From NCBI GenBank assembly GCA_016795365.1, contig JAEUHN010000039.1:124001-188000 (forward strand): DNA of 64,000 nucleotides. Reading direction: 5' to 3'. Positions 1 through 64,000 of this stretch are shown piece after piece. The stretch's first letter is position 1. Each line of letters opens with the position of its first letter. A model generated the notes under the pieces. The model ran no database searches. It had not been told where the DNA came from and saw nothing but the letters and a program-made list of their open reading frames with translations. The translations under genes and the position numbers were made by a program. The stretch is from Verrucomicrobiaceae bacterium (GTDB lineage Bacteria > Verrucomicrobiota > Verrucomicrobiia > Verrucomicrobiales > Verrucomicrobiaceae).

Positions 1-30
1 CGTATTCATGTTGGATGTTGGCTTGTCGTT

Positions 31-53
31 GTTCGTTCGTGGTTGTCGTGGCG
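31..53. repeat. 23-mer dispersed repeat, copy 1
   Basis: This intergenic 23-mer recurs with only two mismatches at 4840-4862, also outside the coding sequence I accept there. It begins GTTCGTTCGTGGTTGTC. Nothing else in 1-129 looks like a gene; the frames there have poor composition and no convincing start. Confidence 0.4.
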
Positions 54-129
54 GGCGATGCCGCCGTGCTCGTGAATTGGCTTCACTGAGCATGACGAAT
101 GCTTCACCCGTCCTGCCTTTCGCGAAATC

Positions 130-266
130 GGACCTCCGTCGGAGCCCAGTCACAAGGCCTCTCAGGCTTTCGTCGGATGCCTCGCAGCCGCCTGAAATGT
201 CGATCAATAGGACCTCCGTCGGAGAAGCCTCTCTGATTGTCTCCGACCAAAGTCGGATGCACTCGC
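130..266. repeat. Two diverged copies of an ~56-bp palindromic repeat upstream of the kinase
   Basis: The 15-mer GGACCTCCGTCGGAG occurs at 130-144 and again at 210-224. Each copy contains the small palindrome CTCCGTCGGAG and is followed by GCCTCTC and, 40-55 bases on, by GTCGGATGC. The second copy also has the hairpin TCCGAC-CAAA-GTCGGA at about 241-256. The related hairpin at 3133-3150 suggests a dispersed extragenic element rather than a site private to this promoter. A role in transcription of the kinase gene at 321 cannot be excluded. Confidence 0.5.
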
Positions 267-320
267 CTTACTTCGTCTGGCACGCGGCGACTACCTCGGG
301 CTATCGTGGGAGGACGCTCC

Positions 321-2648
321 ATGACCCATCGCTTCTCCGCACCCTTGTCAAAGTCTCCACTGCTCTTCGCAGTGGCCATGAGTGTGCTCATCGGCGCATG
401 GCCCTCTGTCGCGCAGGACATCCGCCCAGGGGAAACATCGCCACTCACGACGATCGGTGCTGTTCGTGAACTCGGTGCCGACAAAGCGGACACGCTCGGG
501 CTGCCAGTGAAGCTGAAAGGTGTGGTGACCTTCGTGAACAGCAAGGGCACCGACTTCAAATTCAACGATGCAACGGGCGGCGTGGGTGTCTCGCTCCCGA
601 AAGGAACGCCGTGCCCCGAGGAAGGAGATGAAGTCGAGGTCATTGGTCACACGAATCAACTCACGGTGCAGGACCATCGCTATCCTCACATCGTCGGCGA
701 AGAGGTCCGCATTCTCGGCAAAACAGCCTTTCCTACACCAGCGGCGACCAGCGTGGCTGCCATCGGAGCCTTCAAGCACTACGATCAATGGGTGAGCGTG
801 GAGGGTGTGGTGACGATGTGGACGATCAAGGAGCCCAAGCTCAGCCTCATGATCACCGGGCCAGACACCTGGGCCGTGGTGCATGTTCGTGGGTTCAAGG
901 AGACCGATCTACCGCGCAAGCTCCACGGTGCCAAGGTGCGCATCACGGGCGTGAACATGGGTATCTCGCACACCGCAGCCGATGCCATCATGGCACCGAC
1001 ACCCGCTCAGCTTGAGATTCTGGAGCATGGTGTCGAGAATATCTTCGAAGCGACGGAGAGCACTGTGTCGAAGATCCTCGCCAAAGAAGAGCCGCTCGCC
1101 GCGCGACGACGCATTCGTGGCGTTGTCACGATGCGTGCTGACGAAACGACACTTTACATTCGCGACGGCGAAGATGCGTTGTGTGCAGATCTGATGTTCG
1201 GCTGGATGAAGTCCACCACGCCGGGCATCATCTATGCCGATGCCGGACCACTCCCTGTCATCAAGCCCGGCGACGTGGTGGAACTGGTAGGCTCGATTCT
1301 TCAGCCCCGGAAAGAGAGCCGCCGCAACGCCTACGCCCTACACTCTTGCCATGTGCGCGTGATCGGGCACGATCTCGCGCCTCAGTCCGCGATCACCACC
1401 CTGAAAGAGATCAGCACCGGTGCCCACACGTTTGATCTCGTAGAGTTCAAGGCACGCCTCGTGCACAAAGATCAGTCACCACCCGATCGAGGCACTTGGC
1501 GGACCTCGATGACGCTGGAGTCCAACGGCATCACCATGCCTCTGATCGCCGAACTGCCCGTGCACGACGCTTTCCAATCGCTTCACCCCAACGACGAAAT
1601 CGAGGTTCGGGGCGTGGTGGACAAAGCGACGAGCTACTCGCCAAGGCGCATCCGCGTTGGTTCGGCCGGGGATGTCGTCTCGCTCGGTCTTGCACGTTCA
1701 GTTCGCGAAGAGCGGCTTTGGTGGTGGACGGGCTCCATCGCGCTGGTGGTGCTGGTGCTTGGGGCATGGATTTCGACTTTGATGCGCTCGCTTCGCCTTC
1801 AGCGACAAAACGACGCCGCCCTCCGCGAACTCAACGCCACGCTGGAGAGCCGCGTGCAGGAGCGCACCCAGCAGTTGGAAGCCTCGCAGCAGCACCTCGA
1901 GCGCGCTCTGGATCAGGAGAAGCAACTGGGCGATCTGAAGACGCGCTTCGTCACCATGGTCAGCCACGAGTTTCGCACGCCTCTGGGCATTACCATGTCT
2001 GCCGTGGAACTCATGCGGCACTACGATGACCGGCTGCCCGCCGACCAGAGGCGCGAGCTTTGCGAGGACATCTATGGAGCCACCAAGAACATGGCGGCTC
2101 TCATGGAGCAGATGCTGGTGCTCGGACGTGTGGAGGCCGGAAAGCTAGGCTGTCGTCCCGCGCCGCTTGATGTGGCCACGCTCGTCGGGAAACTGACCGA
2201 CGAATGCCTGTCCGCCACTTCACGAAAGTGCCCGATCATCACGAACTGCGAAGGCACCCTCACAGGTGCGCTCGGTGACGAATCCCTCCTGCGGCACATC
2301 CTTGGCAATCTCCTGACCAACGCCGTGAAGTATTCGCCGGCTGCAAGCCCCGTCGAGTTCTCCGCGCACCGCGATGAAGCCTGGGTGGAGTTCCGCGTAG
2401 TGGACCACGGCATCGGCATTCCCGAGGCTGATCAGGCACGCCTGTTCGAGGCTTTTTATCGCGGCTCCAATGTGGGCGAGCTTCCCGGCACCGGGCTTGG
2501 CCTGGTGATCGTGAAACGCTGTGTGGACCTCCACGACGGCACGATCGCTCTACAGTCGAGAGTCCATCACGGCACCACCTTCACCGTGCGTCTGCCGTTG
2601 TTCGGCGCACCGGGTGCCGCAGCCCCTCTGCCAAGACCTGCAGAATGA
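321..2648 (+). CDS. Membrane sensor histidine kinase with OB-like periplasmic sensor
   Basis: This is a 775-residue sensor kinase that would autophosphorylate on His and pass phosphate to a response regulator, most simply the one at 3184. I start it at ATG 321 because GGGAGGA lies 6 bases upstream and a signal peptide follows at once (residues 1-31, ending PSVA). Residues ~60-455 hold about four beta-rich OB-like repeats (GVVT...GDEVEV pattern). A membrane segment lies at ~466-488, then a short coiled coil, HisKA with His549 in VSHEFRTPLG, and HATPase_c with NLLTNAVKYSP (~664), DHGIGIPE (~694) and GTGLGL (~724). No receiver or PAS domain is visible. The ligand is unknown. Confidence 0.9.
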   Translation: MTHRFSAPLSKSPLLFAVAMSVLIGAWPSVAQDIRPGETSPLTTIGAVRELGADKADTLGLPVKLKGVVTFVNSKGTDFKFNDATGGVGVSLPKGTPCPEEGDEVEVIGHTNQLTVQDHRYPHIVGEEVRILGKTAFPTPAATSVAAIGAFKHYDQWVSVEGVVTMWTIKEPKLSLMITGPDTWAVVHVRGFKETDLPRKLHGAKVRITGVNMGISHTAADAIMAPTPAQLEILEHGVENIFEATESTVSKILAKEEPLAARRRIRGVVTMRADETTLYIRDGEDALCADLMFGWMKSTTPGIIYADAGPLPVIKPGDVVELVGSILQPRKESRRNAYALHSCHVRVIGHDLAPQSAITTLKEISTGAHTFDLVEFKARLVHKDQSPPDRGTWRTSMTLESNGITMPLIAELPVHDAFQSLHPNDEIEVRGVVDKATSYSPRRIRVGSAGDVVSLGLARSVREERLWWWTGSIALVVLVLGAWISTLMRSLRLQRQNDAALRELNATLESRVQERTQQLEASQQHLERALDQEKQLGDLKTRFVTMVSHEFRTPLGITMSAVELMRHYDDRLPADQRRELCEDIYGATKNMAALMEQMLVLGRVEAGKLGCRPAPLDVATLVGKLTDECLSATSRKCPIITNCEGTLTGALGDESLLRHILGNLLTNAVKYSPAASPVEFSAHRDEAWVEFRVVDHGIGIPEADQARLFEAFYRGSNVGELPGTGLGLVIVKRCVDLHDGTIALQSRVHHGTTFTVRLPLFGAPGAAAPLPRPAE

Positions 2649-2662
2649 TCTGCATTCGTAGG

Positions 2663-3097
2663 CTACGAAGAAGCCTTCTTCGCAGCCTCGGCATCGGCGG
2701 CACCCCGTTTCATCGTGGCCTCTACCGCACCATACAGTGCCAGCCAAGCCTCGCGCGCCGCTGGCGTGAACTTGTTGCCGAGCACCTCGGACAGCATGTC
2801 GATCAAAGCTCCGCCCACCGTGGCATAGTGCTCGTCCTTCACCCCATAGTCCGCGTGACGCGCACCCATGGCACGCAATTCCATGTCCAGCCCCACGGGC
2901 CGTTCGAGCATGGAAATGAGCGCCGCGAGCATATCGATGAGCTTCTTCGCCTGCTGCTCAATATCGCCCACAAACAAGGGACGCAGCGTGGGATCGATCT
3001 CAAAGAGACGACGGTAAAAGACCAACGCCGCCACGTGGTCGTGGCGCGAAAGTTCGGCGAAGGATTTTCGGATCAGATGAACTTGATCAGGAGACAT
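2663..3097 (-). CDS. Single-domain bacterial globin
   Basis: This 144-residue protein has the full-length 3/3 globin fold of the flavohaemoglobin/Vitreoscilla type, but no reductase domain. The likely proximal haem ligand is His81 (MGARHADYGV), Phe42 fits the CD1 position, and a Gln (48 or 49) sits where distal E7 is expected. Family roles are O2 binding, NO detoxification or redox sensing. The gene is convergent with the kinase and divergent from the response regulator, with which it shares an 86-bp intergenic region containing a hairpin. An in vivo role linked to that two-component pair is only suggested by position. The C-terminal ~15 residues are Ala/Lys-rich and probably disordered. Confidence 0.9.
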   Translation of the reverse strand: MSPDQVHLIRKSFAELSRHDHVAALVFYRRLFEIDPTLRPLFVGDIEQQAKKLIDMLAALISMLERPVGLDMELRAMGARHADYGVKDEHYATVGGALIDMLSEVLGNKFTPAAREAWLALYGAVEATMKRGAADAEAAKKASS

Positions 3098-3132
3098 TTG
3101 GATAGACTAACCACAAACCTCCGGTTTTGAGT

Positions 3133-3150
3133 ATCCGACTTTCGTCGGAT
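3133..3150. repeat. Perfect 7-bp hairpin between globin and response regulator
   Basis: ATCCGAC-TTTC-GTCGGAT is a perfect inverted repeat with a 4-base loop. Its arms match the hairpin of the repeats near 241-256, so it is probably another copy of the same short palindromic element. It lies 34 bases before the response-regulator start and 36 bases before the globin start on the other strand. Confidence 0.5.
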
Positions 3151-3183
3151 AGCACTCCTCGGGAAACCCGCCACAATGCGTGC

Positions 3184-3837
3184 ATGGCGAAAAAGATTCT
3201 GATCATCGAAGACCAGGCACCCATGCGTCGCAATGTAGCCCTGATGCTGCAAATGGAAGGCTATGCCACGAGCACCGCCGCCAATGGTCGCGAAGGCGTA
3301 GAGGTCGCCCGCAAGGAGCGCCCCGACCTCATTCTTTGCGATGTGATGATGCCTGAACTCGACGGCTACGGCGTGGTCCAGGCCCTCCGTGGCGACGCCG
3401 TCTTTGCCACCACGCCCTTCATTTTCCTCACCGCGAAGAGCGACCGGAACGACATCCGCATCGGCATGAACTTCGGTGCCGATGACTACCTCACCAAGCC
3501 CATCGTGCGCGAGGACCTGCTCGCCGCCGTGCAAACCCGTCTCTCCCGCGCCGACGCGATTCAGGAGAAGATCGACGCAGTGGCGACTCCCGGTTTCAAT
3601 CCCGACTTCACCACTCACGAGCCGCTCCAACGTGCATTTGGCCTCACCTCACGCGAGGCCGAGGTGCTGATCTGGGTCGCCCAAGGCAAGAGCAATGCCG
3701 ACGTCTCCGCCATCCTCGGCATGAGCGAAAAAACCGCCAAGCAGCATCTGGGCGTCTGCTTCCAAAAGATGGGCGTCGAAAGCCGCAACGCCGCCACCGT
3801 CCAGGCCCTCGAAGTGCTCAGTAATCCCCAGCGATGA
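3184..3837 (+). CDS. NarL/LuxR-type DNA-binding response regulator
   Basis: This is a 217-residue two-domain regulator. Its receiver domain has acidic residues at 9-10, phospho-acceptor Asp53 (LILCDVMMPELDGYG), Thr83 and Lys105 (DYLTKP). A LuxR-type helix-turn-helix follows at ~151-210 (LTSREAEVL...GMSEKTAKQHL). The start at 3184 is preferred because the receiver begins directly with MAKKILIIED; an in-frame start at 3127 would run through the hairpin repeat. It is the natural partner of the kinase at 321-2648, with the oppositely oriented globin gene between them. Target genes are not visible from the sequence. Confidence 0.92.
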   Translation: MAKKILIIEDQAPMRRNVALMLQMEGYATSTAANGREGVEVARKERPDLILCDVMMPELDGYGVVQALRGDAVFATTPFIFLTAKSDRNDIRIGMNFGADDYLTKPIVREDLLAAVQTRLSRADAIQEKIDAVATPGFNPDFTTHEPLQRAFGLTSREAEVLIWVAQGKSNADVSAILGMSEKTAKQHLGVCFQKMGVESRNAATVQALEVLSNPQR

Positions 3838-3908
3838 AGGTCGGGATCAATCCGCTGGAACCTTGTCCTGGGCACGGCTTGCCCGACTCGCCTTCCACCA
3901 GGCCACAC

Positions 3909-4199
3909 TCAAAAACATACTGACAGCAACGTGAAAAAGCTCAGGGTCCTCAGGTTGATCATGAGATTTTCCGTCGCATCAAGACCCTCATTGACCGCTT
4001 TCACCAACCGGTCGAAGTCCGTCCGCAACGATTCGACATCCCCCGCCTTGATGAGTCGTTCCAGCCGTTGCTGAGGCATGTCCCTCAGGTGGGCGCTGGA
4101 AAGGCTCGGTGCCACCGACGAGGCGCTGCACAAGAGAAAGACGGCCACACAAAGCGTGAGGATGCTCACAAGAATGGCAGCGATGGAGATGAGTTTCAT
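3909..4199 (-). CDS. Small two-helix membrane protein, C-terminus probably frameshifted
   Basis: The 96-residue frame has an N-terminal hydrophobic segment (residues 3-25), a helical middle (~40-80) and a second hydrophobic stretch that stops abruptly. The family is not recognised. The stop follows a run of five A bases (3911-3915 on the plus strand). One extra base there would extend the frame to a stop at 3847-3849 and complete the second membrane segment (FLSVAWW), followed by a basic tail (KASRASRAQ). The frame is therefore probably broken by a one-base lesion or a sequence error. It is the last of a run of small exported or membrane proteins on this strand. Confidence 0.6.
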   Translation of the reverse strand: MKLISIAAILVSILTLCVAVFLLCSASSVAPSLSSAHLRDMPQQRLERLIKAGDVESLRTDFDRLVKAVNEGLDATENLMINLRTLSFFTLLSVCF

Positions 4200-4262
4200 G
4201 ACGATGGACCTGCTGCCTTTAGAGGCCCGGGCGTCTTGAGTCGTGCACGCCAGTGGTGGCTG

Positions 4263-4679
4263 TTACTTGGGGACGTCATCAAGGCGGAGACGGCTCATCT
4301 TGTTTTTGTGTTCGCGATAAGCGGCATCGAACTTGGCTTTTTCACCGGGATTCCGTTGAATCCCGATGACGTTGTTCTGCAGGTCGCAGATCACGAACAC
4401 ACCAGGAGGTCCTGCATAGTAGCGCTTACCATCCACCTCTGTGACCCGGATTTTTTCTCCTTCGATTTCGATAAACGAAACGCGTGGATCAGAATCGGCA
4501 ATCAACTCTGTGACGTGCGTTGCATCAGCGTCGGGAAGCATGAGCTTGGCCAGCTCTCGCCCGCTCATGGGCGCGGAAGGTGCATTCCAAACGCGCCACG
4601 CGATGATGCAACCCAGGCAGAGAACCGCACACAAACCACAGCCAGCGGCACGAACAACTCGATGAGAGGAGACATTCAT
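4263..4679 (-). CDS. Hypothetical membrane-anchored protein
   Basis: This 138-residue protein has an N-terminal hydrophobic segment (~10-30) and a soluble, charged, probably exported remainder with a beta-strand-rich middle (VSFIEIEGEKIRVTEV). No family was recognised. I chose ATG 4679 because it places the hydrophobic anchor at the N-terminus; the frame stays open upstream to 4916, but that part has no hydrophobic or domain-like content and overlaps a dispersed repeat. It sits between two other small exported proteins of unknown function. Confidence 0.6.
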   Translation of the reverse strand: MNVSSHRVVRAAGCGLCAVLCLGCIIAWRVWNAPSAPMSGRELAKLMLPDADATHVTELIADSDPRVSFIEIEGEKIRVTEVDGKRYYAGPPGVFVICDLQNNVIGIQRNPGEKAKFDAAYREHKNKMSRLRLDDVPK

Positions 4680-4839
4680 AGTCACGAGGACAGGCTTTGA
4701 ATCTATTGTTGAGCCACAGACACTCCGGCCAAGTGCGCCATCAGTGACACCCAGCCAACACCTGCCCGTTTCCTCACGCGTGATGTCGAATGTTTGCAGC
4801 GCCTCCAGGGCAGAACCTGGTGCATCGCATCCTTTCAGT

Positions 4840-4862
4840 GTTCGTTTGTGGTTGTCTTGGCG
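4840..4862. repeat. 23-mer dispersed repeat, copy 2
   Basis: This copy begins GTTCGTTTGTGGTTGTC and matches 31-53 with two mismatches, in the same orientation. It lies in the 233-bp stretch 4680-4912, where I otherwise see only an unconvincing upstream extension of the neighbouring frame. Confidence 0.4.
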
Positions 4863-4912
4863 AAAGGCGGTTAAAGTCATCTCCTGGCCCTTGCAGCCTG
4901 GCACCCACTTTG

Positions 4913-5368
4913 TCACTTCTTCGTAAGGGTCACGGTCTCGGGAGATGAGCCGGTAAACTCGCGCACCAGAGTTCCTTTCTTGAGGTTCAGTGTGAATCGG
5001 ACGTGTCGTTTGGAGGAAGCATTTTGCGGGATTCGTGTGGATATGATGTCTTCAGTCCAGCTCTCGATTTCGTAAATCGAGGCGTCTGTGATCAGCGACT
5101 CACTAGAGCCCAGATAGTTCGTGATAACGGACTCAGCGCGAAACAGGAGCTGCCTGGACCGGTCAAATCGCAGTTTGAATGAGTTGCATGGGAAGTCCTT
5201 CGACGGCCACGAACCCACCACATCAACGACTTGTCCCTCTTCCGGGCTGATAGCGAACTCCATCGTGCTCACCCTCAGTTGGGCAAGACTACTTCCCGAT
5301 GCTGGTCCCTGTTTCGAGCAGGCACCGAGCGCCAGACAAAGCCAAACGAACGCAAAATGTATTTTCAT
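4913..5368 (-). CDS. Putative lipoprotein, function unknown
   Basis: This 151-residue protein has a classical lipoprotein signal, a hydrophobic stretch ending in the lipobox LALGAC (Cys at residue ~17), so it is probably anchored in an outer or inner membrane. The rest is beta-rich (VVGSWPSKDF, KLRFDRSRQLLFRAE) with no recognised family. ATG 5368 has GGTGAG seven bases upstream; an in-frame GTG at 5380 is the alternative. The stop of the cryptic frame at 5377-5619 falls just before this start, which suggests coupled translation. Confidence 0.68.
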   Translation of the reverse strand: MKIHFAFVWLCLALGACSKQGPASGSSLAQLRVSTMEFAISPEEGQVVDVVGSWPSKDFPCNSFKLRFDRSRQLLFRAESVITNYLGSSESLITDASIYEIESWTEDIISTRIPQNASSKRHVRFTLNLKKGTLVREFTGSSPETVTLTKK

Positions 5369-5376
5369 ATAAACAC

Positions 5377-5619
5377 TCACCAGTCGGCAACTTCTTGTAT
5401 TGTGGTGACCACTTCTTTCAAGAACCCAAGTCCAGCGCCTACGGCAACAGCAGTGAAAAAAGCAAACGATTCGTGAACTTGCTTACACGTCTTGGACTGC
5501 TCCCTGTGGGGATATCTGGCCCGAAGGACGGCCAGTGCGTCAGGATCACCATCCTGAAGCGGTCCTTCACTCGCGGGCCCATAGTGCCCTGTATCGAGAG
5601 TGTTGTGGGATAAGCTGAT
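5377..5619 (-). pseudogene. Cryptic ~70-80-codon frame with a membrane segment but no start codon
   Basis: On the minus strand this frame is open from directly after the TAA of the upstream gene (5620-5622) to a TGA at 5377-5379. It encodes a charged region (ALAVLRARYPHREQ), a hydrophobic segment (FAFFTAVAVGAGLGFL) and a C-terminus ending EVADW. It has no ATG, GTG or TTG before the hydrophobic segment. An ATG with AGGG upstream exists in a neighbouring frame at about 5591. One extra base in the adjacent GGGCCC would join that ATG to this frame and give a ~68-residue single-pass protein. The protein-like composition and the stop placed at the next gene's start argue that it is, or was, a real gene. 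Confidence 0.4.
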
Positions 5620-6324
5620 TTATCGCTTCTCCGTGGACTTTATCTTGTCAACGGCGGCTTTCATCTCTTTCATTGCCTCTTCAAATTTCAAGGTAGCTTC
5701 GTTCACGATGGTCGTGTTCGATTCGAGTTGTTCTCGAAGTTTTCCTTCTGCTTCCGCAATTGATGCCACCCATGTTCCAACTGGGCGAAAGTCTTTGAAA
5801 CTAGTTTCAGCCCAAGTGTGAGGCGGTATCTCCGTCCCTAGCAATACTCGAAGTTTTCCATCACCATCTTGGACCCACATGTCTACTTTGGGTGCGTGAA
5901 TTGGCGCGGGCACAGTGGTGATGTTCGTTGCTTTCCCAAAGCTAGCGGCGTGAAGAGCCCTTACGTCAACATTTTGCGGTGGAGTGGCTGGATTGCTTCC
6001 GTCAAAACTGTAAATCACCAAATACCTCGTAACGGGATCGTTTACCTTGCTCAACTGAATCGTGTGATAGTGGATCCACTGCCCACGGCGCACGAGGTTT
6101 ACACTGCAAGCCGGAACAAAAATGCCATTCGGATGGTCAAGATAACCATAAACAAAAGGGGTCCACTTGTCTGGCTGCGCCACGTTTAACGCTTCATAGA
6201 ATGGTCGGATCAGATTTTCCAACGGCTTATCAACGGACGTAGGAGACGAGGTCAAGGTTTGAGCGTTTGTCGTTGATGATGTGATCACCCACACAATGAA
6301 AATGATGTTCTTAATTATATTCAT
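5620..6324 (-). CDS. Exported protein of unknown function with C-terminal coiled coil
   Basis: This 234-residue protein has a short signal peptide (residues 1-21, ending TNA) and a globular domain (~25-165) with aromatic-rich strands (GQWIHYHTIQL). A Lys/Glu-rich C-terminal helix (~180-234) looks like a coiled coil. No family was recognised. Its base composition is clearly AT-richer than the rest of the window, especially at the start, which may mark transferred DNA. It lies 22 bases downstream of the large repeat protein at 6347-9025 and probably shares its transcript. Confidence 0.7.
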   Translation of the reverse strand: MNIIKNIIFIVWVITSSTTNAQTLTSSPTSVDKPLENLIRPFYEALNVAQPDKWTPFVYGYLDHPNGIFVPACSVNLVRRGQWIHYHTIQLSKVNDPVTRYLVIYSFDGSNPATPPQNVDVRALHAASFGKATNITTVPAPIHAPKVDMWVQDGDGKLRVLLGTEIPPHTWAETSFKDFRPVGTWVASIAEAEGKLREQLESNTTIVNEATLKFEEAMKEMKAAVDKIKSTEKR

Positions 6325-6346
6325 TTATAATTATCGTTATATTATT

Positions 6347-9025
6347 TTAATGATTTATAAGCTGCTCATCCCAAGTGATCTTCCAATTCCACACTTGGGA
6401 AGTGTATTCGGTAAGGTAGTCGCTCGCATCGAACACCGGAGTATCGATTGGAATAGTTTCGTTGGAGCTTTGATCACCAGTTGACCTAATTGACCCCGGC
6501 ACGATCGCATAACCCGGAAGTGGGGTAGGCACATAGTTTGCTGGACAGTGGTCCCCACCGTTAAACTCCTTTGAGTATGCCACGGTTTTGTCGAATTGTG
6601 CTGTAAGGCTTATGACGGTGCCTATCTCTTCGCCCACTTGTTTTTCGAGCGTCGCTTTAGGTGCTGACGAAAACTCGACCCCCAGTGATTTCGACTTCTG
6701 GACACCTGCCGTATCGGTGAAAGTGAGTTCGACGTGGGTCATGGCTCCCTTTTTGTAAAGCACAACCTTTCCGTAATATCCGCCTCCTGTCATGCTTCTT
6801 GTTTTCACACTACCACCACTGCCTCCTCCGCTCCCATCATCACCACTACCACCTCCTGTCGTTCCTCCTCCTGTCGTTCCTCCTCCTGTCGCTCCTCCTC
6901 CATCGGTGCCGCCACTGACTAGACTTTGATAATTCATTAACGTGGTGGCCGAAACTTGGGTGCTGAGGATTTTGTCCACGATCTCAGCGTCGGTGGGCTT
7001 GGAGGTGGTTTCGCCGAGGTTGGTCTTGAACACGAGGAGTTCATCCTGATTGCTGACGCCGTCGCCATCCCAGTCGCGTTCGGCGACGCTGAGGCCCCAG
7101 TCGTTGTGGGACATGACGATACTGAGATCCCTGCCAGTCACCGACTGATAGGTATCCGCACCCACATAGGTCGCCAACGGAAGGTGCTTTTTCACTTTCT
7201 CAACATTGAGGACAAAGTCTCCCGCTGAGTCATAAAGCGAATCGAGCGCATTGTTGGGATCGAGGCCATAGATGAGTTCCTGGAGATCAGACATGCTGTC
7301 GCCATCAGAGTCAGTGGTATCGAGCATCTGATTCAGGGGCAAGTTGGGATTGTGGCGATAGGCTTCCAGGTAGCTGAGGCCATCCTCACGGGTGTAGCCT
7401 GCATCCAGGGGATTGGCCATGGACAGCTGATAGGGGTAGAGCACCTCGACGGCATCGGGCAGGCCGTCGCCATCAGAGTCATTCTGATTGTAGGGATCAT
7501 CGGGGAAGGGGTCGGCAACATCTGGGATGCCTTCTCCATCCGTGTCCAGCCACTCACCGGGATACTGGTTGGGGAAGAATTCCTTGACCTCATTGGCCAC
7601 CGTATAGTAGGCCGAATTCCCAGTTTCCGGCCAAGTGAATGAGGCTGCTTGCTGGCCCACGTAAACGCCCGTGCTCAGATCAATGTCATCAGGGATACCA
7701 TCGCCGTTGCCGTCACCAGCGGAAGGGTTATGAAAACATCCTTGATAGGCGTAGTCGCCGAACGTTCCACCAGGCCACCATTCGGAGATCGGCTCTGGGT
7801 TGGAGCTGGAATTGCCTGAAGTGGGCGGCGGATCATTGCTCGCCAGTTCGGGGAAGGGATCCGCCGGATCAGGAATGCCATCGCCATCTGTGTCGTGATA
7901 CTCGCCACTGTAGAGAGTGGGCTCGAAGGTATGTTCCACCCCCTGGATCGTAAGAGTGACGGGATCCGTATCGGGCCACCAGAAAGTGGGGGCTGGCTCA
8001 GTCACATTCACACCCTGGACACTGGCTTCGATATCATCGGGAATCTCATTCCCGTTCTCATCGGGTGCGTTTGCAGCATGATAGCATCCCGCATACGCCA
8101 AGTCTCCATAGGTTCCCCCGTCCCACCACGCGGTGTTGTTGGTCGGGTCCTCCGGATAAGGATCGGCTTCATCTGGGATTTGGTCGCCATCAGTATCGAG
8201 GTAAAAACCGCCGTAGGTCTGCACCAGGAACGGGGTAAGCCGCCCGTCAACGCGAGCCTGATACGGCCCCCACTCGTAGGTGGTGCCATTCCAGGTATCG
8301 GAAGGGAAGGGATCAATCTCGTCTGGCAACCCATCACCGTCTCCATCATTGACCGTCTCGGCATAGTAGGAGACGGCCTCGAAGGTGCTGTATTCCCCAT
8401 TGATGAGGATGGTGCCGCCTTCCCATGCCTGAAGGGCGCCATGAGAGGAGGGATCAGTGAACCAGGAATCGAGGCAATCGGGGAGGCCGTCGTTATTGGC
8501 ATCGGCAGAAGTGCCTGCATACAGCCCGGCCCGGAAGGCATGGCGGATGCCGTTCTTGGTAAACGTGCCGCCATTCCACTGGAAGCTACGGTTGCTGGCA
8601 TCCTCGGGGTAGAGGTCCAGTCCGTTCGGGATGCCATCGTTGTCTGAGTCACCCAGCGGCGCGTGCCATTGACCACCGAAGGTGCGCCAGAGCCCGTCCT
8701 CAGGGAAGGTGCCGCCTTGCCAGAAAACCAGCTGGCCACTGGCCACGGCGGCCTGGAAATCCGCGAACCACATTTCCACACCGTCAGCGTTGAGGGCGGC
8801 GGCCGGACCACCAGCCGGGGGCAGGGCAGGCTCTCCGGGGAGGGGTGCCCACATGATCTCATCTCCGGCGGCAGCTCCGGGATTGGGAACAAAAACCGCA
8901 CGGGCCGTCCGCAGCGGTGCGATGCTCCAGAACAGGAGCGTGATCACCTGAATCCATCCAATGGCCAGTTTGTTCTTAGCTAGGAATGACCGTCTTGTGT
9001 TACCTGGCTCTTTAATCATGAGCAT
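6347..9025 (-). CDS. Large exported protein with Asp-rich Ca-binding loops and WxGGT repeats
   Basis: This 892-residue protein has a signal peptide (~1-44, ending TARA). The bulk is a composite repeat in which an aromatic box (WxGGT, e.g. WWDGGTYGD, WWPGGTFGD) alternates with loops of the thrombospondin type-3 or dockerin kind. I count eleven loops, including DSDNDGIPNGLD, DGDGDGLPDEID and DWDGDGVSNQDE. A Gly/Thr linker (~680-715) is encoded by a 15-bp tandem repeat. A different C-terminal domain (~720-892) follows. Such loops bind Ca2+ in known families, so an extracellular or surface structural role is likely. No enzyme domain or sorting signal was recognised. It leads a run of small exported proteins on the same strand. 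Confidence 0.8.
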   Translation of the reverse strand: MLMIKEPGNTRRSFLAKNKLAIGWIQVITLLFWSIAPLRTARAVFVPNPGAAAGDEIMWAPLPGEPALPPAGGPAAALNADGVEMWFADFQAAVASGQLVFWQGGTFPEDGLWRTFGGQWHAPLGDSDNDGIPNGLDLYPEDASNRSFQWNGGTFTKNGIRHAFRAGLYAGTSADANNDGLPDCLDSWFTDPSSHGALQAWEGGTILINGEYSTFEAVSYYAETVNDGDGDGLPDEIDPFPSDTWNGTTYEWGPYQARVDGRLTPFLVQTYGGFYLDTDGDQIPDEADPYPEDPTNNTAWWDGGTYGDLAYAGCYHAANAPDENGNEIPDDIEASVQGVNVTEPAPTFWWPDTDPVTLTIQGVEHTFEPTLYSGEYHDTDGDGIPDPADPFPELASNDPPPTSGNSSSNPEPISEWWPGGTFGDYAYQGCFHNPSAGDGNGDGIPDDIDLSTGVYVGQQAASFTWPETGNSAYYTVANEVKEFFPNQYPGEWLDTDGEGIPDVADPFPDDPYNQNDSDGDGLPDAVEVLYPYQLSMANPLDAGYTREDGLSYLEAYRHNPNLPLNQMLDTTDSDGDSMSDLQELIYGLDPNNALDSLYDSAGDFVLNVEKVKKHLPLATYVGADTYQSVTGRDLSIVMSHNDWGLSVAERDWDGDGVSNQDELLVFKTNLGETTSKPTDAEIVDKILSTQVSATTLMNYQSLVSGGTDGGGATGGGTTGGGTTGGGSGDDGSGGGSGGSVKTRSMTGGGYYGKVVLYKKGAMTHVELTFTDTAGVQKSKSLGVEFSSAPKATLEKQVGEEIGTVISLTAQFDKTVAYSKEFNGGDHCPANYVPTPLPGYAIVPGSIRSTGDQSSNETIPIDTPVFDASDYLTEYTSQVWNWKITWDEQLINH
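6852..6896. repeat. 15-bp tandem repeat inside a coding sequence
   Basis: Three copies of CCTCCTGTCGTTCCT (the third with one change) stand in tandem and encode the Gly-Gly-Gly-Thr-Thr linker of the large exported protein. Copy number could vary by slippage without breaking the frame. Confidence 0.85.
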
Positions 9026-9193
9026 GGGTTGAATCTGATGATTTGAATCAAATACTTATCGTCAATTATCTTTGATTTATCCGGGGTGACTTCGAGATGA
9101 TGAAAGGATTGCGGATGGCATGTAAATAAAAAATGTCATCTTTTAACAAAAAGGATTGCTTTACCCCTGCCTTTCCTGGCAAAACGCGGGGGT

Positions 9194-9778
9194 ATGCTTC
9201 AGCCTCTGACATGGGACTCTGGATGGGTGTGGGATAGTCCTGCGCCTGGGGTTGCCTGGGATGCTCTGGCTAATCCTAACCCACCTCATCGACCTATGGC
9301 CTCGGACAATCGTATCTCACTGGAAATCACGGCGGCCCAAAAAGCCGCCATCGTCAGCGCTGTCACGGCTCTCAAAACGGCCCTGGACGGCATCACCATC
9401 AATCTCACCGCGGACGAGCGCCGGGCGCTGCCCAAGATCGGGGACAAAACGCAGGCCTTCGATGAGAAGTGCGCGGCCTACATGGCCAGCCGCCCGGACT
9501 TGGTGCCCAGCTTCCTCGACACAGCTGAAATGGCCAAGGACCGCAAGCTCGTGGCCGATCTCCTGCCCTGCCTGAGGGAGCTGGCTCCCCTCTGCGAGGG
9601 GCTGGAGGACACGATCACCCTGGCCAATTCTGACAACTTAATGGGTGATCTGGCCTTCTATCAGAATGTGCAACAGGCTGCCAAACGGGGCGTGCCGGGC
9701 ACGAACACCATTCTGGATGATCTCAAAACACGCTTCCCAGGCCGCCCGAAAGGCACGCCACCCGCGCAGCCAGCCTAA
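9194..9778 (+). CDS. Hypothetical protein with Trp-Asp-rich N-terminus
   Basis: This 194-residue protein begins with an irregular Trp-Asp motif (LTWDSGWVWDS, VAWDA), followed by a helical, largely soluble domain from residue ~36 (ERRALPKIGDK, FLDTAEMAKDRK). I recognise the pattern as a hypothetical family of Verrucomicrobiota, but no function is known to me. It lacks a signal peptide. An internal ATG at 9296 would remove the Trp-rich part, but it has no ribosome-binding site. The collagen-like gene downstream on the same strand is probably its functional partner. The 168 bp before it (9026-9193) is AT-rich and lies between divergent genes, so it should hold promoters, though no clear box stands out. 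Confidence 0.7.
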   Translation: MLQPLTWDSGWVWDSPAPGVAWDALANPNPPHRPMASDNRISLEITAAQKAAIVSAVTALKTALDGITINLTADERRALPKIGDKTQAFDEKCAAYMASRPDLVPSFLDTAEMAKDRKLVADLLPCLRELAPLCEGLEDTITLANSDNLMGDLAFYQNVQQAAKRGVPGTNTILDDLKTRFPGRPKGTPPAQPA

Positions 9779-9841
9779 CTCTGAGCACCCAAAGATCGCT
9801 TTACTGGCCAAAACGAGGCTCAGAAGCTGAAACTCGAAAGG

Positions 9842-9988
9842 TTTGGCTCCGGCCCCGGAGCCAAAAGTGAGAAAATCGGAGCAAAAAGCTCCGGCTTCGG
9901 AGTCAGGAACTCCGGGTTCGGCCCGCCAAGCCCCATTTTCGAACCCAAACACTCCGGCCCCGAGGCCAAAAGCTGCGCCGCCGGAGTG
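9842..9988. repeat. Array of CTCCGG hairpins between two genes
   Basis: The 358-bp gap 9779-10136 contains a cluster of inverted repeats built on GCTCCGG/CCGGAGC. There is a perfect 11-bp stem at 9842-9865, CGGAGC-AAAAA-GCTCCG at 9877-9893, CTCCG-GCTT-CGGAG at 9889-9902, and CACTCCGG (9950-9957) with CCGGAGTG (9981-9988). Further CTCCGG half-sites continue to about 10060. The first hairpin is flanked by A/T and could end transcription of the upstream gene. The rest is more than a terminator needs. No convincing gene lies in the gap. Confidence 0.6.
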
Positions 9989-10136
9989 CCTCCTCTCCAA
10001 GCCCGCAGCCCCAAGCCTCGGCCTCGCCGTTCCAGACTCCGGCCCCGAGGACCATCGCTCCGGCCTCTCCGCTACGAGATCCTCCACCCTAGGTGAGTGC
10101 CTCCGTCATTGAACTACTCCTCGATTCACCACTGCC

Positions 10137-10595
10137 ATGCCTTTCGATCCCGCCCTGCCGCTCCCCGGCTCCCCTCTGGAATCCCAAGTGATCCGCGATC
10201 AGTTCCAGGCCCTGTTCAATCTGATCACCAGCATCACTTCCCTGACCACGGCTCAGGTGGATGGCGTGGCCACCCTGCCAGCCGGGAGCCCGGCCAGCGT
10301 AGAGATCACGGTGAGCGGCAGCGCCTTGCACTTCAGTTTTGCCCTGCCGCAAGGCAATGACGGTCCGCCCGGCGGCCAAGGACCCACGGGCAATGACGGT
10401 GGCCAGGGTCCACAGGGCAATGACGGAGCCCAGGGACCACCCGGCGAAGTGACCGCTCTCCAGCTTCAAGATGCCATCACGGGCACCAGCAAGAACTCCA
10501 ATGCCGTGCCCACGGTGGACATCACCTTTGGCGATCCTGAAGTGGAACTGCTGCGCCAGCGCCTGAACGATCTGATCAACGCCCTGCGAAGGTAG
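10137..10595 (+). CDS. Collagen-like protein
   Basis: This 152-residue protein has an N-terminal domain (~1-75) and a short Gly-X-Y tract of about eleven triplets (~76-108, e.g. GNDGPPGGQGPTGNDG). A C-terminal segment (~110-152) ends in an amphipathic helix (ELLRQRLNDLINALRR) that could trimerise the collagen part. There is no obvious signal peptide. It follows the Trp-Asp-rich protein on the same strand after the hairpin array, and this pair occurs in other Verrucomicrobiota to my knowledge. Export route and role are unknown. A phage tail-fibre origin was considered, but no phage genes are nearby. Confidence 0.75.
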   Translation: MPFDPALPLPGSPLESQVIRDQFQALFNLITSITSLTTAQVDGVATLPAGSPASVEITVSGSALHFSFALPQGNDGPPGGQGPTGNDGGQGPQGNDGAQGPPGEVTALQLQDAITGTSKNSNAVPTVDITFGDPEVELLRQRLNDLINALRR

Positions 10596-10607
10596 CGCCT
10601 GCGCGCC

Positions 10608-13088
10608 CTACCTCAACGTCACAAAATCATTGTGGCTCAGGAGCGCCTGGAGGAAGAGGGAGCGGTCTTGGTGGAGGGCTTGGAAGCCGGCGAGGCTGGC
10701 GGCTTGCTCGGCGGGCGTGGGGGCGCGGTTGAGGATGGTGAGGAAGGCGCGGTGGATGAAGGGCTCGGCGGCGAGGGTTTTCATCGGGGCAGCGATGGCG
10801 TCGGCGCACTCGCGGCTGAGCTTGCTGTTGGTCAGGGCGAGGGCTTGCTGCGGGACCACGCTTTCGTTGCGGCGGTAGCACTCGAGGACGTTGGCGTTGT
10901 CGAAGGTGGCGAGGAAGCGATGCTCGGTGTCGGCATTCTGCACGAAGTAAAGGGAGCGACGCGGGCTGACCTCGGACTTCTCGGGGTCAAGGCTGGGGCC
11001 GCCGAGTGTGGGATCGAGGCGGCCTGCCAGATGGAGGAGGCTGTCGCGCACGGCTTGCGACTCCATGCGGCGGGGGTTCATGCGCCAGAGGAAGTTGTTG
11101 TCGGGATCGGCGGCAAGGGTGGCGGGGTCGGCAGCCGCATTCGAGGAACTGCGGCGATACAAGTCACTGAGGACCATCTCTTTGTGCAGCCACTTGAGGC
11201 TCCAGCCGTGCTTCATGAAGCCAACGGCGAGGGTGTCGAGGATGTCCTGGTAAGCCGGGGCTGGCGCGCGGCGACCGAAGTCGGCCACGTCGGGAACGAA
11301 CGAGGTGCCGAAGTGCCGCATCCAGACCTGGTTCACCAGCACGCGAGCGGTGAGCGGGTGGCGCTCGTCGGCCATCCAGCGGGCGAGGGCAAGGCGGCGA
11401 CCGGTGCTGCTCTCGGGGTAGGTCTGCACGTTCGCATTGCTCGCATCCTCGGGACCTTCCTGGGCTTTCAGCGACACGGGCAGCGAGGTGTAGGTGGTGC
11501 CTGGAGCGGCGGCTTTTTTCTTCGCGGCGGCCACAGCATCGCGGGCGGTTTTCAGCTTCTTGTCGTGCGCCGTCTTCTTGGCCTTGTCGGTCGGGACGGC
11601 TTGCGTCTCGAGGGTAGCGAGTTCGGTCTCAGCTTTGCTCAGTTCGTAAGTGGCCGAGGCAGCAGCGGCGGCCTGGGCGAGGGCTTTGTCCGCAGGTTTG
11701 AGATCGGCAGCGATGATGGCCTTCACCTGGGCAAGGTGCAGTTCGACAAGCTTTCGAGCGTCTGGGGTTTTCGCGGCGGCGACCTCGGCCTCCACTTTGT
11801 GAAGGTGATCCTTCGCAACGAAGGGCTGGAGCACGGGGCGTGAGACGCTGGCGGGCAACTTCACGCTTTGGGGCTGGAAGCTGGCAAAGCTGAGCACCTC
11901 GGGCAGGCCTGGAGCGATGACCTTGCTCTTGTCCTCATTCTTTTCATCGCCGCGCACGTGGCGGTAGGTCGGGCGGTCGAGATGGAGATCGAAGGCGCGC
12001 GGGAGTCCGTTTTTCTCCAGGTCGGGCTCACCGGGCCAGGGATCGAGGCGAACGTGCAGGGGCTCGAACACGGCGCGCATCTCATAGTAATCAGCCTGCT
12101 CGATGGGATCGTATTTGTGCGCGTGGCACTTCACGCACTGCATCGTCAGGCCGAGGAAGGCGCGGCTGGTATGCTCGATGGTTTCGTCCAGCCAGGTGGT
12201 GCGATTGAAGAGGTAGTAGCTGCGCGCGAGGAAGCCGGTGGCGCGCAGGGTGTCGGGGTCCGTGGGAGCGAGTTCATCCCCGGCCAGCTGCTCGACGATC
12301 ATGCGGTTGTAGCCCTTGTCCGCATTGATGGATTCCACGATCCAATCACGCCAGTGCCAGAGGTGCTTTTGGCTGTGTCGGAGCTGCGCACCCAGTCCAT
12401 ACCAGTCGCAGTAGCGCCAGATGTCCATGAAGTGCCGGGCCCAGCGCTCGCCATGCTGTGGCGAGGCGAGCAGGCGATCCACCACGGCCTCGTAGGCAAG
12501 GCGACGGGCGGTGGGCGAGGCGCTGGCGCACTGCTGCTGGAAGGCAATGACTTGTTCGGCTGTGGGAGGCAGTCCGACAAGATCGAGGTGCACCCGGCGC
12601 AGCCAGACCTCGGGCGGGGCTTCGGGCTGTGGCTTGAGCTGCTTGCTGGCGAGGTGCGCGGCCAGCATGGCATCAAGCGAAGCTCCGCTGGCCTTGGGCG
12701 GCTGGTAGGCCCAGTGGGAACGAGGGTCGGCCTCGGGCTGCTCATCGGCAGGACCGGGCGCTCCGGCAGCGATCCAGGCTTTCAGCTTCTCCACATCGGC
12801 GGCGGGCAAGGCGGCTCCCTCACCCTCGGGCGGCATGCGCTCGTCCAGGTCGGAGGTGGTCACGCGCTCGACGAGGAGGGCGTGCGAAAGATCCAGGGCT
12901 GATCCGCCATCGCCGCCTTTCTTCATTGCCGCGACCGTATCCAGGCGGAGTCCGCCTTTCTGCTTGAGCGCGCCGTGGCAGGCATAGCACCGGGTCTTGA
13001 GCAGCGGCTTGATGTCCTTCACGTAGTCCACCGGCGCGGCTCCAAGGGGAGACGCTAGGGCGACAAGGACGAGGGCGAGCGAACGCAT
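10608..13088 (-). CDS. PSCyt1-DUF1549-DUF1553 haem-domain protein
   Basis: This 826-residue exported protein belongs to a family strongly expanded in Planctomycetes and Verrucomicrobiota. After a signal peptide (1-18) comes a planctomycete cytochrome c domain with CYACH (Cys34, Cys37, His38). DUF1549 follows (~130-345, with DLVGLPPT and RWARHFMDIWRY) and carries a second CVKCH motif. An Ala/Lys-rich helical insert (~430-545) leads to C-terminal DUF1553 (~575-826, with ALARWMADERHPLTARVLVNQ). ATG 13088 is preferred to a start at 13136 because it begins the signal peptide. A DUF1501 neighbour is common for this family but is not present here. The family is linked to polysaccharide breakdown by genomic context only. 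Confidence 0.88.
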   Translation of the reverse strand: MRSLALVLVALASPLGAAPVDYVKDIKPLLKTRCYACHGALKQKGGLRLDTVAAMKKGGDGGSALDLSHALLVERVTTSDLDERMPPEGEGAALPAADVEKLKAWIAAGAPGPADEQPEADPRSHWAYQPPKASGASLDAMLAAHLASKQLKPQPEAPPEVWLRRVHLDLVGLPPTAEQVIAFQQQCASASPTARRLAYEAVVDRLLASPQHGERWARHFMDIWRYCDWYGLGAQLRHSQKHLWHWRDWIVESINADKGYNRMIVEQLAGDELAPTDPDTLRATGFLARSYYLFNRTTWLDETIEHTSRAFLGLTMQCVKCHAHKYDPIEQADYYEMRAVFEPLHVRLDPWPGEPDLEKNGLPRAFDLHLDRPTYRHVRGDEKNEDKSKVIAPGLPEVLSFASFQPQSVKLPASVSRPVLQPFVAKDHLHKVEAEVAAAKTPDARKLVELHLAQVKAIIAADLKPADKALAQAAAAASATYELSKAETELATLETQAVPTDKAKKTAHDKKLKTARDAVAAAKKKAAAPGTTYTSLPVSLKAQEGPEDASNANVQTYPESSTGRRLALARWMADERHPLTARVLVNQVWMRHFGTSFVPDVADFGRRAPAPAYQDILDTLAVGFMKHGWSLKWLHKEMVLSDLYRRSSSNAAADPATLAADPDNNFLWRMNPRRMESQAVRDSLLHLAGRLDPTLGGPSLDPEKSEVSPRRSLYFVQNADTEHRFLATFDNANVLECYRRNESVVPQQALALTNSKLSRECADAIAAPMKTLAAEPFIHRAFLTILNRAPTPAEQAASLAGFQALHQDRSLFLQALLSHNDFVTLR

Positions 13089-13139
13089 GAGAAAGAACCT
13101 ACTGCGGCGACGGGCTGGATGTTGCAGGCCAGACATGCA

Positions 13140-13167
13140 GAAGGCGGAACCTTTCGGCTCCGCCTTC
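13140..13167. terminator. Hairpin after the NtrC-type regulator gene
   Basis: A perfect 9-bp stem (GAAGGCGGA at 13140-13148, TCCGCCTTC at 13159-13167) closes a 10-base loop. It lies 30 bases past the stop of the regulator gene on the minus strand. There is no strong T-run, so it may act as a weak terminator or RNA stabiliser. Confidence 0.4.
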
Positions 13168-13196
13168 GCGAATCGGGAGAATGTGCGCCCGTGAAA

Positions 13197-14552
13197 CTAC
13201 GTCGTGGTCTTGCGCTCGACGTTGAGACCCATTTTGCGATAAAGCGTCGCGATGCTGACATCGAGCATGCTCGCGGTCTTCTCGCGGGAGCCGTTGTTGT
13301 ATTTGAGCGTCTCCTGAATGAAGAGGCGCTCCTGGGTGCGAATGAAGTCGTCGAGGGTGGAGCCGATCGGAAGCTGCACCTTGCCACCGCCTTTCTCAGG
13401 GCTGGGAACTTCCACCTGCTGGCTCACCTTGCTGGGGAGGTCGGAGGGCTTGATGCGATTGCCTTCGCAGAGGGCGCAGGCGCGCTCGACGGCGTTGCGC
13501 AGTTCCGAGATATTGCCCGGCCAGGCGTATTTCTCGAGGAACTCCAAGGCGTAGGCGTCGATGGCTTTTTGCTCGCCATTGGACCGTTCGGCGTGGTCCT
13601 TGAGGAAGTGCTCCACCAGCGGGCGAATGTCCTCGCGACGCTCGCGCAGCGGCGGGATGCGCACGGGCACCACCGAGATCTTGTAATAAAGGTCCTCGCG
13701 GAACTTCCCAGCCGAAGCAGCCTCCTCCAGCGGGATGGTGGTGGAGGTGACGAGGCGGAAGCTAGGAACGCTCGAGCTGCCGCGACGGTTCTGGACCTCG
13801 TCAAGCAAGGTATTGAGCTGGGCCTGAATGCGCGGCGGGAGAAGGTGCACTTCGGCCAGGTGGACGGTGCCGCCATTGACGCGATTGAAGATCCCGGTGC
13901 CGGTGGTGGAGAAAAGTTCTGCCTCCAGCACGTCCTCCGGCAGGGCGCTGCACTGGAGTTCTTTGAACGGAGCGGCGGCGCGCTGGCTGGCTTCGTGGGC
14001 GGCGCGGGCCACCATGTGCTTACCAGTGCCGAACTCACCCTCGATGAGGATGGGGCTGTCTGAATCGGCCACGCGGCGGACGCGCTCGAAGATCTTCTGC
14101 ACGGCCTCGCTGTGGCCGATGAGTTTGGACGAGTTGCTGGAGCGAAGCAGGGGGCTGGTCGGGGCGGACGCGACATCCACGCTGCCGTCCTTGTTGCGAG
14201 CGAGGGCGTGGTTGACGGTCTTGATCAGATCGCCCAAATCGAAGGGCTTGGTCAGGTAGTCGAAAGCCCCCAGGCGCATCGCTTCCACTGCCGTCTCGAC
14301 GCTGCCGTGGCCTGTGACCATGATGACGGCGGCATTCGGAGCCTCGACAGCGCAGGTCTTGACGATGTCGAGACCACTGACGTCACCGATGCGGAGATCG
14401 ACGATCACCAGCTCGGGCGACTGAGCTTTGACAGCGGCGAGACCTTCAGCCCCAGTCAGGCAGGGGAAAACTGTGTGGCCGACCGAGCGGCAGAGTTTGC
14501 TCATCAGCTCCAAGATGGAGCTTTCGTCATCTATGATAACTATTTTGGCCAT
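13197..14552 (-). CDS. NtrC-type AAA+ response regulator lacking GAFTGA
   Basis: This 451-residue protein has the NtrC order: receiver (1-115; Asp52, Lys102), AAA+ domain (~143-370) and Fis-type helix-turn-helix (~412-442, GSREKTASMLDVSIATLYRK). Walker A is present as GEFGTGKH (172-179). Two features needed by sigma-54 activators are missing. The GAFTGA loop expected after ELF (212-214) is replaced by a shorter unrelated stretch, and Walker B reads TVHLAEV, so the usual Asp of the Asp-Glu pair is Ala. It probably does not open sigma-54 promoters and may act on sigma-70 promoters or as a repressor. ATG 14552 is chosen because the receiver starts there. No kinase is adjacent. Confidence 0.85.
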   Translation of the reverse strand: MAKIVIIDDESSILELMSKLCRSVGHTVFPCLTGAEGLAAVKAQSPELVIVDLRIGDVSGLDIVKTCAVEAPNAAVIMVTGHGSVETAVEAMRLGAFDYLTKPFDLGDLIKTVNHALARNKDGSVDVASAPTSPLLRSSNSSKLIGHSEAVQKIFERVRRVADSDSPILIEGEFGTGKHMVARAAHEASQRAAAPFKELQCSALPEDVLEAELFSTTGTGIFNRVNGGTVHLAEVHLLPPRIQAQLNTLLDEVQNRRGSSSVPSFRLVTSTTIPLEEAASAGKFREDLYYKISVVPVRIPPLRERREDIRPLVEHFLKDHAERSNGEQKAIDAYALEFLEKYAWPGNISELRNAVERACALCEGNRIKPSDLPSKVSQQVEVPSPEKGGGKVQLPIGSTLDDFIRTQERLFIQETLKYNNGSREKTASMLDVSIATLYRKMGLNVERKTTT

Positions 14553-14605
14553 AATGATTTTACGCGTTGCGATGCAATCCTGATTATTTGGGACTCTAAA
14601 GTAAT

Positions 14606-14645
14606 AGGCCAGCCCGGTCAATATGGAAAATTAACCGGCTGGCCT
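14606..14645. terminator. Terminator-like hairpin at the end of the polysaccharide locus
   Basis: AGGCCAGCCCGGT (14606-14618) pairs with ACCGGCTGGCCT (14634-14645), leaving one bulged base and a 15-base AT-rich loop. On the minus strand it lies 50 bases beyond the stop of the O-antigen-ligase-like gene. It probably ends the long polysaccharide transcript before the regulator gene. Confidence 0.55.
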
Positions 14646-14695
14646 TTCGAAATTGAGAGTCGGGACCTTTGCGGCTCAGGCGAGCCCGCCGTTTC

Positions 14696-17158
14696 TCAAT
14701 GCTGCAAATACTTCTGGGTCAGCTCCCAGGCCTTTTGGTATTCGCCTTTCAGCGCATGAATCTTGGCCGTCTCGAAGAAGACATCCGCCGGGAAATTCGG
14801 CTGGGCAGCCATGAGTTCCAGCGTCTTGAGGGCATCATCGAGCCGGTTGGCATCGCGTTGAGCAATGAAAAGCCGGATGCCGCGATTCGCATCGGAGGGC
14901 GAGAATCGGAACTCACGATCCAGCTGCTCGATGGAATCGCGGTCCTCCGACGACGAGAGGTTGACCTTGGGCACGACGAAGCGTTTCGCCAACTCGAAGG
15001 CCTCCCGGAACTTCCCTGCCGTGCCGTAGTCCTCGGCGACATAGCGCCAGCCATCGGCCAGCCAAGCGTCGTTGGAGACGAGCGCTCTCGAGAGGCTCTC
15101 GCGGTCACCCTTGTTCCGCCACTGGTGGAAAAGCAGGAAGCGCTCGTAGTTGTTCAAGCCCTCCAGGGTGGGATAGCGCTGCAGCAGCTCGCGCAAGGTG
15201 GCATCGAATTCCTCGCCTGCGGGCGTGTAGGACAGGTAGGCCACCAGCAGGCGGGCGCTGGAGGCCAAACCGCGGACGCCAGGGCGAAGCTCAGGGAGAA
15301 ACTCGGTGGCCCGCAGCATCAGGTTGTAACGATTGAATTGATCCGAGGAATCCCGTGCCAGCGCCTCACGCCAGGCAGCAATGGCTAGTGAGGGCTCATA
15401 CTTCAGCCACACGTCCGCCTCGATCATGCAGTTCTGCACCATGTTGGGCTCCAGGAAGCGCGATCTTGTGAAGTCTCGGAGCGACTCGGTGTAGCTGTGG
15501 CCCAGTCGCAAGCCGATCTCCGCACGCCGATACCAAGCCTCCCAGCTCAAGGGAGCGACTTCCACGACTTGATTGATCTCCCGCCAGGCGGCCGCAGCAT
15601 TGTCCGTCTCCGTCAGAACGCGGGCCTTTTGCAGGCGTTCCTGAGCTGCTGTTTGCCCCATGATGTTGGTCAAGCCCAGGCCTGAGGCGAACCAGGTCAC
15701 TCCAGCACCTACGGCGAGGAGTCCGCCGAGACGAAATGCCCCAGTCATCACCACGCCCGAGGCATCCGTGAGGCGCTTTTCATAAAGGGCCATCGAAGCC
15801 AGGAGGGCGAGCAGCACGGCGATGGCCAGGTTGTGAATCGGCACGTCCACCAGCCCATGACCGAGCACCAGCAACGCCGTAAAGCCTGCTGCCAGACGCA
15901 ACCGCCGCTCGCGTCGATGGTGACTGTGCGAGACTTTGCGCCAGGGTCCCATCCAGCGCAGCAGCAAGAACACCCCGATGAGCGCCGCCAGAGTTCCCGG
16001 CCAGCCCGCCTCCGCCATGAACCACAACCAGTCGCTCTCAGGATGACGGTAGCGCATGTAGGCATCGCCCAGCTTGTTCGTCATGCCGAAGACACCAGTG
16101 AAATTGCCCAGACCAATACCCAGCGCCGGATGCTGGAGGACCAAACCGAACGCCTCTTCATACACCCGCACCCGCCCATCCATGGAGAAATTCTCCGTAG
16201 CAATCACGCCGGGATGAGTGAAACGAGCGATGAGCTTCTGCCCAAAAATCACTGCCCCGGCAGTCAGCGCGAGGATCACGGCCCCGCTCACTGCCAGCCG
16301 CTCCACGCTACGCCGACGCAAAGACGCAGCAAGCAACCAGGAGAGCAAACCGACGCCAAAAAGGATGAGCCCGGCGCGTGAGCCGACCATCAGAATCACG
16401 GCAAAACTGGGCACCACACCCAGGCCAAAGAGGAGCCAGGTGCGCTTCTTGCGCCTCAGCAGATCGTAAGCGGACGTGAGGCAGAGCACCGAGTTGATCG
16501 CCATCAGCCCGGAGATGTGGTTCCGATTGGCAAAGGGCCCCATGTCCTGATGTTCACGCCACTCCCAGAAGGAAGGCTCCCAGCCGACGATCCGGAAGAA
16601 AATGCACGCCACAGCAAGGCCGGTGAAACCGAGCGCCAGCCGTCGAATCACCGCCCCGCGACCATGCGAGGTTTGCCAGTGGGATGCCCCCCAGCAAAAC
16701 CACAGCAACATCACCAGGATCCACACCGCGTTCTCCAAGGTCACCCAGGGTTGAGGTGTGATCATCTTGTCCACCGGCAGTTGCAGATCGCGGACGAGCG
16801 TCTCGCGCCATGCCGGCAGGAAGGGCAGTTTGATCGGCAGCAGGCTGATCAGACCTGGGAGCGCGATTGCACCCACGACCATGAGCAGCAGGAAAGGCAG
16901 CTTGTTCTTCGGAGGAAAAAGCAAGGCCAGCAAACCGATGATCAGCGCTGCGATCCCCGGCACCCAGGCGTTCCGGCCCGTGCCCAGGAAACAAAGCAAC
17001 ACAGGCAGCCCGGCAATCACATTGGCCAGCCAGTGCGTGGCCGGTTCCTCCACACTTGCGTCTGCCTCAGCCTCCGCGTGAATCTCCTCGGCCAGCGGGC
17101 TGATCGGTTCCTCGCTTTCCGAGCTGGGAGATCTGCGTCTGCGTCTTCGCCTCGTCAT
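14696..17158 (-). CDS. O-antigen ligase/polymerase-like membrane protein with helical repeat tail
   Basis: This 820-residue protein has an Arg-rich, acidic cytosolic N-terminus (1-40) and then about ten to twelve membrane segments (~45-500). They include the Wzy_C-type signature region near FANRNHISGLMAINS (~205-220) and a large periplasmic loop around residues 315-350. A TPR-like helical repeat domain (~520-820) follows. Proteins of this build join or polymerise undecaprenyl-linked glycans on the periplasmic face; the sequence alone does not tell ligase from polymerase. It overlaps the WecA-like gene upstream by 4 bases (ATGA) and is the last gene of the locus. A second polymerase-like protein is encoded at 30923-32347. 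Confidence 0.85.
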   Translation of the reverse strand: MTRRRRRRRSPSSESEEPISPLAEEIHAEAEADASVEEPATHWLANVIAGLPVLLCFLGTGRNAWVPGIAALIIGLLALLFPPKNKLPFLLLMVVGAIALPGLISLLPIKLPFLPAWRETLVRDLQLPVDKMITPQPWVTLENAVWILVMLLWFCWGASHWQTSHGRGAVIRRLALGFTGLAVACIFFRIVGWEPSFWEWREHQDMGPFANRNHISGLMAINSVLCLTSAYDLLRRKKRTWLLFGLGVVPSFAVILMVGSRAGLILFGVGLLSWLLAASLRRRSVERLAVSGAVILALTAGAVIFGQKLIARFTHPGVIATENFSMDGRVRVYEEAFGLVLQHPALGIGLGNFTGVFGMTNKLGDAYMRYRHPESDWLWFMAEAGWPGTLAALIGVFLLLRWMGPWRKVSHSHHRRERRLRLAAGFTALLVLGHGLVDVPIHNLAIAVLLALLASMALYEKRLTDASGVVMTGAFRLGGLLAVGAGVTWFASGLGLTNIMGQTAAQERLQKARVLTETDNAAAAWREINQVVEVAPLSWEAWYRRAEIGLRLGHSYTESLRDFTRSRFLEPNMVQNCMIEADVWLKYEPSLAIAAWREALARDSSDQFNRYNLMLRATEFLPELRPGVRGLASSARLLVAYLSYTPAGEEFDATLRELLQRYPTLEGLNNYERFLLFHQWRNKGDRESLSRALVSNDAWLADGWRYVAEDYGTAGKFREAFELAKRFVVPKVNLSSSEDRDSIEQLDREFRFSPSDANRGIRLFIAQRDANRLDDALKTLELMAAQPNFPADVFFETAKIHALKGEYQKAWELTQKYLQH

Positions 17159-18633
17159 GTTCCGTGAATGCTAGGGGTTGGGCTGGAAGCAGGCACCGCG
17201 TCGGCCGAGGGCTCCTCTGGGCTGGAAAGCGTCAGGCCAGGCAGGTCTCCCCACCGCCCCACCGCATGCTCGAGACCCGCCAGCATGGCTTCCAAATGCG
17301 ACCTCCACTGATCCTCGGTGCGCTCATAGTCAAGTCGGCCCACCTGCCAGATCTTTCCATCAGCGAGCCGCAACGAACAGGCCACCCGCCCGTGCTCCGG
17401 CTTCAAGGTGAAGCCAATGCGCGGCAGCGAACGCCCCAGCAGCTCAACAAACTCGGCGGCCGAAGCCATCCGGCCGGACTCCAGTTCGAGCACCTGACCA
17501 TAGGCGCGGGCAAACGCGAGTTCGCGACGTTGCTGGAAGGCCTTCGAGAACTGGCGGTGCAACCCTCGAAAGCTTTTCACATAACCCAGACCGCGGGCCG
17601 CGATCAGGGTCAGCAAGAACAGCGCGGCCATGGCAATCACGGTGCCCATGCCCCGCTTCGTCAGCACCAGGATACCCAGCAAGCTCAGCACCGCGCACAC
17701 CGCATACAAGATGCCCAGCGCCTGCCCTTTGCTAAAGCCCAGCGCAATAAGGCGATGATGCACATGCTCAGCATCTGCACGGAACAGGGGCAGCCCCCGC
17801 ACTCCCCGCCGAATGATCGCGAACAAAGTGTCCAGGATCGGCACTCCGAGCGCCACTACGATCACCAGCAACGCAGCTAGAATGTAACCCTTCTGCGACG
17901 TGCTCAACGAAACCGAGGCGATGAAGAATCCAATGAGGTAGGCACCGCCATCGCCCAGAAAAATCCGGGCCGGCGGGAAATTGAACATCAAAAAACCGGC
18001 CAGCGCTCCCGCCATCACCGTGCAAATCATCACCACATCGGGCATTCCGCTGAAGTGTCCGATGAAAGCGAGTGTAAGGCAGAGGAACAAGCCGAAGCCT
18101 GCCGCCAGACCATCCATGCCATCAATCAGATTCACGATGTTTGGAATCGCGATCAGCCACAGCACCGTGATCACCGGGCTCCACAGCCCCAGCGCCAAGT
18201 GGCTATGGGAGATCGGGTTGGTGACGTAATCAATCGAGTGCCCCAGGGCATAGAGCACGCACGCGGCACCCACTTGCCCCACGAGCTTCACTCGGGCACC
18301 CAAAGGCCGAAGATCATCGAGGAAGCCGATGGCAAAGATCAGCGTATTCGCAAGAACGATCGGCCACCACTCGATCGGAATCGGCGGCGATGCTTCCAGG
18401 TAGTTCGTGAGCAGCATGCCCGCGATCAGCGTTAAAAAGATCGGCACCCCACCCAGGCGTGAAATTTTGCGCCCGTGCTTCTTGCGATGGTCGTCGGGCT
18501 GATCGAAACCCACACCTTTCTGAAAACGCAGCACCAGTGCGGTGAGCAGCGAACTCATCATCACGGCCCCGACGAACGCGAGCACGTTCTTGACGCTGGG
18601 AACCGGAATGACGAGGGCGAGCATGGGAGTCAT
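17155..18633 (-). CDS. WecA/TagO-like undecaprenyl-phosphate sugar-1-phosphate transferase
   Basis: This 492-residue polytopic protein should start glycan synthesis by moving a sugar-1-phosphate (GlcNAc or GalNAc type) to undecaprenyl phosphate in the inner membrane. Family motifs are clear: FLDDLRP (~104-110), NLIDGMDGLAAG (~170), FLGDGGAYLIGF (~227) and the cytosolic HVHHRLI (~278). It is about 140 residues longer than WecA: a cytosolic tail (~350-492) follows the last membrane segment and has no recognised fold. ATG 18633 is used; a TTG at 18660 abuts the stop of the upstream gene. It is coupled to the ligase-like gene by a 4-base overlap. Confidence 0.9.
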   Translation of the reverse strand: MTPMLALVIPVPSVKNVLAFVGAVMMSSLLTALVLRFQKGVGFDQPDDHRKKHGRKISRLGGVPIFLTLIAGMLLTNYLEASPPIPIEWWPIVLANTLIFAIGFLDDLRPLGARVKLVGQVGAACVLYALGHSIDYVTNPISHSHLALGLWSPVITVLWLIAIPNIVNLIDGMDGLAAGFGLFLCLTLAFIGHFSGMPDVVMICTVMAGALAGFLMFNFPPARIFLGDGGAYLIGFFIASVSLSTSQKGYILAALLVIVVALGVPILDTLFAIIRRGVRGLPLFRADAEHVHHRLIALGFSKGQALGILYAVCAVLSLLGILVLTKRGMGTVIAMAALFLLTLIAARGLGYVKSFRGLHRQFSKAFQQRRELAFARAYGQVLELESGRMASAAEFVELLGRSLPRIGFTLKPEHGRVACSLRLADGKIWQVGRLDYERTEDQWRSHLEAMLAGLEHAVGRWGDLPGLTLSSPEEPSADAVPASSPTPSIHGT

Positions 18634-18660
18634 CTTGATCGACTTGTCTGAAAAGAGCAA

Positions 18661-19893
18661 TCAGCGCGTCACAGCATCTGCCACCAACTGCACAAATCTC
18701 GGGCACAGGCGTGATTGGGAATACTCCGCCGCCAGCCCCCGCAAATCTTCGCTCGGTGCCAGGGCACCCGTGGCAGCCGCCGTCCGAAGCGCGCGCACCA
18801 TCTCCTCCGCCTCGCCATGCGCCACCGTCATGGCGTAGCGCTTGTCCGGCAGTCGAGCCACAAGATCCGTGAGGTGACACTCCGCCGGTCCCACCGCCAG
18901 CCACGGGAGCCCGAGCGACAGGATGTTGTAAACCTTGCACGGATGCACCAGGCCCACGAACGGATCGCCCATCACCACCAGATGCAGGTCTGCCGCCGAC
19001 AGTGAACCGCTCAGCTTGTCGAGCGGCTGGTAGGGCAGGCACACCACGTTTGAAAGCGAGTGCTCCTTCGCAAAGGCTTTCACCTTCCCGTGCTCGCTGC
19101 CACCGCCCACGAACATGAACCGGATCAACGGATCATCTTTCAGCTTTAGCGCTGCCTGGAGCACGGTGTCGAGTGGATGACAGGGGCTGTGATTGCCGGA
19201 ATACATCACCACGAATTTACCCGTCATTCCATGTTCGGCACGGAACTGGTCGCGCGCGGCCACATCGTATCGCACTGCATCATCGTGCGACCACGGTGCA
19301 TCCACATGGATTGCATCCTCGCTCACACTTTTGGCCCGAATGCGAGCCGCCATGAACCGGTCCAGGGCCACGATGCGAGCGGCACGGCCGAAGCTCCAGT
19401 TCTGCAAGGTGCTCATCACCCGCTCCGGCAGGCTGCCCTCGCGCAACCAGCCAGCGGCCACGGCTTCATCGGGATTCAGGTCCATCACCCAGGGCACGAC
19501 AGACCCTCCCTTGAGCGCAGCAACCAGGGTGCCCAGCGACGAGATCAGAGGCGGCGACGTCAGGCACACCGTCACATCGAAACGCGGCAACCGCAGCAGG
19601 ATGAGCGTGGCATTGATCCAGAACATGGCGAAATCCACGAACCGCCGCCACTTGGCCTTCTTGCCGAGGCCCGGCGTCCAGATGCGATGAATCTCCACAC
19701 CTCGCCAGGTTTCGTGCACTGGAAAGCGACGGTCAGGATTGTCGTAGCCGCGACTCGATGCCACCGCCGTCACTTGATGCCCGGCTTCGGCAAGCCCCAA
19801 GGCGAGATCCGTGAGATGCTGCGAGCTGGAGACGTGATCCGGGTAGAAGCACTGGTTCAGCAGCAGAACCCTGAGCTTTCGTGGGGCTGACAT
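18661..19893 (-). CDS. Glycosyltransferase family 4, WbuB-like
   Basis: This 410-residue cytosolic or membrane-associated enzyme has the two-Rossmann GT-B layout. The N-terminal domain begins RVLLLNQCFYPD and contains a hydrophobic surface patch. The C-terminal nucleotide-sugar domain starts near VVMYSGNHSPCH and has the usual E-x7-E region replaced by a weaker KVYNILSLGLPWLAVG stretch. The WbuB subgroup transfers L-fucosamine-type sugars in known capsules; the substrate here is not determined. ATG 19893 begins exactly at the conserved N-terminal strand, whereas the frame open upstream to 19980 lacks domain content. Confidence 0.85.
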   Translation of the reverse strand: MSAPRKLRVLLLNQCFYPDHVSSSQHLTDLALGLAEAGHQVTAVASSRGYDNPDRRFPVHETWRGVEIHRIWTPGLGKKAKWRRFVDFAMFWINATLILLRLPRFDVTVCLTSPPLISSLGTLVAALKGGSVVPWVMDLNPDEAVAAGWLREGSLPERVMSTLQNWSFGRAARIVALDRFMAARIRAKSVSEDAIHVDAPWSHDDAVRYDVAARDQFRAEHGMTGKFVVMYSGNHSPCHPLDTVLQAALKLKDDPLIRFMFVGGGSEHGKVKAFAKEHSLSNVVCLPYQPLDKLSGSLSAADLHLVVMGDPFVGLVHPCKVYNILSLGLPWLAVGPAECHLTDLVARLPDKRYAMTVAHGEAEEMVRALRTAAATGALAPSEDLRGLAAEYSQSRLCPRFVQLVADAVTR

Positions 19894-19954
19894 TCCGATG
19901 GTGGAGTGGGCGGACAAACGTCCGGGGGCATGGCCCGGCGTCAATCCTGATGAG

Positions 19955-20944
19955 TTACAGCGAGGCCTTGCCCTGCACAATCTCGTCGTAGATCCAGCGG
20001 TAGGTAATCTCCAGTCCGTCGCGCAGACGCGTGGTGGGCTCCCAGTCGAATACGGATTTGATCAGCGTGTTGTCACTGCTGCGACCATTCACTCCCTTCG
20101 GTGCGTCTAGCTTGTAGCTGCGCTGGAGTTTGATGCCCGCGATCTCTTCGGCCATATCGACCAGTTGATTGATCGAGACCATCTCGGCGCTGCCAATGTT
20201 GATGGGCTCGATGAAGTCCGAGTTGGTCAGCATCTGTGTCCCATACACGCAGTCCGTGATATACATGAAGCTGCGCGTCTGCTCGCCCGTGCCCCAGATC
20301 TCGATCTCATGTTTCCCGCTGAGCTTGGCCAGAGCCACCTTGCGGCACACGGCCGCTGGTGCTTTCTCGCGTCCGCCATCCCAGGTGCCCCAGGGTCCAT
20401 AGACGTTGTGATAACGGGCCACGCGTGTGGCGATGCCGAAGTCTTCACGGAAGTGGCGGCACATGCGCTCGCTGAAGAGCTTCTCCCAGCCATAGCCATC
20501 CTCCGGCAAAGCGGGATAGGCATCGGCTTCCTTCAAGGCGGGCACGTCGAAGGCCTTCTGTTTGTCGCCGTTGTAAACACAGGCCGAGGAGGCGTAGAAA
20601 AAGCGCTGCACGCCCGCGTCTTTCGCCGCCATGAGCATGTGCGTGTTGATCAGGACGCTGAGCATGCACAGGGCTTTGTTGTTCTCAATGAAGCCCATGC
20701 CGCCCATGTCAGCGGCAAGATTGTAAACCGTGTGCGCGCCTTTGCAGGCGATGCGGCAGGCTTCCTTCTCCTGAAGGTCCAGCTGAATGTTTTCCACGTC
20801 ATCGAACTTCTGATACCACTGATCGAAGGGCTTCTGGTCCACTGCACGCAACCGGGTGAAACCTTGCTTGCGCAAGTCCGCGATGAGCGCGCCGCCGATG
20901 AAACCGCCGGCCCCGCCGACGCTGATGAGTTGGTCCTTGTCCAT
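19955..20944 (-). CDS. gme: GDP-mannose 3,5-epimerase
   Basis: This 329-residue extended short-chain dehydrogenase should convert GDP-D-mannose to GDP-L-galactose (and GDP-L-gulose). The NAD-binding GGAGGFIGG is at 9-18. The motif NLAADMGGMGFI (~75-86), characteristic of this enzyme, is intact. Cys122 (SSACVYN), Tyr151 and Lys155 (YGWEK) and Lys194 (GGREKAPAA) match Cys145, Tyr174, Lys178 and Lys217 of the Arabidopsis enzyme with a constant offset of 23. Enzymes of this type are known from plants and from another verrucomicrobial genus (Methylacidiphilum). ATG 20944 is used; longer starts lack homology. In this locus it should supply an L-galactose-type sugar donor. Confidence 0.93.
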   Translation of the reverse strand: MDKDQLISVGGAGGFIGGALIADLRKQGFTRLRAVDQKPFDQWYQKFDDVENIQLDLQEKEACRIACKGAHTVYNLAADMGGMGFIENNKALCMLSVLINTHMLMAAKDAGVQRFFYASSACVYNGDKQKAFDVPALKEADAYPALPEDGYGWEKLFSERMCRHFREDFGIATRVARYHNVYGPWGTWDGGREKAPAAVCRKVALAKLSGKHEIEIWGTGEQTRSFMYITDCVYGTQMLTNSDFIEPINIGSAEMVSINQLVDMAEEIAGIKLQRSYKLDAPKGVNGRSSDNTLIKSVFDWEPTTRLRDGLEITYRWIYDEIVQGKASL

Positions 20945-20972
20945 AGAGTGCTGAAAACGAAAGGGCGCGATG

Positions 20973-21719
20973 CTAGGAGTCTGCGCGCGGAGTGTCGAGA
21001 GCTTTGTCGTGCCGGGAACGTCGTATTTCGAGGACGTCGCGGGCCATACGGAAGGAGTCACGCAGGAGCTTCACCTTGCCCCCAGGGACCTCGCACCAGT
21101 CGATGGGCACCTCGGTCACACGGCAGCCCGAATCGAGCAAGGCGCACAGCAGTTCCACATCAAAGGTGAAGCCCCGCAGTTTCAGCCCGGCGCGCACCTT
21201 CTCGAAGGCCGCTCGCGGCACTAGCTTCAGCCCGCATTGACTATCATAGACAGGCACCTTCAGCAGCTCGCCCACCAGGGTGGCAAAGACGCGGCCCAAC
21301 AGATGTCGATGCCAATGACGTTCAATCGAACGCCCGAGCATTTTGATGCGCGACGCAAACACCGCCCCCTCGCCCCGCATCGCGAGCAGTCGCTTCACCT
21401 CGTGTGCCGACGATGATCCATCGGCATCGACAAAGGCCAGCCAGTCCTCGCCTTCGTTCGCCACCCAGCCTGTATAAATCGCGCCGCCCTTGCCTTCATG
21501 CGGCGCGCTCAACAGCGGCCTCAATCCGCTCCATCCCTGGCGCTCCGCCTCGACGATGAGCTGCATCTTGCTCACCTCCTCCTCGCCACTGCCGTCATCC
21601 ACGACGAGCACAGATACCTCGTCATCGGAAGCAAAGACCTCCTTCAGCTCACGCAAGAACGGCTTGATGCGCCCGCTTTCGTGGAAGCAAGGAATGACAA
21701 GCAGCACGCGACGGTTCAT
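20973..21719 (-). CDS. Glycosyltransferase family 2, dolichol-phosphate-mannose-synthase-like
   Basis: This 248-residue GT-A enzyme has an N-terminal strand LLVIPCFHESGRI, VVDDGSG (~40), a catalytic metal-binding FVDADGSSS (~93) and a downstream SQCGLKL (~160). It resembles enzymes that load a single sugar onto a polyprenyl phosphate, though it lacks their membrane anchors. Its stop is 28 bases from the epimerase start, and its ATG overlaps the next gene upstream by 4 bases. The sugar is unknown. Confidence 0.85.
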   Translation of the reverse strand: MNRRVLLVIPCFHESGRIKPFLRELKEVFASDDEVSVLVVDDGSGEEEVSKMQLIVEAERQGWSGLRPLLSAPHEGKGGAIYTGWVANEGEDWLAFVDADGSSSAHEVKRLLAMRGEGAVFASRIKMLGRSIERHWHRHLLGRVFATLVGELLKVPVYDSQCGLKLVPRAAFEKVRAGLKLRGFTFDVELLCALLDSGCRVTEVPIDWCEVPGGKVKLLRDSFRMARDVLEIRRSRHDKALDTPRADS

Positions 21720-22855
21720 GGCTGCACGCTCTGTTCACGAGCCTTCTCCGCCTTGAGCAAACGACGGCGGGCTACATTCCACACGAAGAGCGAGGTAACG
21801 CCGTAGTTCCAGACACTGCCGACAACCAGTCCGGCAAGGCTGGCCCACAACCACCAGACGCTGGCGGCACGCACCGACTCAGCGACCGCCACATTGAGAT
21901 AGAGACCCACCAGGCACGCGAGGCAGAAAACCGCGTAACCGGGCAGCAAGGACCAGCCGCGCAAACGCTGCGAGCGGAAGGTGAGTTGATTGTTGAGCAG
22001 GAAGTTCACGGTCATCACTACGAACCCCGCCATCCATTGCGCCTGACCAAATGACCATCCGGCACTGGCAATCATGAGGCGCACGATGCTGATGTGCAAA
22101 CCGAAGCCCAGCGCACCGATGAAGCAAAAGACCACGTAGCTCGCCGGGATCAGACCTCCGAGTGCCTTGTCCAGCAGGAGCTGCGCGTATTCGATGAAGA
22201 CCACGATATCCAGTTTGCTCGCGCCAAACTGCCGCGTGCGAAACGTGTAGCCCACCTCGCCGATCTTCACCGGGCGTCGCGCCGTCGCCAGGATGTCGAG
22301 CAATATCTTGAACCCGGTGGCGCTCAGCGAGCGCACCACCTCCATCAAGAAGCGGCGATCCAGCACGAAGAAGCCGCTCATCGGATCGCTCAGATCAGCG
22401 CGGCACACAGCACGGCTCAATGCCTTGCCCATGTTGCTCAACCACACACGCGCCTTCGAGAACTCGCCCATGCCTCCGCCTTCGACGTGGCGACTGCCGA
22501 TCACGATGTCGAGCGCCTCCGTCTTGATCTTGGCCAGCATTTTGGGCAGCACCGACTCATCATGCTGCATGTCCGCATCGATCACCGCGATGTAAGGGGC
22601 GCTGGTGGACATCATGCCTTCGACACAAGCCGATGACAGGCCTCGGCGATTGATGCGCTGGATCACTCGCACGTTGGGATGTGCGGTCGTTTGAGTCCAG
22701 GCAAACGTAGCGGTCTGGTCCGGTGAATCGTCATCCACGATGACCACTTCATAGTTCACCCCGGCGAGCGCACGGGCGAGCAGGTCCAGCAGCGGACGGA
22801 TGTTTTCCCGCTCGTTGTAGGTCGGCACGATGACCGCTAGTTCAGGCTGACTCAT
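21716..22855 (-). CDS. Polyprenyl-phosphate glycosyltransferase fused to GtrA-type membrane domain
   Basis: This 379-residue protein joins a GT2 domain (1-~235; VIVDDDSPDQT, AVIDADMQHD, DPMSGFFVLDR) to a GtrA-like four-helix membrane domain (~245-365). Known relatives transfer mannose or glucose to a polyprenyl phosphate, and GtrA modules are thought to flip or anchor the lipid-linked sugar. The fusion would make and move a lipid-linked sugar used on the periplasmic side to branch the glycan. It overlaps the neighbouring GT2 gene by 4 bases. Confidence 0.88.
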   Translation of the reverse strand: MSQPELAVIVPTYNERENIRPLLDLLARALAGVNYEVVIVDDDSPDQTATFAWTQTTAHPNVRVIQRINRRGLSSACVEGMMSTSAPYIAVIDADMQHDESVLPKMLAKIKTEALDIVIGSRHVEGGGMGEFSKARVWLSNMGKALSRAVCRADLSDPMSGFFVLDRRFLMEVVRSLSATGFKILLDILATARRPVKIGEVGYTFRTRQFGASKLDIVVFIEYAQLLLDKALGGLIPASYVVFCFIGALGFGLHISIVRLMIASAGWSFGQAQWMAGFVVMTVNFLLNNQLTFRSQRLRGWSLLPGYAVFCLACLVGLYLNVAVAESVRAASVWWLWASLAGLVVGSVWNYGVTSLFVWNVARRRLLKAEKAREQSVQP

Positions 22856-22867
22856 GAAAGCGAGAGG

Positions 22868-23710
22868 TTAAGTCGTGACACGACGGAAGCCGACGAGATT
22901 CGTGTAGATGCGCCCCTCCAGCCGCGCGATCAAAGCCGCCGGATCGGTCAACGGTTGCAGCAGTCCGCCCTTCATCAGTTCAAACAAGGTGAAGCCCAAC
23001 TCCTCCAGCAGTTGCACGAGCGCCATCGCATCACTGCCTGCCTTCGCCAGCCCCCATGGCCAGAATTCCATGAGCAGGACCACACGCGGTGAGCGGCTCA
23101 GGGTGGCCTTCATGCCGGGCAGCACATGCCCTTCGAAGCCTTGCACATCAATCTTGATGAGGTCGACGGTTTCAATGCCGAGTTCCGCCAGCACCACATC
23201 CACCGGGCGACTCCGAATGACGATCTCCTCGGTGCAGAGATCGTTGGCGTAGAGTCGATTGTCGCCGCGGTTGTCGGGATTGCGGAAGAGCTTCACCTCA
23301 CCCTCTGCATCCGATGCTGCAAAAGGCATCACCTCCATGAATCGGCAGTCATTGGCATCGCGAGTCTTCTCCAGGAATGACCGGCATTCGGGATCGGGTT
23401 CGAAGGCCACGATGCGTCCCCTGCCCTTCATCAATGCGATGGCCCAGGCCGAGTAGTATCCCGTGTTTGCCCCCACATCGAGGAAGGTCATGCCCGGTCT
23501 GCACACTGACTGGAAGAAGGCTGTCTCCGGCCCTTCGTAAAGCCCGAGTGATGCCGCACCCGAGACCACGGGATCGTTCGGATTGGGCACCCACCAGGCG
23601 TCACCTAGCCGTTTGCGCGCCGGGCACAGGGCCCGCAGGATCGCATTGGCCACAGCCCTCAGAGGACGCGGCTTCAGCAGCACGGTGTAGATGAATTCAG
23701 GAATGCTCAT
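22868..23710 (-). CDS. FkbM-family methyltransferase
   Basis: This 280-residue protein has the class I SAM fold. Motif I is FLDVGANTGYYSA (~75-87), the acidic loop is AFEPDPECR (~101), and the FkbM-typical IDLIKIDVQGFEGHVLPGM block is at ~165-185. FkbM proteins O-methylate sugars or polyketides; in this locus a sugar hydroxyl is the likely target. Its start overlaps the end of the GT-C gene by 14 bases. It is one of four FkbM proteins in the locus. Confidence 0.87.
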   Translation of the reverse strand: MSIPEFIYTVLLKPRPLRAVANAILRALCPARKRLGDAWWVPNPNDPVVSGAASLGLYEGPETAFFQSVCRPGMTFLDVGANTGYYSAWAIALMKGRGRIVAFEPDPECRSFLEKTRDANDCRFMEVMPFAASDAEGEVKLFRNPDNRGDNRLYANDLCTEEIVIRSRPVDVVLAELGIETVDLIKIDVQGFEGHVLPGMKATLSRSPRVVLLMEFWPWGLAKAGSDAMALVQLLEELGFTLFELMKGGLLQPLTDPAALIARLEGRIYTNLVGFRRVTT

Positions 23711-25001
23711 GCTCGATAAGATTTGAGAGGGCCGGTGCCGCAGGGCTCATCCATTGCCACAAGCGCCAGCCCAGCAACAGGTAGCCACCCAGCATCAGCA
23801 CTTCCACGACAACGAACATCACCACATCCGCCGTCGCAGGCGTCCAGCCTGTCAGACGATGATAGACCACGGCGAACAATTCCTTCTGATGCAGCCAGCG
23901 GAACCACAGCGATGGCTCCAGGCACGTCGTCACCATCACCACCACAAAACCCAGCACGGTGCTCAGTCGCGCACGCTCCAACACCAGCAGCATGGCGAGC
24001 GGGAACATGGTCAGTTCCAGGTAATGCGAGAACGACTTCTTGCTCAGGCACAGCGTGATCAAAAGGAAGAGTGGCAACGCCAGCAGCAACTGTCTCTGAT
24101 CGCGCAACCGTCCCGTGCCCACGCATGCAAAAAACGCGCCCGCCAGACCCAGCAAGCCGATCAAGTTGGAAATCGAGCGCGCTTGTGGGGCCGAAGGGTC
24201 AATGCCCGTGAGACCCACCAAGTAAGGCAGGTTGCCCGACGAATCGTAGTGCGCGTGCATCTTCACCTGGCCGGTCAAATCTGCGCCTTGAGCCCACAGC
24301 ATCGTGTAGGCCACCACAGGCAGCAGCACGAGGCCAACGGCCCATGAGACCTTTTTCCTCGCCACCCAAAACATGAGCGGCGCGAACAGCAGCGAGAGAA
24401 ACTTCACCGCCACCACGGACGCTCCCATCAGCAACCCGGAAATGAAGTCGCGCCGGGACTCCATCATCACGAGCGCAGCGCCCATGAACGCGGTGATCCA
24501 GATGTGATTGAGGCCCACCATCGGAACGTTCATCAGGGCGAGTGGTGCCGTCACATACACCCACGCCGCCAGCTTCGCCTTGTCCTCGCCGAAATGGTTC
24601 CGCAGCAACCGCATCCACAGCGGCCAGGCCGCGAACTCGAATATCATCGCCACAAACGCCAGCGCACCCTCCGAGTGCCACACTCGCACTGGCCAGGAGA
24701 TCAGCCAAGCGAACCACGGGCCGTAACCGGTCTCGAAGTCGATGAACGCTCGCTTGCCCTCGATCACCCAGTGAGCCTGCTGGACATACACTCCCACATC
24801 GGATTGCGCTGGGAGTTTGAGCACCACAAAGATCTCCAGGAAGGCGACAATCCGTTGCACGATGAATGCCCAGGTGACAAAACCCCAGGACTTCGACTTC
24901 AGCCAGTTGCCCAGCCGTTCATGCCGAACAACCAAGGCGCAACCAACTGCCAGGCTCAGAGCCAGCAGGAACTTCGCGGTGAGAACAAAGACCGATGTCA
25001 T
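23697..25001 (-). CDS. GT-C-type (GT87-like) polytopic glycosyltransferase
   Basis: This 434-residue protein has about ten to eleven membrane segments. An acidic first extracytoplasmic loop (SDVGVYVQQA, ~66-75) is followed by FETGYGPWFAW, a pattern typical of GT-C mannosyltransferases of the GT87 group. Such enzymes use polyprenyl-phosphate sugars on the periplasmic face. The two polyprenyl-phosphate transferases encoded at 20973-22855 would be natural donors. It lies 3 bases from the next gene upstream. Confidence 0.75.
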   Translation of the reverse strand: MTSVFVLTAKFLLALSLAVGCALVVRHERLGNWLKSKSWGFVTWAFIVQRIVAFLEIFVVLKLPAQSDVGVYVQQAHWVIEGKRAFIDFETGYGPWFAWLISWPVRVWHSEGALAFVAMIFEFAAWPLWMRLLRNHFGEDKAKLAAWVYVTAPLALMNVPMVGLNHIWITAFMGAALVMMESRRDFISGLLMGASVVAVKFLSLLFAPLMFWVARKKVSWAVGLVLLPVVAYTMLWAQGADLTGQVKMHAHYDSSGNLPYLVGLTGIDPSAPQARSISNLIGLLGLAGAFFACVGTGRLRDQRQLLLALPLFLLITLCLSKKSFSHYLELTMFPLAMLLVLERARLSTVLGFVVVMVTTCLEPSLWFRWLHQKELFAVVYHRLTGWTPATADVVMFVVVEVLMLGGYLLLGWRLWQWMSPAAPALSNLIEHEHS

Positions 25002-25004
25002 GAC

Positions 25005-26021
25005 TTAAACTTTGCGCGAGTGGACATACACGCTGTCGGCCAGCCACGTCAACGGCGGCAGCACGGCGCTCATCGCCCGGAGCACTTCGCTCGCCGTGAT
25101 CGCCGCCCGAAACGGCAGTGGCATCATGCGTGCATCAGCGGCTTGCAACCCGATGCCGAAGAAGCAGTCCACACTGAAATCCGTGCTGCCGATGATGCGC
25201 CCAAACACCTCCTTCAACTGGCCCAGCGGCCAATAGCGAACGTCGAATCCACTCGGAGCCTTGAAGCCCTGCTTCGCGCGATGGAGCAGGCCCTTCAACC
25301 CCACGTTAGTCGGCATCTGGATGAAGCTCTCCGCGCCGGGCTTCATCGCCTTCGACAGACCCGTGAGCACTCGCGCCACATCCTCATGGCTCAGATGTTG
25401 CAGCACGGAATACGAGAAGCCGTAGTCCACCGTGCCTGCGCGCAGAGGCAACTGACGCGCATCCGCGCACACGAACCAGGCGTCGATGCCGAGTTCCTTG
25501 GTCACTCGCTTCGCCGCCATCAGAGCCCCGAGTTGAGGGTCCACTCCGAGGGGCTTGAACCCGGCGCGACCAGCGGCCACGCACCAGCGTCCCCAGTTGC
25601 AGCCGATGTCCACCAGCACACGTCCACGACCATCCTTGATGCGAAACTCCGGGATCGGATACTCATCCAGGTGACCCATGAGATGCTTGTAGAGATTGCC
25701 GCACGTCGCCGCGACAAGGTAGTTCACCACCGGATCGATCTTGCTGCCTTTGGCGATGAGATTCTCGATCCCTCGGCGCTCCTCGTCATTGCAGCCCAGC
25801 GCCTCAATGTAATACGGATCAATGTCCCCGCGTGCCGCAGCGCGTCGCCCTGCGGCGATGCACTCCAGCGTGTCATTGCCTTCCGGCGGCAACAGCACGG
25901 GCACATCATTGATCACCGGATAATTGCGCCCCTCCAGGCTGACGAGGGCATCCCCTTGAACAGTGAGCGGCGAGCCTGTTACGGGGCAGGCCAGCATGGA
26001 GAGCAGGGTATCAGAAATCAT
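25005..26021 (-). CDS. SAM methyltransferase with Trm112-like N-terminal domain
   Basis: This 338-residue protein begins with a Trm112-like segment (MLACPVTGSPL, then NYPVINDVPVLLP). Only one Cys is left of the usual zinc ligands, so zinc binding is doubtful. A methyltransferase domain follows from ~130: VDIGCNWGRWCVAAG (motif I), GVDPQLGA, and FSYSVLQHLSHEDV (~205). The C-terminus is hydrophobic. A sugar or lipid-linked intermediate is a likely substrate. It sits 3 bases from the GT-C gene downstream. Confidence 0.8.
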   Translation of the reverse strand: MISDTLLSMLACPVTGSPLTVQGDALVSLEGRNYPVINDVPVLLPPEGNDTLECIAAGRRAAARGDIDPYYIEALGCNDEERRGIENLIAKGSKIDPVVNYLVAATCGNLYKHLMGHLDEYPIPEFRIKDGRGRVLVDIGCNWGRWCVAAGRAGFKPLGVDPQLGALMAAKRVTKELGIDAWFVCADARQLPLRAGTVDYGFSYSVLQHLSHEDVARVLTGLSKAMKPGAESFIQMPTNVGLKGLLHRAKQGFKAPSGFDVRYWPLGQLKEVFGRIIGSTDFSVDCFFGIGLQAADARMMPLPFRAAITASEVLRAMSAVLPPLTWLADSVYVHSRKV

Positions 26022-26039
26022 GAGCAGAGAAAATCGCGG

Positions 26040-26813
26040 CTAACCGTTAGAACACCGCCGGTCGATCACTGCCAGCGCAATCACACATTCCGCCAGCCAG
26101 CGCTGCAAGGTGTAGTGCCAGCCCGCCAGTCCGTCACGCCACAAACCTTTAACCACAAGGCAATAGACCGGCGCGAGGAAAGGCATCAGCCAGCCACACG
26201 CGCGAAGGCGATCTATGCGGCTGAGTTCATTCGCTGGTGCGGTGAGCAGATGTTCGGCTTCGCGTTCGGCATACTTCATCTGCGAGGCAAACCACCGGCC
26301 TAGCGGCTTGCGATCATCATGATCTATCCTCAAACGAAGGTCGCCCACCGGGCCATCGATGCGCACGCGATGGCCGTGACCCTCATCCTCATAGCGTGCC
26401 ACCGCCTTGCGATAGAGCACACAGCGCGCAGGATACAGCGTGGCGCTCAGCGGCTTGCCATGAATGCAGTAACGAAAGGCGGACTTCCATCCTGCATGTT
26501 CACCACCAGCGATTTGTTCGGCGACATCCTTCTCAAAGTCCGCACCGAGGATGTAGTCGCAGTCCAGCGACAGCACCCAGGGGGTCTCGATTTGACTGAG
26601 TCCAAAATTGCACTGTCCTGCGAAGGTATCGAAGGCGCGCTGGACGATCGTCGTATTCGGATAACCTCGCACGATCTCCAGGGTGCGGTCCGTGCTGAAG
26701 CTATCGACCACCAGCACACGCGAGGCCCAGCGCAGACGCTCCAGGCAACGACCAACGTTGGGCTCCTCATTGAAGGTGAGCACCATCACCGTAATGTCAG
26801 CCAGCGCGCTCAC
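26040..26813 (-). CDS. Glycosyltransferase family 2, WaaE/KdtX-like
   Basis: This 257-residue enzyme has MVLTFNEEPNVGRCL at the N-terminus, VVDSFSTDRTLEI (~34-46) and the metal-binding LSLDCDYIL (~80). This matches the WaaE/KdtX branch of GT2, known to add glucose to lipopolysaccharide core. The C-terminal hydrophobic region (~205-250) may bind the membrane. Its ATG overlaps the stop of the next gene upstream by 4 bases. The acceptor is unknown. Confidence 0.85.
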   Translation of the reverse strand: MSALADITVMVLTFNEEPNVGRCLERLRWASRVLVVDSFSTDRTLEIVRGYPNTTIVQRAFDTFAGQCNFGLSQIETPWVLSLDCDYILGADFEKDVAEQIAGGEHAGWKSAFRYCIHGKPLSATLYPARCVLYRKAVARYEDEGHGHRVRIDGPVGDLRLRIDHDDRKPLGRWFASQMKYAEREAEHLLTAPANELSRIDRLRACGWLMPFLAPVYCLVVKGLWRDGLAGWHYTLQRWLAECVIALAVIDRRCSNG

Positions 26814-27973
26814 GCAAAGACCTCCGCGTAAAGGTTCTTCAGCTTCAAGGCCGACGACTCCCAGGCAAAGTGTCGCCCCGCCTCCGCCCGCAGTCGTTCG
26901 CGGTCGGGCGCGGCATTCAACTGCTCGCGCAAGGCCCGCACGAGAGATGCTTCGTCATTGGTAACACAAACCGAACCCGCCTGGAGCGTGCGAACCACAG
27001 GAGCCAGATCGACGCCCTCACTCACCACCAGACGCAGGCCTGCCACCATCGCCTCTGCTGCCGCAATGCCGAAGTTCTCGGACACCGAAGGCAGCACAAA
27101 GATGTCCGCACCAGCAAGCAGGAGAGCCTTGTCATCGCCGACCACATGCCCAGGACAATGCACCCGATGCTGCAGGCCCAGCTGTTCGAGCGATTTGGCA
27201 ATCTCCGCCGCGTGCTGAGGATCTTCCGCCGTGCCCGCGAGGATGAGACTCCACGATTCGTCCGCAAGTGATGCCAGAGCATGCAGCAAGAGCGGGATAT
27301 TTTTCTTTGGATGCCAGCGCGAGAGAAAAAGCAGGACGCGCTGATCCGAGGCGATGCCAAACTGCTGACGCAACCGTGCCGCCGCGTCGGGCACTTCCGG
27401 CAGCAAGGTCACCCCGTGAGGAATCACTTCCACCCGCGCCTGTGGCAGCAGTTCCCGCACATGAGAGGCTTCTGTCGGTGAGGTGCAATGCACGGCCGTG
27501 GCACGATGGAGGTTCTTCTTCTCAGCGAGAGCGAAGTAGAGCCGCTTTTTCATCGCCTTCTGTTTCAGTGACCACGTATCGAGCTGTCCCAAAGGTCTCA
27601 CGATGAAGCGCTTGCCCGCCTGATGCGCTAGCTGCATGGCCCGCGTGGAGAGGTAAGAGAACACGGCATGAACGTGAACGCCGTCATAGCGCGCGAGATG
27701 AGACTGCATCCAAGGCACAAACGCACCGCTGTATTGAAACTCCCGCAGCGCTCCAACGGCAGGCGACCAGCGCGGCAGGAAGCACACGCGTGCGCCTTCA
27801 CGGTCGATGAACTCGCCGGTCTTCACGTTGAGCAAACCGGGTCCATTGTCATTCGTCGTCACGATGTCGGCCTCCACTCCTTGGGCTCGCAGGGCCTGGG
27901 TCATGGCCAGCACAGCTGCGCTCGGCCCGCCACGCACCGGGCCCACGGAAGGGATGACGTGGAGCACCTTCAT
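26810..27973 (-). CDS. Glycosyltransferase family 4
   Basis: This 387-residue GT-B enzyme starts with MKVLHVIPSVGPVRGGPS, which fixes the start at 27973. The C-terminal domain has LLFLSRWHPKKNIPLLL (~213) and the E-x7-E element VLPSVSENFGIAAAEAMVAG (~290). It overlaps its neighbours on both sides by 4 bases (asnB upstream, the WaaE-like gene downstream), so the three are probably translated as a coupled set. Sugar specificity cannot be read from the sequence. Confidence 0.88.
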   Translation of the reverse strand: MKVLHVIPSVGPVRGGPSAAVLAMTQALRAQGVEADIVTTNDNGPGLLNVKTGEFIDREGARVCFLPRWSPAVGALREFQYSGAFVPWMQSHLARYDGVHVHAVFSYLSTRAMQLAHQAGKRFIVRPLGQLDTWSLKQKAMKKRLYFALAEKKNLHRATAVHCTSPTEASHVRELLPQARVEVIPHGVTLLPEVPDAAARLRQQFGIASDQRVLLFLSRWHPKKNIPLLLHALASLADESWSLILAGTAEDPQHAAEIAKSLEQLGLQHRVHCPGHVVGDDKALLLAGADIFVLPSVSENFGIAAAEAMVAGLRLVVSEGVDLAPVVRTLQAGSVCVTNDEASLVRALREQLNAAPDRERLRAEAGRHFAWESSALKLKNLYAEVFA

Positions 27974-29748
27974 AGGCCCAGGTTCGCCATGCAATGCCTC
28001 AGCACAAACACCACCCACTTCTGATACCAGGTCACCACTGGCACGGGCGCACCTTTTGAGGCTTCGGCGAAGGCGGAGCCCCAGTCGCGAGCCAACCACT
28101 TTTCATACGGGAAGAGGAAGCCCCGCTTCTTCTGGTTCACCACCCACTCGGGCACCTCGCGCACCGCATCGGTGAGCAGTCGCTTGCCGGGCTGCAAGCG
28201 CGTGGCCGCAGGAATGCGTGCGAGTTTTTGCACCAGCATGCTGTCCACCAGGGGCACACGCAATTCGAGTCCGTGTGCCATGCTCATCACATCGCTGTCG
28301 CGCAGCAATTGATTGCGCATGTAGCGCGTCAGCTCCAGGCGGCTGATCTCATCCGCCACTTCCGTCGCCGGGGAGGAATTGGAGGCCATCGAATGGGGAT
28401 TGCTCACCACCGCCTGACCTGTGATCCAGGAAGTGAGTTTCACCGCCTCGCCCCTGGCGAAGATGCCGCGCAGGCTCGCATACGCATCGTCGATGGAGCC
28501 TGGTGACAAGAGGAACTCCGCCAGCCGCCGATGCTGTGGCTTGCTGCGCTGCAGGAGGGGAATGAGCCCAGGGATCGACCGCGCCCACGAGTGCCAGCGC
28601 AGCATCTTGGGAATCTTGCTGAAGCTGGAATAGCCACCGAACAATTCATCTCCGCCAAGGCCCGACAGCACCACCTTCATTCCATGCTCGCGAGCCAGCG
28701 AGGACACGGTGTAGGTGTTCAAACCATCGACGCTGGGCTGGTCCATGTGCTGGAGGAACTCACCAAACAATGCCCGTGCCTTGCCGCCGTCGAGCCGCAT
28801 CTCGTGATAGTCGGCTTCGAAGTGCTGCGCGGTGCGCCGAGCGACCGCACTCTCGTCTGCAGCAGGATCGTCCACCCCAATCGAGAAGGCACGCACAGCT
28901 GTCTGACCGGTTTCATTAGCCATGGCGAGGACCGCCGTTGAATCGATGCCTCCACTGAGAAACACCCCGACGGGCACATCACTCACGAAGTGATGCCGCA
29001 CACTGTCTGCCAACGCCTTGCGGGTGAACTCGACCGCGTCTTCGGTCACGGCTTCCTGCCCCGACCAGGACAACTGCCAGAACGACTGGATTCGCCCGCT
29101 GCCCTCCTGCCACAGCAGCGTGCGCCCGGCTTCCAGGCACTCGACTTCCTGCACCAGCGTCAGGGGTTCGGGCACGGACCCGGACTCCAGGTAGCGCCGC
29201 ACGGCCTGCGGATTCAAGGTGGAGCCGAACACCCCGCTGCCACACAACGCCCGCAGCTCGGAGGCAAAGGCTAGCACGCCAGGGCTGCGATGGACGTAAA
29301 GGGGTTTGATGCCCAGCGGGTCGCGCGCCAGGAACATGCGGCGGGTGACGTTGTCCCAGATCGCGAGGGCGAACATGCCACGAAGCTTTTTCATGCTCTC
29401 GGCACCCTCACGCTCGAAGAGCTTCACGATGACTTCGGTGTCTGACTGCGACTGGAACTCGACCCCCGACTTCTCCAGCTCGGCACGGAGGGCACGAAAG
29501 TTGTAGATCTCCCCATTGAAGCAGATCGTGTAGCGGCCATCCGCCGATGACATGGGCTGATGACCGCCGGGGCTCAGATCGAGAATCGACAGCCTCCGAT
29601 GCGCCAGCACCGCCTGCCCACAATCCGACTGCCAGAGCCCCTCATCATCCGGCCCACGGTGAACGAGAGCGCGCTGCATGCCCAGAGCCATCGATCGCAC
29701 CGTCTCCGGCGCGTGACGCGAACTAACTATTCCAGCTATGCCGCACAT
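27970..29748 (-). CDS. asnB: Glutamine-hydrolysing asparagine synthetase homologue
   Basis: This 592-residue protein has the complete AsnB build. Cys2 (MCGIAG) is the glutaminase nucleophile, with RGPDDEG (~32) and FNGEIYNF (~74) in the N-terminal domain. The synthetase domain from ~240 has the ATP pyrophosphatase loop LSGGIDST (~263) and VLSGLGGDELFGGY (~348). In glycan loci such enzymes are thought to amidate uronic acids or peptide decorations rather than make free asparagine. Its place in a coupled run of glycosyltransferases supports that, but it remains inference. Confidence 0.9.
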   Translation of the reverse strand: MCGIAGIVSSRHAPETVRSMALGMQRALVHRGPDDEGLWQSDCGQAVLAHRRLSILDLSPGGHQPMSSADGRYTICFNGEIYNFRALRAELEKSGVEFQSQSDTEVIVKLFEREGAESMKKLRGMFALAIWDNVTRRMFLARDPLGIKPLYVHRSPGVLAFASELRALCGSGVFGSTLNPQAVRRYLESGSVPEPLTLVQEVECLEAGRTLLWQEGSGRIQSFWQLSWSGQEAVTEDAVEFTRKALADSVRHHFVSDVPVGVFLSGGIDSTAVLAMANETGQTAVRAFSIGVDDPAADESAVARRTAQHFEADYHEMRLDGGKARALFGEFLQHMDQPSVDGLNTYTVSSLAREHGMKVVLSGLGGDELFGGYSSFSKIPKMLRWHSWARSIPGLIPLLQRSKPQHRRLAEFLLSPGSIDDAYASLRGIFARGEAVKLTSWITGQAVVSNPHSMASNSSPATEVADEISRLELTRYMRNQLLRDSDVMSMAHGLELRVPLVDSMLVQKLARIPAATRLQPGKRLLTDAVREVPEWVVNQKKRGFLFPYEKWLARDWGSAFAEASKGAPVPVVTWYQKWVVFVLRHCMANLGL

Positions 29749-29760
29749 GAGGAGAGTATC

Positions 29761-30903
29761 TCAGTTCTCGGTTCTCAGTTCCAAGCTCGGCACCAGCTGG
29801 CGCAACGCACTCGCCAGATGACTTCGGAACGCTTTGAAACCATAGAGCTTGATCACTTCGGATCGCAAGATTTCTGGCTCGTAGAGCCAGGGTTTGTCAT
29901 GCTGCCGGGAGAGAAATTGACTGACAGCCGCCACGATCTCATCGGGAGACCTCGGATTGACCACGAAGCCCAGCCTGCCATGTCCAATGGCTTCGGGAGA
30001 AGCATCCTGATTGCCAACGATGCAGGGCCGGCCGCTGGCGAGAGCTTCCAGATACACAATGCCAAAGCCCTCGCCGGTGCTGGGCATCACGAAGGCATCA
30101 CAAAGGCGGTAGTAGTCCGCGAGTTCATGATCGGGAATGAAGCCGGCAAAGATCACCGCCTTTTCCTGACCGTGACTGGCTGCGCAGGCTTTGAGTCGGG
30201 CGAGGTCGTCACCGGTGCCTACGATCACGTATCGGACGTCCGGAAAGCTCCGACGGATGGCTGGCAGGGCGGCGATGACTTGATCATGGCCTTTGTAGGC
30301 TTCGCTCGCCGCGAGTCGGCCCACCGTCAGCAGCACGGGCTGATGGGGTTTCAATCCATGCCGCTGCAGCAGGTAGTCGGGTTTGGGTCCGGGTGCGAAG
30401 GCCGACTCACGAAGCGTGTCTGGCACCACGATGACTTTGTCAGGATCGAGGCTGCCTTCACGAAGCAGCACCTGGCGTGTGAACTCGCTGACGGGCAGCA
30501 CTCCGGCTGCCTTGCGCAACGCAGTGCCAAGCAAGCCATTGAGTTGTCCCCAGGTCTCGACACCGTGAGCGACGGCAAGGTAGGGACGGTTGCTCCAGCG
30601 CATGGCTTTGGCGAAGTGAGGATGCGTGGCAATCAGTGCCACCGGCTTGTCGATCGCCGCCATGGCCAGGCCCTTGGCTGCAAAGACGGCTGTGCGCAGG
30701 GCTTTCGGCAGGTGGCCAAACTCATGCATCGTCACTCGCTCAATCTCGATGCGTCGCCCGCAGTCGTTCTTGCTCAGCACTTCGATGGAGGCGTTCGGAA
30801 GCAGCTCGGAGAGCGCCTGCGCGAGACAGATCGAGTAGTGCTGAATGCCACCCGTTTCTTCCATCCCTGGCACCCAGAGATGAACTTTCTGTGACTGACC
30901 CAT
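29761..30903 (-). CDS. Glycosyltransferase family 4
   Basis: This 380-residue GT-B enzyme has an N-terminal acceptor domain with GGIQHYSICLAQAL (~17) and a donor domain with LLTVGRLAASEAYKGHDQVI (~195). Its clear E-x7-E segment is VMPSTGEGFGIVYLEALASG (~275). ATG 30903 is used; the TTG one codon earlier is less likely. It lies 12 bases before asnB on the transcript. Confidence 0.88.
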   Translation of the reverse strand: MGQSQKVHLWVPGMEETGGIQHYSICLAQALSELLPNASIEVLSKNDCGRRIEIERVTMHEFGHLPKALRTAVFAAKGLAMAAIDKPVALIATHPHFAKAMRWSNRPYLAVAHGVETWGQLNGLLGTALRKAAGVLPVSEFTRQVLLREGSLDPDKVIVVPDTLRESAFAPGPKPDYLLQRHGLKPHQPVLLTVGRLAASEAYKGHDQVIAALPAIRRSFPDVRYVIVGTGDDLARLKACAASHGQEKAVIFAGFIPDHELADYYRLCDAFVMPSTGEGFGIVYLEALASGRPCIVGNQDASPEAIGHGRLGFVVNPRSPDEIVAAVSQFLSRQHDKPWLYEPEILRSEVIKLYGFKAFRSHLASALRQLVPSLELRTEN

Positions 30904-30922
30904 CAAGGCAGGGACGTGGGAT

Positions 30923-32347
30923 TTACTTTGATCCGCGATACTCGGGGACCAGTGCCGGCCGGTTGAGATTGCGGCGCACGGAATTTCCCGTGTCTTCGTA
31001 GAACTTGGCGAAAACGAAGTGATGGGCCATCGTCACGAACACGACATTGGCCGCGGTGGTTCCGATAACTTCAGAGAACGAACCGCCTGCCTGAAGCATC
31101 CCAAAGGAAGGCAGCACCCATCGACAAAACCGCCAGTAATCCTGGTGCTCGAGCCCAATCGCAGCGCGTTCATCAAGGTAGCGCATCAGGAAGCCGTAGA
31201 TGATGAAGCCGATGATCACGCTGGTGATGCCCCAGTTGATGTAAAGCTCCAGCACCTGCCCCACACCGACGCTGGTGGTATCAGCGAACACCTGCCCCGT
31301 GAATCGAGCCACGACACTGCCGCTACCTCCCGTGCTTGGCTTGTTAGGCCAGAGAATCCGCGGCACCCATGCCACGGCTGCGGCATACAAGGTGCCACCC
31401 TCACCGAATCCGATTCGGCCTGACGCAAGATAGATCACGGCTTTGCCCACCAGGTCATTCTGATTGAGACGTGCATCCATCTTTTCCAGGTGTCCCTGAT
31501 TATAAGGATTGAATGGCTCGAAGTTGACCACCATGTCGCGCATCTTTTCCAGACGAAGACCGATGCCTCCCCTGCCCCAGACGGCCGCGCGGATCGAGTC
31601 ACGCTCGCGCATGTAGTTCACGTAGAACGTCATCGCGCCGAAGAGCAGGAAGACAAACCCAAACAAGGCAACGATGCGTGGTCTGAAGAATCGATACACG
31701 AACATCCACACCGTCATGGCCGCCTGGGTGCCGGAGTTCGCAAACCCCATGAGCACGACCGTTACGAAAGGGAAGCCAGACGTGGCAAAGACCCATTTCC
31801 AAAAGCCTGATCGATCACCCTTTTGATACGCCATGTAGCAGAACAGAAACACTGCCACGATAGATAGTGCAGTGCCCGCACCCGTCAGCGAACCCAGACT
31901 CGGAATGCGGCCCACGGTGCGCCCCAACACAAGGAAACTGACCAAGGCGAACAAAAGAACCGTGCCAGGAAATTTCTCGCTTACCGCAGGGTAGAGCCGT
32001 TTGGGCGGGACTACGTCGCGGTCAGCCACGGGCAGAAAAATCGAGCAGGCGAGCACGCCCACCGCCAACGAGGCGAATCCAATCAAGGAGACATAAAATC
32101 CCACGAAGGTATTGGTCAATGACGCACCATTGAGCACGAGAATCGGTGACCGCGGCGCATAATACTCCATGCAGTAGCACAGGGCTCCTGGCACATGCAG
32201 GAGGCTAAGATTGAAGGCATAAGCCAGCGGCACACCGGAAGCCCGCCTGGACCGCCACTGCATCCAGGTGAGGATCAGGAACACGCCCACCCAGCAGGCC
32301 ATGAGGATGCGCAGCGTCTCTTTCGACGGAGTAGGAACGAAATCCAT
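30923..32347 (-). CDS. Polymerase-like polytopic membrane protein (Wzy-type candidate)
   Basis: This 474-residue protein has ten or more predicted membrane segments. A long extracytoplasmic loop (~235-330, RERDSIRAAVWGRGG to GRIGFGEGGTLYAA) is typical of oligosaccharide repeat-unit polymerases. A segment PRILWPNKPSTGGSG (~338) resembles that seen in EpsG/Wzy-like proteins. Sequence similarity in this class is low, so polymerase is a class-level call. It sits between two glycosyltransferase genes. Confidence 0.65.
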   Translation of the reverse strand: MDFVPTPSKETLRILMACWVGVFLILTWMQWRSRRASGVPLAYAFNLSLLHVPGALCYCMEYYAPRSPILVLNGASLTNTFVGFYVSLIGFASLAVGVLACSIFLPVADRDVVPPKRLYPAVSEKFPGTVLLFALVSFLVLGRTVGRIPSLGSLTGAGTALSIVAVFLFCYMAYQKGDRSGFWKWVFATSGFPFVTVVLMGFANSGTQAAMTVWMFVYRFFRPRIVALFGFVFLLFGAMTFYVNYMRERDSIRAAVWGRGGIGLRLEKMRDMVVNFEPFNPYNQGHLEKMDARLNQNDLVGKAVIYLASGRIGFGEGGTLYAAAVAWVPRILWPNKPSTGGSGSVVARFTGQVFADTTSVGVGQVLELYINWGITSVIIGFIIYGFLMRYLDERAAIGLEHQDYWRFCRWVLPSFGMLQAGGSFSEVIGTTAANVVFVTMAHHFVFAKFYEDTGNSVRRNLNRPALVPEYRGSK

Positions 32348-32366
32348 GATTCAAAAAGGAATGAGG

Positions 32367-33632
32367 TCAGCGCCGCCGGAGTGCCTCACGCCGACGGAAC
32401 GCACGAGCCGCCAGCACGATGAAATCCCGGCCCACATCGGACCAATCACGGGTATCGCATTTCTGCCAGAGGTTTTCCACCATCTTGATCGTTGCCTCGC
32501 GATCTTGATCAAGTGCCTGGAGCCGGTCGATCAGCAGGTCTGCCCGCCGGGTGGGGACGATCCATCCGCTTTCACCATTGACGATCATGTCGGGCGCCGC
32601 GCAGTGGTCCGTGGACACGATGGGCAGACATCCGGCACGCGCCTGGGCGAGCACGGCGGCGTAGCCATCGTGCAGCGTGGGAAAAACGTAGGCATCGGCG
32701 TCCGCATAAATGCCAGGCAGTTCATGCTCCGGCACGCGTGGCAGAAACTCGATCACGTCCCTGGCCACCTCCACACGCGAGGCTGCGTCAGCCACGATGT
32801 TGCCCACGACCCGAAAGTGAACCTTGCCCGCCAGCGCCCTGGCAGTGTCGATCAGATCAATGATGCCTTTTTGGAGAGACACATTGCCGGTGTAGAGCAC
32901 GGTCATCTTCTTGCCCGACCTCAATCTGTCGATACGACGGTCCACCACCTCACGATCGGGCCGAAATTGTTTCACATTGCTGCCCAGCTCGAGCATGAGG
33001 ATTTTTTCCGGGGAATAGCCGCGCTGAAGGAAACTGTTTCGGGCATACGAGGAGAGCGTGAGAATATGGTCTGAACGACGATACTCTTCCATCTCGCGCC
33101 GGATCATCCAGGGGCCCGGGATGTCGATGTCCGGGCAGTCCGCGCGAATCGATTCTCGATACAGATCGCGATGCTGCTCACGGATGTGAGCAGAGCCCCG
33201 GGCCAGAATCTTCAAGGAGTCGATCTTCTCATGGTCCAGGGCGTCATAAATGTCTGCCGCTACGCCGCTGAAGGCATGGACCAGTTCAGGCTTCATCTTC
33301 ACCACCTGGCGTGCCGCCCATCGGGAAAAGCTCACATGGAGAAAGCGGTTCACCGCATCAAATCGCTGCGGCAGATCCCAGCGGTGAGCATACCGATGCA
33401 GCAATCCGAGCGGTGCACAGCCGGTGACATGCTTCCGAGCCACGCCAAACCTCTCGGCCATGAAGGCAGGGTAATTCGTGATGATTCGGACTGGCATGTC
33501 GAGCGCAATCAACGACTTGGCGAGGGCAAAGGCGTGGAAGCGCCCCTGCACCACCAGAGCATATTCGGGCACACTTCGGTTCACGCGGGAGAAGGCGTCT
33601 TGAGCGTCCCTGATGTATCCAGTCAAATTCAT
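32367..33632 (-). CDS. Glycosyltransferase family 4
   Basis: This 421-residue GT-B enzyme has a donor domain with TVLYTGNVSLQKGIIDLI (~250) and a partly conserved E-x7-E-like region (YVFPTLHDGYAAVLAQARAG, ~315). A strong ribosome-binding site AGAGGGAGA lies 5-6 bases before ATG 33632, and the gene is preceded by a 65-bp AT-rich gap with a palindrome, so a new transcript may begin here. The substrate is unknown. Confidence 0.88.
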   Translation of the reverse strand: MNLTGYIRDAQDAFSRVNRSVPEYALVVQGRFHAFALAKSLIALDMPVRIITNYPAFMAERFGVARKHVTGCAPLGLLHRYAHRWDLPQRFDAVNRFLHVSFSRWAARQVVKMKPELVHAFSGVAADIYDALDHEKIDSLKILARGSAHIREQHRDLYRESIRADCPDIDIPGPWMIRREMEEYRRSDHILTLSSYARNSFLQRGYSPEKILMLELGSNVKQFRPDREVVDRRIDRLRSGKKMTVLYTGNVSLQKGIIDLIDTARALAGKVHFRVVGNIVADAASRVEVARDVIEFLPRVPEHELPGIYADADAYVFPTLHDGYAAVLAQARAGCLPIVSTDHCAAPDMIVNGESGWIVPTRRADLLIDRLQALDQDREATIKMVENLWQKCDTRDWSDVGRDFIVLAARAFRRREALRRR

Positions 33633-33663
33633 TTTTATCTCCCTCTATCCATTACACCAACAA

Positions 33664-33678
33664 AACAGTGACACTGTT
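33664..33678. promoter_or_regulatory. Palindrome in the AT-rich gap; candidate operator or short terminator
   Basis: AACAGTG-A-CACTGTT is a perfect 15-base palindrome in the 65-bp gap 33633-33697, a rare AT-rich gap inside the locus. On the minus strand it is preceded by TTGAAC and followed by TGTAAT 19 bases later, which could be a promoter with an operator between its boxes. It is also followed by TTTTG, so a short terminator for the upstream gene is an alternative. Confidence 0.35.
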
Positions 33679-33697
33679 CAAATAAGAACATTGCTGA

Positions 33698-34735
33698 TTA
33701 ACGCCATTCTGTGCAATCGCTGGAATCGCAGGCCTTGAGAATCGAAACAAGCCGGTCGCGGTAAGTATTCTTCCCATCTAGGCACACCCGCTGGCGCACA
33801 TTTTCTGCCATCAAACGCCGTCTTTCAGGCTGAGCGAGGAGTTCGCCCGCTACCGAAGCGAGGTCATCCATGGTGGAGAAGTATCGCACGCACTCGCCAT
33901 CGGGGCCAAAGATCTCGCGGTGCTCCCCGGTGTCTTCCACGACCAGACACCCGCCCACAGCAGGCAACTCAAAGCTCCGCATTGAGTGGCCATCGCGGTT
34001 GGCCTGGCGCACGAGGCAGAGATTCACCCCCGCACAGGCGACCAGCCTCCGGAACTCCACCGGCCCGGCATGGCCGCGTGCAAAGGCTTTCAGATCACTC
34101 ATGCGATCCCAGTAGCCGCCCCAGAGGCTGAGCTTGAACCCCCGATCACGCAGCGAACGCATCACCGCGGCCCGCTCAATGTCACCGCCGCCAATGAAGA
34201 GCACATCACTCGACCAGAGCGCTTGCTCCTCCAGTGTCATGGGCTCCGGCGGATGGTGAATCAGGGGTTCGTAGCCGAAGGGCAGGTAGTGAATCCGAGG
34301 TCCGCCGAGCGCTTCCAGCTCGGGGAAATTCGCGCGCCGCGGTGTGAAGATGTGATCGTAGCACGGCAACGCCTCCATGAACCACGAGGCCCGATGACGA
34401 GGATTCCATGGATCGTCCGTGAGGAAGTTCGCGAGCTTCATCCCCATCTCGCGCAAGGTGCGCATCACGCGGGCTTCCAGTGGAGCCTGACCAGTCGTCA
34501 GCACGATCTCGGGCCGATGCCGACGGCAGTAGTCGATCACATCTGCACCGAACGTCTTCATGCGCAGCGGGCGTCGCCCCGTGAGATGCCACACGGCCAT
34601 GCGCAACAGCCTTGGACCGGCGAAAGCGGCATTCGAATCCCGCAAGTCTGCATCAATGCCCAGCTCCTGGGCCGCCTTGATGAAATGCCCGCCCACGTGG
34701 GTGGCCTCGGGGATGCCAATGATCAGAAGCCTCAT
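33698..34735 (-). CDS. CgeB-like glycosyltransferase
   Basis: This 345-residue protein resembles the CgeB/glycosyltransferase 1_2 group: N-terminal LLIIGIPEATHVGGHF, a mid region with FTPRRANFPELEALGG (~145) and YLPFGYEP (~160), and the C-terminal element RSFELPAVGGCLVVED (~245) that defines the donor site of this group. It is likely a GT-B glycosyltransferase of the polysaccharide locus. It is followed on the transcript by the AT-rich gap with a palindrome. Confidence 0.82.
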   Translation of the reverse strand: MRLLIIGIPEATHVGGHFIKAAQELGIDADLRDSNAAFAGPRLLRMAVWHLTGRRPLRMKTFGADVIDYCRRHRPEIVLTTGQAPLEARVMRTLREMGMKLANFLTDDPWNPRHRASWFMEALPCYDHIFTPRRANFPELEALGGPRIHYLPFGYEPLIHHPPEPMTLEEQALWSSDVLFIGGGDIERAAVMRSLRDRGFKLSLWGGYWDRMSDLKAFARGHAGPVEFRRLVACAGVNLCLVRQANRDGHSMRSFELPAVGGCLVVEDTGEHREIFGPDGECVRYFSTMDDLASVAGELLAQPERRRLMAENVRQRVCLDGKNTYRDRLVSILKACDSSDCTEWR

Positions 34736-34750
34736 CGTCGTAATCTTTTC

Positions 34751-35929
34751 TTATGCCGGGCGCACCGCCTGCCAGGCTGCCTGCAAGCCCGCGGCAGCCT
34801 GAGCCACCGAATACTTTTCCACACGCGCACGGCAAACATCCGCAAGGCCCGCGTCTCCGACCCGTGCCACCAAAGCAGTTAGCGCGCGGGCAAGGTCTTC
34901 CGCATCGCCCGGGGCGCAGACTTCACCGGTCTCCCCAGGAATTACGAGGTCAGGCTGGCTCCCCACGGTGGTGGACACGATGCAGGGCAACCCATGGAGC
35001 ATCGCTTCATTCACGACGAGACCCCAGGTTTCCTCCGCACGACTCGGCAGAGCGAGGAGATCAGCCGCATGATAGAAGGCACTGAGCGCGGACTGATTCT
35101 GAAAGCCCGCAAACGTCACGGGCACACCGGACTCCTGCTCGCACTCGCGCTGAACCGATTCACGCAGCGCCCCGTCGCCGAGGAAAAGCAGATGCACGCG
35201 ATCACGCATCGACGCTGGCAGCTTGCGCACCGCGTGAGGAATCAAATCGACGCCCTTGCGCTCGGAGAGCTTGCCCGAGAACAACACGACCACCGCGTCC
35301 TCTCGAATCCCAAATCGTTCCCTCGTTGCGCGCCGGAGAGAGTCGCGGCTGGCGGCATCTGACTGGAAGGTGCTGGCATCAATGCAGTAGGGTGAGAAGA
35401 ACAGTTTCGATTCTGGCACGCCGCGCTGGCGATAATGCTCCCGCGAGTGATGGCCGAGGTAAAGCAAGGCCGCGCAACGACGGTAGAGAAGGCGCAATGA
35501 GGTATCGCGCAGCAGTCGTTTCAGCCAGTGACGACGCCTTGCCACGTCGGAGGTCTCTCCGCGAAACAGGACGGGCACTCGCCGCTTCGACGCCCAGCGC
35601 AGACCCGCGCGATCCAGAGGATGCGTGTAGCCCAGTGACAGCAGCGCCTGCGGAGCGAGCGCATCGAGTGCCGCGTCCAGTCCATCAGCTTTCACTTCAT
35701 CGTAATTGCCCGCACCGCCCTCGCTCACGCGACTGAGGAAGTCGTGGCTCACACCGCCCAGCAGATCCGTATCCCAGGCGAAGCTGGCACCGAACTCCTT
35801 ATCCTTGTAACCCGCCACACTGAAGTCCCCGCCATACACGACATGCATCGGCAGTGCCATCTTCTGGACGGCGTGGCGATAGACCGGCGCGTGGTATTGC
35901 ACCGGGTGCGTTTCAACGACGGCGATCAA
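34751..35929 (-). CDS. Glycosyltransferase family 4
   Basis: This 392-residue GT-B enzyme has a donor domain VVLFSGKLSERKGVDLIPHA (~225) and an E-x7-E segment (LALPSRAEETWGLVVNEAML, ~290). The start is taken as TTG 35929. It overlaps the TGA of the upstream methyltransferase (TTGA), matches the overlap style of this locus, and places the first strand (IAVVETHPVQYHAP) at the N-terminus. A start at 35992 would run 67 bases into the neighbour. Confidence 0.85.
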   Translation of the reverse strand: MIAVVETHPVQYHAPVYRHAVQKMALPMHVVYGGDFSVAGYKDKEFGASFAWDTDLLGGVSHDFLSRVSEGGAGNYDEVKADGLDAALDALAPQALLSLGYTHPLDRAGLRWASKRRVPVLFRGETSDVARRRHWLKRLLRDTSLRLLYRRCAALLYLGHHSREHYRQRGVPESKLFFSPYCIDASTFQSDAASRDSLRRATRERFGIREDAVVVLFSGKLSERKGVDLIPHAVRKLPASMRDRVHLLFLGDGALRESVQRECEQESGVPVTFAGFQNQSALSAFYHAADLLALPSRAEETWGLVVNEAMLHGLPCIVSTTVGSQPDLVIPGETGEVCAPGDAEDLARALTALVARVGDAGLADVCRARVEKYSVAQAAAGLQAAWQAVRPA

Positions 35930-36597
35930 GCAGCGGCAGGTTTGCGTCCTTCGATCAGCAGGGTGTGAGGACAGTCCTCTGTGGACTCCCATTCCTTGCT
36001 CAAGAGTGCCTGGTCAATGAACTGCGGGATGCCCGTGTCCTTGCACGGCTGGCGCACCACGAGATCGACGAACCCGGCCTCGCTCAGGAGTTCTTCGAGG
36101 AAGGAAAAGGTGAGAATGGTGAGATGCTCCTGCCGACAGAAGATGAAGTTCTCAAAGCGTCCGCCGAGGCTCTTGCGCTTGTCCGGGAAGTCGCTGAACC
36201 ACGCCGAATCACCCTCGACGAACTTGCGGATTGCGGAATCGCCATTGGGACCGCCAATGCGAAACACACCGCCCGGCTTGAGCGCGCGGAACATCTCAGC
36301 GAAGTGCCCGGGAAGATCCGGCAGATGCTCGATGACATGGTGCGAGTAAATCACATCGACAGTGCCATCACGGAAAGGCAGCGGGTAGCGGAGGTCTGCC
36401 CACACATCGCACTTCCCGGTGAACATGTTGGCATCCACGTTCACCCATCCATCGAGGTAGTTCGATTGACCGGGACCAAGGTGGACCTTCACAGTGCCCT
36501 CGGAGGGTGCGCGGAAGGCACGATAGAACACGCCGTTCAATCGCATCAGCGGTCCGCAGAGCGAGTAGAACATTTGTTTGTGATCACGCTTCATCAT
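35926..36597 (-). CDS. SAM-dependent methyltransferase
   Basis: This 223-residue protein has the class I fold of the methyltransferase-11 group. HLGPGQSNYLDGWVNVDANM (~39-58) combines motif I with the bound-nucleoside loop, and VIYSHHVIEHLPD (~83) and LKPGGVFRIGGPN (~105) are typical later motifs. It overlaps both neighbours by 4 bases. A similar gene is at 44455-45153. A glycan or lipid-linked sugar is the presumed acceptor. Confidence 0.82.
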   Translation of the reverse strand: MMKRDHKQMFYSLCGPLMRLNGVFYRAFRAPSEGTVKVHLGPGQSNYLDGWVNVDANMFTGKCDVWADLRYPLPFRDGTVDVIYSHHVIEHLPDLPGHFAEMFRALKPGGVFRIGGPNGDSAIRKFVEGDSAWFSDFPDKRKSLGGRFENFIFCRQEHLTILTFSFLEELLSEAGFVDLVVRQPCKDTGIPQFIDQALLSKEWESTEDCPHTLLIEGRKPAAA

Positions 36598-38699
36598 AGG
36601 CTCGTCGGGTGGGGCTGAGGTTGGTGGGGAGAGGTGTGCAGATAGTCAAAGAGAGGCTGGAACTGGGCTTCGTAGTTCCAGGTCGTGGACACGAGTTCCA
36701 TGCCGCGACGGCCCATCGCACGGACTTCATCGCGATGCGTGGCCATCCAATCCAGGAGCCTGCTCAACTCTTCGGTGCTGGATGCCTCGCACGCCTTGGC
36801 ACAGCCCTGGGAAACATACATCTTCTCCCACTCAGGATCGTGGGGCACGATGATCGCCAGTCCCTGGGACAGGTAATCAAAGGGCTTGTTCGATGCTCCG
36901 GGCATGTGCTGCATATTGATGTCATCCGGGTGAATGCGCAGGAGTGACATGCCCACATCGTGCTCAGCTGTTCTTGGCAGCAACTCGAATCGGCTCATGC
37001 TGCCCAGGTAACTGAAACGATCCCCCACGCCCAGGCGCACAGCTTCGTGCCTCAGTTTGTCCGTGTAACCTAATGTGCCCGAAACCTCGTAACCGATGAG
37101 GCACAAGCAGACACTCTCACGGCACTGTGCCAGCGCATGAATGAAGGACAACGGGAAGCGATCTGGAACGATGGAACCGTGATACACCACACGCAGCGGC
37201 TCGGAGTCCGGGCGCACGCCCTGTGCCTGAGGCACATCGTGAACGGTCGGACAGTTCCAAACGCAGAACGTCTGGCCGCGAGGCTGGAGGTCCTTCACAA
37301 AGGCCTTCAACCGCTGCTCATTCGGCAGCACGATCGCATCAGCATCCATGCCCAGCTTGCGCCGACAGCGATCCGCATAACGAGCAAACCCGGTGTTGAT
37401 CGCTCCCTTCAAGGGCAAGGGCGTGTCGTGCTCGTGATACACCACTCGCGCCCCTGACATCCTGCGAGCGAACCTCGCCGGGTTGGCGGAAAGCGCATCG
37501 GATGCATAAATCCAGTCGGGCTTGAACTTCCACGCACGCCAGCCCGCGCCCAGGATGAATCGCAGGTAGTGAAGCTTCTGCCGGAAGCCCGGCGGGCACC
37601 AATCCACCTGATGAACGCGGATTCGCGGATAGGGCGGGAAGGCCAGCGGCGCCGCCCCTCGACCCGACACTCCGTAGAACTCGACCTCCCACCCTGCGGA
37701 CGCCAGAATCTGCGAGCTGTGCTGGAGCGGAGGATAGGCCGCCGGGTTCGTGTATTGAACGTAGAGGATGCGCCGCGACCGCTCGGCCGGCTCCACCTTG
37801 ATCGAGTTCTCTTCAGCGCGCAGCGACCAGCGCCGCGCGGGCGTGCTTCGATGCTTCCAGATGTCGCGGAAGCGATAGCGATGCACATGTTTCTCGTGCT
37901 CCGCACAAAAAGCAAAACTGCTCGCCAGAGCGCCCAGCATCATACCCAGCCGCTCGGGAGTGTAGTGATTCACCACATGCCGGATCGATCGCAACCAGCC
38001 CCAAGGCTGGAACCATCGAGGGTAGCGCAGGTAAGCGAGTAGCACCTCGTTGCGAATCCAGGGCAGCGTGCTGTGCTCATTGTCCGCATACGGACGATCG
38101 TGCCAGGCTCGCAACCATGGGCAGTGCATCACGAGATAGCCTGCGGCGTGAACTTGAAGCGACAAGTCCACCTCCTCGACTCCATAGGCCTTGGCCACGG
38201 GCACATAGCCCGGCACTTTCAAATACACGCTCATGCGAGTGATCGACGCACTGCCTTCAAAGGAAACTCCTTCACTCACTTCGGGCAGCCTTGGCAGGAC
38301 GGGCTTCTCACGAAGGTAAACGGCGGGCGAGATCACGCCTGCTTGCGGAAAGGCCTCCATGATCGCCAGGGCCTGCTGGAAGTAATCAGCATCCAGCGGC
38401 CAGGAATCATCATCGAAGCTGCAAACGATCTCGCACTTCGCCTGGCGAAACAACGCGTCACGTCCGCCACCTGGCCCCAGGTTCGCGCTGCTGTGAAACA
38501 GCCGAACGGGCACTGGCGTGTCCGCACTAAAGTCTCGCGTGGGCTGCCAGCCACCATCGAAGTGAATCAGCACCTCTTCCGGCAGAGGCCGGCAGGCAAA
38601 GATTCGCTCCAGTGTTTTCGCTAGTCCTGTCTCGTTTCGATACGCCGGAATGGCCACAGAGACGGGCACAGTCGGCAGGGGTGGGGTTTCAGAAATCAC
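36594..38699 (-). CDS. Bifunctional glycosyltransferase, GT2-GT4 fusion
   Basis: This 701-residue protein joins two transferases. Residues 1-~260 form a GT-A domain (VSVAIPAYRNETGLAKTL, CSFDDDSWPLD at ~90, YGVEEVDLSLQVHAAGY at ~170). After a linker, residues ~312-690 form a GT-B domain (RRILYVQYTNPAAYPP, VVYHGSIVPDRFPLSF at ~505, and a late PFDYLSQGLAIIVP). One chain could add two consecutive sugars. No internal start or composition break suggests a false joining. It overlaps the methyltransferase gene by 4 bases. Confidence 0.85.
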   Translation of the reverse strand: MISETPPLPTVPVSVAIPAYRNETGLAKTLERIFACRPLPEEVLIHFDGGWQPTRDFSADTPVPVRLFHSSANLGPGGGRDALFRQAKCEIVCSFDDDSWPLDADYFQQALAIMEAFPQAGVISPAVYLREKPVLPRLPEVSEGVSFEGSASITRMSVYLKVPGYVPVAKAYGVEEVDLSLQVHAAGYLVMHCPWLRAWHDRPYADNEHSTLPWIRNEVLLAYLRYPRWFQPWGWLRSIRHVVNHYTPERLGMMLGALASSFAFCAEHEKHVHRYRFRDIWKHRSTPARRWSLRAEENSIKVEPAERSRRILYVQYTNPAAYPPLQHSSQILASAGWEVEFYGVSGRGAAPLAFPPYPRIRVHQVDWCPPGFRQKLHYLRFILGAGWRAWKFKPDWIYASDALSANPARFARRMSGARVVYHEHDTPLPLKGAINTGFARYADRCRRKLGMDADAIVLPNEQRLKAFVKDLQPRGQTFCVWNCPTVHDVPQAQGVRPDSEPLRVVYHGSIVPDRFPLSFIHALAQCRESVCLCLIGYEVSGTLGYTDKLRHEAVRLGVGDRFSYLGSMSRFELLPRTAEHDVGMSLLRIHPDDINMQHMPGASNKPFDYLSQGLAIIVPHDPEWEKMYVSQGCAKACEASSTEELSRLLDWMATHRDEVRAMGRRGMELVSTTWNYEAQFQPLFDYLHTSPHQPQPHPTSL

Positions 38700-38720
38700 A
38701 ATGAATCACTCGCCTCTCAA

Positions 38721-39521
38721 TCATCCGCCCAGGCGTCGGGCCATGCCCTGGGCACTTCCTTGTTCCTCAACGATCAGACCTGCCGGGATCAGGTCGCGCT
38801 TCAATTCTGCAAAGCCGTAGTCGCCATGCATCTCGATCAAAATGAGGTCCACTCGCTTCAGCCATTCTGGCGAGCCGGAGAGCAGCATCTTCTCCGCTCC
38901 TTCGATGTCGATCTTCATCACATCAATGCGATCCACACCCTCCGCCGTGAGCACATCGGCCATCGTCACCACCCGCACGTCCACACCGTGCTCGCTCTCG
39001 CGCACGAGGCTCGCATTGTAGTTCTCGTTGGCCAGGCTCAGACGCATCGTGCCTGCCTGATCGGAAACCGCAGCTTCCCAGACCTTCGCTCGATCGCCCA
39101 GGCAACCAAGGTTATGCCGAAGCACCGCCGCCGTCTCCGGGTGTGGCTCCACCGCGATGATGCGTGCCTCAGGAAACTGCGCCGCCAGCGAGAGTGAAGC
39201 GAGACCCACATTCGCCCCGAGATCGACCACCACCTTCGGCTCGCCACGTAGCCACTCAGGCTTCACATGATAGACCTGATCGTTGAGCACTTCGTGGAAG
39301 ATGAACACGTCGCCACCCGAATCGCGCAACCGCAGAGAAGGGCGAAGCGAGCCAATCTTGACCGTGGCCTCAATGAGACGGGGCTGCTGGCCATTGCGCT
39401 TGTCGAAGTGGAACATCAGCGTCGCCCCAGCGAGCGTGAGCTTGTCCCTCAGTGTCGCCCCTGCCCGCAAGCAGAAGAGACATTCACGCAGGTATTCCAG
39501 GGCTCGGGTCAGGTATTTCAT
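38721..39521 (-). CDS. FkbM-family methyltransferase
   Basis: This 266-residue class I SAM enzyme has VVDLGANVGLASLSLAAQFP (~98-117), AVEPHPETAAVLRHN and the FkbM block RIDVMKIDIEGAEKMLLSG (~205). ATG 39521 is chosen because it leaves a 19-base gap to the upstream gene; the longer start at 39566 would overlap that gene and adds Cys-rich residues without homology. The likely target is a sugar hydroxyl. Confidence 0.85.
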   Translation of the reverse strand: MKYLTRALEYLRECLFCLRAGATLRDKLTLAGATLMFHFDKRNGQQPRLIEATVKIGSLRPSLRLRDSGGDVFIFHEVLNDQVYHVKPEWLRGEPKVVVDLGANVGLASLSLAAQFPEARIIAVEPHPETAAVLRHNLGCLGDRAKVWEAAVSDQAGTMRLSLANENYNASLVRESEHGVDVRVVTMADVLTAEGVDRIDVMKIDIEGAEKMLLSGSPEWLKRVDLILIEMHGDYGFAELKRDLIPAGLIVEEQGSAQGMARRLGG

Positions 39522-39540
39522 GGCAAACTTCACACATGCC

Positions 39541-41784
39541 TCAGGCACCAGGCAGCAGCTCTCCATAGACCGCCCTCACCTCTTCCGCCACCTCGCGCAT
39601 GGATCGCGGCGAACAAATGCCAGCCCGCAACTCAGGCAGCAGGTCCGGCTCTTTGACGAGACGGCACAAAGCCTGCGCCCAACCGCTAGCGGACTGTTGA
39701 GCCACCAGCAGCCCATCACGGCCATGCGTCACCCACTCGGCGATGCCACCGAGGTCCGACCCCACCACCGGCACGCCTGCTGCAAACGCCTCCAGCACCA
39801 CGAGCGGCCCCGTCTCCATCCATTGTGAAGGCACCAGCAAAGCGTCGTAGCCCTTCAACGTCTCGATCACTTCGGCAGCCCTCACAGGAGCACAAACCCT
39901 GGCACGCCTCTCGTGCTTCAGTCGATCCATGATCCCACGCACGTAGGGGCCTGGCACCGCATCGATCACGGTGTAGAGATCGACCTCCAGCTCGAGGTCG
40001 GGACACAGCGCCAGCGCGTCCAGGATAAGATGCACTCCCTTGTTCGGGTCGAGCCTGCCAAGAAAAATCAATCTGGGCACCCCGCTCGAAGAGACACGTC
40101 TGTCGCCACCGTCAGGAGCAGCCACTTGAGTCAATCCGTGCCTCACCTTGCGCACCTTGAACCGGGGCACGCCATTGCGTTGCAAAAGATGCTCGGTCCA
40201 GCCGCACAAAGCGATGATCCGGTCCATGCCTGCAAACCACTGCCGGACCAACGAATGGCGATGAGCCGTGAGAGGTCGGGAGCGCAACGGAAACTGCCAG
40301 CGCGCCTGGGCGGGCAATGCTCCGGCGCAAATCTGCGTCATTGGCGACAGCGCCGCCGAAGCCATCGCCACTGCCTTCGGAGTGTTGAGCGAATGCAAAT
40401 GACATGCCGCGCACAAGGTATCTCTCATCTCTCCTTCGCACGGCTCCGTGCCCCAGCGCATCAGCGTTCCTCGTCGGCAGCTCGCCGTCGGCGTGTGATA
40501 GGTGAAGACCGTTTTCAATCCCCTCCGTCGAGCTTCCTTGAGCAAGTGCAACGAGACGGCCGGACTGTGCGCATGGAAGTGAATCGCGTCGGGCTTCACC
40601 TCATCCAAGACACTGGCAAACGACCGCGCGGCCACCTCGTCACCTCCCACATTGATCGACTCGAATGTCGGTTGTGGATCGATCCCGAAGCGCCGCACCT
40701 GAATGCCATCGTAAGCGTAGGCCGCCTCTTTCTCGCCCGGTGCAGCCACGGTGTTATTGATCCCCATCGCGCTCAGTTCCCGGCAAAGTGCCGCCACATA
40801 CACCTCGGTGCCGCCACATTGATCCGGGAAGTAGCCGAACGGCACATGCATCACATGGGTGCCCGGCTTCAATGAAGGTGCCCGGCTCCGATCGACTCCG
40901 TCCAGCGCCTCGACATTGCTTCGCAGCAGTGCAGGCCACTCCTCAATCGCCCCAGGTGCTGCCGCACCCTCAAAAACACGCACGCGATCAGCCTCAGGGC
41001 GGCAGAAGTAATGCATGTGATCAGGATGATGAATCAGCACCGGATCACCCAAAAACCCGCCCCATTGGCTGAAGGTGCTGCCAGCCGAGCACACCAGCAG
41101 ACGACTGTCAGCCATCAGAATCAAATCAGCCAGTCCAGACCTTCCCGGCGTGTGCGTGACGTTCGGAAGGGCGAGCAATGGAGCCAGTTCGTGAGCACTT
41201 CCATCGCTGACGATCGTCACCGCAAGGTCAGATCCGTGGACCGCCCGGAGGTCTTCGATCCACTGGCGGAAGTAGTCCAGAGGCGTGCGCACGCCGCCCA
41301 CCTGGCTGAACTGCTCGTGCGCCTTCAAGGCCCTGAAGTCCCCCATGCGAATCTGGAGACAGATCATGGGCCGCACCACTGAGGCAATCTCACGCCGACG
41401 TGCTGCCGTGAGATGGCCGAACAACTCGCTGCGAATCAACTCCCGATGCTCACGCAATCCTTCGAAGCATCTGCTCCAGTGCGGCATCTCCGAGAACTCA
41501 TAGACCGTGGCATCACCCTGCAAAGGATCGTCCATCGCGGGCTCGCTCACCACCTTGGCCCGGCTGCGCTGACTCGCTGGCAGCTCGTTCCATGGCGTGA
41601 AGTAGTTCCAATAAATGCGCGCATCCTCTCCCTTCAGCAAAGCTCTCCATCGCGGCGTGCACCAGCCCGTCACCACCAGCGGCAACCCGTGCCGCCGCGC
41701 AAACACCAGCGCTCGCGCCCATACGAAGAGCTTGTTGCCCAGGCCCGAACTGGGCAGGCGTGCATGGACGTAGGGCCGAACCAC
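39541..41784 (-). CDS. Fusion of GT11-like fucosyltransferase and GT4 glycosyltransferase
   Basis: This 747-residue protein has an N-terminal part (~1-300) resembling alpha-1,2-fucosyltransferases of GT11: SSGLGNKLFVWARALVFARR near the start and ICLQIRMGDF (~145), a variant of the HxRRxDF donor motif. The second part (~308-745) is a GT-B transferase with CGGTEVYVAALCREL (~322), LIFLGRLDPNKGVHLIL (~565) and VPSQWMETGPLVVLEAFAAG (~650). The middle has a Cys-rich insert (~450-475). The chain is continuous with no sign of a sequencing join. It could add a deoxyhexose and a second sugar in turn; substrates are inferred only. Confidence 0.8.
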   Translation of the reverse strand: MVRPYVHARLPSSGLGNKLFVWARALVFARRHGLPLVVTGWCTPRWRALLKGEDARIYWNYFTPWNELPASQRSRAKVVSEPAMDDPLQGDATVYEFSEMPHWSRCFEGLREHRELIRSELFGHLTAARRREIASVVRPMICLQIRMGDFRALKAHEQFSQVGGVRTPLDYFRQWIEDLRAVHGSDLAVTIVSDGSAHELAPLLALPNVTHTPGRSGLADLILMADSRLLVCSAGSTFSQWGGFLGDPVLIHHPDHMHYFCRPEADRVRVFEGAAAPGAIEEWPALLRSNVEALDGVDRSRAPSLKPGTHVMHVPFGYFPDQCGGTEVYVAALCRELSAMGINNTVAAPGEKEAAYAYDGIQVRRFGIDPQPTFESINVGGDEVAARSFASVLDEVKPDAIHFHAHSPAVSLHLLKEARRRGLKTVFTYHTPTASCRRGTLMRWGTEPCEGEMRDTLCAACHLHSLNTPKAVAMASAALSPMTQICAGALPAQARWQFPLRSRPLTAHRHSLVRQWFAGMDRIIALCGWTEHLLQRNGVPRFKVRKVRHGLTQVAAPDGGDRRVSSSGVPRLIFLGRLDPNKGVHLILDALALCPDLELEVDLYTVIDAVPGPYVRGIMDRLKHERRARVCAPVRAAEVIETLKGYDALLVPSQWMETGPLVVLEAFAAGVPVVGSDLGGIAEWVTHGRDGLLVAQQSASGWAQALCRLVKEPDLLPELRAGICSPRSMREVAEEVRAVYGELLPGA

Positions 41785-41788
41785 GGAA

Positions 41789-42502
41789 TCAGTAAAGCAG
41801 GGACCGGATCGAATCGAAGGGCAGGCGCTCGCAGTCCTTCGCCATCGAATGGTCTTTGGGCAGCACGAAGATGACGTCGCTCTCCATCCACACCCACGGC
41901 GGCTGCGGCAGCCGATCGAGGTAGTCCTTCAGTTCCTGCAGCGTCGGATACCCATCTTCCTGCCCAAACAGGCGAGCATCGTCGATAAGGATGACGAAGG
42001 GATGCCGCGTCTGCGCGAACACCGTGTCCAGTTCCGCGAAGATTGGGCACACGGCTTCACCCATGCCGGTGAGACCTCCTGAGTAGTGCCCGTCCAGCCA
42101 GTAGATCACCGGTTTGTCGATCTGCGGAACGATCTCCTTCAAGGCATGACGCGAGTCGGCTTCGACGATGGACACCTGGGGGATCGACTTGAACCGCTCT
42201 CTCGCCAGTTCAGCCAACGGCGGATGCACCTCCACGGACCACACCTTGTCAAAGAGGTGCCGCAACTGCCACGGCGTGTCCCCCATGTAAGTGCCGGTCT
42301 CCACCAGAATCTTCGAGCCGCTGCGGGCCGCCAGGCGAGCGATCAGCCCGCGCTTCAAAAGGTAGGGCAATGGCAGCTTCTGACCTTCACGGAAAATCGA
42401 GGGCAGGTAGAAGAACGCGATGCGCAGGCGCTCGACGAGGGACACCGCCCACGGAAACCACGAGCAGATCAGGTTACGGATTCGAATCGTTCGGTAAGTC
42501 AT
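41789..42502 (-). CDS. SAM-dependent methyltransferase-like protein
   Basis: This 237-residue protein has ILVETGTYMGDTPWQLRHLF (~65-84) in place of a classical motif I, then WSVEVHPPLAELARERF and IYWLDGHYSGGLTG (~135). The pattern fits the methyltransferase-24/cephalosporin-hydroxylase-like group of class I enzymes. An amphipathic N-terminus could associate with the membrane. It lies 4 bases before the fucosyltransferase fusion on the transcript. Confidence 0.7.
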   Translation of the reverse strand: MTYRTIRIRNLICSWFPWAVSLVERLRIAFFYLPSIFREGQKLPLPYLLKRGLIARLAARSGSKILVETGTYMGDTPWQLRHLFDKVWSVEVHPPLAELARERFKSIPQVSIVEADSRHALKEIVPQIDKPVIYWLDGHYSGGLTGMGEAVCPIFAELDTVFAQTRHPFVILIDDARLFGQEDGYPTLQELKDYLDRLPQPPWVWMESDVIFVLPKDHSMAKDCERLPFDSIRSLLY

Positions 42503-42535
42503 AGCCAGAAGTCACAAAGAGGTCGCTATCAGCGC

Positions 42536-43657
42536 TCAAGCCGCCTGCCGGGACGGCATGAATCGCCGCTCCACCAGATGAAATCCAAGCAGTCCCGCGC
42601 CCAGGCTCAGCAGCGCACCGAGCGCCGCCAGCCAGCCGTTCGATGGCAGTCCACACTGAGTTTGAAAACACCAGGCCGAGAGCAGCACCAGGACGGGAAA
42701 ATGGAAGATGTAGATGCTGTAGCTGCGCAAGCCCAGCCATTCGAGCACCCGACCGGCCTTCGTCTTGAGCACATCGAAAGGCATCATCTCGAAAGCTGCA
42801 ATCGCCGCCGAGCCCATGATCATGTTGAGCACCATCGTCCAGGGCGAGTGCTCGGAGACGCGATGCAAACCCGCCAGCGCTGCGAGGGCCATCACACATG
42901 CCGTTGCCCACAAGGCCACACCGCCACGTTGTTGTTTTCTCCAGCTCAGCAGCACCTCTGCCATCAGCGCTCCGGTCAGCCACACAGGATACGAGCCCAT
43001 CATGCCCGACCACCATCCCGCCAGCGGCACAAACCAGCACGCAAGGCCTAAAGAGAGGCCGAGCACATACGCCCCCATTCGATGACGAAGCCAGACCAGC
43101 ATGAACAACGGATAAAGCAGGTAGTAGAAAACTTCGTGCCCGATCGACCAAAGCGGGCCATTGCCGCCGAAACGAATGCCAAATAGTGAAGGCTGAGCTA
43201 GCAGCGCAGGCACAACGGATTCCACCCGATAGCCTGCATCAGCGAAGTTTTGATCCAGCAGCAAACTCCCCGTCTGCGCCGCATACAGCCTTGGGAACCA
43301 ATGATGTCCCACAGCATCCAGCAGCACGGTGAAGATCAACACCGCGTAGTAGGGCGGCAGGATGCGGCGTGCGCGGCGAGCCAGATAACTCAGGGCATCA
43401 AACCCTTGCTCTTTCCCTTCCACCAGCGCCTGGGCCGCCCGCAAATGAATGAAGAAGCCGCTCAAGGCAAAGAACACCATCACCGCCTGATGCCCAAAAC
43501 GGAAGGCCGCGAAGAACACACTCACTGCCATCTCCCACCATGCGTGAGGCAGCACCTTCCAGTCCTGCCAGCCCATCCAGAGCAGCATTCGCGCATGGCC
43601 CACCAACACCATCAGTGCAAGACAGGCCCGCAGGACATCGAGGTTGCGCAGCTTCAT
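42536..43657 (-). CDS. Acyltransferase family 3 (OafA/YrhL-like) membrane O-acyltransferase
   Basis: This 373-residue protein has about ten membrane segments. The N-terminal NLDVLRACLALMVLVGHARM carries the conserved His of the family (~20), and FFALSGFFIHLRA lies in an early helix. Relatives move acetyl or other acyl groups to exported sugars. ATG 43657 is chosen because NLDVLRA begins there and the start then overlaps the upstream FkbM stop by 4 bases. A second family member is at 46130-47215. Confidence 0.88.
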   Translation of the reverse strand: MKLRNLDVLRACLALMVLVGHARMLLWMGWQDWKVLPHAWWEMAVSVFFAAFRFGHQAVMVFFALSGFFIHLRAAQALVEGKEQGFDALSYLARRARRILPPYYAVLIFTVLLDAVGHHWFPRLYAAQTGSLLLDQNFADAGYRVESVVPALLAQPSLFGIRFGGNGPLWSIGHEVFYYLLYPLFMLVWLRHRMGAYVLGLSLGLACWFVPLAGWWSGMMGSYPVWLTGALMAEVLLSWRKQQRGGVALWATACVMALAALAGLHRVSEHSPWTMVLNMIMGSAAIAAFEMMPFDVLKTKAGRVLEWLGLRSYSIYIFHFPVLVLLSAWCFQTQCGLPSNGWLAALGALLSLGAGLLGFHLVERRFMPSRQAA

Positions 43658-44439
43658 GCCGTAGGTGCGAGCCAGACCGCGTTGCCAAACTCCGTCGAGC
43701 AGCGGTAACCGCACCGCTCCAGCATCTGTTCGATGTCCGACACCGATTTGCCCCGATCCGCGAGGATGGTGGGATGCAGCTCCAACGCCAGCGCCTTCAC
43801 ACGATGCTGCTCGAAGACCTTCGGCGAGCCCAGGAGCGCCTCGTATTCGAAGCCCTCAATGTCCACCTTCATGAGGTCCACCTGCCTGCACTCATGGGCA
43901 TCAAGCGCCTCTTCGAGTGTCAGCGTGCCGATCTCCTGGGTGGGCAGCTTGTATTTGCTGTGGCGGTGAAAACCGCTGCCACCGGAGTTGGTGCTCGCGG
44001 TCAGATGAAGAGTCGCGGTGCCGCGCTGATCCGAGATCGCCGCGTTGAGCACCTTCACCTGCTCCATGCCATTGAGCTTGAGATTCTGCTCGATCACCGG
44101 CAGCAGCCGATGCTGCGGTTCAATCGCCAGCACACGGCCCTCTGCCCCACAGAGCCGTGCACCGATGACGGTGAAGTAGCCCTCATTGGCTCCCAGATCG
44201 ACAAAAGTGTCGCCAGGCTTGAGGAACTTCTCCAAGGTCTGCACCATCCCGTGCTCGTGTTCGCCCTGATTCGTCAAAGCGATGCCCAGCAGCGACACCG
44301 GATCGATCCAGAACGTTCCCTGCGTCGTAGTCACTGTGACTCGCTTCACTCCTAGCCATGGCTTCAGCCACGCGGCGAGCACGTTCGGCCGCACGCGGAT
44401 GAGCACGCGCTGAAGAAAACGTTGGTAACTAGAAAGCAT
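43654..44439 (-). CDS. FkbM-family methyltransferase
   Basis: This 261-residue class I SAM enzyme has FVDLGANEGYFTVIGARLCG (~76-95), AIEPQHRLLPVIEQN and the FkbM block QVDLMKIDIEGFEYEALLG pattern near 170 (seen here as VDLMKVDIEGFEYEALLGS). It overlaps the O-acyltransferase gene by 4 bases. Its position among acyl- and glycosyltransferases points to sugar O-methylation. Confidence 0.87.
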   Translation of the reverse strand: MLSSYQRFLQRVLIRVRPNVLAAWLKPWLGVKRVTVTTTQGTFWIDPVSLLGIALTNQGEHEHGMVQTLEKFLKPGDTFVDLGANEGYFTVIGARLCGAEGRVLAIEPQHRLLPVIEQNLKLNGMEQVKVLNAAISDQRGTATLHLTASTNSGGSGFHRHSKYKLPTQEIGTLTLEEALDAHECRQVDLMKVDIEGFEYEALLGSPKVFEQHRVKALALELHPTILADRGKSVSDIEQMLERCGYRCSTEFGNAVWLAPTA

Positions 44440-44454
44440 TGGGGGGCTCGCGGT

Positions 44455-45153
44455 TTACTTCGTCGCCTCAATGTAAAGCGTCTCGAACTCGTGAGCAGGG
44501 TCATCGAGGCACAGCTCGGGAATTGAGGCACTGCCGGACTTCGACTTCTCAACGCCCGTGAAGCCTGCGCGCTCCAGTTCCTTCTTCAGCGTCTCAAAAT
44601 CCCAGGCAAAGAAGTGATGCCCTCCCATGCGGAACATGTGATTGATCACCCGGTTGGGTGTATCGAGTGCCTCGGTTGATCCGCCGAGGTGAGCCAGCGA
44701 GGTGAAGAACTCCGTCTTCCCGTCCACGTAGGCACGGTAGTAGATCTCAGCATCGGGCATCCCGAGGCGGAACCTCCCGCCGGGCTTCAGCAAACGGAAG
44801 CACTCGGCCAGGAAGCTGCGGGCTTCATCGAAGTGCAGGTGCTCGATCACATGCTCCGAATAGATCATGCGCGCCGCTCCAGCCTTCATCGGCAGTGGTT
44901 GGCGAAGATCCCAGATCAAGTCGATGCCCGGCGCGGAGAAGCAGTCCACATTCATCCAGCCCTCCATCACACGGCGACCACAGCCCAGGTGCAGCCGCAC
45001 ATCACTCAAACCGGCCGCACGATCTGCCATCTGCCGCCGTGAGGGCAGGATGGCATTCAGGAGGCGCAGCCGCGTCATCGTCCATTCCATGTGCATCGCC
45101 TGCCAGGTGTGGGCAGGGAAGAGCTTGAGTGCGATTTGGGTGGTCAGTTTCAT
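44455..45153 (-). CDS. SAM-dependent methyltransferase
   Basis: This 232-residue protein has VRLHLGCGRRVMEGWMNVD (~52-70), MIYSEHVIEHLHFDEARSFL (~95) and LLKPGGRFRLGMPDAEIYY (~120). It shares this architecture with the gene at 35926-36597, so the two may be distant paralogues. It is separated from its neighbours by 15 and 5 bases. A role on a glycan intermediate is inferred from context. Confidence 0.82.
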   Translation of the reverse strand: MKLTTQIALKLFPAHTWQAMHMEWTMTRLRLLNAILPSRRQMADRAAGLSDVRLHLGCGRRVMEGWMNVDCFSAPGIDLIWDLRQPLPMKAGAARMIYSEHVIEHLHFDEARSFLAECFRLLKPGGRFRLGMPDAEIYYRAYVDGKTEFFTSLAHLGGSTEALDTPNRVINHMFRMGGHHFFAWDFETLKKELERAGFTGVEKSKSGSASIPELCLDDPAHEFETLYIEATK

Positions 45154-45158
45154 CTGAG

Positions 45159-46133
45159 TTAGAGAGCCATCGAGGGGGTGAGAGAACGCCGTTGCCGCAG
45201 GGCATGGACGGCATCGGCGAGACGAACGGCAAAGCGATAACCCACCAGCGTGCTCAACCAGCGGAGCAGGCGCGGACCCTGCGGTTTGAAGTCCGGCCTC
45301 AGGGCTTCGAGGTGGGCGCAGAGATCTTCGAAGAGTGATTCATCCACACGATGCGCCCCTCGCGACAAGCTTGTGAGCACCTCCACCATGGCATCCTCAC
45401 GCAAAGGCGTCCACCCACCGGCAGTGCCGCGCCAGAGACGCTCGATGTCTTTGGCGCTCGCATGACAATCACGCAGAAACGCCAGCCGGTTCCGCGTGGA
45501 AACCGACCCGCTCCGATGCTGGCGATAGAGCGTGCCGACCTCCGCATCATGCGCCCAGACAGCTCCAGCATGAGCACAATCAAAACCAAAGCGCGCATCC
45601 TGGATCACCGGCAGCCAGTCCTTCCATGGGAGCACTTTGTCGAGGAAGGCCCGACGATAAAGGTAGGCTCCGGTGGGGCACCACATGCCATTGAAGAACG
45701 CGATCTCCGCATCGGCGTTCACGGACTCCCAGGTGCGTCGCACCTCTCGTGTGCGCTCAAAGCCGCGACCCTCCATCTCCTCCAGCACTTGCCAGTCGCC
45801 ATACACCACATCGGCACCCGAGGATTCGATGAGCGCCACCTGGCGCTTCAACTTGCCAGGCAGCAGGAGATCATCGGCATCCAGGTAGTTGATCAGGTCG
45901 CCCGACGCGAGCTGGGTGCCCACGTTGCGCGCATGGCTCACCCCCCGATTCTCTGAGCGATGCAGCGTCCAGTGCGGATAGAGCTTCTCCACCAGAGCCG
46001 CCGTGCCATCAGTGGACCCATCATCCACGACAATGACTTCCAAGTCCGGCCACTCCTGCGCTGCCACGCTCGCCAGCGTTTCAGTCAGCCAGCGTTCGGC
46101 ATTGTAGGCCGGGATGATGACGGAGACTTTCAT
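45159..46133 (-). CDS. Glycosyltransferase family 2
   Basis: This 324-residue GT-A enzyme starts MKVSVIIPAYNAERWL and has VVDDGSTDGT (~37), NYLDADDLLLPGKL (~85) with the metal-binding Asp pair, and a C-terminal helical part that may contact the membrane. ATG 46133 is chosen for the N-terminal motif and its 4-base overlap with the acyltransferase upstream. Substrate unknown. Confidence 0.88.
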   Translation of the reverse strand: MKVSVIIPAYNAERWLTETLASVAAQEWPDLEVIVVDDGSTDGTAALVEKLYPHWTLHRSENRGVSHARNVGTQLASGDLINYLDADDLLLPGKLKRQVALIESSGADVVYGDWQVLEEMEGRGFERTREVRRTWESVNADAEIAFFNGMWCPTGAYLYRRAFLDKVLPWKDWLPVIQDARFGFDCAHAGAVWAHDAEVGTLYRQHRSGSVSTRNRLAFLRDCHASAKDIERLWRGTAGGWTPLREDAMVEVLTSLSRGAHRVDESLFEDLCAHLEALRPDFKPQGPRLLRWLSTLVGYRFAVRLADAVHALRQRRSLTPSMAL

Positions 46134-47215
46134 CGTCCAAAAATGTGTTTGAGCCTCAACGATGGCTTCTCGCAAAAATGCCAGCTCAGCATCGCAAACG
46201 GCATCACCAACACCGCCGCTAGCGATGCCAGAATCCATGGTGAACTTACACCCAGCCCAACGGCCAGCAGCAGTCTCTCGACCGGCGTTCCATAAAGATA
46301 CACGCCATAAGAGTAGTCGTGCTTCAGAAAGAAGGCGGGCGAATGAAACGAAGCAGCCAGTGGGAACGACAGGGCGGGAAGAATCAACGGCATCGCCTCA
46401 TGGTAGTATCCGAGTCCCGTTGCGATGGTTCCCAAGCCAAGAGCGACCATCCACGTCGCTTTTGTGCAAGGCATATAGTCTTGCCAGCTCCACCAGACGC
46501 TCCCGGCGACGAAGTAAATCGGAAGCCTCACAGACATAGGAGTCGAATAGATTTTCATGAACCATCGACTGTGAGTGGGATCGAAAATAGAGTTTGCGTA
46601 AAACAGACAGAACACGCCGACCAACCACCACGAACACCGTCGCACCGCGCCTGCAAGACCCAGGACAAGAATGCCCATGTAGCAGGCGAACTCGGATGCC
46701 AATGTCCAAAGCGAGGGGTTGAAGTAGTGGGGCACGCCAAGCCCCGCTGTCAGCGATCCGATGTCTCTCTGCTTCTGAGCCAGCAGCCAGTTTTTGGTGA
46801 GGTAAGTGATGTGTGACGGATCGGCTTGCCAGTAGCGTCCAGGCTTGTCGAGCAGTGCCCACAAAACGGGAGCCAACGCTACGACGGTAATCAAAAGGCA
46901 GAGCCAATAACCAGGCATGATTCGAAGCACGCGATTGACCACGAATTGCTTCGTGCTGCGTGAGCGATCCCAGCTTTGTGCGACAAGGAATCCGCTCAAC
47001 ACGAAGAACCCATGCACCGCGAAGGAGCCCCAATCGACCTGCTGCCGACTGAACCCAAGCATCGCGTCAGGACCGAAACTCCCAAAAGGGTAGGCGTGGG
47101 AGAGCACCACAAGCATCGCCAGCACAAGCCGCAGCACGCCCATGCAATTGGCAGCAGGATCGGCCAGCCGGGCAGCCCCGCCGACATCGTCCGACATGGC
47201 GCGCTTGATCGTCAC
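46130..47215 (-). CDS. Acyltransferase family 3 (OafA-like) membrane O-acyltransferase
   Basis: This 361-residue polytopic protein has GVLRLVLAMLVVLSHAYPFG (~26-45) with the conserved His, VHGFFVLSGFLVAQSWDRS (~67) and about ten membrane helices. It probably O-acylates exported sugars. The GTG start at 47215 overlaps the upstream FkbM stop (GTGA), consistent with the locus; an ATG at 47197 is an alternative. Confidence 0.87.
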   Translation of the reverse strand: MTIKRAMSDDVGGAARLADPAANCMGVLRLVLAMLVVLSHAYPFGSFGPDAMLGFSRQQVDWGSFAVHGFFVLSGFLVAQSWDRSRSTKQFVVNRVLRIMPGYWLCLLITVVALAPVLWALLDKPGRYWQADPSHITYLTKNWLLAQKQRDIGSLTAGLGVPHYFNPSLWTLASEFACYMGILVLGLAGAVRRCSWWLVGVFCLFYANSIFDPTHSRWFMKIYSTPMSVRLPIYFVAGSVWWSWQDYMPCTKATWMVALGLGTIATGLGYYHEAMPLILPALSFPLAASFHSPAFFLKHDYSYGVYLYGTPVERLLLAVGLGVSSPWILASLAAVLVMPFAMLSWHFCEKPSLRLKHIFGR

Positions 47216-48198
47216 AAAGCAGCCCTCTTCATCAGTCGTTGAGGTGGATTCAAGCTCAGCAGCCAGTCACGATTCTCATAGCTAGCGAAACACTTCTCGT
47301 GCTCCACCAACCCTTCATCGGTCACATGAAACTTCCGGTAGCGAGCAAGGTCCGGCGAGTTCAAGACGGGAAGGATCTCACTCTCGAAACGTGGGATGAT
47401 CTCCATGATGAGGTGTGGCCAGTCACGCTGAAGCACTCCCTTCATCCCCCGGATCGCCGCTGCTTCCGCACCTTCGCAGTCCATCTTGATCAACGACACT
47501 TTTCCAATCCCACTCTCGGCGCAAAAGGAGTCCAATGCCCTCGTCCGCACCGTCACGGCACCGTCTTGATCGACGACACCGGGAAGCAGGCTCGCACTGC
47601 TGTGCCCCCACGAGTCGAAGTCAGCGAGGAAGAGATTCGCTTCGCCATCGGCATCCGAGAGCGCAGCGGGCACCAACTTCACCGGCAGCCCGGGATTCAA
47701 CGCCAGATTGTGCTGCAAGCGGGCGAAGACGCCGGGGCTAGGCTCAAAGGCCTGCACCGTGCCTGCTCCGCGATGACGCAGCAGGGTGCCGAGATACAAG
47801 GTGAAGTAGCCAAGGTTGGCACCGATGTCGATCACATCGCCGGACTCGCCCGCAGGCAGGTCCTTGACCAGTTCCCACATGAGCGTCCGCACCTCGGGTT
47901 CGTAGCGATCATAGCCCCAGTAATACCATTGGCGGCTGAGTTCATCTTTGAGGTCGAGCCGAAGCTCCAACGACGTGCCGGGTAGTTCCGGCACCGGCAC
48001 CGCAAACTCCACCATGCCCTCCGGCGCACTGCTGACGGCGAGCACATTATACACTCGCGCCCGTGCCAGTTCGCTGCGCCGTGGATCGCGGGTGACCTTG
48101 ATCGCCAAGGTGTGCAGCACCTCGCGAACTTCAGGAATGCGGCACACCCAGCGCATCAGCGCATTCAGGGCATGACGAAGAAAAAGCGGTGTCATCAT
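47212..48198 (-). CDS. FkbM-family methyltransferase
   Basis: This 328-residue protein has a longer N-terminal region than its paralogues and then class I SAM motifs: VIDIGANLGYFTLYLGTLLR (~145), AFEPSPGVFARLQHN and SLIKMDCEGAEAAAIRGMKG (~248). ATG 48198 shares one base with the TGA of the upstream gene; an ATG one codon later is equally possible. The longer frame to 48345 lies inside that neighbour and lacks homology. Confidence 0.85.
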   Translation of the reverse strand: MMTPLFLRHALNALMRWVCRIPEVREVLHTLAIKVTRDPRRSELARARVYNVLAVSSAPEGMVEFAVPVPELPGTSLELRLDLKDELSRQWYYWGYDRYEPEVRTLMWELVKDLPAGESGDVIDIGANLGYFTLYLGTLLRHRGAGTVQAFEPSPGVFARLQHNLALNPGLPVKLVPAALSDADGEANLFLADFDSWGHSSASLLPGVVDQDGAVTVRTRALDSFCAESGIGKVSLIKMDCEGAEAAAIRGMKGVLQRDWPHLIMEIIPRFESEILPVLNSPDLARYRKFHVTDEGLVEHEKCFASYENRDWLLSLNPPQRLMKRAAL

Positions 48199-50315
48199 CA
48201 GTCGTTGGATTGCGATTCGAGCCACCACGCACGCCCTTGGGCCAGGCCCTCGGCGAGCGTCACCTGAGGTCGCCAGCCAAGCACGCGTTCGGCCTTGGCA
48301 GCGGTGAAGCGGGTGGAAGTGAGCGGGTAAAGATCCGCCAGCCACGCGGGCACTGGCTTGTGTGCCGAAGCGGTGGAAGGCCGGGCCGCCGGGGCTGGAC
48401 GGCTGACCGCAGGACGTGCGGGCAGCACTCGTCGTGCGAGATTCCGCAGGCTGCGAATCATCGGGACCGAACCCGCCGCACGCCTCACCTCAGCACTGCC
48501 CAGCGCCGCACGCACCACATCCACCAAACGTCCCGGTGGGGGCTCCTGCGCGGCAAGCTCAGCCTTGCTCATGCTCTGGATCGCAGCGACTTGTTCGTCC
48601 AGCAGCGGCGTCAGAAACTCACGCCAGGTGCATCGGCCATCCGCGATGATGAATCGCTGTCCATGCGCTGCGGTCGTGAGGCAGGAGGCGGTGATCGCAT
48701 CGACCAGATTATCGACGTGGTTGTAGTGGCAGAGTCCTTCGCCGTTCTCGACGAAGGCAAAGGTGCCCTCGGTTGCGAGATCGAGCGGCAGCCGTGTGTA
48801 GGCGTATCCCCACGGGCCATAGACATTGCCAGGATTCAGGATGACGAGGCGTGTGCTGCCAGAAGTCTTCGCCCGCTCCAGGCACCACTGCTCCATGGCA
48901 GCCTTGCTCTCGGCGTAAGCACCGCCGTGAGGCCGATAGGGAGCCGATTCGTCGAGTTCTACCGCGCTCTCTGGAAAGCCATAAACCCACAGCGTGCTGA
49001 GCACGACCACAGCCTCCACGCCTGCGGCAATTGCAGCCTCTACGACCGCCTGCGTGCCATCAATGGTTGTTCGCTTCTGCGCATTGATCTCGCCGTCATT
49101 GCCGTAAGCCAGATGCACCACGAATCGGCAGCCTCGGAACGCAGCCTCAAGCTCGGCGCGATCCTCCAGCCCCACCCTCGTCATCTCCACGGGATAACAA
49201 CCAATGCCAGCCGCTCGACGATACGAACGCAGCAAGCACCGCAGCTCGACGCCCTCCTTCACGCCCAGCCGCTCCACCAATCGAGTGCCGATGAAACCGG
49301 TCGCACCTGTGATCGCGATGCGTCCCCTCAACTCGGGAGCAGGCTGACGCTCGGGAGCGGGACGCTGAGCATACGCATGCTGCACCAAGGCAATCACTTC
49401 TCCATGTTCACCCGCCGAGGAAACGTCGTGAGCACTGCCTTTCAGTCCCTGCGACCATTGCTGATACTGCTCGACGAAGGCATCCACAAAGTCTGCCTCG
49501 CCGCCGAGACTGATCTGGCCTGAGACTTCGCTCCCCACCTGCAAGGTGCAGCGTGTGAAGTCCGCTGCCTTCATCGTGAGCGATCCCCGCGTGCCCTGCA
49601 CCACGAACTCGTTGGCCAGCACGCGACGTCGTGAGAGTCGCATGCTGGCGGGCACTCCCTGAAGCGAGCGCAACTTCATCTCACACTCGGCTTCCACGCC
49701 TCCCGCCCAATCATCCGCATAGCCCACGATCTCCAGCTTACCGAGGAGGAGCTGCAGGAGGTCGAGGAAATGCACACCCATGTCGGCCAGCACGCCACCA
49801 TTGGCAGGACGAAATGCCTCACCGGTGCTCGATGGCCATTCGTAGAGTCCGCCATGCGAAACGCGCACCGACTCGACCTCGCCGATCGTGCCCGCCTTGA
49901 TCGCGGTGCGCATGGCACGGAAGGCATGGGTGAAGCGACGCGACATGCCCACGCCCAGGGCAAGGCCGGCACTGTGAAAGGCCTCATCAAGTCGCGCACA
50001 AACATCCGCTCCCAATGCCAGCGGCTTCTCACAAAGCACCGGCACCCGGGCTTCCAACGCCGCCATGCAAGCGGCCTCGTGGAGATGATTGGGCAAGGTG
50101 ATCACCGCGAAGTCCGCGCACCCAGCCTCCAAGGCCTCAGCAAAGCCAAGCGCACTCACTTGAGTGTCTGGATACAAGGTCTGCAAATGCTTGAGAGCCA
50201 TTGCATTGAGGTCCGCCACTCGCGTATTCGCCAGCCAGCCAAGCCGCGCGAGCGCAGGCAGATGCAGATGCTCCGTCACCGCACCGCCACCGAGGATGAG
50301 GATCTGCGGCGTCAA
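48198..50315 (-). CDS. Fusion of Gfo/Idh/MocA oxidoreductase and NAD-dependent epimerase
   Basis: This 705-residue protein has two NAD(P) enzymes. Residues 1-~330 are a Gfo/Idh/MocA dehydrogenase (ILILGGGAVTEHLHLPAL, VPVLCEKPLAL at ~93, GGVLADMGVHFLDLL at ~173). Residues ~340-690 are an extended SDR (IAITGATGFIGTRLVERLG, and Tyr-x3-Lys in GAYAESKAAMEQW at ~490), with a Pro/Ala-rich insert (~640-660). Each type oxidises, reduces or epimerises nucleotide sugars. Fusion suggests consecutive steps on one donor. It overlaps both neighbours. Confidence 0.87.
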   Translation of the reverse strand: MTPQILILGGGAVTEHLHLPALARLGWLANTRVADLNAMALKHLQTLYPDTQVSALGFAEALEAGCADFAVITLPNHLHEAACMAALEARVPVLCEKPLALGADVCARLDEAFHSAGLALGVGMSRRFTHAFRAMRTAIKAGTIGEVESVRVSHGGLYEWPSSTGEAFRPANGGVLADMGVHFLDLLQLLLGKLEIVGYADDWAGGVEAECEMKLRSLQGVPASMRLSRRRVLANEFVVQGTRGSLTMKAADFTRCTLQVGSEVSGQISLGGEADFVDAFVEQYQQWSQGLKGSAHDVSSAGEHGEVIALVQHAYAQRPAPERQPAPELRGRIAITGATGFIGTRLVERLGVKEGVELRCLLRSYRRAAGIGCYPVEMTRVGLEDRAELEAAFRGCRFVVHLAYGNDGEINAQKRTTIDGTQAVVEAAIAAGVEAVVVLSTLWVYGFPESAVELDESAPYRPHGGAYAESKAAMEQWCLERAKTSGSTRLVILNPGNVYGPWGYAYTRLPLDLATEGTFAFVENGEGLCHYNHVDNLVDAITASCLTTAAHGQRFIIADGRCTWREFLTPLLDEQVAAIQSMSKAELAAQEPPPGRLVDVVRAALGSAEVRRAAGSVPMIRSLRNLARRVLPARPAVSRPAPAARPSTASAHKPVPAWLADLYPLTSTRFTAAKAERVLGWRPQVTLAEGLAQGRAWWLESQSND

Positions 50316-51553
50316 GATTGCACCTCCACCACTCGGTTCACTTCGAGGAAACCTCGATACTCGGCCGCGTAAGGCGCAGAACCATGTTCGCTAGGGCGGG
50401 GCAGCACCGAGAGCGTGCGCAGCTGCAGCACTTCTTTCCGGCCCTGATTGCCTGCATAAAAGAGCCCCATGGCATACTCGCCCTCGACCAGGGGCAGGCG
50501 ATCAATGTCGATGTTCACACGCAAGGGTGAGCCCGGTCGAGCCTGGAACACCGTCCTTTCACCGCGCAGATCGACGATGGCCACTCGCTGGCCTGCTGCG
50601 GTGTAAATCAAGAGACAAAGCTCACCCAGCACCTGCTCCACGGTGCTCTCCAGTTCCAGGCGCACGGTGAGCGCTGCACCGCTCTCGATCATCGCCTGGG
50701 ACATCTCGTAGCGTTTGAGCGTGAGCGTGGAGTCCAGCTTGTGCTCCTGAAGTTCCCCCGATGAGGCGCCATCCGCCGCCAGGTAATCAGCGACAATCGT
50801 TTTCACATCGCCACGCGCCGCTACCTGACCCGAGCGCATGAGCAGGGCCGTCGAGCACAAGGCGGATACCGCTGCCATGTTGTGGCTCACAAACAGCACC
50901 GTGCGCCCGCCGCCCTTGGCAACGTCCTGCATCTTGCCCAGGCACTTCGCCTGGAACTGCGCATCGCCCACCGCGAGCACTTCATCGACGATGAGGATCT
51001 CTGGCTCCAAGTGAGCGGCGACCGCAAACGCGAGCCTCACATACATGCCGGAGGAGTAGCGCTTCACCGGTGTGTCGAGGAAGCGCTCGATCTCGGCAAA
51101 GGCAACGATCTCATCGAACTTGGCTTTGATCTCGTCGCGGCGCATCCCGAGGATCGCTCCATTGAGAAAGATGTTCTCCCGTCCGGTGAGTTCAGGATGA
51201 AAGCCGGTGCCCACTTCCAAGAGCGAGGCCACACGGCCCTTCAACGTGATGCGCCCAGTGGTCGGCTCCGTGATGCGGCTCAAGATCTTTAGAAGTGTGC
51301 TCTTGCCTGCGCCATTGCGGCCAATGATGCCGACGACTTCACCTTGCTTGATCTCGAAGGAAACGTCTTTCAACGCCCAAAACTCCTCTTTGGAAGCCGC
51401 CTGCAACGCGTCCCGTTCACCGGGCTTCATCCAGCGCAGCGGTGCCTTCGCAACATGAACCAGGGTATCGCTGAACTTGCGATAACCGCCGGCCTGATGA
51501 TTCAGGATGTAGCGCTTGCCGACCTGATCGGCGCTGATGATGACCTCAGACAT
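50312..51553 (-). CDS. Wzt-type ABC ATPase for polysaccharide export (copy 1)
   Basis: This 413-residue protein has an ABC ATPase domain (~1-255): Walker A GRNGAGKST (~75), signature region VKRYSSGMYVRLAFA (~155) and Walker B ILIVDEVLAVGDAQF (~180). A C-terminal beta domain (~270-413) resembles the Wzt carbohydrate-binding domain that recognises the finished glycan end. The partner permease (Wzm) is not in the window. ATG 51553 overlaps the stop of wecE by 8 bases. A paralogue is at 62028-63245. Confidence 0.9.
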   Translation of the reverse strand: MSEVIISADQVGKRYILNHQAGGYRKFSDTLVHVAKAPLRWMKPGERDALQAASKEEFWALKDVSFEIKQGEVVGIIGRNGAGKSTLLKILSRITEPTTGRITLKGRVASLLEVGTGFHPELTGRENIFLNGAILGMRRDEIKAKFDEIVAFAEIERFLDTPVKRYSSGMYVRLAFAVAAHLEPEILIVDEVLAVGDAQFQAKCLGKMQDVAKGGGRTVLFVSHNMAAVSALCSTALLMRSGQVAARGDVKTIVADYLAADGASSGELQEHKLDSTLTLKRYEMSQAMIESGAALTVRLELESTVEQVLGELCLLIYTAAGQRVAIVDLRGERTVFQARPGSPLRVNIDIDRLPLVEGEYAMGLFYAGNQGRKEVLQLRTLSVLPRPSEHGSAPYAAEYRGFLEVNRVVEVQS

Positions 51554-52685
51554 CGGCCTTGAAACCACGTATTGCCTCGATGATGCGCCCCTGAATCTCG
51601 GGCGTCATGCTGTTGAAGAAGGGAAGACGCAGCAAACGATCGCTCACATCCTCCGTCACAGGACAGTCTCCCGCCTTGCCTCCCCACTGCTGCGCATACT
51701 CGGAGAGGTGCAAGGGCAGGTAGTGAAACACCGCCAGAATGCCCAGGGACTTCAGATGGGCGATCAACCGTGTGCGAGCATCGAGCGAAGGCAGCAGCAG
51801 GTAATACATGTGATAGGCCTGCTCGCAATGGGACGGGATGATGGGCTGACGGACGCCATTCGTTTGGCACCAATCGCGCAGCTCATGGTGGTAGCGCATC
51901 CAGAGCGTCTGGCGCTTCACCTGAATGAACGGCCATACATCCAGCTGCGCGAAGAGGAAGGCGGCGAGCACATCACTCATCACGTAGCTGCTGCCCACGT
52001 CGCACCACGAATACTTGTCGATCTGGCCGCGGAAAAATCGCGCACGGTTGGTGCCCTTCTCACGAATGATCTCCGCCCGCTCCATGTAGCGCTCGTCATT
52101 GATCAGCAAGGCCCCGCCTTCACCACAGGTGATGTTCTTCGTCTCATGAAACGACTGCGTGGCCAGTCCGCCGATCGTCCCCAACCAACGACCTCGATAC
52201 TTGCCAAAGAGCCCATGTGCATTGTCCTCGATGATCGCCAGGCCATGTCGCTTCGCGATCTCGGTAATCGCATCCATCTCGCAGCCAACGCCAGCGTAGT
52301 GAACAGGCACGATCGCCTTGGTCTGCGGTGTGATGAGAGCCTCCAGCTTGGTCTCGTCCAGATTGAGCGTGTCTGGCCGCACATCGCAAAACACCGGCTT
52401 CGCCCCGTGCAGCACAAAGGCATTCGGTGTGGATACAAAGGTGAACGAAGGCACGATCACTTCATCACCTGGTTGGATGCCAAGGAGCATCGCTGACATC
52501 TCCAACGCGTGAGTGCAGGAAGTCGTGACCAGCGCTTTTTTCACTCCGAGGGTCTCCTCCAACATCCTGTGGCACTTCTTGGAGAAGGTCTGGTCACCCG
52601 CGATCTGACCGATGGTGATGGTTTGGAAGATGTATTCCAGTTCACGTCCTTCAAGTGAGGAACGATTGAAGGGGATGGCGGTCAT
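51546..52685 (-). CDS. wecE: dTDP-4-amino-4,6-dideoxygalactose transaminase (WecE/RffA)
   Basis: This 379-residue PLP enzyme should convert dTDP-4-keto-6-deoxyglucose to dTDP-Fuc4N. It aligns closely with E. coli WecE by eye: IPFNRSSLEGRELEYIF at the start, SCTHALEMSAMLLGIQPGDE (~56), IVPVHYAGVGCEMD (~127), SFHETKNITCGEGGA with the PLP lysine in HETKN (~180), and AEIIREKGTNRARFFRGQID. The dTDP-glucose synthesis genes (rmlA, rmlB) are not in the window and must be elsewhere. The WecD-like acyltransferase is encoded just upstream, past a gene remnant. Confidence 0.93.
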   Translation of the reverse strand: MTAIPFNRSSLEGRELEYIFQTITIGQIAGDQTFSKKCHRMLEETLGVKKALVTTSCTHALEMSAMLLGIQPGDEVIVPSFTFVSTPNAFVLHGAKPVFCDVRPDTLNLDETKLEALITPQTKAIVPVHYAGVGCEMDAITEIAKRHGLAIIEDNAHGLFGKYRGRWLGTIGGLATQSFHETKNITCGEGGALLINDERYMERAEIIREKGTNRARFFRGQIDKYSWCDVGSSYVMSDVLAAFLFAQLDVWPFIQVKRQTLWMRYHHELRDWCQTNGVRQPIIPSHCEQAYHMYYLLLPSLDARTRLIAHLKSLGILAVFHYLPLHLSEYAQQWGGKAGDCPVTEDVSDRLLRLPFFNSMTPEIQGRIIEAIRGFKADV

Positions 52686-52742
52686 GGAGGGAAAAATGTG
52701 GAAATGGGAAAGCTGAAAACAGAAATGACGGACAAGATCCAG

Positions 52743-52823
52743 TTACTCGCACTTGCGGATCATCGTGGTCATGATGGCTAGCAACTCGGCGGCTTCTTTC
52801 TCGAAGGCGGTGGAATAAGCTAT
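52743..52823 (-). pseudogene. Remnant of a four-helix-bundle protein gene
   Basis: The 138-bp gap 52686-52823 holds, on the minus strand, an open stretch of 26 codons ending in TAA at 52743-52745. It reads AYSTAFEKEAAELLAIMTT and then MIRKCE. This matches, to my eye, the C-terminal helix of the S23/four-helix-bundle family often inserted in bacterial glycan loci and rRNA spacers. It lacks a start and the first three helices. It happens to be in frame directly after the TGA of the WecD-like gene. Confidence 0.45.
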
Positions 52824-53528
52824 TCAACTTTTCCCGCCGACCCACATCCATACACCGGTTGGCGCCGTGAACTTCGCGCCGAGCGCTGAGTAGATGTTCA
52901 TCACGGGCGTGTTGCACACACTGAACGCCGCCTGGCCCACGTTGCCACCGCGTCTGGCATACTCGCGCATAGCGCGTTGATAAAGATGCTGGCCTGAGGC
53001 AACGGAATCCGCCGCAAGCATCGCCAACGTGAGCGCCACGCTGCTGCCTTTCGCTTCGCTGAGGAACCAGCCTTGCGTCTTGCCATTCAAGACAAGTCGC
53101 ACGCACCACTCGGGATGCGCGGCGATCAGATCGTTCGCCCACTTCGTGTAGCGCGCGTTCAGCATGTCCATGGTCACGCCGGGCAGTTGCAGGAAGCGCT
53201 CGTGCTCAAAGGTGCGCACGTCGCCTTGCTGGAGTGCGAAAGGTTGCTCGGCAGCGGAGAGGCACTCGTATTGCGCGAGCGAGGGAGAATCCGGCACGTT
53301 GGGCAGCGAGATGCGGAAGTTCATCTGTGCATCTGTCCAGGCAAAGCCCGCACGCTGGAGGTCGAGTGCGCGTGGCGCGGCGTTGAGTGGTGCTTTGAAC
53401 TCCGCCCATGCATATGGCGCGAGTTGTTCGGTGCGTGCGGCTTCATCCTGCGCGAACCATGCGGCATCGGTGATGAGAGCCACCGGACTGCCCCACCACG
53501 TGGAGTTGGCTTCGTGAGTCTTGATCAT
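52824..53528 (-). CDS. GNAT acyltransferase, WecD-like
   Basis: This 234-residue protein resembles dTDP-Fuc4N acetyltransferase WecD in layout: an N-terminal substrate-binding half, then a GNAT core with WFLSEAKGSSVALTLAMLA and a cofactor-binding HLYQRAMREYARRGGN (~185). The end, SALGAKFTAPTGVWMWV, is typical. It should acylate the 4-amino group made by WecE. WecD uses acetyl-CoA; the adjacent acyl-carrier and ligase genes leave open another acyl donor. ATG 53528 lies 2 bases after the LuxC-family stop. Confidence 0.78.
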   Translation of the reverse strand: MIKTHEANSTWWGSPVALITDAAWFAQDEAARTEQLAPYAWAEFKAPLNAAPRALDLQRAGFAWTDAQMNFRISLPNVPDSPSLAQYECLSAAEQPFALQQGDVRTFEHERFLQLPGVTMDMLNARYTKWANDLIAAHPEWCVRLVLNGKTQGWFLSEAKGSSVALTLAMLAADSVASGQHLYQRAMREYARRGGNVGQAAFSVCNTPVMNIYSALGAKFTAPTGVWMWVGGKS

Positions 53529-53530
53529 GA

Positions 53531-54679
53531 TTACAGCGCCACCTCCTCGAAGAGCTGGCGGAAAAAATTCTGTCCATCCCACACCGGTCCGAAGTGATGC
53601 ATTTGCGCCACTGGCACAAAGCGCTTCGCCTTGGTCCTGCCGATTACCTGGATGAGTTGGGATGAATCCTTCACCAGGTGCCCGATCGTCTGGATGTTGG
53701 GCGGCAGCATCGCGACCGCTTGCTCGACGGTGCCGGGCACGATCGCTAGCGACATCAGCCCGCTCATCTCCGCCTTATCGACAGGGCCCACTCCAAGCAC
53801 GGCACCGTTGCGATGCGTCAACTTCACATCCCAGCCGCTCGCGGCATTGAGCTGCGCGTGCATGACGTTCAGCGACGCGACGTGCATGGGCGCATCCGCC
53901 TTCATCGTCGTCGGCCACAGCTTCAACATGCGATCCCGCAGCGCGTGGCAATGCGCTTCCGATCCACCCAGCATCACCACGCGACGCGGTGACGTGCATC
54001 CCGCCTGGCCATAGATCGCGAACACCTTCATCAGTGTCGTCACCGCAGCATCGTCGAGTGCGTCAGCTTCTACCCATGCCTCCGAACGATGATCGCCGAA
54101 GCTAATGCCGATGCTATCCACCGGATGCGGCAGCGCATGAATCGCCGCCATCGCTGCATCGGAACCGAAGGCAATGCGCACGCCAGCGTTCGCGGCCATC
54201 TCAGCGTTGCGCGGATCGTGACGATCAAAGCGCTCGATTCTCACTCGATCGCGAAGGTAGTCGCGCAGCGATCCGTCGCCGAGGTTGTTGATCGCGAACT
54301 GCACGAAAGCCGCGCACAGGTCATTCGACTTCGAGCCGGCCTTCACCCGCATCGGCGCACCCGTGAGTGAGGCCAGCACAAGCACGAGCGGGCCTAGCAA
54401 CGAGACATTGCTCGGCAGCCAGATCGCAATCGGTCCACGCGGGCGAATCAGAGACTTCGCTGGATCGCTGCCTTCCATGCCAAACGAGACCACGAACGCC
54501 TCGTAGAGATGCTCCTTCGCCACGAAGCCGACTAGATACGCCCACTCATCGCGTGTGAATTCAGGAGGCACGGAGCGCACCATTCTCGTGCGTAGCGCAT
54601 CCCATTGTGCCAGCCGCACTTCGAGATCGTAGTCGAGCGCGATGAGGCTGTCGCCAAACTGCATCATGCGATCAGACAT
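53531..54679 (-). CDS. LuxC-family acyl reductase
   Basis: This 382-residue protein matches the LuxC family, which reduces a protein-bound or CoA-bound acyl group to an aldehyde with NADPH. RGPIAIWLPSNVSLLGPLVL (~81-100) and the following GAPMRVKAGSKSND form the cofactor region. Cys228 in AIYGQAGCTSPRRVVML sits where the family nucleophile is expected. It is shorter than Vibrio LuxC (about 480 residues). It overlaps the LuxE-family gene by 8 bases, so the two are coupled as in lux operons. No luciferase genes (luxAB) or luxD are present, so light production is not implied. Confidence 0.85.
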   Translation of the reverse strand: MSDRMMQFGDSLIALDYDLEVRLAQWDALRTRMVRSVPPEFTRDEWAYLVGFVAKEHLYEAFVVSFGMEGSDPAKSLIRPRGPIAIWLPSNVSLLGPLVLVLASLTGAPMRVKAGSKSNDLCAAFVQFAINNLGDGSLRDYLRDRVRIERFDRHDPRNAEMAANAGVRIAFGSDAAMAAIHALPHPVDSIGISFGDHRSEAWVEADALDDAAVTTLMKVFAIYGQAGCTSPRRVVMLGGSEAHCHALRDRMLKLWPTTMKADAPMHVASLNVMHAQLNAASGWDVKLTHRNGAVLGVGPVDKAEMSGLMSLAIVPGTVEQAVAMLPPNIQTIGHLVKDSSQLIQVIGRTKAKRFVPVAQMHHFGPVWDGQNFFRQLFEEVAL

Positions 54680-55745
54680 TCGCGCACCCCCTCACTTCAG
54701 CTTTCGGCATGCGACCAAGCAGTTCAAATCGTTGCCCCGTGCGTCCGCACTCGCAGTCACCTTCGACCATGCGTCCCATGTCTTCCGTGAGCACGTTGTG
54801 ATACGGCGCACCAAAGGCCAGCGGGTTCATGAGTTGCAGCATCCCTGGTTCATTGATCAGCGGCTGCATCGTCCACGGATCGCGCACAATCACCGAGGCC
54901 CAGCGCGGCACATGACGAAAGCCTGCCGAGCACAGCGGATAGATGATGCCCACCTGCTCCACGAGTCCGTAGAAGTCGAGCACGCCCGACCCCGGCGCAC
55001 ACAGGCCGCACAGCGCACCGTCGAACTGCTCGCGGCTCACCTTCATCGCTTCGAGTTTCTTCCAGCCGCCACTGTGAACGAAGAACACCTGCGTCTTTGC
55101 CAGCGCAGCGCGCACCTCATCGGGAATCGTGCCCTGCGCCCAGCCCATCCACAGCATCCAGGTGAAGCCATACACGAGCAGTCGCGGACTCTTCGCGCAC
55201 ATCTCGCCGACCTTGTTCCAGTCGAGGCTCTGCGCGTTCTCGCTGCCACTGAGCAAGAAGTGCATCTCGTTCGAGAGCGGCCTCAGACTCATCGCCGCTG
55301 TCACACGCGCGCTGACTTCACCGCGCTGCTGTAGCGACTTCACGTCATCAAGGATGAGCAACGGACGCTGATCGGCACCGAGCAGATCCTTCAAGATCGC
55401 CGCGCTGCTCTGCGCCTGCAGCGCACCGCTGCGACCATCGAGCGCGATCTGGCTCGACGTCCCGCTGGTGGACGAACTCTTCAGCGTGCGCTGATGCGCG
55501 ATGCCCTCACCGCTTGTGCGCCAGATGCGATGCTTGAAGACGCCGACGTGAAGGAACGGCAACTCCGCAAAGCTCTGCGCTTCCGAGAACGCAGGCCACA
55601 CCGCGCGATACGCATCGCAACCGCTCAGGTGCCAGCGCGAGAGGTCATTCATCTCACGCAGCAGCATCGCGTCGTCGCGCGTGGAGAACGGAGGTTCTGA
55701 AAGTAGCCCAGTTGCGCCGCAACTGGAGTTGCTAGTTTGATTCAT
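54672..55745 (-). CDS. LuxE-family acyl-protein synthetase
   Basis: This ~357-residue protein matches LuxE, which activates a carboxylic acid with ATP and carries it as a thioester. Visible features are SSSTSGTSSQ (adenylate-forming loop), FFVHSGGWKKLE (~205), FRHVPRWASVIVRDP (~270) and a C-terminal GC pair (RGCANV). That Cys corresponds to the acylated Cys near the end of Photobacterium LuxE. The C-terminus also has CECGRTGQRFELLGR as in related ligases. Start is uncertain: ATG 55745 is used, GTG 55766 and ATG 55670 are possible. The N-terminal codons lie in a palindromic repeat pair. Confidence 0.85.
   Translation of the reverse strand: MNQTSNSSCGATGLLSEPPFSTRDDAMLLREMNDLSRWHLSGCDAYRAVWPAFSEAQSFAELPFLHVGVFKHRIWRTSGEGIAHQRTLKSSSTSGTSSQIALDGRSGALQAQSSAAILKDLLGADQRPLLILDDVKSLQQRGEVSARVTAAMSLRPLSNEMHFLLSGSENAQSLDWNKVGEMCAKSPRLLVYGFTWMLWMGWAQGTIPDEVRAALAKTQVFFVHSGGWKKLEAMKVSREQFDGALCGLCAPGSGVLDFYGLVEQVGIIYPLCSAGFRHVPRWASVIVRDPWTMQPLINEPGMLQLMNPLAFGAPYHNVLTEDMGRMVEGDCECGRTGQRFELLGRMPKAEVRGCANV
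55700..55728 (+). repeat. REP-like palindromic element, copy 1
   Basis: This 29-base element has the perfect stem CCAGTTGCG-C-CGCAACTGG (55708-55726), led by AAAGTAG. It lies in the N-terminal coding part of the LuxE-family gene. It is an inverted partner of 55757-55785, 28 bases away. Confidence 0.8.
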
Positions 55746-55756
55746 CGAAATGGGGG

Positions 55757-55785
55757 CTCCAGTCACGGCGTGACTGGACTACTTT
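55757..55785 (-). repeat. REP-like palindromic element, copy 2 (inverted)
   Basis: The stem CCAGTCACG-G-CGTGACTGG (55759-55777) is perfect. Read on the minus strand the element matches copy 1 at 24 of 29 bases. Four of the five differences are paired changes that keep the stem intact, which is strong evidence for a conserved structured repeat. It encodes the last residues of the Fe-alcohol dehydrogenase (FQSSPVTP) and contains the junction with the LuxE-family gene. Confidence 0.8.
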
Positions 55786-56677
55786 GAAACACTTCAAAGA
55801 ATTCAATGTCCGCCGGACGCACCAAGGCGGAGTTCGTGCGACTGCATGGATCGCGCAGCACTTTCATCCAGGGCTCTTTCAGCTCTGGGAGCGCCTCGAC
55901 ATAAGCCGCTGGCTCAAACAACAGTCGCAGCACATTGAGCACGATCGCGTCATCGAGTCCGTGCTCGGCGAGGAACGGCCACTTCGGGCTGCGTGTCTGA
56001 TTGAAGCTCATCACCGGCAGCAGGAAGAGCGAGCAGAGCTTCGCATGTCCCCAGCCGATCACGCCTTCCAAGGTGTGCGCGATGCCATGCACGAGACCAA
56101 CGCTTGCTTTTGACTGACCGGCGCAAGCCAGTGCGCTCAGCTCGAACCATGCGTCCGCGTAACCAATGGGCTGTTGCAGCATCCGCTTCATCACGCCAGC
56201 GAGGTCAGCGCGCGTTTCGTCGGTGCCGAGCGGTGAGAGGAAGCCTTCGAGCGCGTGACTCCACGCATCCCCGCAGGCGTGCTTGATCAGTTCCGCAGGC
56301 AAAGTCTTCGCGAACTCGAGATGACTCACGATCACATCCGGCAGCATCTCGGGTCCCATGCGGATCAGCTTCTTGCCATCCTGATTCAGCACTGCAATCG
56401 GCGACGCCTCTGCGCCACTACCCCAGAGCGTGGGCAATGCGGCGAGCTTCACGGACGGATGCTGAGCGCGCAGGACTTTGGCTTGATCAATCAACGAACC
56501 GCCACCGACCACGAGCAACCAACCCGCTCCGTCCAGCGATGGTGCCTCGGTTTGCACCGGCCACGGCACAAGCGCGCGAAGTCGCTCAACGACACTCGCG
56601 GTGCACCACACGACGACGTTACCAGCCAGCTGCTGAGCAGCTTCCGTCAGTGTGATGATGGAGGGAAGTGTGATCAT
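55763..56677 (-). CDS. Short iron-containing alcohol dehydrogenase
   Basis: This 304-residue protein belongs to the Fe-ADH/dehydroquinate-synthase-like superfamily. It has the NAD-binding VVGGGSLIDQAKVL (~52), LPTLWGSGAEASP (~76) and the metal-ligand regions GDAWSHALEGF (~133), GLVHGIAHTLEG (~192) and GWGHAKLCSLFLLP (~205). It is 70-80 residues shorter than typical Fe-ADHs, the C-terminal helices being reduced. It could reduce the aldehyde made by the LuxC-family enzyme to an alcohol, or oxidise it. ATG 56677 overlaps the upstream methyltransferase stop. Its C-terminus runs into a repeat element. Confidence 0.82.
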   Translation of the reverse strand: MITLPSIITLTEAAQQLAGNVVVWCTASVVERLRALVPWPVQTEAPSLDGAGWLLVVGGGSLIDQAKVLRAQHPSVKLAALPTLWGSGAEASPIAVLNQDGKKLIRMGPEMLPDVIVSHLEFAKTLPAELIKHACGDAWSHALEGFLSPLGTDETRADLAGVMKRMLQQPIGYADAWFELSALACAGQSKASVGLVHGIAHTLEGVIGWGHAKLCSLFLLPVMSFNQTRSPKWPFLAEHGLDDAIVLNVLRLLFEPAAYVEALPELKEPWMKVLRDPCSRTNSALVRPADIEFFEVFQSSPVTP

Positions 56678-57618
56678 CGACGGGTCACCGTGATCTCCCA
56701 GCCACCCACGAATCCCCACGCACGACCGAGCAAGTGCCACGGCAACTTGAAGAGGTGGGAGATGATGGCCTCAACCGGACGTTCGCTCATGGATGCCTGC
56801 ACGATGGAGGGACGTGATGACTTGATGGCGAAGAGCTTGTCATTGCCATTCGCCGTGAAGTAGCCTTCCCAAAACGCTTGGCCAAGATCATGGACGTGGG
56901 CAGGAAAGGTGAAGTCCCACGACTTGCCCAATTTTTCGGCCAGCCGCATGAAAGGTGCTGCATAGGGCGTGCGCAGGTAAAACGAACCGCCCGATGCCAC
57001 ACGGGTAAGCAGATCGCGAAGCAAGCCAGCGCAGTCCGGGATGTGCTCGAGGATAGCGCTGGCGATCACGAAGTCATACGTGCTGTCGCCCAGCTCGGTG
57101 AGCTTGGTGGCCCCACGAACGGTGATCGCCGGATTCGAGGGCTGATGCATCTGCGTGTTGTAATCCACCACGGTGACAGCCACCTCGCGGAGCGCCGGGT
57201 TCGCCTTCATGAAGTTCTCCGCCGCCAGCACGGCGAGCATACCGTCGCCACCACCGAAGTCGAGGATGCGCAGCGAAGTCTTGCCCTCAATGGAGCCCAA
57301 AGAGGAAGCCAGATGCGCACCCATCCTCGCCGCATCACCAATGGTCACACGTCCCTCAGTCTGCGCATGCTCCGCTGCGGAAGCGCCATCGTAATAGTTG
57401 CCGTAGTAAGCATCGAGTGCCTGCGGCGTCGGCATCCGTGATGCGCTGGAAGCATGGCAGGTGGAGCATTCGAGCAGCAACACCTCGGGCTGCTTTTGAA
57501 TAGTAGCGATAGCTTGGCGATCCAGTCCTCCACACCAGGGGCAGGAGGCAGCAGGAGGCAGCAGCGAGGCATCGTCCAGAACGATGCTTTTGTGATAGTG
57601 GGTGGGGCCAGCTTGCAT
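56674..57618 (-). CDS. SAM methyltransferase with N-terminal zinc ribbon
   Basis: This 314-residue protein begins with a Cys4-type ribbon (CPWC at ~26, CSTC at ~51). A class I SAM domain follows: LRILDFGGGDGMLAVLAAE (~118-136), VVDYNTQMHQPS and FVIASAILEHIPDCAGLL (~185). This order resembles the C-methyltransferases and methyltransferase-23 proteins that act on sugars or acyl chains. Its place between the acyl carrier protein and the Fe-ADH makes an acyl or aldehyde intermediate possible as substrate; a sugar is equally possible. Confidence 0.8.
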   Translation of the reverse strand: MQAGPTHYHKSIVLDDASLLPPAASCPWCGGLDRQAIATIQKQPEVLLLECSTCHASSASRMPTPQALDAYYGNYYDGASAAEHAQTEGRVTIGDAARMGAHLASSLGSIEGKTSLRILDFGGGDGMLAVLAAENFMKANPALREVAVTVVDYNTQMHQPSNPAITVRGATKLTELGDSTYDFVIASAILEHIPDCAGLLRDLLTRVASGGSFYLRTPYAAPFMRLAEKLGKSWDFTFPAHVHDLGQAFWEGYFTANGNDKLFAIKSSRPSIVQASMSERPVEAIISHLFKLPWHLLGRAWGFVGGWEITVTRR

Positions 57619-57642
57619 GGGAGGGGAGCGGCGTCGAATGGA

Positions 57643-57885
57643 TCAATCGAAGGCCATGCCTTTGCTTGTCAGCACCTTGATGATGTCGTCCACGCCCTGA
57701 ATGCTCGTCGCTTCTTCGGGAGTGAAGTGATAGCCGAAGGTCTGCTGCACACCGACAGCCATCGAGACGACGCCAAAGGAGTCCCACGTTTCGACTTCGC
57801 TGCGTTTGAGGTCGAATCGGAACTCTTCGGACGTGAGCAGGAACACGTCTTGAATCAGGTTCTGGAGTTTTGCTTTGTTGGTCAT
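57643..57885 (-). CDS. Acyl carrier protein
   Basis: This 80-residue protein has the size and helix pattern of a free-standing acyl carrier protein. Ser36 in VETWDSFGVVSMAVGV is the phosphopantetheine site (DSF variant of DSL). It has acidic helices II and III and a C-terminal helix VDDIIKVLTS. It lies between the AMP-dependent ligase and the zinc-ribbon methyltransferase, so it probably carries the acyl group handled by this module rather than serving general fatty-acid synthesis. Confidence 0.88.
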   Translation of the reverse strand: MTNKAKLQNLIQDVFLLTSEEFRFDLKRSEVETWDSFGVVSMAVGVQQTFGYHFTPEEATSIQGVDDIIKVLTSKGMAFD

Positions 57886-57893
57886 GGAGGAAA

Positions 57894-57973
57894 GCTAAGA
57901 GCTAAGAGCAGAGAGCGAAGAATGGAACTGCCGCATGGCCATGCAGTTCGTCATTCTGCATTCGTCATTCGAT
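57894..57973. repeat. Short direct repeats in a 92-bp gap
   Basis: The gap between the carrier-protein and ligase genes contains GCTAAGA twice in tandem, the palindrome GCATGGCCATGC, and TTCGTCATTC at 57947-57956 and 57961-57970. It looks like low-complexity or repeat-derived DNA. No ribosome-binding site or gene is visible inside it. Confidence 0.45.
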
Positions 57974-57977
57974 ATTT

Positions 57978-59159
57978 CTAAATGTGCTGTTGCCAGAGCG
58001 TGGATTTGTTTGCCAGTGAAGGCAGCGCGCGCACATCGGTCTTGCCGTTGGGTAGCAAAGGAAGTGTCGGCACATTCTCGATGCGCAGGGGCCATTGGGC
58101 GCGCGGGTGGTGCTTGCGTAGTGCCATGAGCACAGGCTTGATGGCATCGTTGGTGGCTTCGGGTGCAAGCACCAAGACGCAACCATCCTCACCCGTGCGA
58201 TCAGCTTCGCGATAGAAGGCACACTGGCCGGACCACGCGGCGGAGACGGTGGTGGTAAGAGCCGCTAACGAGACTTTTTCGCCGTGACGTTTGAAGACCT
58301 CACTAGCACGGCCAAGCAAGCGCCAGGAACCATCGTCGTTCATCTCTCCAAGGTCGCCGCTGGGGATCCAGTCGTTGGGTGTGATGGCGGTGAACTTCAT
58401 GGCCTCCACCACTCCGACCGCGCCATAGGGGCTGCGGAACAAGATTGCATGGTGGTCATCGCTACGCATCTCGATGCCGCAGAGCGGGTGTCCGATATTC
58501 GCAGCTTCGCTGGCTTCCTCAGCGCTGCGAATGGTGAGGCGCGGCATGGCTTCGGCACAGCCGTAGTTGTTGAAGACCTGGGCATTGGGAAACATCGCCC
58601 GAAGGTCATCCATCTTCTCCTGGGGGAAGCGACCACCGGCAAAGTGAACGCGAATCACACCTTCGAAGCGTTCGCCTGCGAGATGCGTCATCAGCAGCGG
58701 AACCTGCACGCCGACGAGACAGATCATCGCGTCGCAGGCGGCTTGGAGCGATGCCTTGAGCGACTTCGGGTCGGCGAGACCGTGCGTGGTGATGAAGCGA
58801 CGCTGCATCACATGCGACCAGAGCCATTGGTTCACAAAGGAATACGTGTAGCTCAGTGGCAGCATGGAGATGGTTTCCTGCACCAGTTCGCTGTCCTGTC
58901 GATCATGAAGCACGTGGACAAGTTTCTCTGAGCGCGCACGATTGCCGACGATGAGCTTCGGCTGTCCTGTCGTGCCGGAGGTGAGCATGATGAAGTGATC
59001 GCGATGTAGCTCCCGCGGCACGAGGTTGAGGCTTTGCTCCAGCCACTCTTCACTCACGCTGAGCTTCTCCGGCAGCAATGCAAACGTCTCGGATTCTGCC
59101 CACGCGGTGGACAACCGAGACGGATCGTGATGCACGTTCTGTTCGTGGAGGAGGATCAC
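57978..59159 (-). CDS. Short AMP-dependent acyl ligase (ANL superfamily)
   Basis: This 393-residue enzyme has the core ANL motifs: LTSGTTGQPKL (~59), NNYGCAEAMPR (~200), SGDLGEMNDDGSWRLLGR (~268) and PLLPNGKTDVRAL (~372) with the catalytic C-terminal Lys. It lacks roughly the first 100 residues of usual acyl-CoA ligases. It should activate a carboxylic acid as acyl-AMP and, given its neighbour, load it onto the carrier protein at 57643. It overlaps the ArnC-like gene downstream-encoded upstream on the transcript by 4 bases. Confidence 0.85.
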   Translation of the reverse strand: MILLHEQNVHHDPSRLSTAWAESETFALLPEKLSVSEEWLEQSLNLVPRELHRDHFIMLTSGTTGQPKLIVGNRARSEKLVHVLHDRQDSELVQETISMLPLSYTYSFVNQWLWSHVMQRRFITTHGLADPKSLKASLQAACDAMICLVGVQVPLLMTHLAGERFEGVIRVHFAGGRFPQEKMDDLRAMFPNAQVFNNYGCAEAMPRLTIRSAEEASEAANIGHPLCGIEMRSDDHHAILFRSPYGAVGVVEAMKFTAITPNDWIPSGDLGEMNDDGSWRLLGRASEVFKRHGEKVSLAALTTTVSAAWSGQCAFYREADRTGEDGCVLVLAPEATNDAIKPVLMALRKHHPRAQWPLRIENVPTLPLLPNGKTDVRALPSLANKSTLWQQHI

Positions 59160-60136
59160 AGGACTTTGTCTTGCTGGCGAACAGGAGCTACCGGCACGCG
59201 GTCGGCCTCCGTATCTTCGCGGATGACATACGTGGGCTTTTCCATGATGCGGAAGTGCATCCGGGCGAGGTATTCACCGATGATGCCGAGGGCGAACAAC
59301 TGCGCTCCCGAGAAGATCGCGATCACCGAGGCCAGGAACGGAAAGCCCGCCACACTGCTGCCACGGATGAAGTAGCCGATGAGCACGTAAGCGAGAACGC
59401 CGAAGCCAAACAAGGTGAATGCGAACCCGATGATGCTCGCCACTTGCAACGGCATGACGGAGAAGCCCGTCATCATGTTGAAGGCGTGGCGAACCAGCTT
59501 GCGGAACGTGTAGTTCGACTTGCCAATCGTGCGCTCGTCGTGACGCAGCGGACAGGCGGCAAAGCGAGTGGTGCCCCAGGTCAGCAGCACATCGATGCTC
59601 ACCATGGGTGCGTGGCACTGTTCGAAAGCGTCACGGATTTTCGTACGGAAAATGCGCCAAGCACTGGACTGCTTGGCCGTCTTTGATCCCATGGCACTCT
59701 GGAGTGCCGTCTTCGTGATGACCGATGCCAGATCGCGCAGGAACCCGTGCTGCTCCTTATCGGGAGGCGCATACACAACATCGCGATCATCGTTGAGCGC
59801 CTCCATCAATTTAGGCAGTTCTTCGGGTGGATGCTGCAAGTCATCATCCATCGTGATGGTGACTGAGAAGCGCGCAGCGCGGATGCCGGCCAGCAGCGCA
59901 TTGTGCTGACCATAGTTGCGCATGTTGCAGATGCCTCGCACCCACGAATGCTTCGCCGCCAACTCCTTGATGACCGGCCAAGTGTTATCACGGCTGCCAT
60001 CATTCACAATCACCAGTTCAAACGGCTGGCCCGTCGCCGCAAGAACCGGCTGCAAGCGTTCAACCAGCAAGGGTAGAATCTCACCGCTGTTGTAAGCGGG
60101 AACGACAACGGAATAGCCTTGGGAGAGCAGACTCAT
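59156..60136 (-). CDS. ArnC-like polyprenyl-phosphate glycosyltransferase
   Basis: This 326-residue protein has a GT-A domain: VVVPAYNSGEILPLL, VIVNDGSRDNT (~42) and TITMDDDLQHPPEELPKL (~93). Two C-terminal membrane helices (~230-290) are followed by GIIGEYLARM, the hallmark of ArnC/GtrB-type transferases that load a sugar onto undecaprenyl phosphate. With the flippase next to it, it probably feeds a periplasmic branching or capping step. ATG 60136 is used; a TTG at 60142 directly follows the neighbour's stop. Confidence 0.9.
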   Translation of the reverse strand: MSLLSQGYSVVVPAYNSGEILPLLVERLQPVLAATGQPFELVIVNDGSRDNTWPVIKELAAKHSWVRGICNMRNYGQHNALLAGIRAARFSVTITMDDDLQHPPEELPKLMEALNDDRDVVYAPPDKEQHGFLRDLASVITKTALQSAMGSKTAKQSSAWRIFRTKIRDAFEQCHAPMVSIDVLLTWGTTRFAACPLRHDERTIGKSNYTFRKLVRHAFNMMTGFSVMPLQVASIIGFAFTLFGFGVLAYVLIGYFIRGSSVAGFPFLASVIAIFSGAQLFALGIIGEYLARMHFRIMEKPTYVIREDTEADRVPVAPVRQQDKVL

Positions 60137-60142
60137 AAGCAA

Positions 60143-60526
60143 TCAAGCAGGACGGGAAGCAAGCCACAGACCAACACAAACAAGAGCCACGCCAGCCCAT
60201 TGGTTCATGCTCACATGCTCGCCGAACAGCGCAGGTGTTAGGGCCAGCACCAGCACGATGGCCAGCCCCATGAAGGGATAGGCAAAACTGAGTTCGCAAC
60301 GCGAAAGCGCCGCCATCCAACTGAACGCGGCGAGCATGGCCCCGATGAAACCCATGAAGTTCGGCGGATGAAACACGGCGCGCAGGATGAACATCGGAAG
60401 CTGCCCAGGCTCTGAGGGTGCCTTGCCAATTTGCGTCATGCCATGCTTGAGCAGCAGCTGGCTGGCCACGGTCATGATGATGGTGCCAAAGATGAAGATC
60501 AGGCCGGAGCGTTGGGTAGGTGACAT
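60143..60526 (-). CDS. ArnE-like/EamA small membrane flippase
   Basis: This 127-residue protein has four membrane helices of the SMR/EamA type (LIFIFGTIIMTVASQLLLKHG, FMGFIGAMLAAFSWMAAL, AYPFMGLAIVLVLALTPALF, WAGVALVCVGLWLA, residues ~7-122). Size and the SQLLLK and AYPF motifs match ArnE/ArnF subunits that flip undecaprenyl-phosphate-aminoarabinose. The adjacent ArnC-like transferase supports a lipid-linked sugar as cargo. ATG 60526 is chosen as the start of the first helix. A 75-bp gap precedes it. Confidence 0.82.
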   Translation of the reverse strand: MSPTQRSGLIFIFGTIIMTVASQLLLKHGMTQIGKAPSEPGQLPMFILRAVFHPPNFMGFIGAMLAAFSWMAALSRCELSFAYPFMGLAIVLVLALTPALFGEHVSMNQWAGVALVCVGLWLASRPA

Positions 60527-60601
60527 GGCCGATGGACGGGAGGGATGAAGGCTTTGATCTCTACAGGGTCGCAACCTCTGCCAGTTCTTGGGTAATTCGG
60601 G

Positions 60602-61354
60602 TTACTGGTGCGAGGTGAAGTATCGACGACCTTTAGCAAGCACTGCACGGAACGGAAGCATGAGGCTGGACTTCAACGACAGGGCACCGTTTTCAATCTG
60701 CGCGCGATGGTCTTCGAAGATCGCATTCTGACGACCAGCGATCAGATGATCGAGCATGGCCGGGTGCACAACATTGGGAATTCGCGCCTCTTCGCCCGCA
60801 TGAGGGGAGCGCCGCGCTAAGAATGCATTCTGGCGATACCAGGGCTCGATCTGTTCGTCATTCCACCAACGCCAACGCAAGATGTCATCGCAGGCGAACC
60901 CTCTCTCATTGAACAAGTGCTGCCACCACGCGGGCCACTGACAGTTGATGTGGTTCTCGCCTGGCTGATCGGGACATGCAGCCGAAAAGCAAATCAAGTC
61001 CGCGTGAGCCACGAGCGTGTCGATCAGCACCGGCGCAGAACTCAACGGGAGGTGCTCGGCGACTTCCAGGCAAATGGCCAGATCGAATCGACGGTCACAT
61101 ATCCAGGGCTTTGTCAGGTCAGCCACTTGACGGTCAGCTTCTCTCACATGGAGCACGCTCGCCTCCACTGCGACACCATCGACTCCCATGACTTCCTTGA
61201 CGCCTGCCTCTTGTGCCGCGCGCAACCATGTGCCCGTTCCGCAGCCCACGTCCAGCACGCTGCGAGCACCCGCTTCCGCCAGCAGATGCTTCATCCCCGC
61301 CTTTGCGCCTACGAGGCTGTGCAGATTCTCATCGTGATGGTAGGCGATGGTCAT
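60602..61354 (-). CDS. SAM-dependent methyltransferase
   Basis: This 250-residue protein has SVLDVGCGTGTWLRAAQEAG (~32-51), GVDGVAVEASVL, DLAICLEVAEHLPLSSA (~90) and FSAACPDQPGENHINCQWP (~122-140), a pattern of class I methyltransferases found in glycan clusters. Its ATG directly abuts the stop of the TylF-like gene. The substrate is unknown. Confidence 0.82.
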   Translation of the reverse strand: MTIAYHHDENLHSLVGAKAGMKHLLAEAGARSVLDVGCGTGTWLRAAQEAGVKEVMGVDGVAVEASVLHVREADRQVADLTKPWICDRRFDLAICLEVAEHLPLSSAPVLIDTLVAHADLICFSAACPDQPGENHINCQWPAWWQHLFNERGFACDDILRWRWWNDEQIEPWYRQNAFLARRSPHAGEEARIPNVVHPAMLDHLIAGRQNAIFEDHRAQIENGALSLKSSLMLPFRAVLAKGRRYFTSHQ

Positions 61355-62023
61355 TTATCTCTTCACAAAGTAGGTCACGCCTGCGTGCTCGCGAATTCGC
61401 TCCACAGCCGAGCGACGGCTGAAGAAGTCATGGACGGCACGAGTGCAGCCATCCCACGTTCCATAGTCATCGATGACCACGAGGGCTCCTGGGGAGAGCC
61501 GTTCAAAAAGATGGGTCAGACACGTCATCGTCGAGTCATACCAGTCTCCGTCGAGTCGAAGCAGTGCAATGGTTTGATCCGGGGAAAACGTCGGAAGCGT
61601 GTCCGCGAACCATCCCTTCACCAGAGAGAAGGATGATATGCCAGCGCGCTTCATGGCCTCTTCCGCAAATCGCTCGGGTGCAGCGCAGTTGTCAAAGTAG
61701 TCAGCTGAGCTTTTCGCCGCCTGCCACTCGAGGGCCGCAACGCCATCAATCGGTTTAGCAGCGGGCAGGCCTTCAAAACTGTCCAGCAAGTAGTAGTGCC
61801 GTGCCGAGCCCAAAACCGATGCGATGCCAGCACTCATGCCTCCCCGCCAAACTCCGCACTCAACCACGCAGCCTGGGACATCCTGCACATGCTGCACGAG
61901 CTCCAGATTCGCCATGAAGAGGTTCTCAGGCACCATGGTGAAGGCGTGGAACTCTCGATAGATCTCTCGATGCCCGATCCACTGAGTGAACCGGCGCAAT
62001 TGGCGATAGCACTTCGTGAGCAT
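61355..62023 (-). CDS. TylF/MycF-family O-methyltransferase
   Basis: This 222-residue protein matches the TylF family, which methylates hydroxyls of deoxysugars in macrolides: GCVVECGVWRGGMSAGIASV (~51-70), YYLLDSFEGLPAAKP (~77), LLRLDGDWYDSTMTCLTHLF (~152) with the metal-binding Asp, and VVIDDYGTWDGC (~182). Metal- and SAM-dependent methylation of a nucleotide-linked or lipid-linked sugar is likely. It lies 4 bases from the ABC ATPase gene. Confidence 0.87.
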   Translation of the reverse strand: MLTKCYRQLRRFTQWIGHREIYREFHAFTMVPENLFMANLELVQHVQDVPGCVVECGVWRGGMSAGIASVLGSARHYYLLDSFEGLPAAKPIDGVAALEWQAAKSSADYFDNCAAPERFAEEAMKRAGISSFSLVKGWFADTLPTFSPDQTIALLRLDGDWYDSTMTCLTHLFERLSPGALVVIDDYGTWDGCTRAVHDFFSRRSAVERIREHAGVTYFVKR

Positions 62024-62027
62024 CAGA

Positions 62028-63245
62028 TCAGGTCAGATCGCAGGGATGACATTCGATCACTTCGGACACAGGCACGATGGACCCGTGATCACTCGTATGC
62101 GCCACACTGCGACCGGTCGTCGGGCTCTCCGTGATCTCAAACGCTACAGCATTGCGAACATGGTCATGAGTTCGACTGAAGTCGGACCCAACCCAGGCAT
62201 CAACGGCATAAGCGCCCGGGATCAAGGGTGGCAATTCGACACCGATGACAACCCGACACCGCAGTGGTGTTGGCTTCAGGAAGGGGGTCGCCTTCGGAAG
62301 CGCCTGCATCAGGGGAACGCCGGCCGCATCGAGAATGTCGAAAGCGATGAAGACATCACTGCCTCCGCATCGAAGCTCCACCTGCAATCGCAAGGTCATC
62401 CGGGGCTGCTCTCCCCCAAGCTGCAACTCAATCAGCTCAAACGCCCAGCTATCCTCCACCCGAGGAAGCTCACCGCGCGTCCAGCGTGACTCCGAACTCG
62501 CACCTCTGACATAATGGGAGATCACTTCCGAAGGTGATCCATCCTGCGCCAGTCGTCCGCCAGACAGCAACAGCACCCGGCTGCACATCGCCTGCACAAC
62601 GGCGAGGTTATGCGAGACAAACAACACCGTCCGTCCACTCTCATTGGCCACCGAACGCAAGCGCCCGACGCAGCGCTTTTGGAACTCTGCATCGCCAACG
62701 GCAAGCACTTCATCAACGATCAGCACTTCCGACTGCAAGTGGGCGGCAACAGCAAACGCAAGTCTCACATACATGCCGCTGCTGTAACGTTTCACCGGCA
62801 GATCCAGGAACTGCTCCACGCCTGCGAACTCGACGATCTCGGCGAACTTCGACCGTATCTCTGCACGCGTCATGCCGAGCACAGAACCATTGAAGTAAAT
62901 GTTCTCCCGTCCGGTCAGTTCGGGATGAAAGCCCGTGCCGACCTCGAGCAGCGATGCCACGCGTCCGCGCAACGATATGCGCCCCTCCGTCGGCTCCGTG
63001 ATGCGCGAAATGAGTTTCAGAAGCGTGGACTTGCCCGCTCCATTCTGACCAATAATGCCAAGCACTTCACCGGGCTGCACGCTGAATGAGAGGTCCCGAA
63101 GCGCCCAAAACTCACGCTCGGAACGATCCGGAGTTCGCCACCAGTTCGCTAGCGACTCACGCAACGTCTTGTAACGTTCAGTTGCTCCCGCGCCGAGTTG
63201 GTAGCGTTTGCCGAGCGACGTGATCTGGATGGCCGGAAGGCTCAT
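62028..63245 (-). CDS. Wzt-type ABC ATPase for polysaccharide export (copy 2)
   Basis: This 405-residue protein has Walker A GQNGAGKST (~73), VKRYSSGMYVRLAFAVAAH (~150) and Walker B VLIVDEVLAVGDAEF (~180). Its ATPase half is very close to that of the copy at 50312-51553. The C-terminal domain (~265-405) is again Wzt-like and beta-rich but differs in sequence from copy 1, so it may read a different glycan end. ATG 63245 overlaps the glycosyltransferase stop by 4 bases. No permease gene is in the window. Confidence 0.9.
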   Translation of the reverse strand: MSLPAIQITSLGKRYQLGAGATERYKTLRESLANWWRTPDRSEREFWALRDLSFSVQPGEVLGIIGQNGAGKSTLLKLISRITEPTEGRISLRGRVASLLEVGTGFHPELTGRENIYFNGSVLGMTRAEIRSKFAEIVEFAGVEQFLDLPVKRYSSGMYVRLAFAVAAHLQSEVLIVDEVLAVGDAEFQKRCVGRLRSVANESGRTVLFVSHNLAVVQAMCSRVLLLSGGRLAQDGSPSEVISHYVRGASSESRWTRGELPRVEDSWAFELIELQLGGEQPRMTLRLQVELRCGGSDVFIAFDILDAAGVPLMQALPKATPFLKPTPLRCRVVIGVELPPLIPGAYAVDAWVGSDFSRTHDHVRNAVAFEITESPTTGRSVAHTSDHGSIVPVSEVIECHPCDLT

Positions 63246-64000
63246 ATCGAAGGTATCCCCCGGAAACGCAATTGGCTGAGAATCCCACACGCGCGCCATT
63301 CACCAGCAATCACGGAGAGCATGAAGTTGCGCTGCATACCTCCTGGGATCAGCCAGTAGCGAAGGTAGCGAAGCGCCAGCCGGAGCCGCGATGGTGCCTG
63401 CTTTGACTCACCATGGAAACAAGAGATCAAACACGATGACGCCGATGATGCTTCCGTCAGCCTGAGCAAATACTCGCGGGTCAGTCGGCTCGAAGGAATG
63501 AGGTGCTCGAGCCGGAGTCTGGAGAAACTGCCAATGCCCCAGCCCATCTCCAACGAGAGGAGCCCCAAGTCCGTGTCCTCGCCAGACATCAAATTGGACC
63601 CTTGCCGACCCAGCAAGGAACGCCAGGACTCCTGCTGATAAGCCTGTGCGAACGCCTCTGCGACTAAGCGGCGGACACACATGCCAGCCCCATACGGGAG
63701 TGGCTGCGCCATATCGCGCTCCATCATGAAGGTGTCCTGGTCAAACTCACGCAGAGCAAGGTATGGCAGGAAGGGTTGTGCCCAGTCTGGAGGCGGAGTC
63801 TCAAACACTGGTCTGGACTGACCGCACCAAACACCAGCCCTCGGCTGCTGCTGGCTGATCAGCAAGGCTTGCTCGAGATAATCTGAGGCCAGCACATTGT
63901 CGTCATCGACAAACACCATGATCTCCCCTTTCGACTCGCGGATGCCTCGGCAACGAGCGTGTGACAATCCAAGGCTCTCCTCACGAACACATCGCGCATC
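63242..64000 (-). CDS. Glycosyltransferase family 2 (partial, cut by the window edge)
   Basis: The frame is open from the right edge of the window to the stop at 63242, so the N-terminus is missing; the visible 252 residues begin inside the GT-A domain. MVFVDDDNVLASDYLEQAL carries the metal-binding Asp cluster, followed by LPYGAGMCVRRLVAEAF and MSGEDTDLGLLSLEMGWGIG, which are typical acceptor-loop motifs. An internal ATG at 63967 is not the true start. It overlaps the ABC ATPase gene by 4 bases and shows that the locus continues beyond the window. Confidence 0.85.
   Translation of the reverse strand, partial: DARCVREESLGLSHARCRGIRESKGEIMVFVDDDNVLASDYLEQALLISQQQPRAGVWCGQSRPVFETPPPDWAQPFLPYLALREFDQDTFMMERDMAQPLPYGAGMCVRRLVAEAFAQAYQQESWRSLLGRQGSNLMSGEDTDLGLLSLEMGWGIGSFSRLRLEHLIPSSRLTREYLLRLTEASSASSCLISCFHGESKQAPSRLRLALRYLRYWLIPGGMQRNFMLSVIAGEWRACGILSQLRFRGIPSI

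What the first reader, a model, noticed from the sequence alone, without database searches (positions are those of the whole stretch)
53531..59159. Luciferase-free LuxE/LuxC module with ACP, AMP ligase and Fe-ADH inside a glycan locus
Seven adjacent minus-strand genes could activate an acid (short ANL ligase), load it on a dedicated carrier protein, re-activate or transfer it (LuxE-family, with the terminal Gly-Cys), reduce it to an aldehyde (LuxC-family, Cys228) and reduce or oxidise that aldehyde (Fe-ADH). A zinc-ribbon methyltransferase sits among them and a WecD-like acyltransferase follows. The central genes overlap or nearly touch. LuxC and LuxE chemistry is established for bioluminescence, but no luxAB or luxD is present. 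I infer a pathway making an unusual acyl, aldehyde or alcohol substituent for the polysaccharide, possibly on the amino sugar made by WecE.
Basis: partly seen in the sequence, partly recalled or inferred. Interest (0 to 1): 0.78.

Follow-up and report, generated by a model that had tools for sequence, protein, structure and literature searches.

The report
Portable sugar-acylation cassette with LuxE/LuxC
Five neighbouring genes that resemble part of the light-making pathway of glowing bacteria almost certainly have nothing to do with light: they form a mobile set, related to one in the cholera O1 antigen cluster, that probably makes a small hydroxy-acid tag and, with the next two genes, hangs it on an amino sugar of the cell-surface glycan.

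Summary
In detail: ANL ligase, ACP, Zn-ribbon methyltransferase, Fe-ADH, LuxE, LuxC, a WecD-like GNAT and WecE lie in tandem on the minus strand of a Verrucomicrobiota glycan locus. ANL-ACP-FeADH-LuxE-LuxC is a conserved cassette: same order and strand in 25 of 27 loci from about ten phyla. The methyltransferase is a genus-specific insertion. Predicted structures place LuxC nearest Photobacterium LuxC and the GNAT nearest WecD (dTDP-Fuc4N acetyltransferase); WecE passes its curated cut-offs. No luxAB is nearby, and the window LuxE lies far from luminescence LuxE. The nearest characterised kin is the Vibrio cholerae O1 tetronate cluster (VC0248-VC0252), whose RfbN carries a LuxE domain; flagellin-glycosylation islands carry a cousin with an SDR instead of Fe-ADH. 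Best explanation: LuxE/LuxC/Fe-ADH reduce one carboxyl of a short diacid, ANL loads the resulting hydroxy acid on the ACP, and the GNAT transfers it to dTDP-Fuc4N; an ArnC/GtrB-type transferase and an ArnF-like flippase probably export the sugar. The acid, perhaps (S)-2,4-dihydroxybutyrate, is inferred. This is a new variant of a known kind.

The parts
57978..59159 (-). Short ANL (AMP-forming) ligase, 393 aa; proposed to adenylate the finished hydroxy acid and load it on the ACP
   Evidence: PF00501; conserved A3, A5, A7, A8 and A10-type motifs; lacks the N-terminal stretch found in 466-502 aa relatives, as do other subfamily members at about 393-406 aa; fused to the ACP in L070
57643..57885 (-). 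Dedicated acyl carrier protein, 80 aa, with Asp-Ser-Phe attachment site
   Evidence: Weak NCBIfam ACP hits; TWDS conserved in over 90% of 27 homologues; recurs next to the ANL in the related loci, fused to it in L070
56674..57618 (-). Zn-ribbon methyltransferase inserted in the cassette; judged not part of the conserved module
   Evidence: PF13489; in this place only in the same-genus genome (L035/L047); absent between ACP and Fe-ADH in the other loci
55763..56740 (-). Fe-ADH family oxidoreductase (likely start 56677); proposed to reduce the semialdehyde to a primary alcohol
   Evidence: PF00465; D158, H162, H218, H232 conserved in 27 homologues at the places of the group III ADH metal ligands; lactaldehyde reductase and other Fe-ADHs among the solved relatives
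54672..55766 (-). LuxE-family acyl-protein synthetase, split form
   Evidence: PF04443 129 bits; solved LuxE 7xc6 E 9.7e-35 with C-terminal Gly-Cys aligned; tree
53531..54679 (-). LuxC-family acyl reductase, catalytic Cys228
   Evidence: PF05893 58.5 bits; AF2 model pLDDT 90.9, LuxC of 7xc6 Z 32.2 over 361 residues, next ALDH Z 24.0
52824..53582 (-). WecD-like GNAT (likely start 53528); proposed N-acyltransferase acting on dTDP-Fuc4N
   Evidence: Only significant PDB sequence hit is WecD 2fs5, E 1.1e-4; AF2 pLDDT 90.8, WecD Z 19.2 against 13.2 for the next
51546..52685 (-). WecE, dTDP-4-amino-4,6-dideoxygalactose transaminase
   Evidence: NF008687 548 bits (cut-off 375), TIGR02379 500 bits (cut-off 435)
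59156..60142 (-). ArnC/GtrB-type GT2 with C-terminal membrane helices; proposed to move the acylated sugar to undecaprenyl phosphate
   Evidence: NF007986 ArnC 187 bits, below its 529 cut-off; overlaps ANL by 4 bp; present in 9 of 11 GNAT-bearing loci and 0 of 7 without GNAT
60143..60574 (-). ArnF/SMR-like small membrane protein; proposed flippase subunit
   Evidence: NF002816 ArnF 45 bits, below its 99 cut-off; homologue directly after WecE in L041

Best explanation
A horizontally spread cassette makes a short hydroxy-acyl group and delivers it to a 4-amino sugar of a surface glycan. LuxE adenylates one carboxyl of a small acid and passes the acyl group, through its terminal Cys, to Cys228 of LuxC, which reduces it to an aldehyde; Fe-ADH reduces the aldehyde to a primary alcohol. 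The short ANL ligase activates the remaining carboxyl and loads the hydroxy acid on the dedicated ACP. The WecD-like GNAT transfers it from the ACP (or CoA) to the 4-amino group of dTDP-Fuc4N made by WecE. The ArnC/GtrB-like GT2 and ArnF-like protein then carry the sugar to the periplasm on undecaprenyl phosphate. The likeliest acyl group, by analogy with V. cholerae O1, is 2,4-dihydroxybutyryl (3-deoxy-glycero-tetronyl), made from malate. Shown here: gene identities, cassette conservation, active-site residues, WecD and LuxC folds, WecE assignment, absence of luxAB. Inferred: substrate, order of steps, acyl donor, export, final glycan. Confidence is for the general mechanism (small acyl group, made by the cassette, put on a WecE-made amino sugar); about 0.4 for the dihydroxybutyryl group itself.
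For: Five-gene cassette in the same order and strand in 25 of 27 loci from about ten phyla. Natural fusions: ANL-ACP in L070, LuxE-LuxC in L038, L039, L157, L158 and Lachnospiraceae loci. WecE over its curated cut-offs; RmlB equivalog in the genome, 479 bits against a 365 cut-off. GNAT is WecD-like by sequence and fold (Z 19.2 against 13.2). GNAT-bearing loci have WecE in 7 of 11 cases, others in 0 of 7 (Fisher p 0.013); GT2 in 9 of 11 against 0 of 7 (p 0.002). Loci without this GNAT carry other aminotransferase plus acyltransferase sets: PglD-like with DegT in L065, GNAT PF13302 with DegT in L064. Fusion loci have the order ACP-ANL-FeADH-LuxE/LuxC. Literature: tetronate cluster VC0248-VC0252 and wbeL needed for normal O1 antigen (PMC3441752), RfbN has a LuxE domain (PMC4772473), acyl group is (S)-2,4-dihydroxybutyryl on perosamine (PMC6562859).
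Against: No substrate was tested. Window LuxE is only about 32% identical to the fusion type, so the acid may differ. WecD itself uses acetyl-CoA (own knowledge), and nothing shows that this GNAT takes an ACP-bound acyl group. GNAT and WecE do not always occur together, and the association tests are not corrected for relatedness. GT2 and ArnF-like scores are below equivalog cut-offs.
Confidence: 0.65

Rival explanations
1. The cassette makes a different short acyl group by the same logic, for example 4-hydroxybutyryl from succinate, 3-hydroxypropionyl from malonate, or a hydroxylated amino-acid-derived acid, and puts it on Fuc4N or another amino sugar.
For: Window LuxE forms its own clade (SH-aLRT 100) apart from the RfbN-type fusions and is about 32% identical to them; the ligase is a distinct N-terminally short type. 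Flagellin-island cassettes use an SDR instead of Fe-ADH (PMC7874193), so product variety is plausible.
Against: Fe-ADH together with LuxE/LuxC is shared with the fusion type, for which the only product I know of is 2,4-dihydroxybutyryl.
Confidence: 0.25
2. A fatty-acid route: ANL and ACP supply a fatty acyl group, LuxE/LuxC reduce it, and a fatty aldehyde, alcohol or lipid substituent decorates the glycan (the first reader's wider reading, and the 'liposugar' idea in the flagellin papers).
For: LuxE and LuxC of the lux operon act on tetradecanoate (own knowledge); PMC7874193 and PMC4875605 suggest a lipid part because of such genes.
Against: Window LuxE is far from lux-operon LuxE: a subfamily profile gives those 60-67 bits but about 205-325 bits for glycan-locus LuxE, and the tree separates them fully. 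A two-step reduction to an alcohol leaves no carboxyl for an N-acyl group if the acid is monocarboxylic, and no fatty-acid elongation genes are in the cassette.
Confidence: 0.07
3. A relic or variant of bioluminescence genes.
For: LuxE and LuxC family membership only.
Against: The single luciferase-family protein of the genome is on another contig and 9 of 24 cassette-group genomes have none; lux-operon LuxE is an outgroup; the cassette lacks luxD, A and B and has ACP, ANL and Fe-ADH.
Confidence: 0.01

Closest known systems
Vibrio cholerae O1 tetronate cluster, rfb/wbe K-O (VC0248-VC0252)
   Same: Same functional set by literature and own knowledge: carrier protein, AMP ligase (WbeL, 471 aa), Fe-ADH, LuxE-domain protein RfbN, next to 4-amino-sugar synthesis; fusion-type stand-ins L157/L158 have ACP-ANL-FeADH-LuxE/LuxC in that order.
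   Different: LuxE and LuxC are separate genes here; gene order ANL-ACP instead of ACP-ANL; the ligase lacks the N-terminal part; acceptor is dTDP-Fuc4N (WecE plus WecD-like GNAT) rather than perosamine; an ArnC/ArnF-like pair is attached.
Flagellin glycosylation islands of Aeromonas (group II) and Enterobacteriaceae (PMC7874193, PMC4875605)
   Same: ACP, AMP ligase, LuxE and LuxC together in a glycan locus without luciferase.
   Different: They carry an SDR/FabG (an SDR was confirmed in the similar locus L162) where the window has Fe-ADH, full-length ligases, and sit with pseudaminic-acid genes.
Photobacterium/Vibrio fatty acid reductase LuxC-LuxE (7xc6)
   Same: LuxE and LuxC families, catalytic cysteines; LuxC model Z 32.2 over 361 residues.
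   Different: No luxD, luxA or luxB; very distant LuxE clade; dedicated ACP, ANL and Fe-ADH.
E. coli WecE/WecD pair of enterobacterial common antigen
   Same: WecE over its curated cut-offs; GNAT with WecD fold and sequence similarity, predicted to act on dTDP-Fuc4N.
   Different: Acyl donor is probably an ACP-bound hydroxy acid rather than acetyl-CoA; GNAT only 16% identical to WecD.
ArnC/ArnEF undecaprenyl-phosphate aminoarabinose export
   Same: Similar GT2 and small flippase-type protein beside an amino-sugar aminotransferase.
   Different: Scores below equivalog cut-offs; no ArnA, ArnD or ArnT found in the cassette.

Membership tests
V. cholerae O1-type tetronate (RfbKLMN) acylation cassette | ACP, ANL ligase, Fe-ADH, LuxE and LuxC encoded together | tested here: met
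   Window and 25 of 27 related loci; same set with fused LuxE-LuxC in L038, L039, L157, L158
V. cholerae O1-type tetronate (RfbKLMN) acylation cassette | LuxE and LuxC fused in one protein (RfbN) | tested here: not met
   Separate genes 54672-55766 and 53531-54679, 8-bp overlap; LuxE forms a separate clade
V. cholerae O1-type tetronate (RfbKLMN) acylation cassette | Located with 4-amino-sugar synthesis in a surface-glycan locus | tested here: met
   WecE, GNAT, glycosyltransferases and Wzt-type ATPases around it
V. cholerae O1-type tetronate (RfbKLMN) acylation cassette | Product is (S)-2,4-dihydroxybutyryl | not testable with these tools
   Needs enzyme assay or glycan mass spectrometry
Bacterial bioluminescence (lux) system | luxAB luciferase with luxC and luxE | tested here: not met
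   Sole PF00296 match of the genome is on contig C28, not C18; 9 of 24 searched genomes have none
LuxE (acyl-protein synthetase) family | PF04443 match above cut-off and C-terminal active Cys | tested here: met
   129 bits against 24.9; Gly-Cys aligned with 7xc6 LuxE
LuxE of luminescence (NCBIfam equivalog NF052244) | Curated cut-off of NF052244 | tested here: not met
   43.9 bits against cut-off 550
LuxC (acyl reductase) family | PF05893 match, ALDH-type fold, catalytic Cys | tested here: met
   58.5 bits against 21; Cys228 invariant; nearest fold LuxC 7xc6 Z 32.2
WecD, dTDP-Fuc4N acyltransferase | WecD-like sequence and fold | tested here: met
   2fs5 E 1.1e-4; Z 19.2, rmsd 2.8, 214 residues
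WecD, dTDP-Fuc4N acyltransferase | Curated Pfam or NCBIfam family hit | tested here: not met
   No family at E 0.001 in Pfam or NCBIfam; so it is called WecD-like, not WecD
WecE, dTDP-4-amino-4,6-dideoxygalactose transaminase | Curated cut-off of NF008687 and TIGR02379 | tested here: met
   548 and 500 bits, both above cut-off
Flagellin-island ACP/SDR/ANL/LuxE/LuxC set | SDR (FabG-like) between ACP and ANL | tested here: not met
   Window has Fe-ADH and no SDR in the cassette; SDR found in the similar locus L162

The most novel reading that the evidence does not exclude
The window-type cassette is a distinct, undescribed acyl-modification system: split LuxE/LuxC, an N-terminally reduced ANL ligase and a WecD-like GNAT that takes a carrier-bound acyl group, making an N-acyl-Fuc4N not yet known from any glycan and exporting it on undecaprenyl phosphate, spread by gene transfer over about ten phyla.
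Probability: 0.3. Interest if true: 0.55.

Novelty: new variant of a known kind. Interest (0 to 1): 0.42.

Why it matters
It shows that LuxE/LuxC-family genes are used widely outside bioluminescence, probably as a portable way to build small acyl tags for surface amino sugars. It offers compact, non-pathogen enzyme sets in which the tetronate pathway of the cholera O1 antigen, proposed in 1995 from sequence, could be reconstituted. Natural fusions (ANL-ACP, LuxE-LuxC) suggest which proteins hand intermediates to which. Annotators should stop reading such genes as luminescence or fatty-acid genes.

Tried and rejected
Bioluminescence: rejected by the PF00296 search and the LuxE tree. Zn-ribbon methyltransferase as part of the module: rejected, only the same genus has it there. 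Direct comparison with V. cholerae O1: not achieved. A sequence search of LuxC against PDB found nothing, so a model was needed. A search for a GT-C partner of the GT2 gave no firm assignment: several loci have multi-membrane proteins nearby, three of them tested without any Pfam hit, and in the window 23697-25001 is a candidate but sits beside another GtrB-type transferase. A repeated GCTCTTAGCTCTTAGC tract between ANL and ACP was checked and occurs at only two places in the genome. Promoter and terminator scans gave no more than shuffles.
Full report
OBSERVATION. The window lies in a 6.7 Mb genome placed among Verrucomicrobiota: the same-genus relative is the record 'Verrucomicrobiota bacterium isolate KLAP44'. 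Minus-strand genes, in transcription order: ArnF-like 60143-60574, GT2 59156-60142, ANL ligase 57978-59159, ACP 57643-57885, Zn-ribbon methyltransferase 56674-57618, Fe-ADH 55763-56740, LuxE 54672-55766, LuxC 53531-54679, GNAT 52824-53582, WecE 51546-52685. GT2 and ANL overlap by 4 bp, Fe-ADH and LuxE by 4, LuxE and LuxC by 8. Comparison with homologues puts the likely Fe-ADH start at 56677 and the GNAT start at 53528.

IDENTITIES. LuxE matches PF04443 at 129 bits and LuxC matches PF05893 at 58.5 bits, both over cut-off. A profile of six LuxE homologues finds the solved Photobacterium LuxE (7xc6, E 9.7e-35), with its C-terminal Gly-Cys aligned to Gly360-Cys361. LuxC has no sequence match in PDB, but its predicted structure (pLDDT 90.9) is nearest to LuxC of 7xc6, Z 32.2, rmsd 2.7, 361 residues; the next chain has Z 24.0. 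Cys228 is invariant in 15 homologues. Fe-ADH keeps Asp158, His162, His218 and His232, which I equate with the metal ligands of group III ADHs (equation from family knowledge). The ACP keeps its Asp-Ser site. The ANL keeps its ATP-binding and lysine motifs but, like the rest of its subfamily, lacks an N-terminal stretch present in relatives of 466-502 aa.

THE CASSETTE. A scan of 84,980 species genomes with the LuxE profile gave a sharp break between 26 loci at 48-59% identity (one of them, same genus, at 95%) and a wider set near 30-36%. In 25 of 27 window-type loci, ANL-ACP-FeADH-LuxE-LuxC lie on one strand in that order (L072 prints out of order only because its LuxE frame is read from an upstream start). 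L053 is cut by its contig end. L070 lacks Fe-ADH and has ANL and ACP fused in one 480-aa frame. By record titles the carriers fall in about ten phyla: Verrucomicrobiota, Acidobacteriota, Planctomycetota, Pseudomonadota, Myxococcota, Kiritimatiellota, Thermodesulfobacteriota, Chloroflexota, Omnitrophota and a Clostridia bin; most are metagenome bins. Only 4 of 57 genomes of near relatives, the window's own included, have any LuxE. I infer horizontal spread. The Zn-ribbon methyltransferase is between ACP and Fe-ADH only in the window's genus.

ACCEPTOR. WecE passes both curated cut-offs and a dTDP-glucose dehydratase equivalog is in the genome, so dTDP-Fuc4N is the expected amino sugar. The GNAT has no Pfam or NCBIfam hit, but its profile finds one significant PDB relative, E. 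coli WecD, TDP-fucosamine acetyltransferase (E 1.1e-4); its model (pLDDT 90.8) matches WecD at Z 19.2 against 13.2 for the next chain. Among 18 loci with enough flank, GNAT carriers have WecE in 7 of 11 and an ArnC/GtrB-type GT2 in 9 of 11; non-carriers in 0 of 7 for both (Fisher p 0.013 and 0.002, not corrected for relatedness). Two loci without this GNAT carry other aminotransferase plus acyltransferase sets (L064, L065). The cassette therefore looks like an acyl supplier coupled to whichever 4-amino-sugar acyltransferase is at hand.

NOT BIOLUMINESCENCE. The one luciferase-family protein of the genome is on another contig, and 9 of 24 searched genomes have none. A window-subfamily profile scores LuxE of presumed lux operons at 60-67 bits, RfbN-type fusions at 205-227 bits and other cassette-type LuxE mostly above 240 bits. 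In the LuxE tree the window subfamily (16 rows, support 100) and the lux-operon rows (support 100) are separate groups, and the RfbN-type fusions form a third (support 93). Fusion of LuxE with LuxC also occurs in Lachnospiraceae loci that sit elsewhere in that tree, so fusion seems to have arisen more than once.

MECHANISM. RfbN of V. [quoted passage not shown] VC0248-VC0252 are the tetronate genes, WbeL (471 aa) is needed for normal O1 antigen, and tetronate acylates the amino group of perosamine (PMC3441752). The acyl group is (S)-2,4-dihydroxybutyryl (PMC6562859). That RfbK, L and M are the carrier protein, ligase and Fe-ADH is my own knowledge of that cluster. Fusion loci L157 and L158, from unnamed Enterobacterales-order genomes, L158 in a genus that I infer to be Vibrio, have ACP-ANL-FeADH-LuxE/LuxC with a 473-aa ligase and an 825-aa fusion. 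By this logic LuxE, LuxC and Fe-ADH turn one carboxyl of a diacid into a primary alcohol, and ANL plus ACP present the other carboxyl to the acyltransferase. The two kinds of natural fusion agree with these two pairs. Export by GT2 and the ArnF-like protein is inferred from weak family scores and gene coupling.

WHAT IS NOT SHOWN. No substrate, no acyl donor, no glycan structure. Direct comparison with V. cholerae proteins was not possible. The acid may differ from 2,4-dihydroxybutyrate, since window LuxE is about 32% identical to the fusion type.

VERDICT. I rate it a new variant of a known kind, interest 0.42.

Noticed in passing
L070:836-2278: Natural fusion of the short ANL ligase with the ACP in one 480-aa frame in an Omnitrophica bin that lacks the Fe-ADH.
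   Followed up: partly
L100, L102, L113, L168: LuxE-LuxC fusions of 773-795 aa; L100 and L102 (Lachnospiraceae) and L168 lie apart from the RfbN-type fusions in the LuxE tree, so fusion probably arose more than once.
   Followed up: partly
L096:3836-8953: A contig binned as Nanoarchaeota carries ACP-ANL-FeADH-LuxE-LuxC; possible transfer or mis-binning.
   Followed up: no
window 21716-22855 and 23697-25001: GT2 fused to a GtrA/DPMS membrane domain near an 8-helix protein without Pfam hit that could be its GT-C partner: perhaps a second undecaprenyl-phosphate sugar branch in the same locus.
   Followed up: partly
window 50312-51568 and 62028-63299: Two Wzt-type ABC transporter ATPases in one glycan locus, one on each side of the cassette.
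   Followed up: no
window 48198-50315: 705-aa protein joining a Gfo/Idh/MocA oxidoreductase to an NAD-dependent epimerase.
   Followed up: no
window 43654-44439: FkbM methyltransferase with weak similarity (below cut-off) to the V. cholerae RfbT family.
   Followed up: no
window 27970-29748: Asparagine synthase with glutamine amidotransferase domain inside the glycan locus.
   Followed up: no
L157:882-6753: After the fusion-type cassette come a glyoxalase-family protein, a polysaccharide deacetylase, a DegT aminotransferase and a UDP-GlcNAc 2-epimerase, suggesting a nonulosonate-type acceptor there.
   Followed up: no
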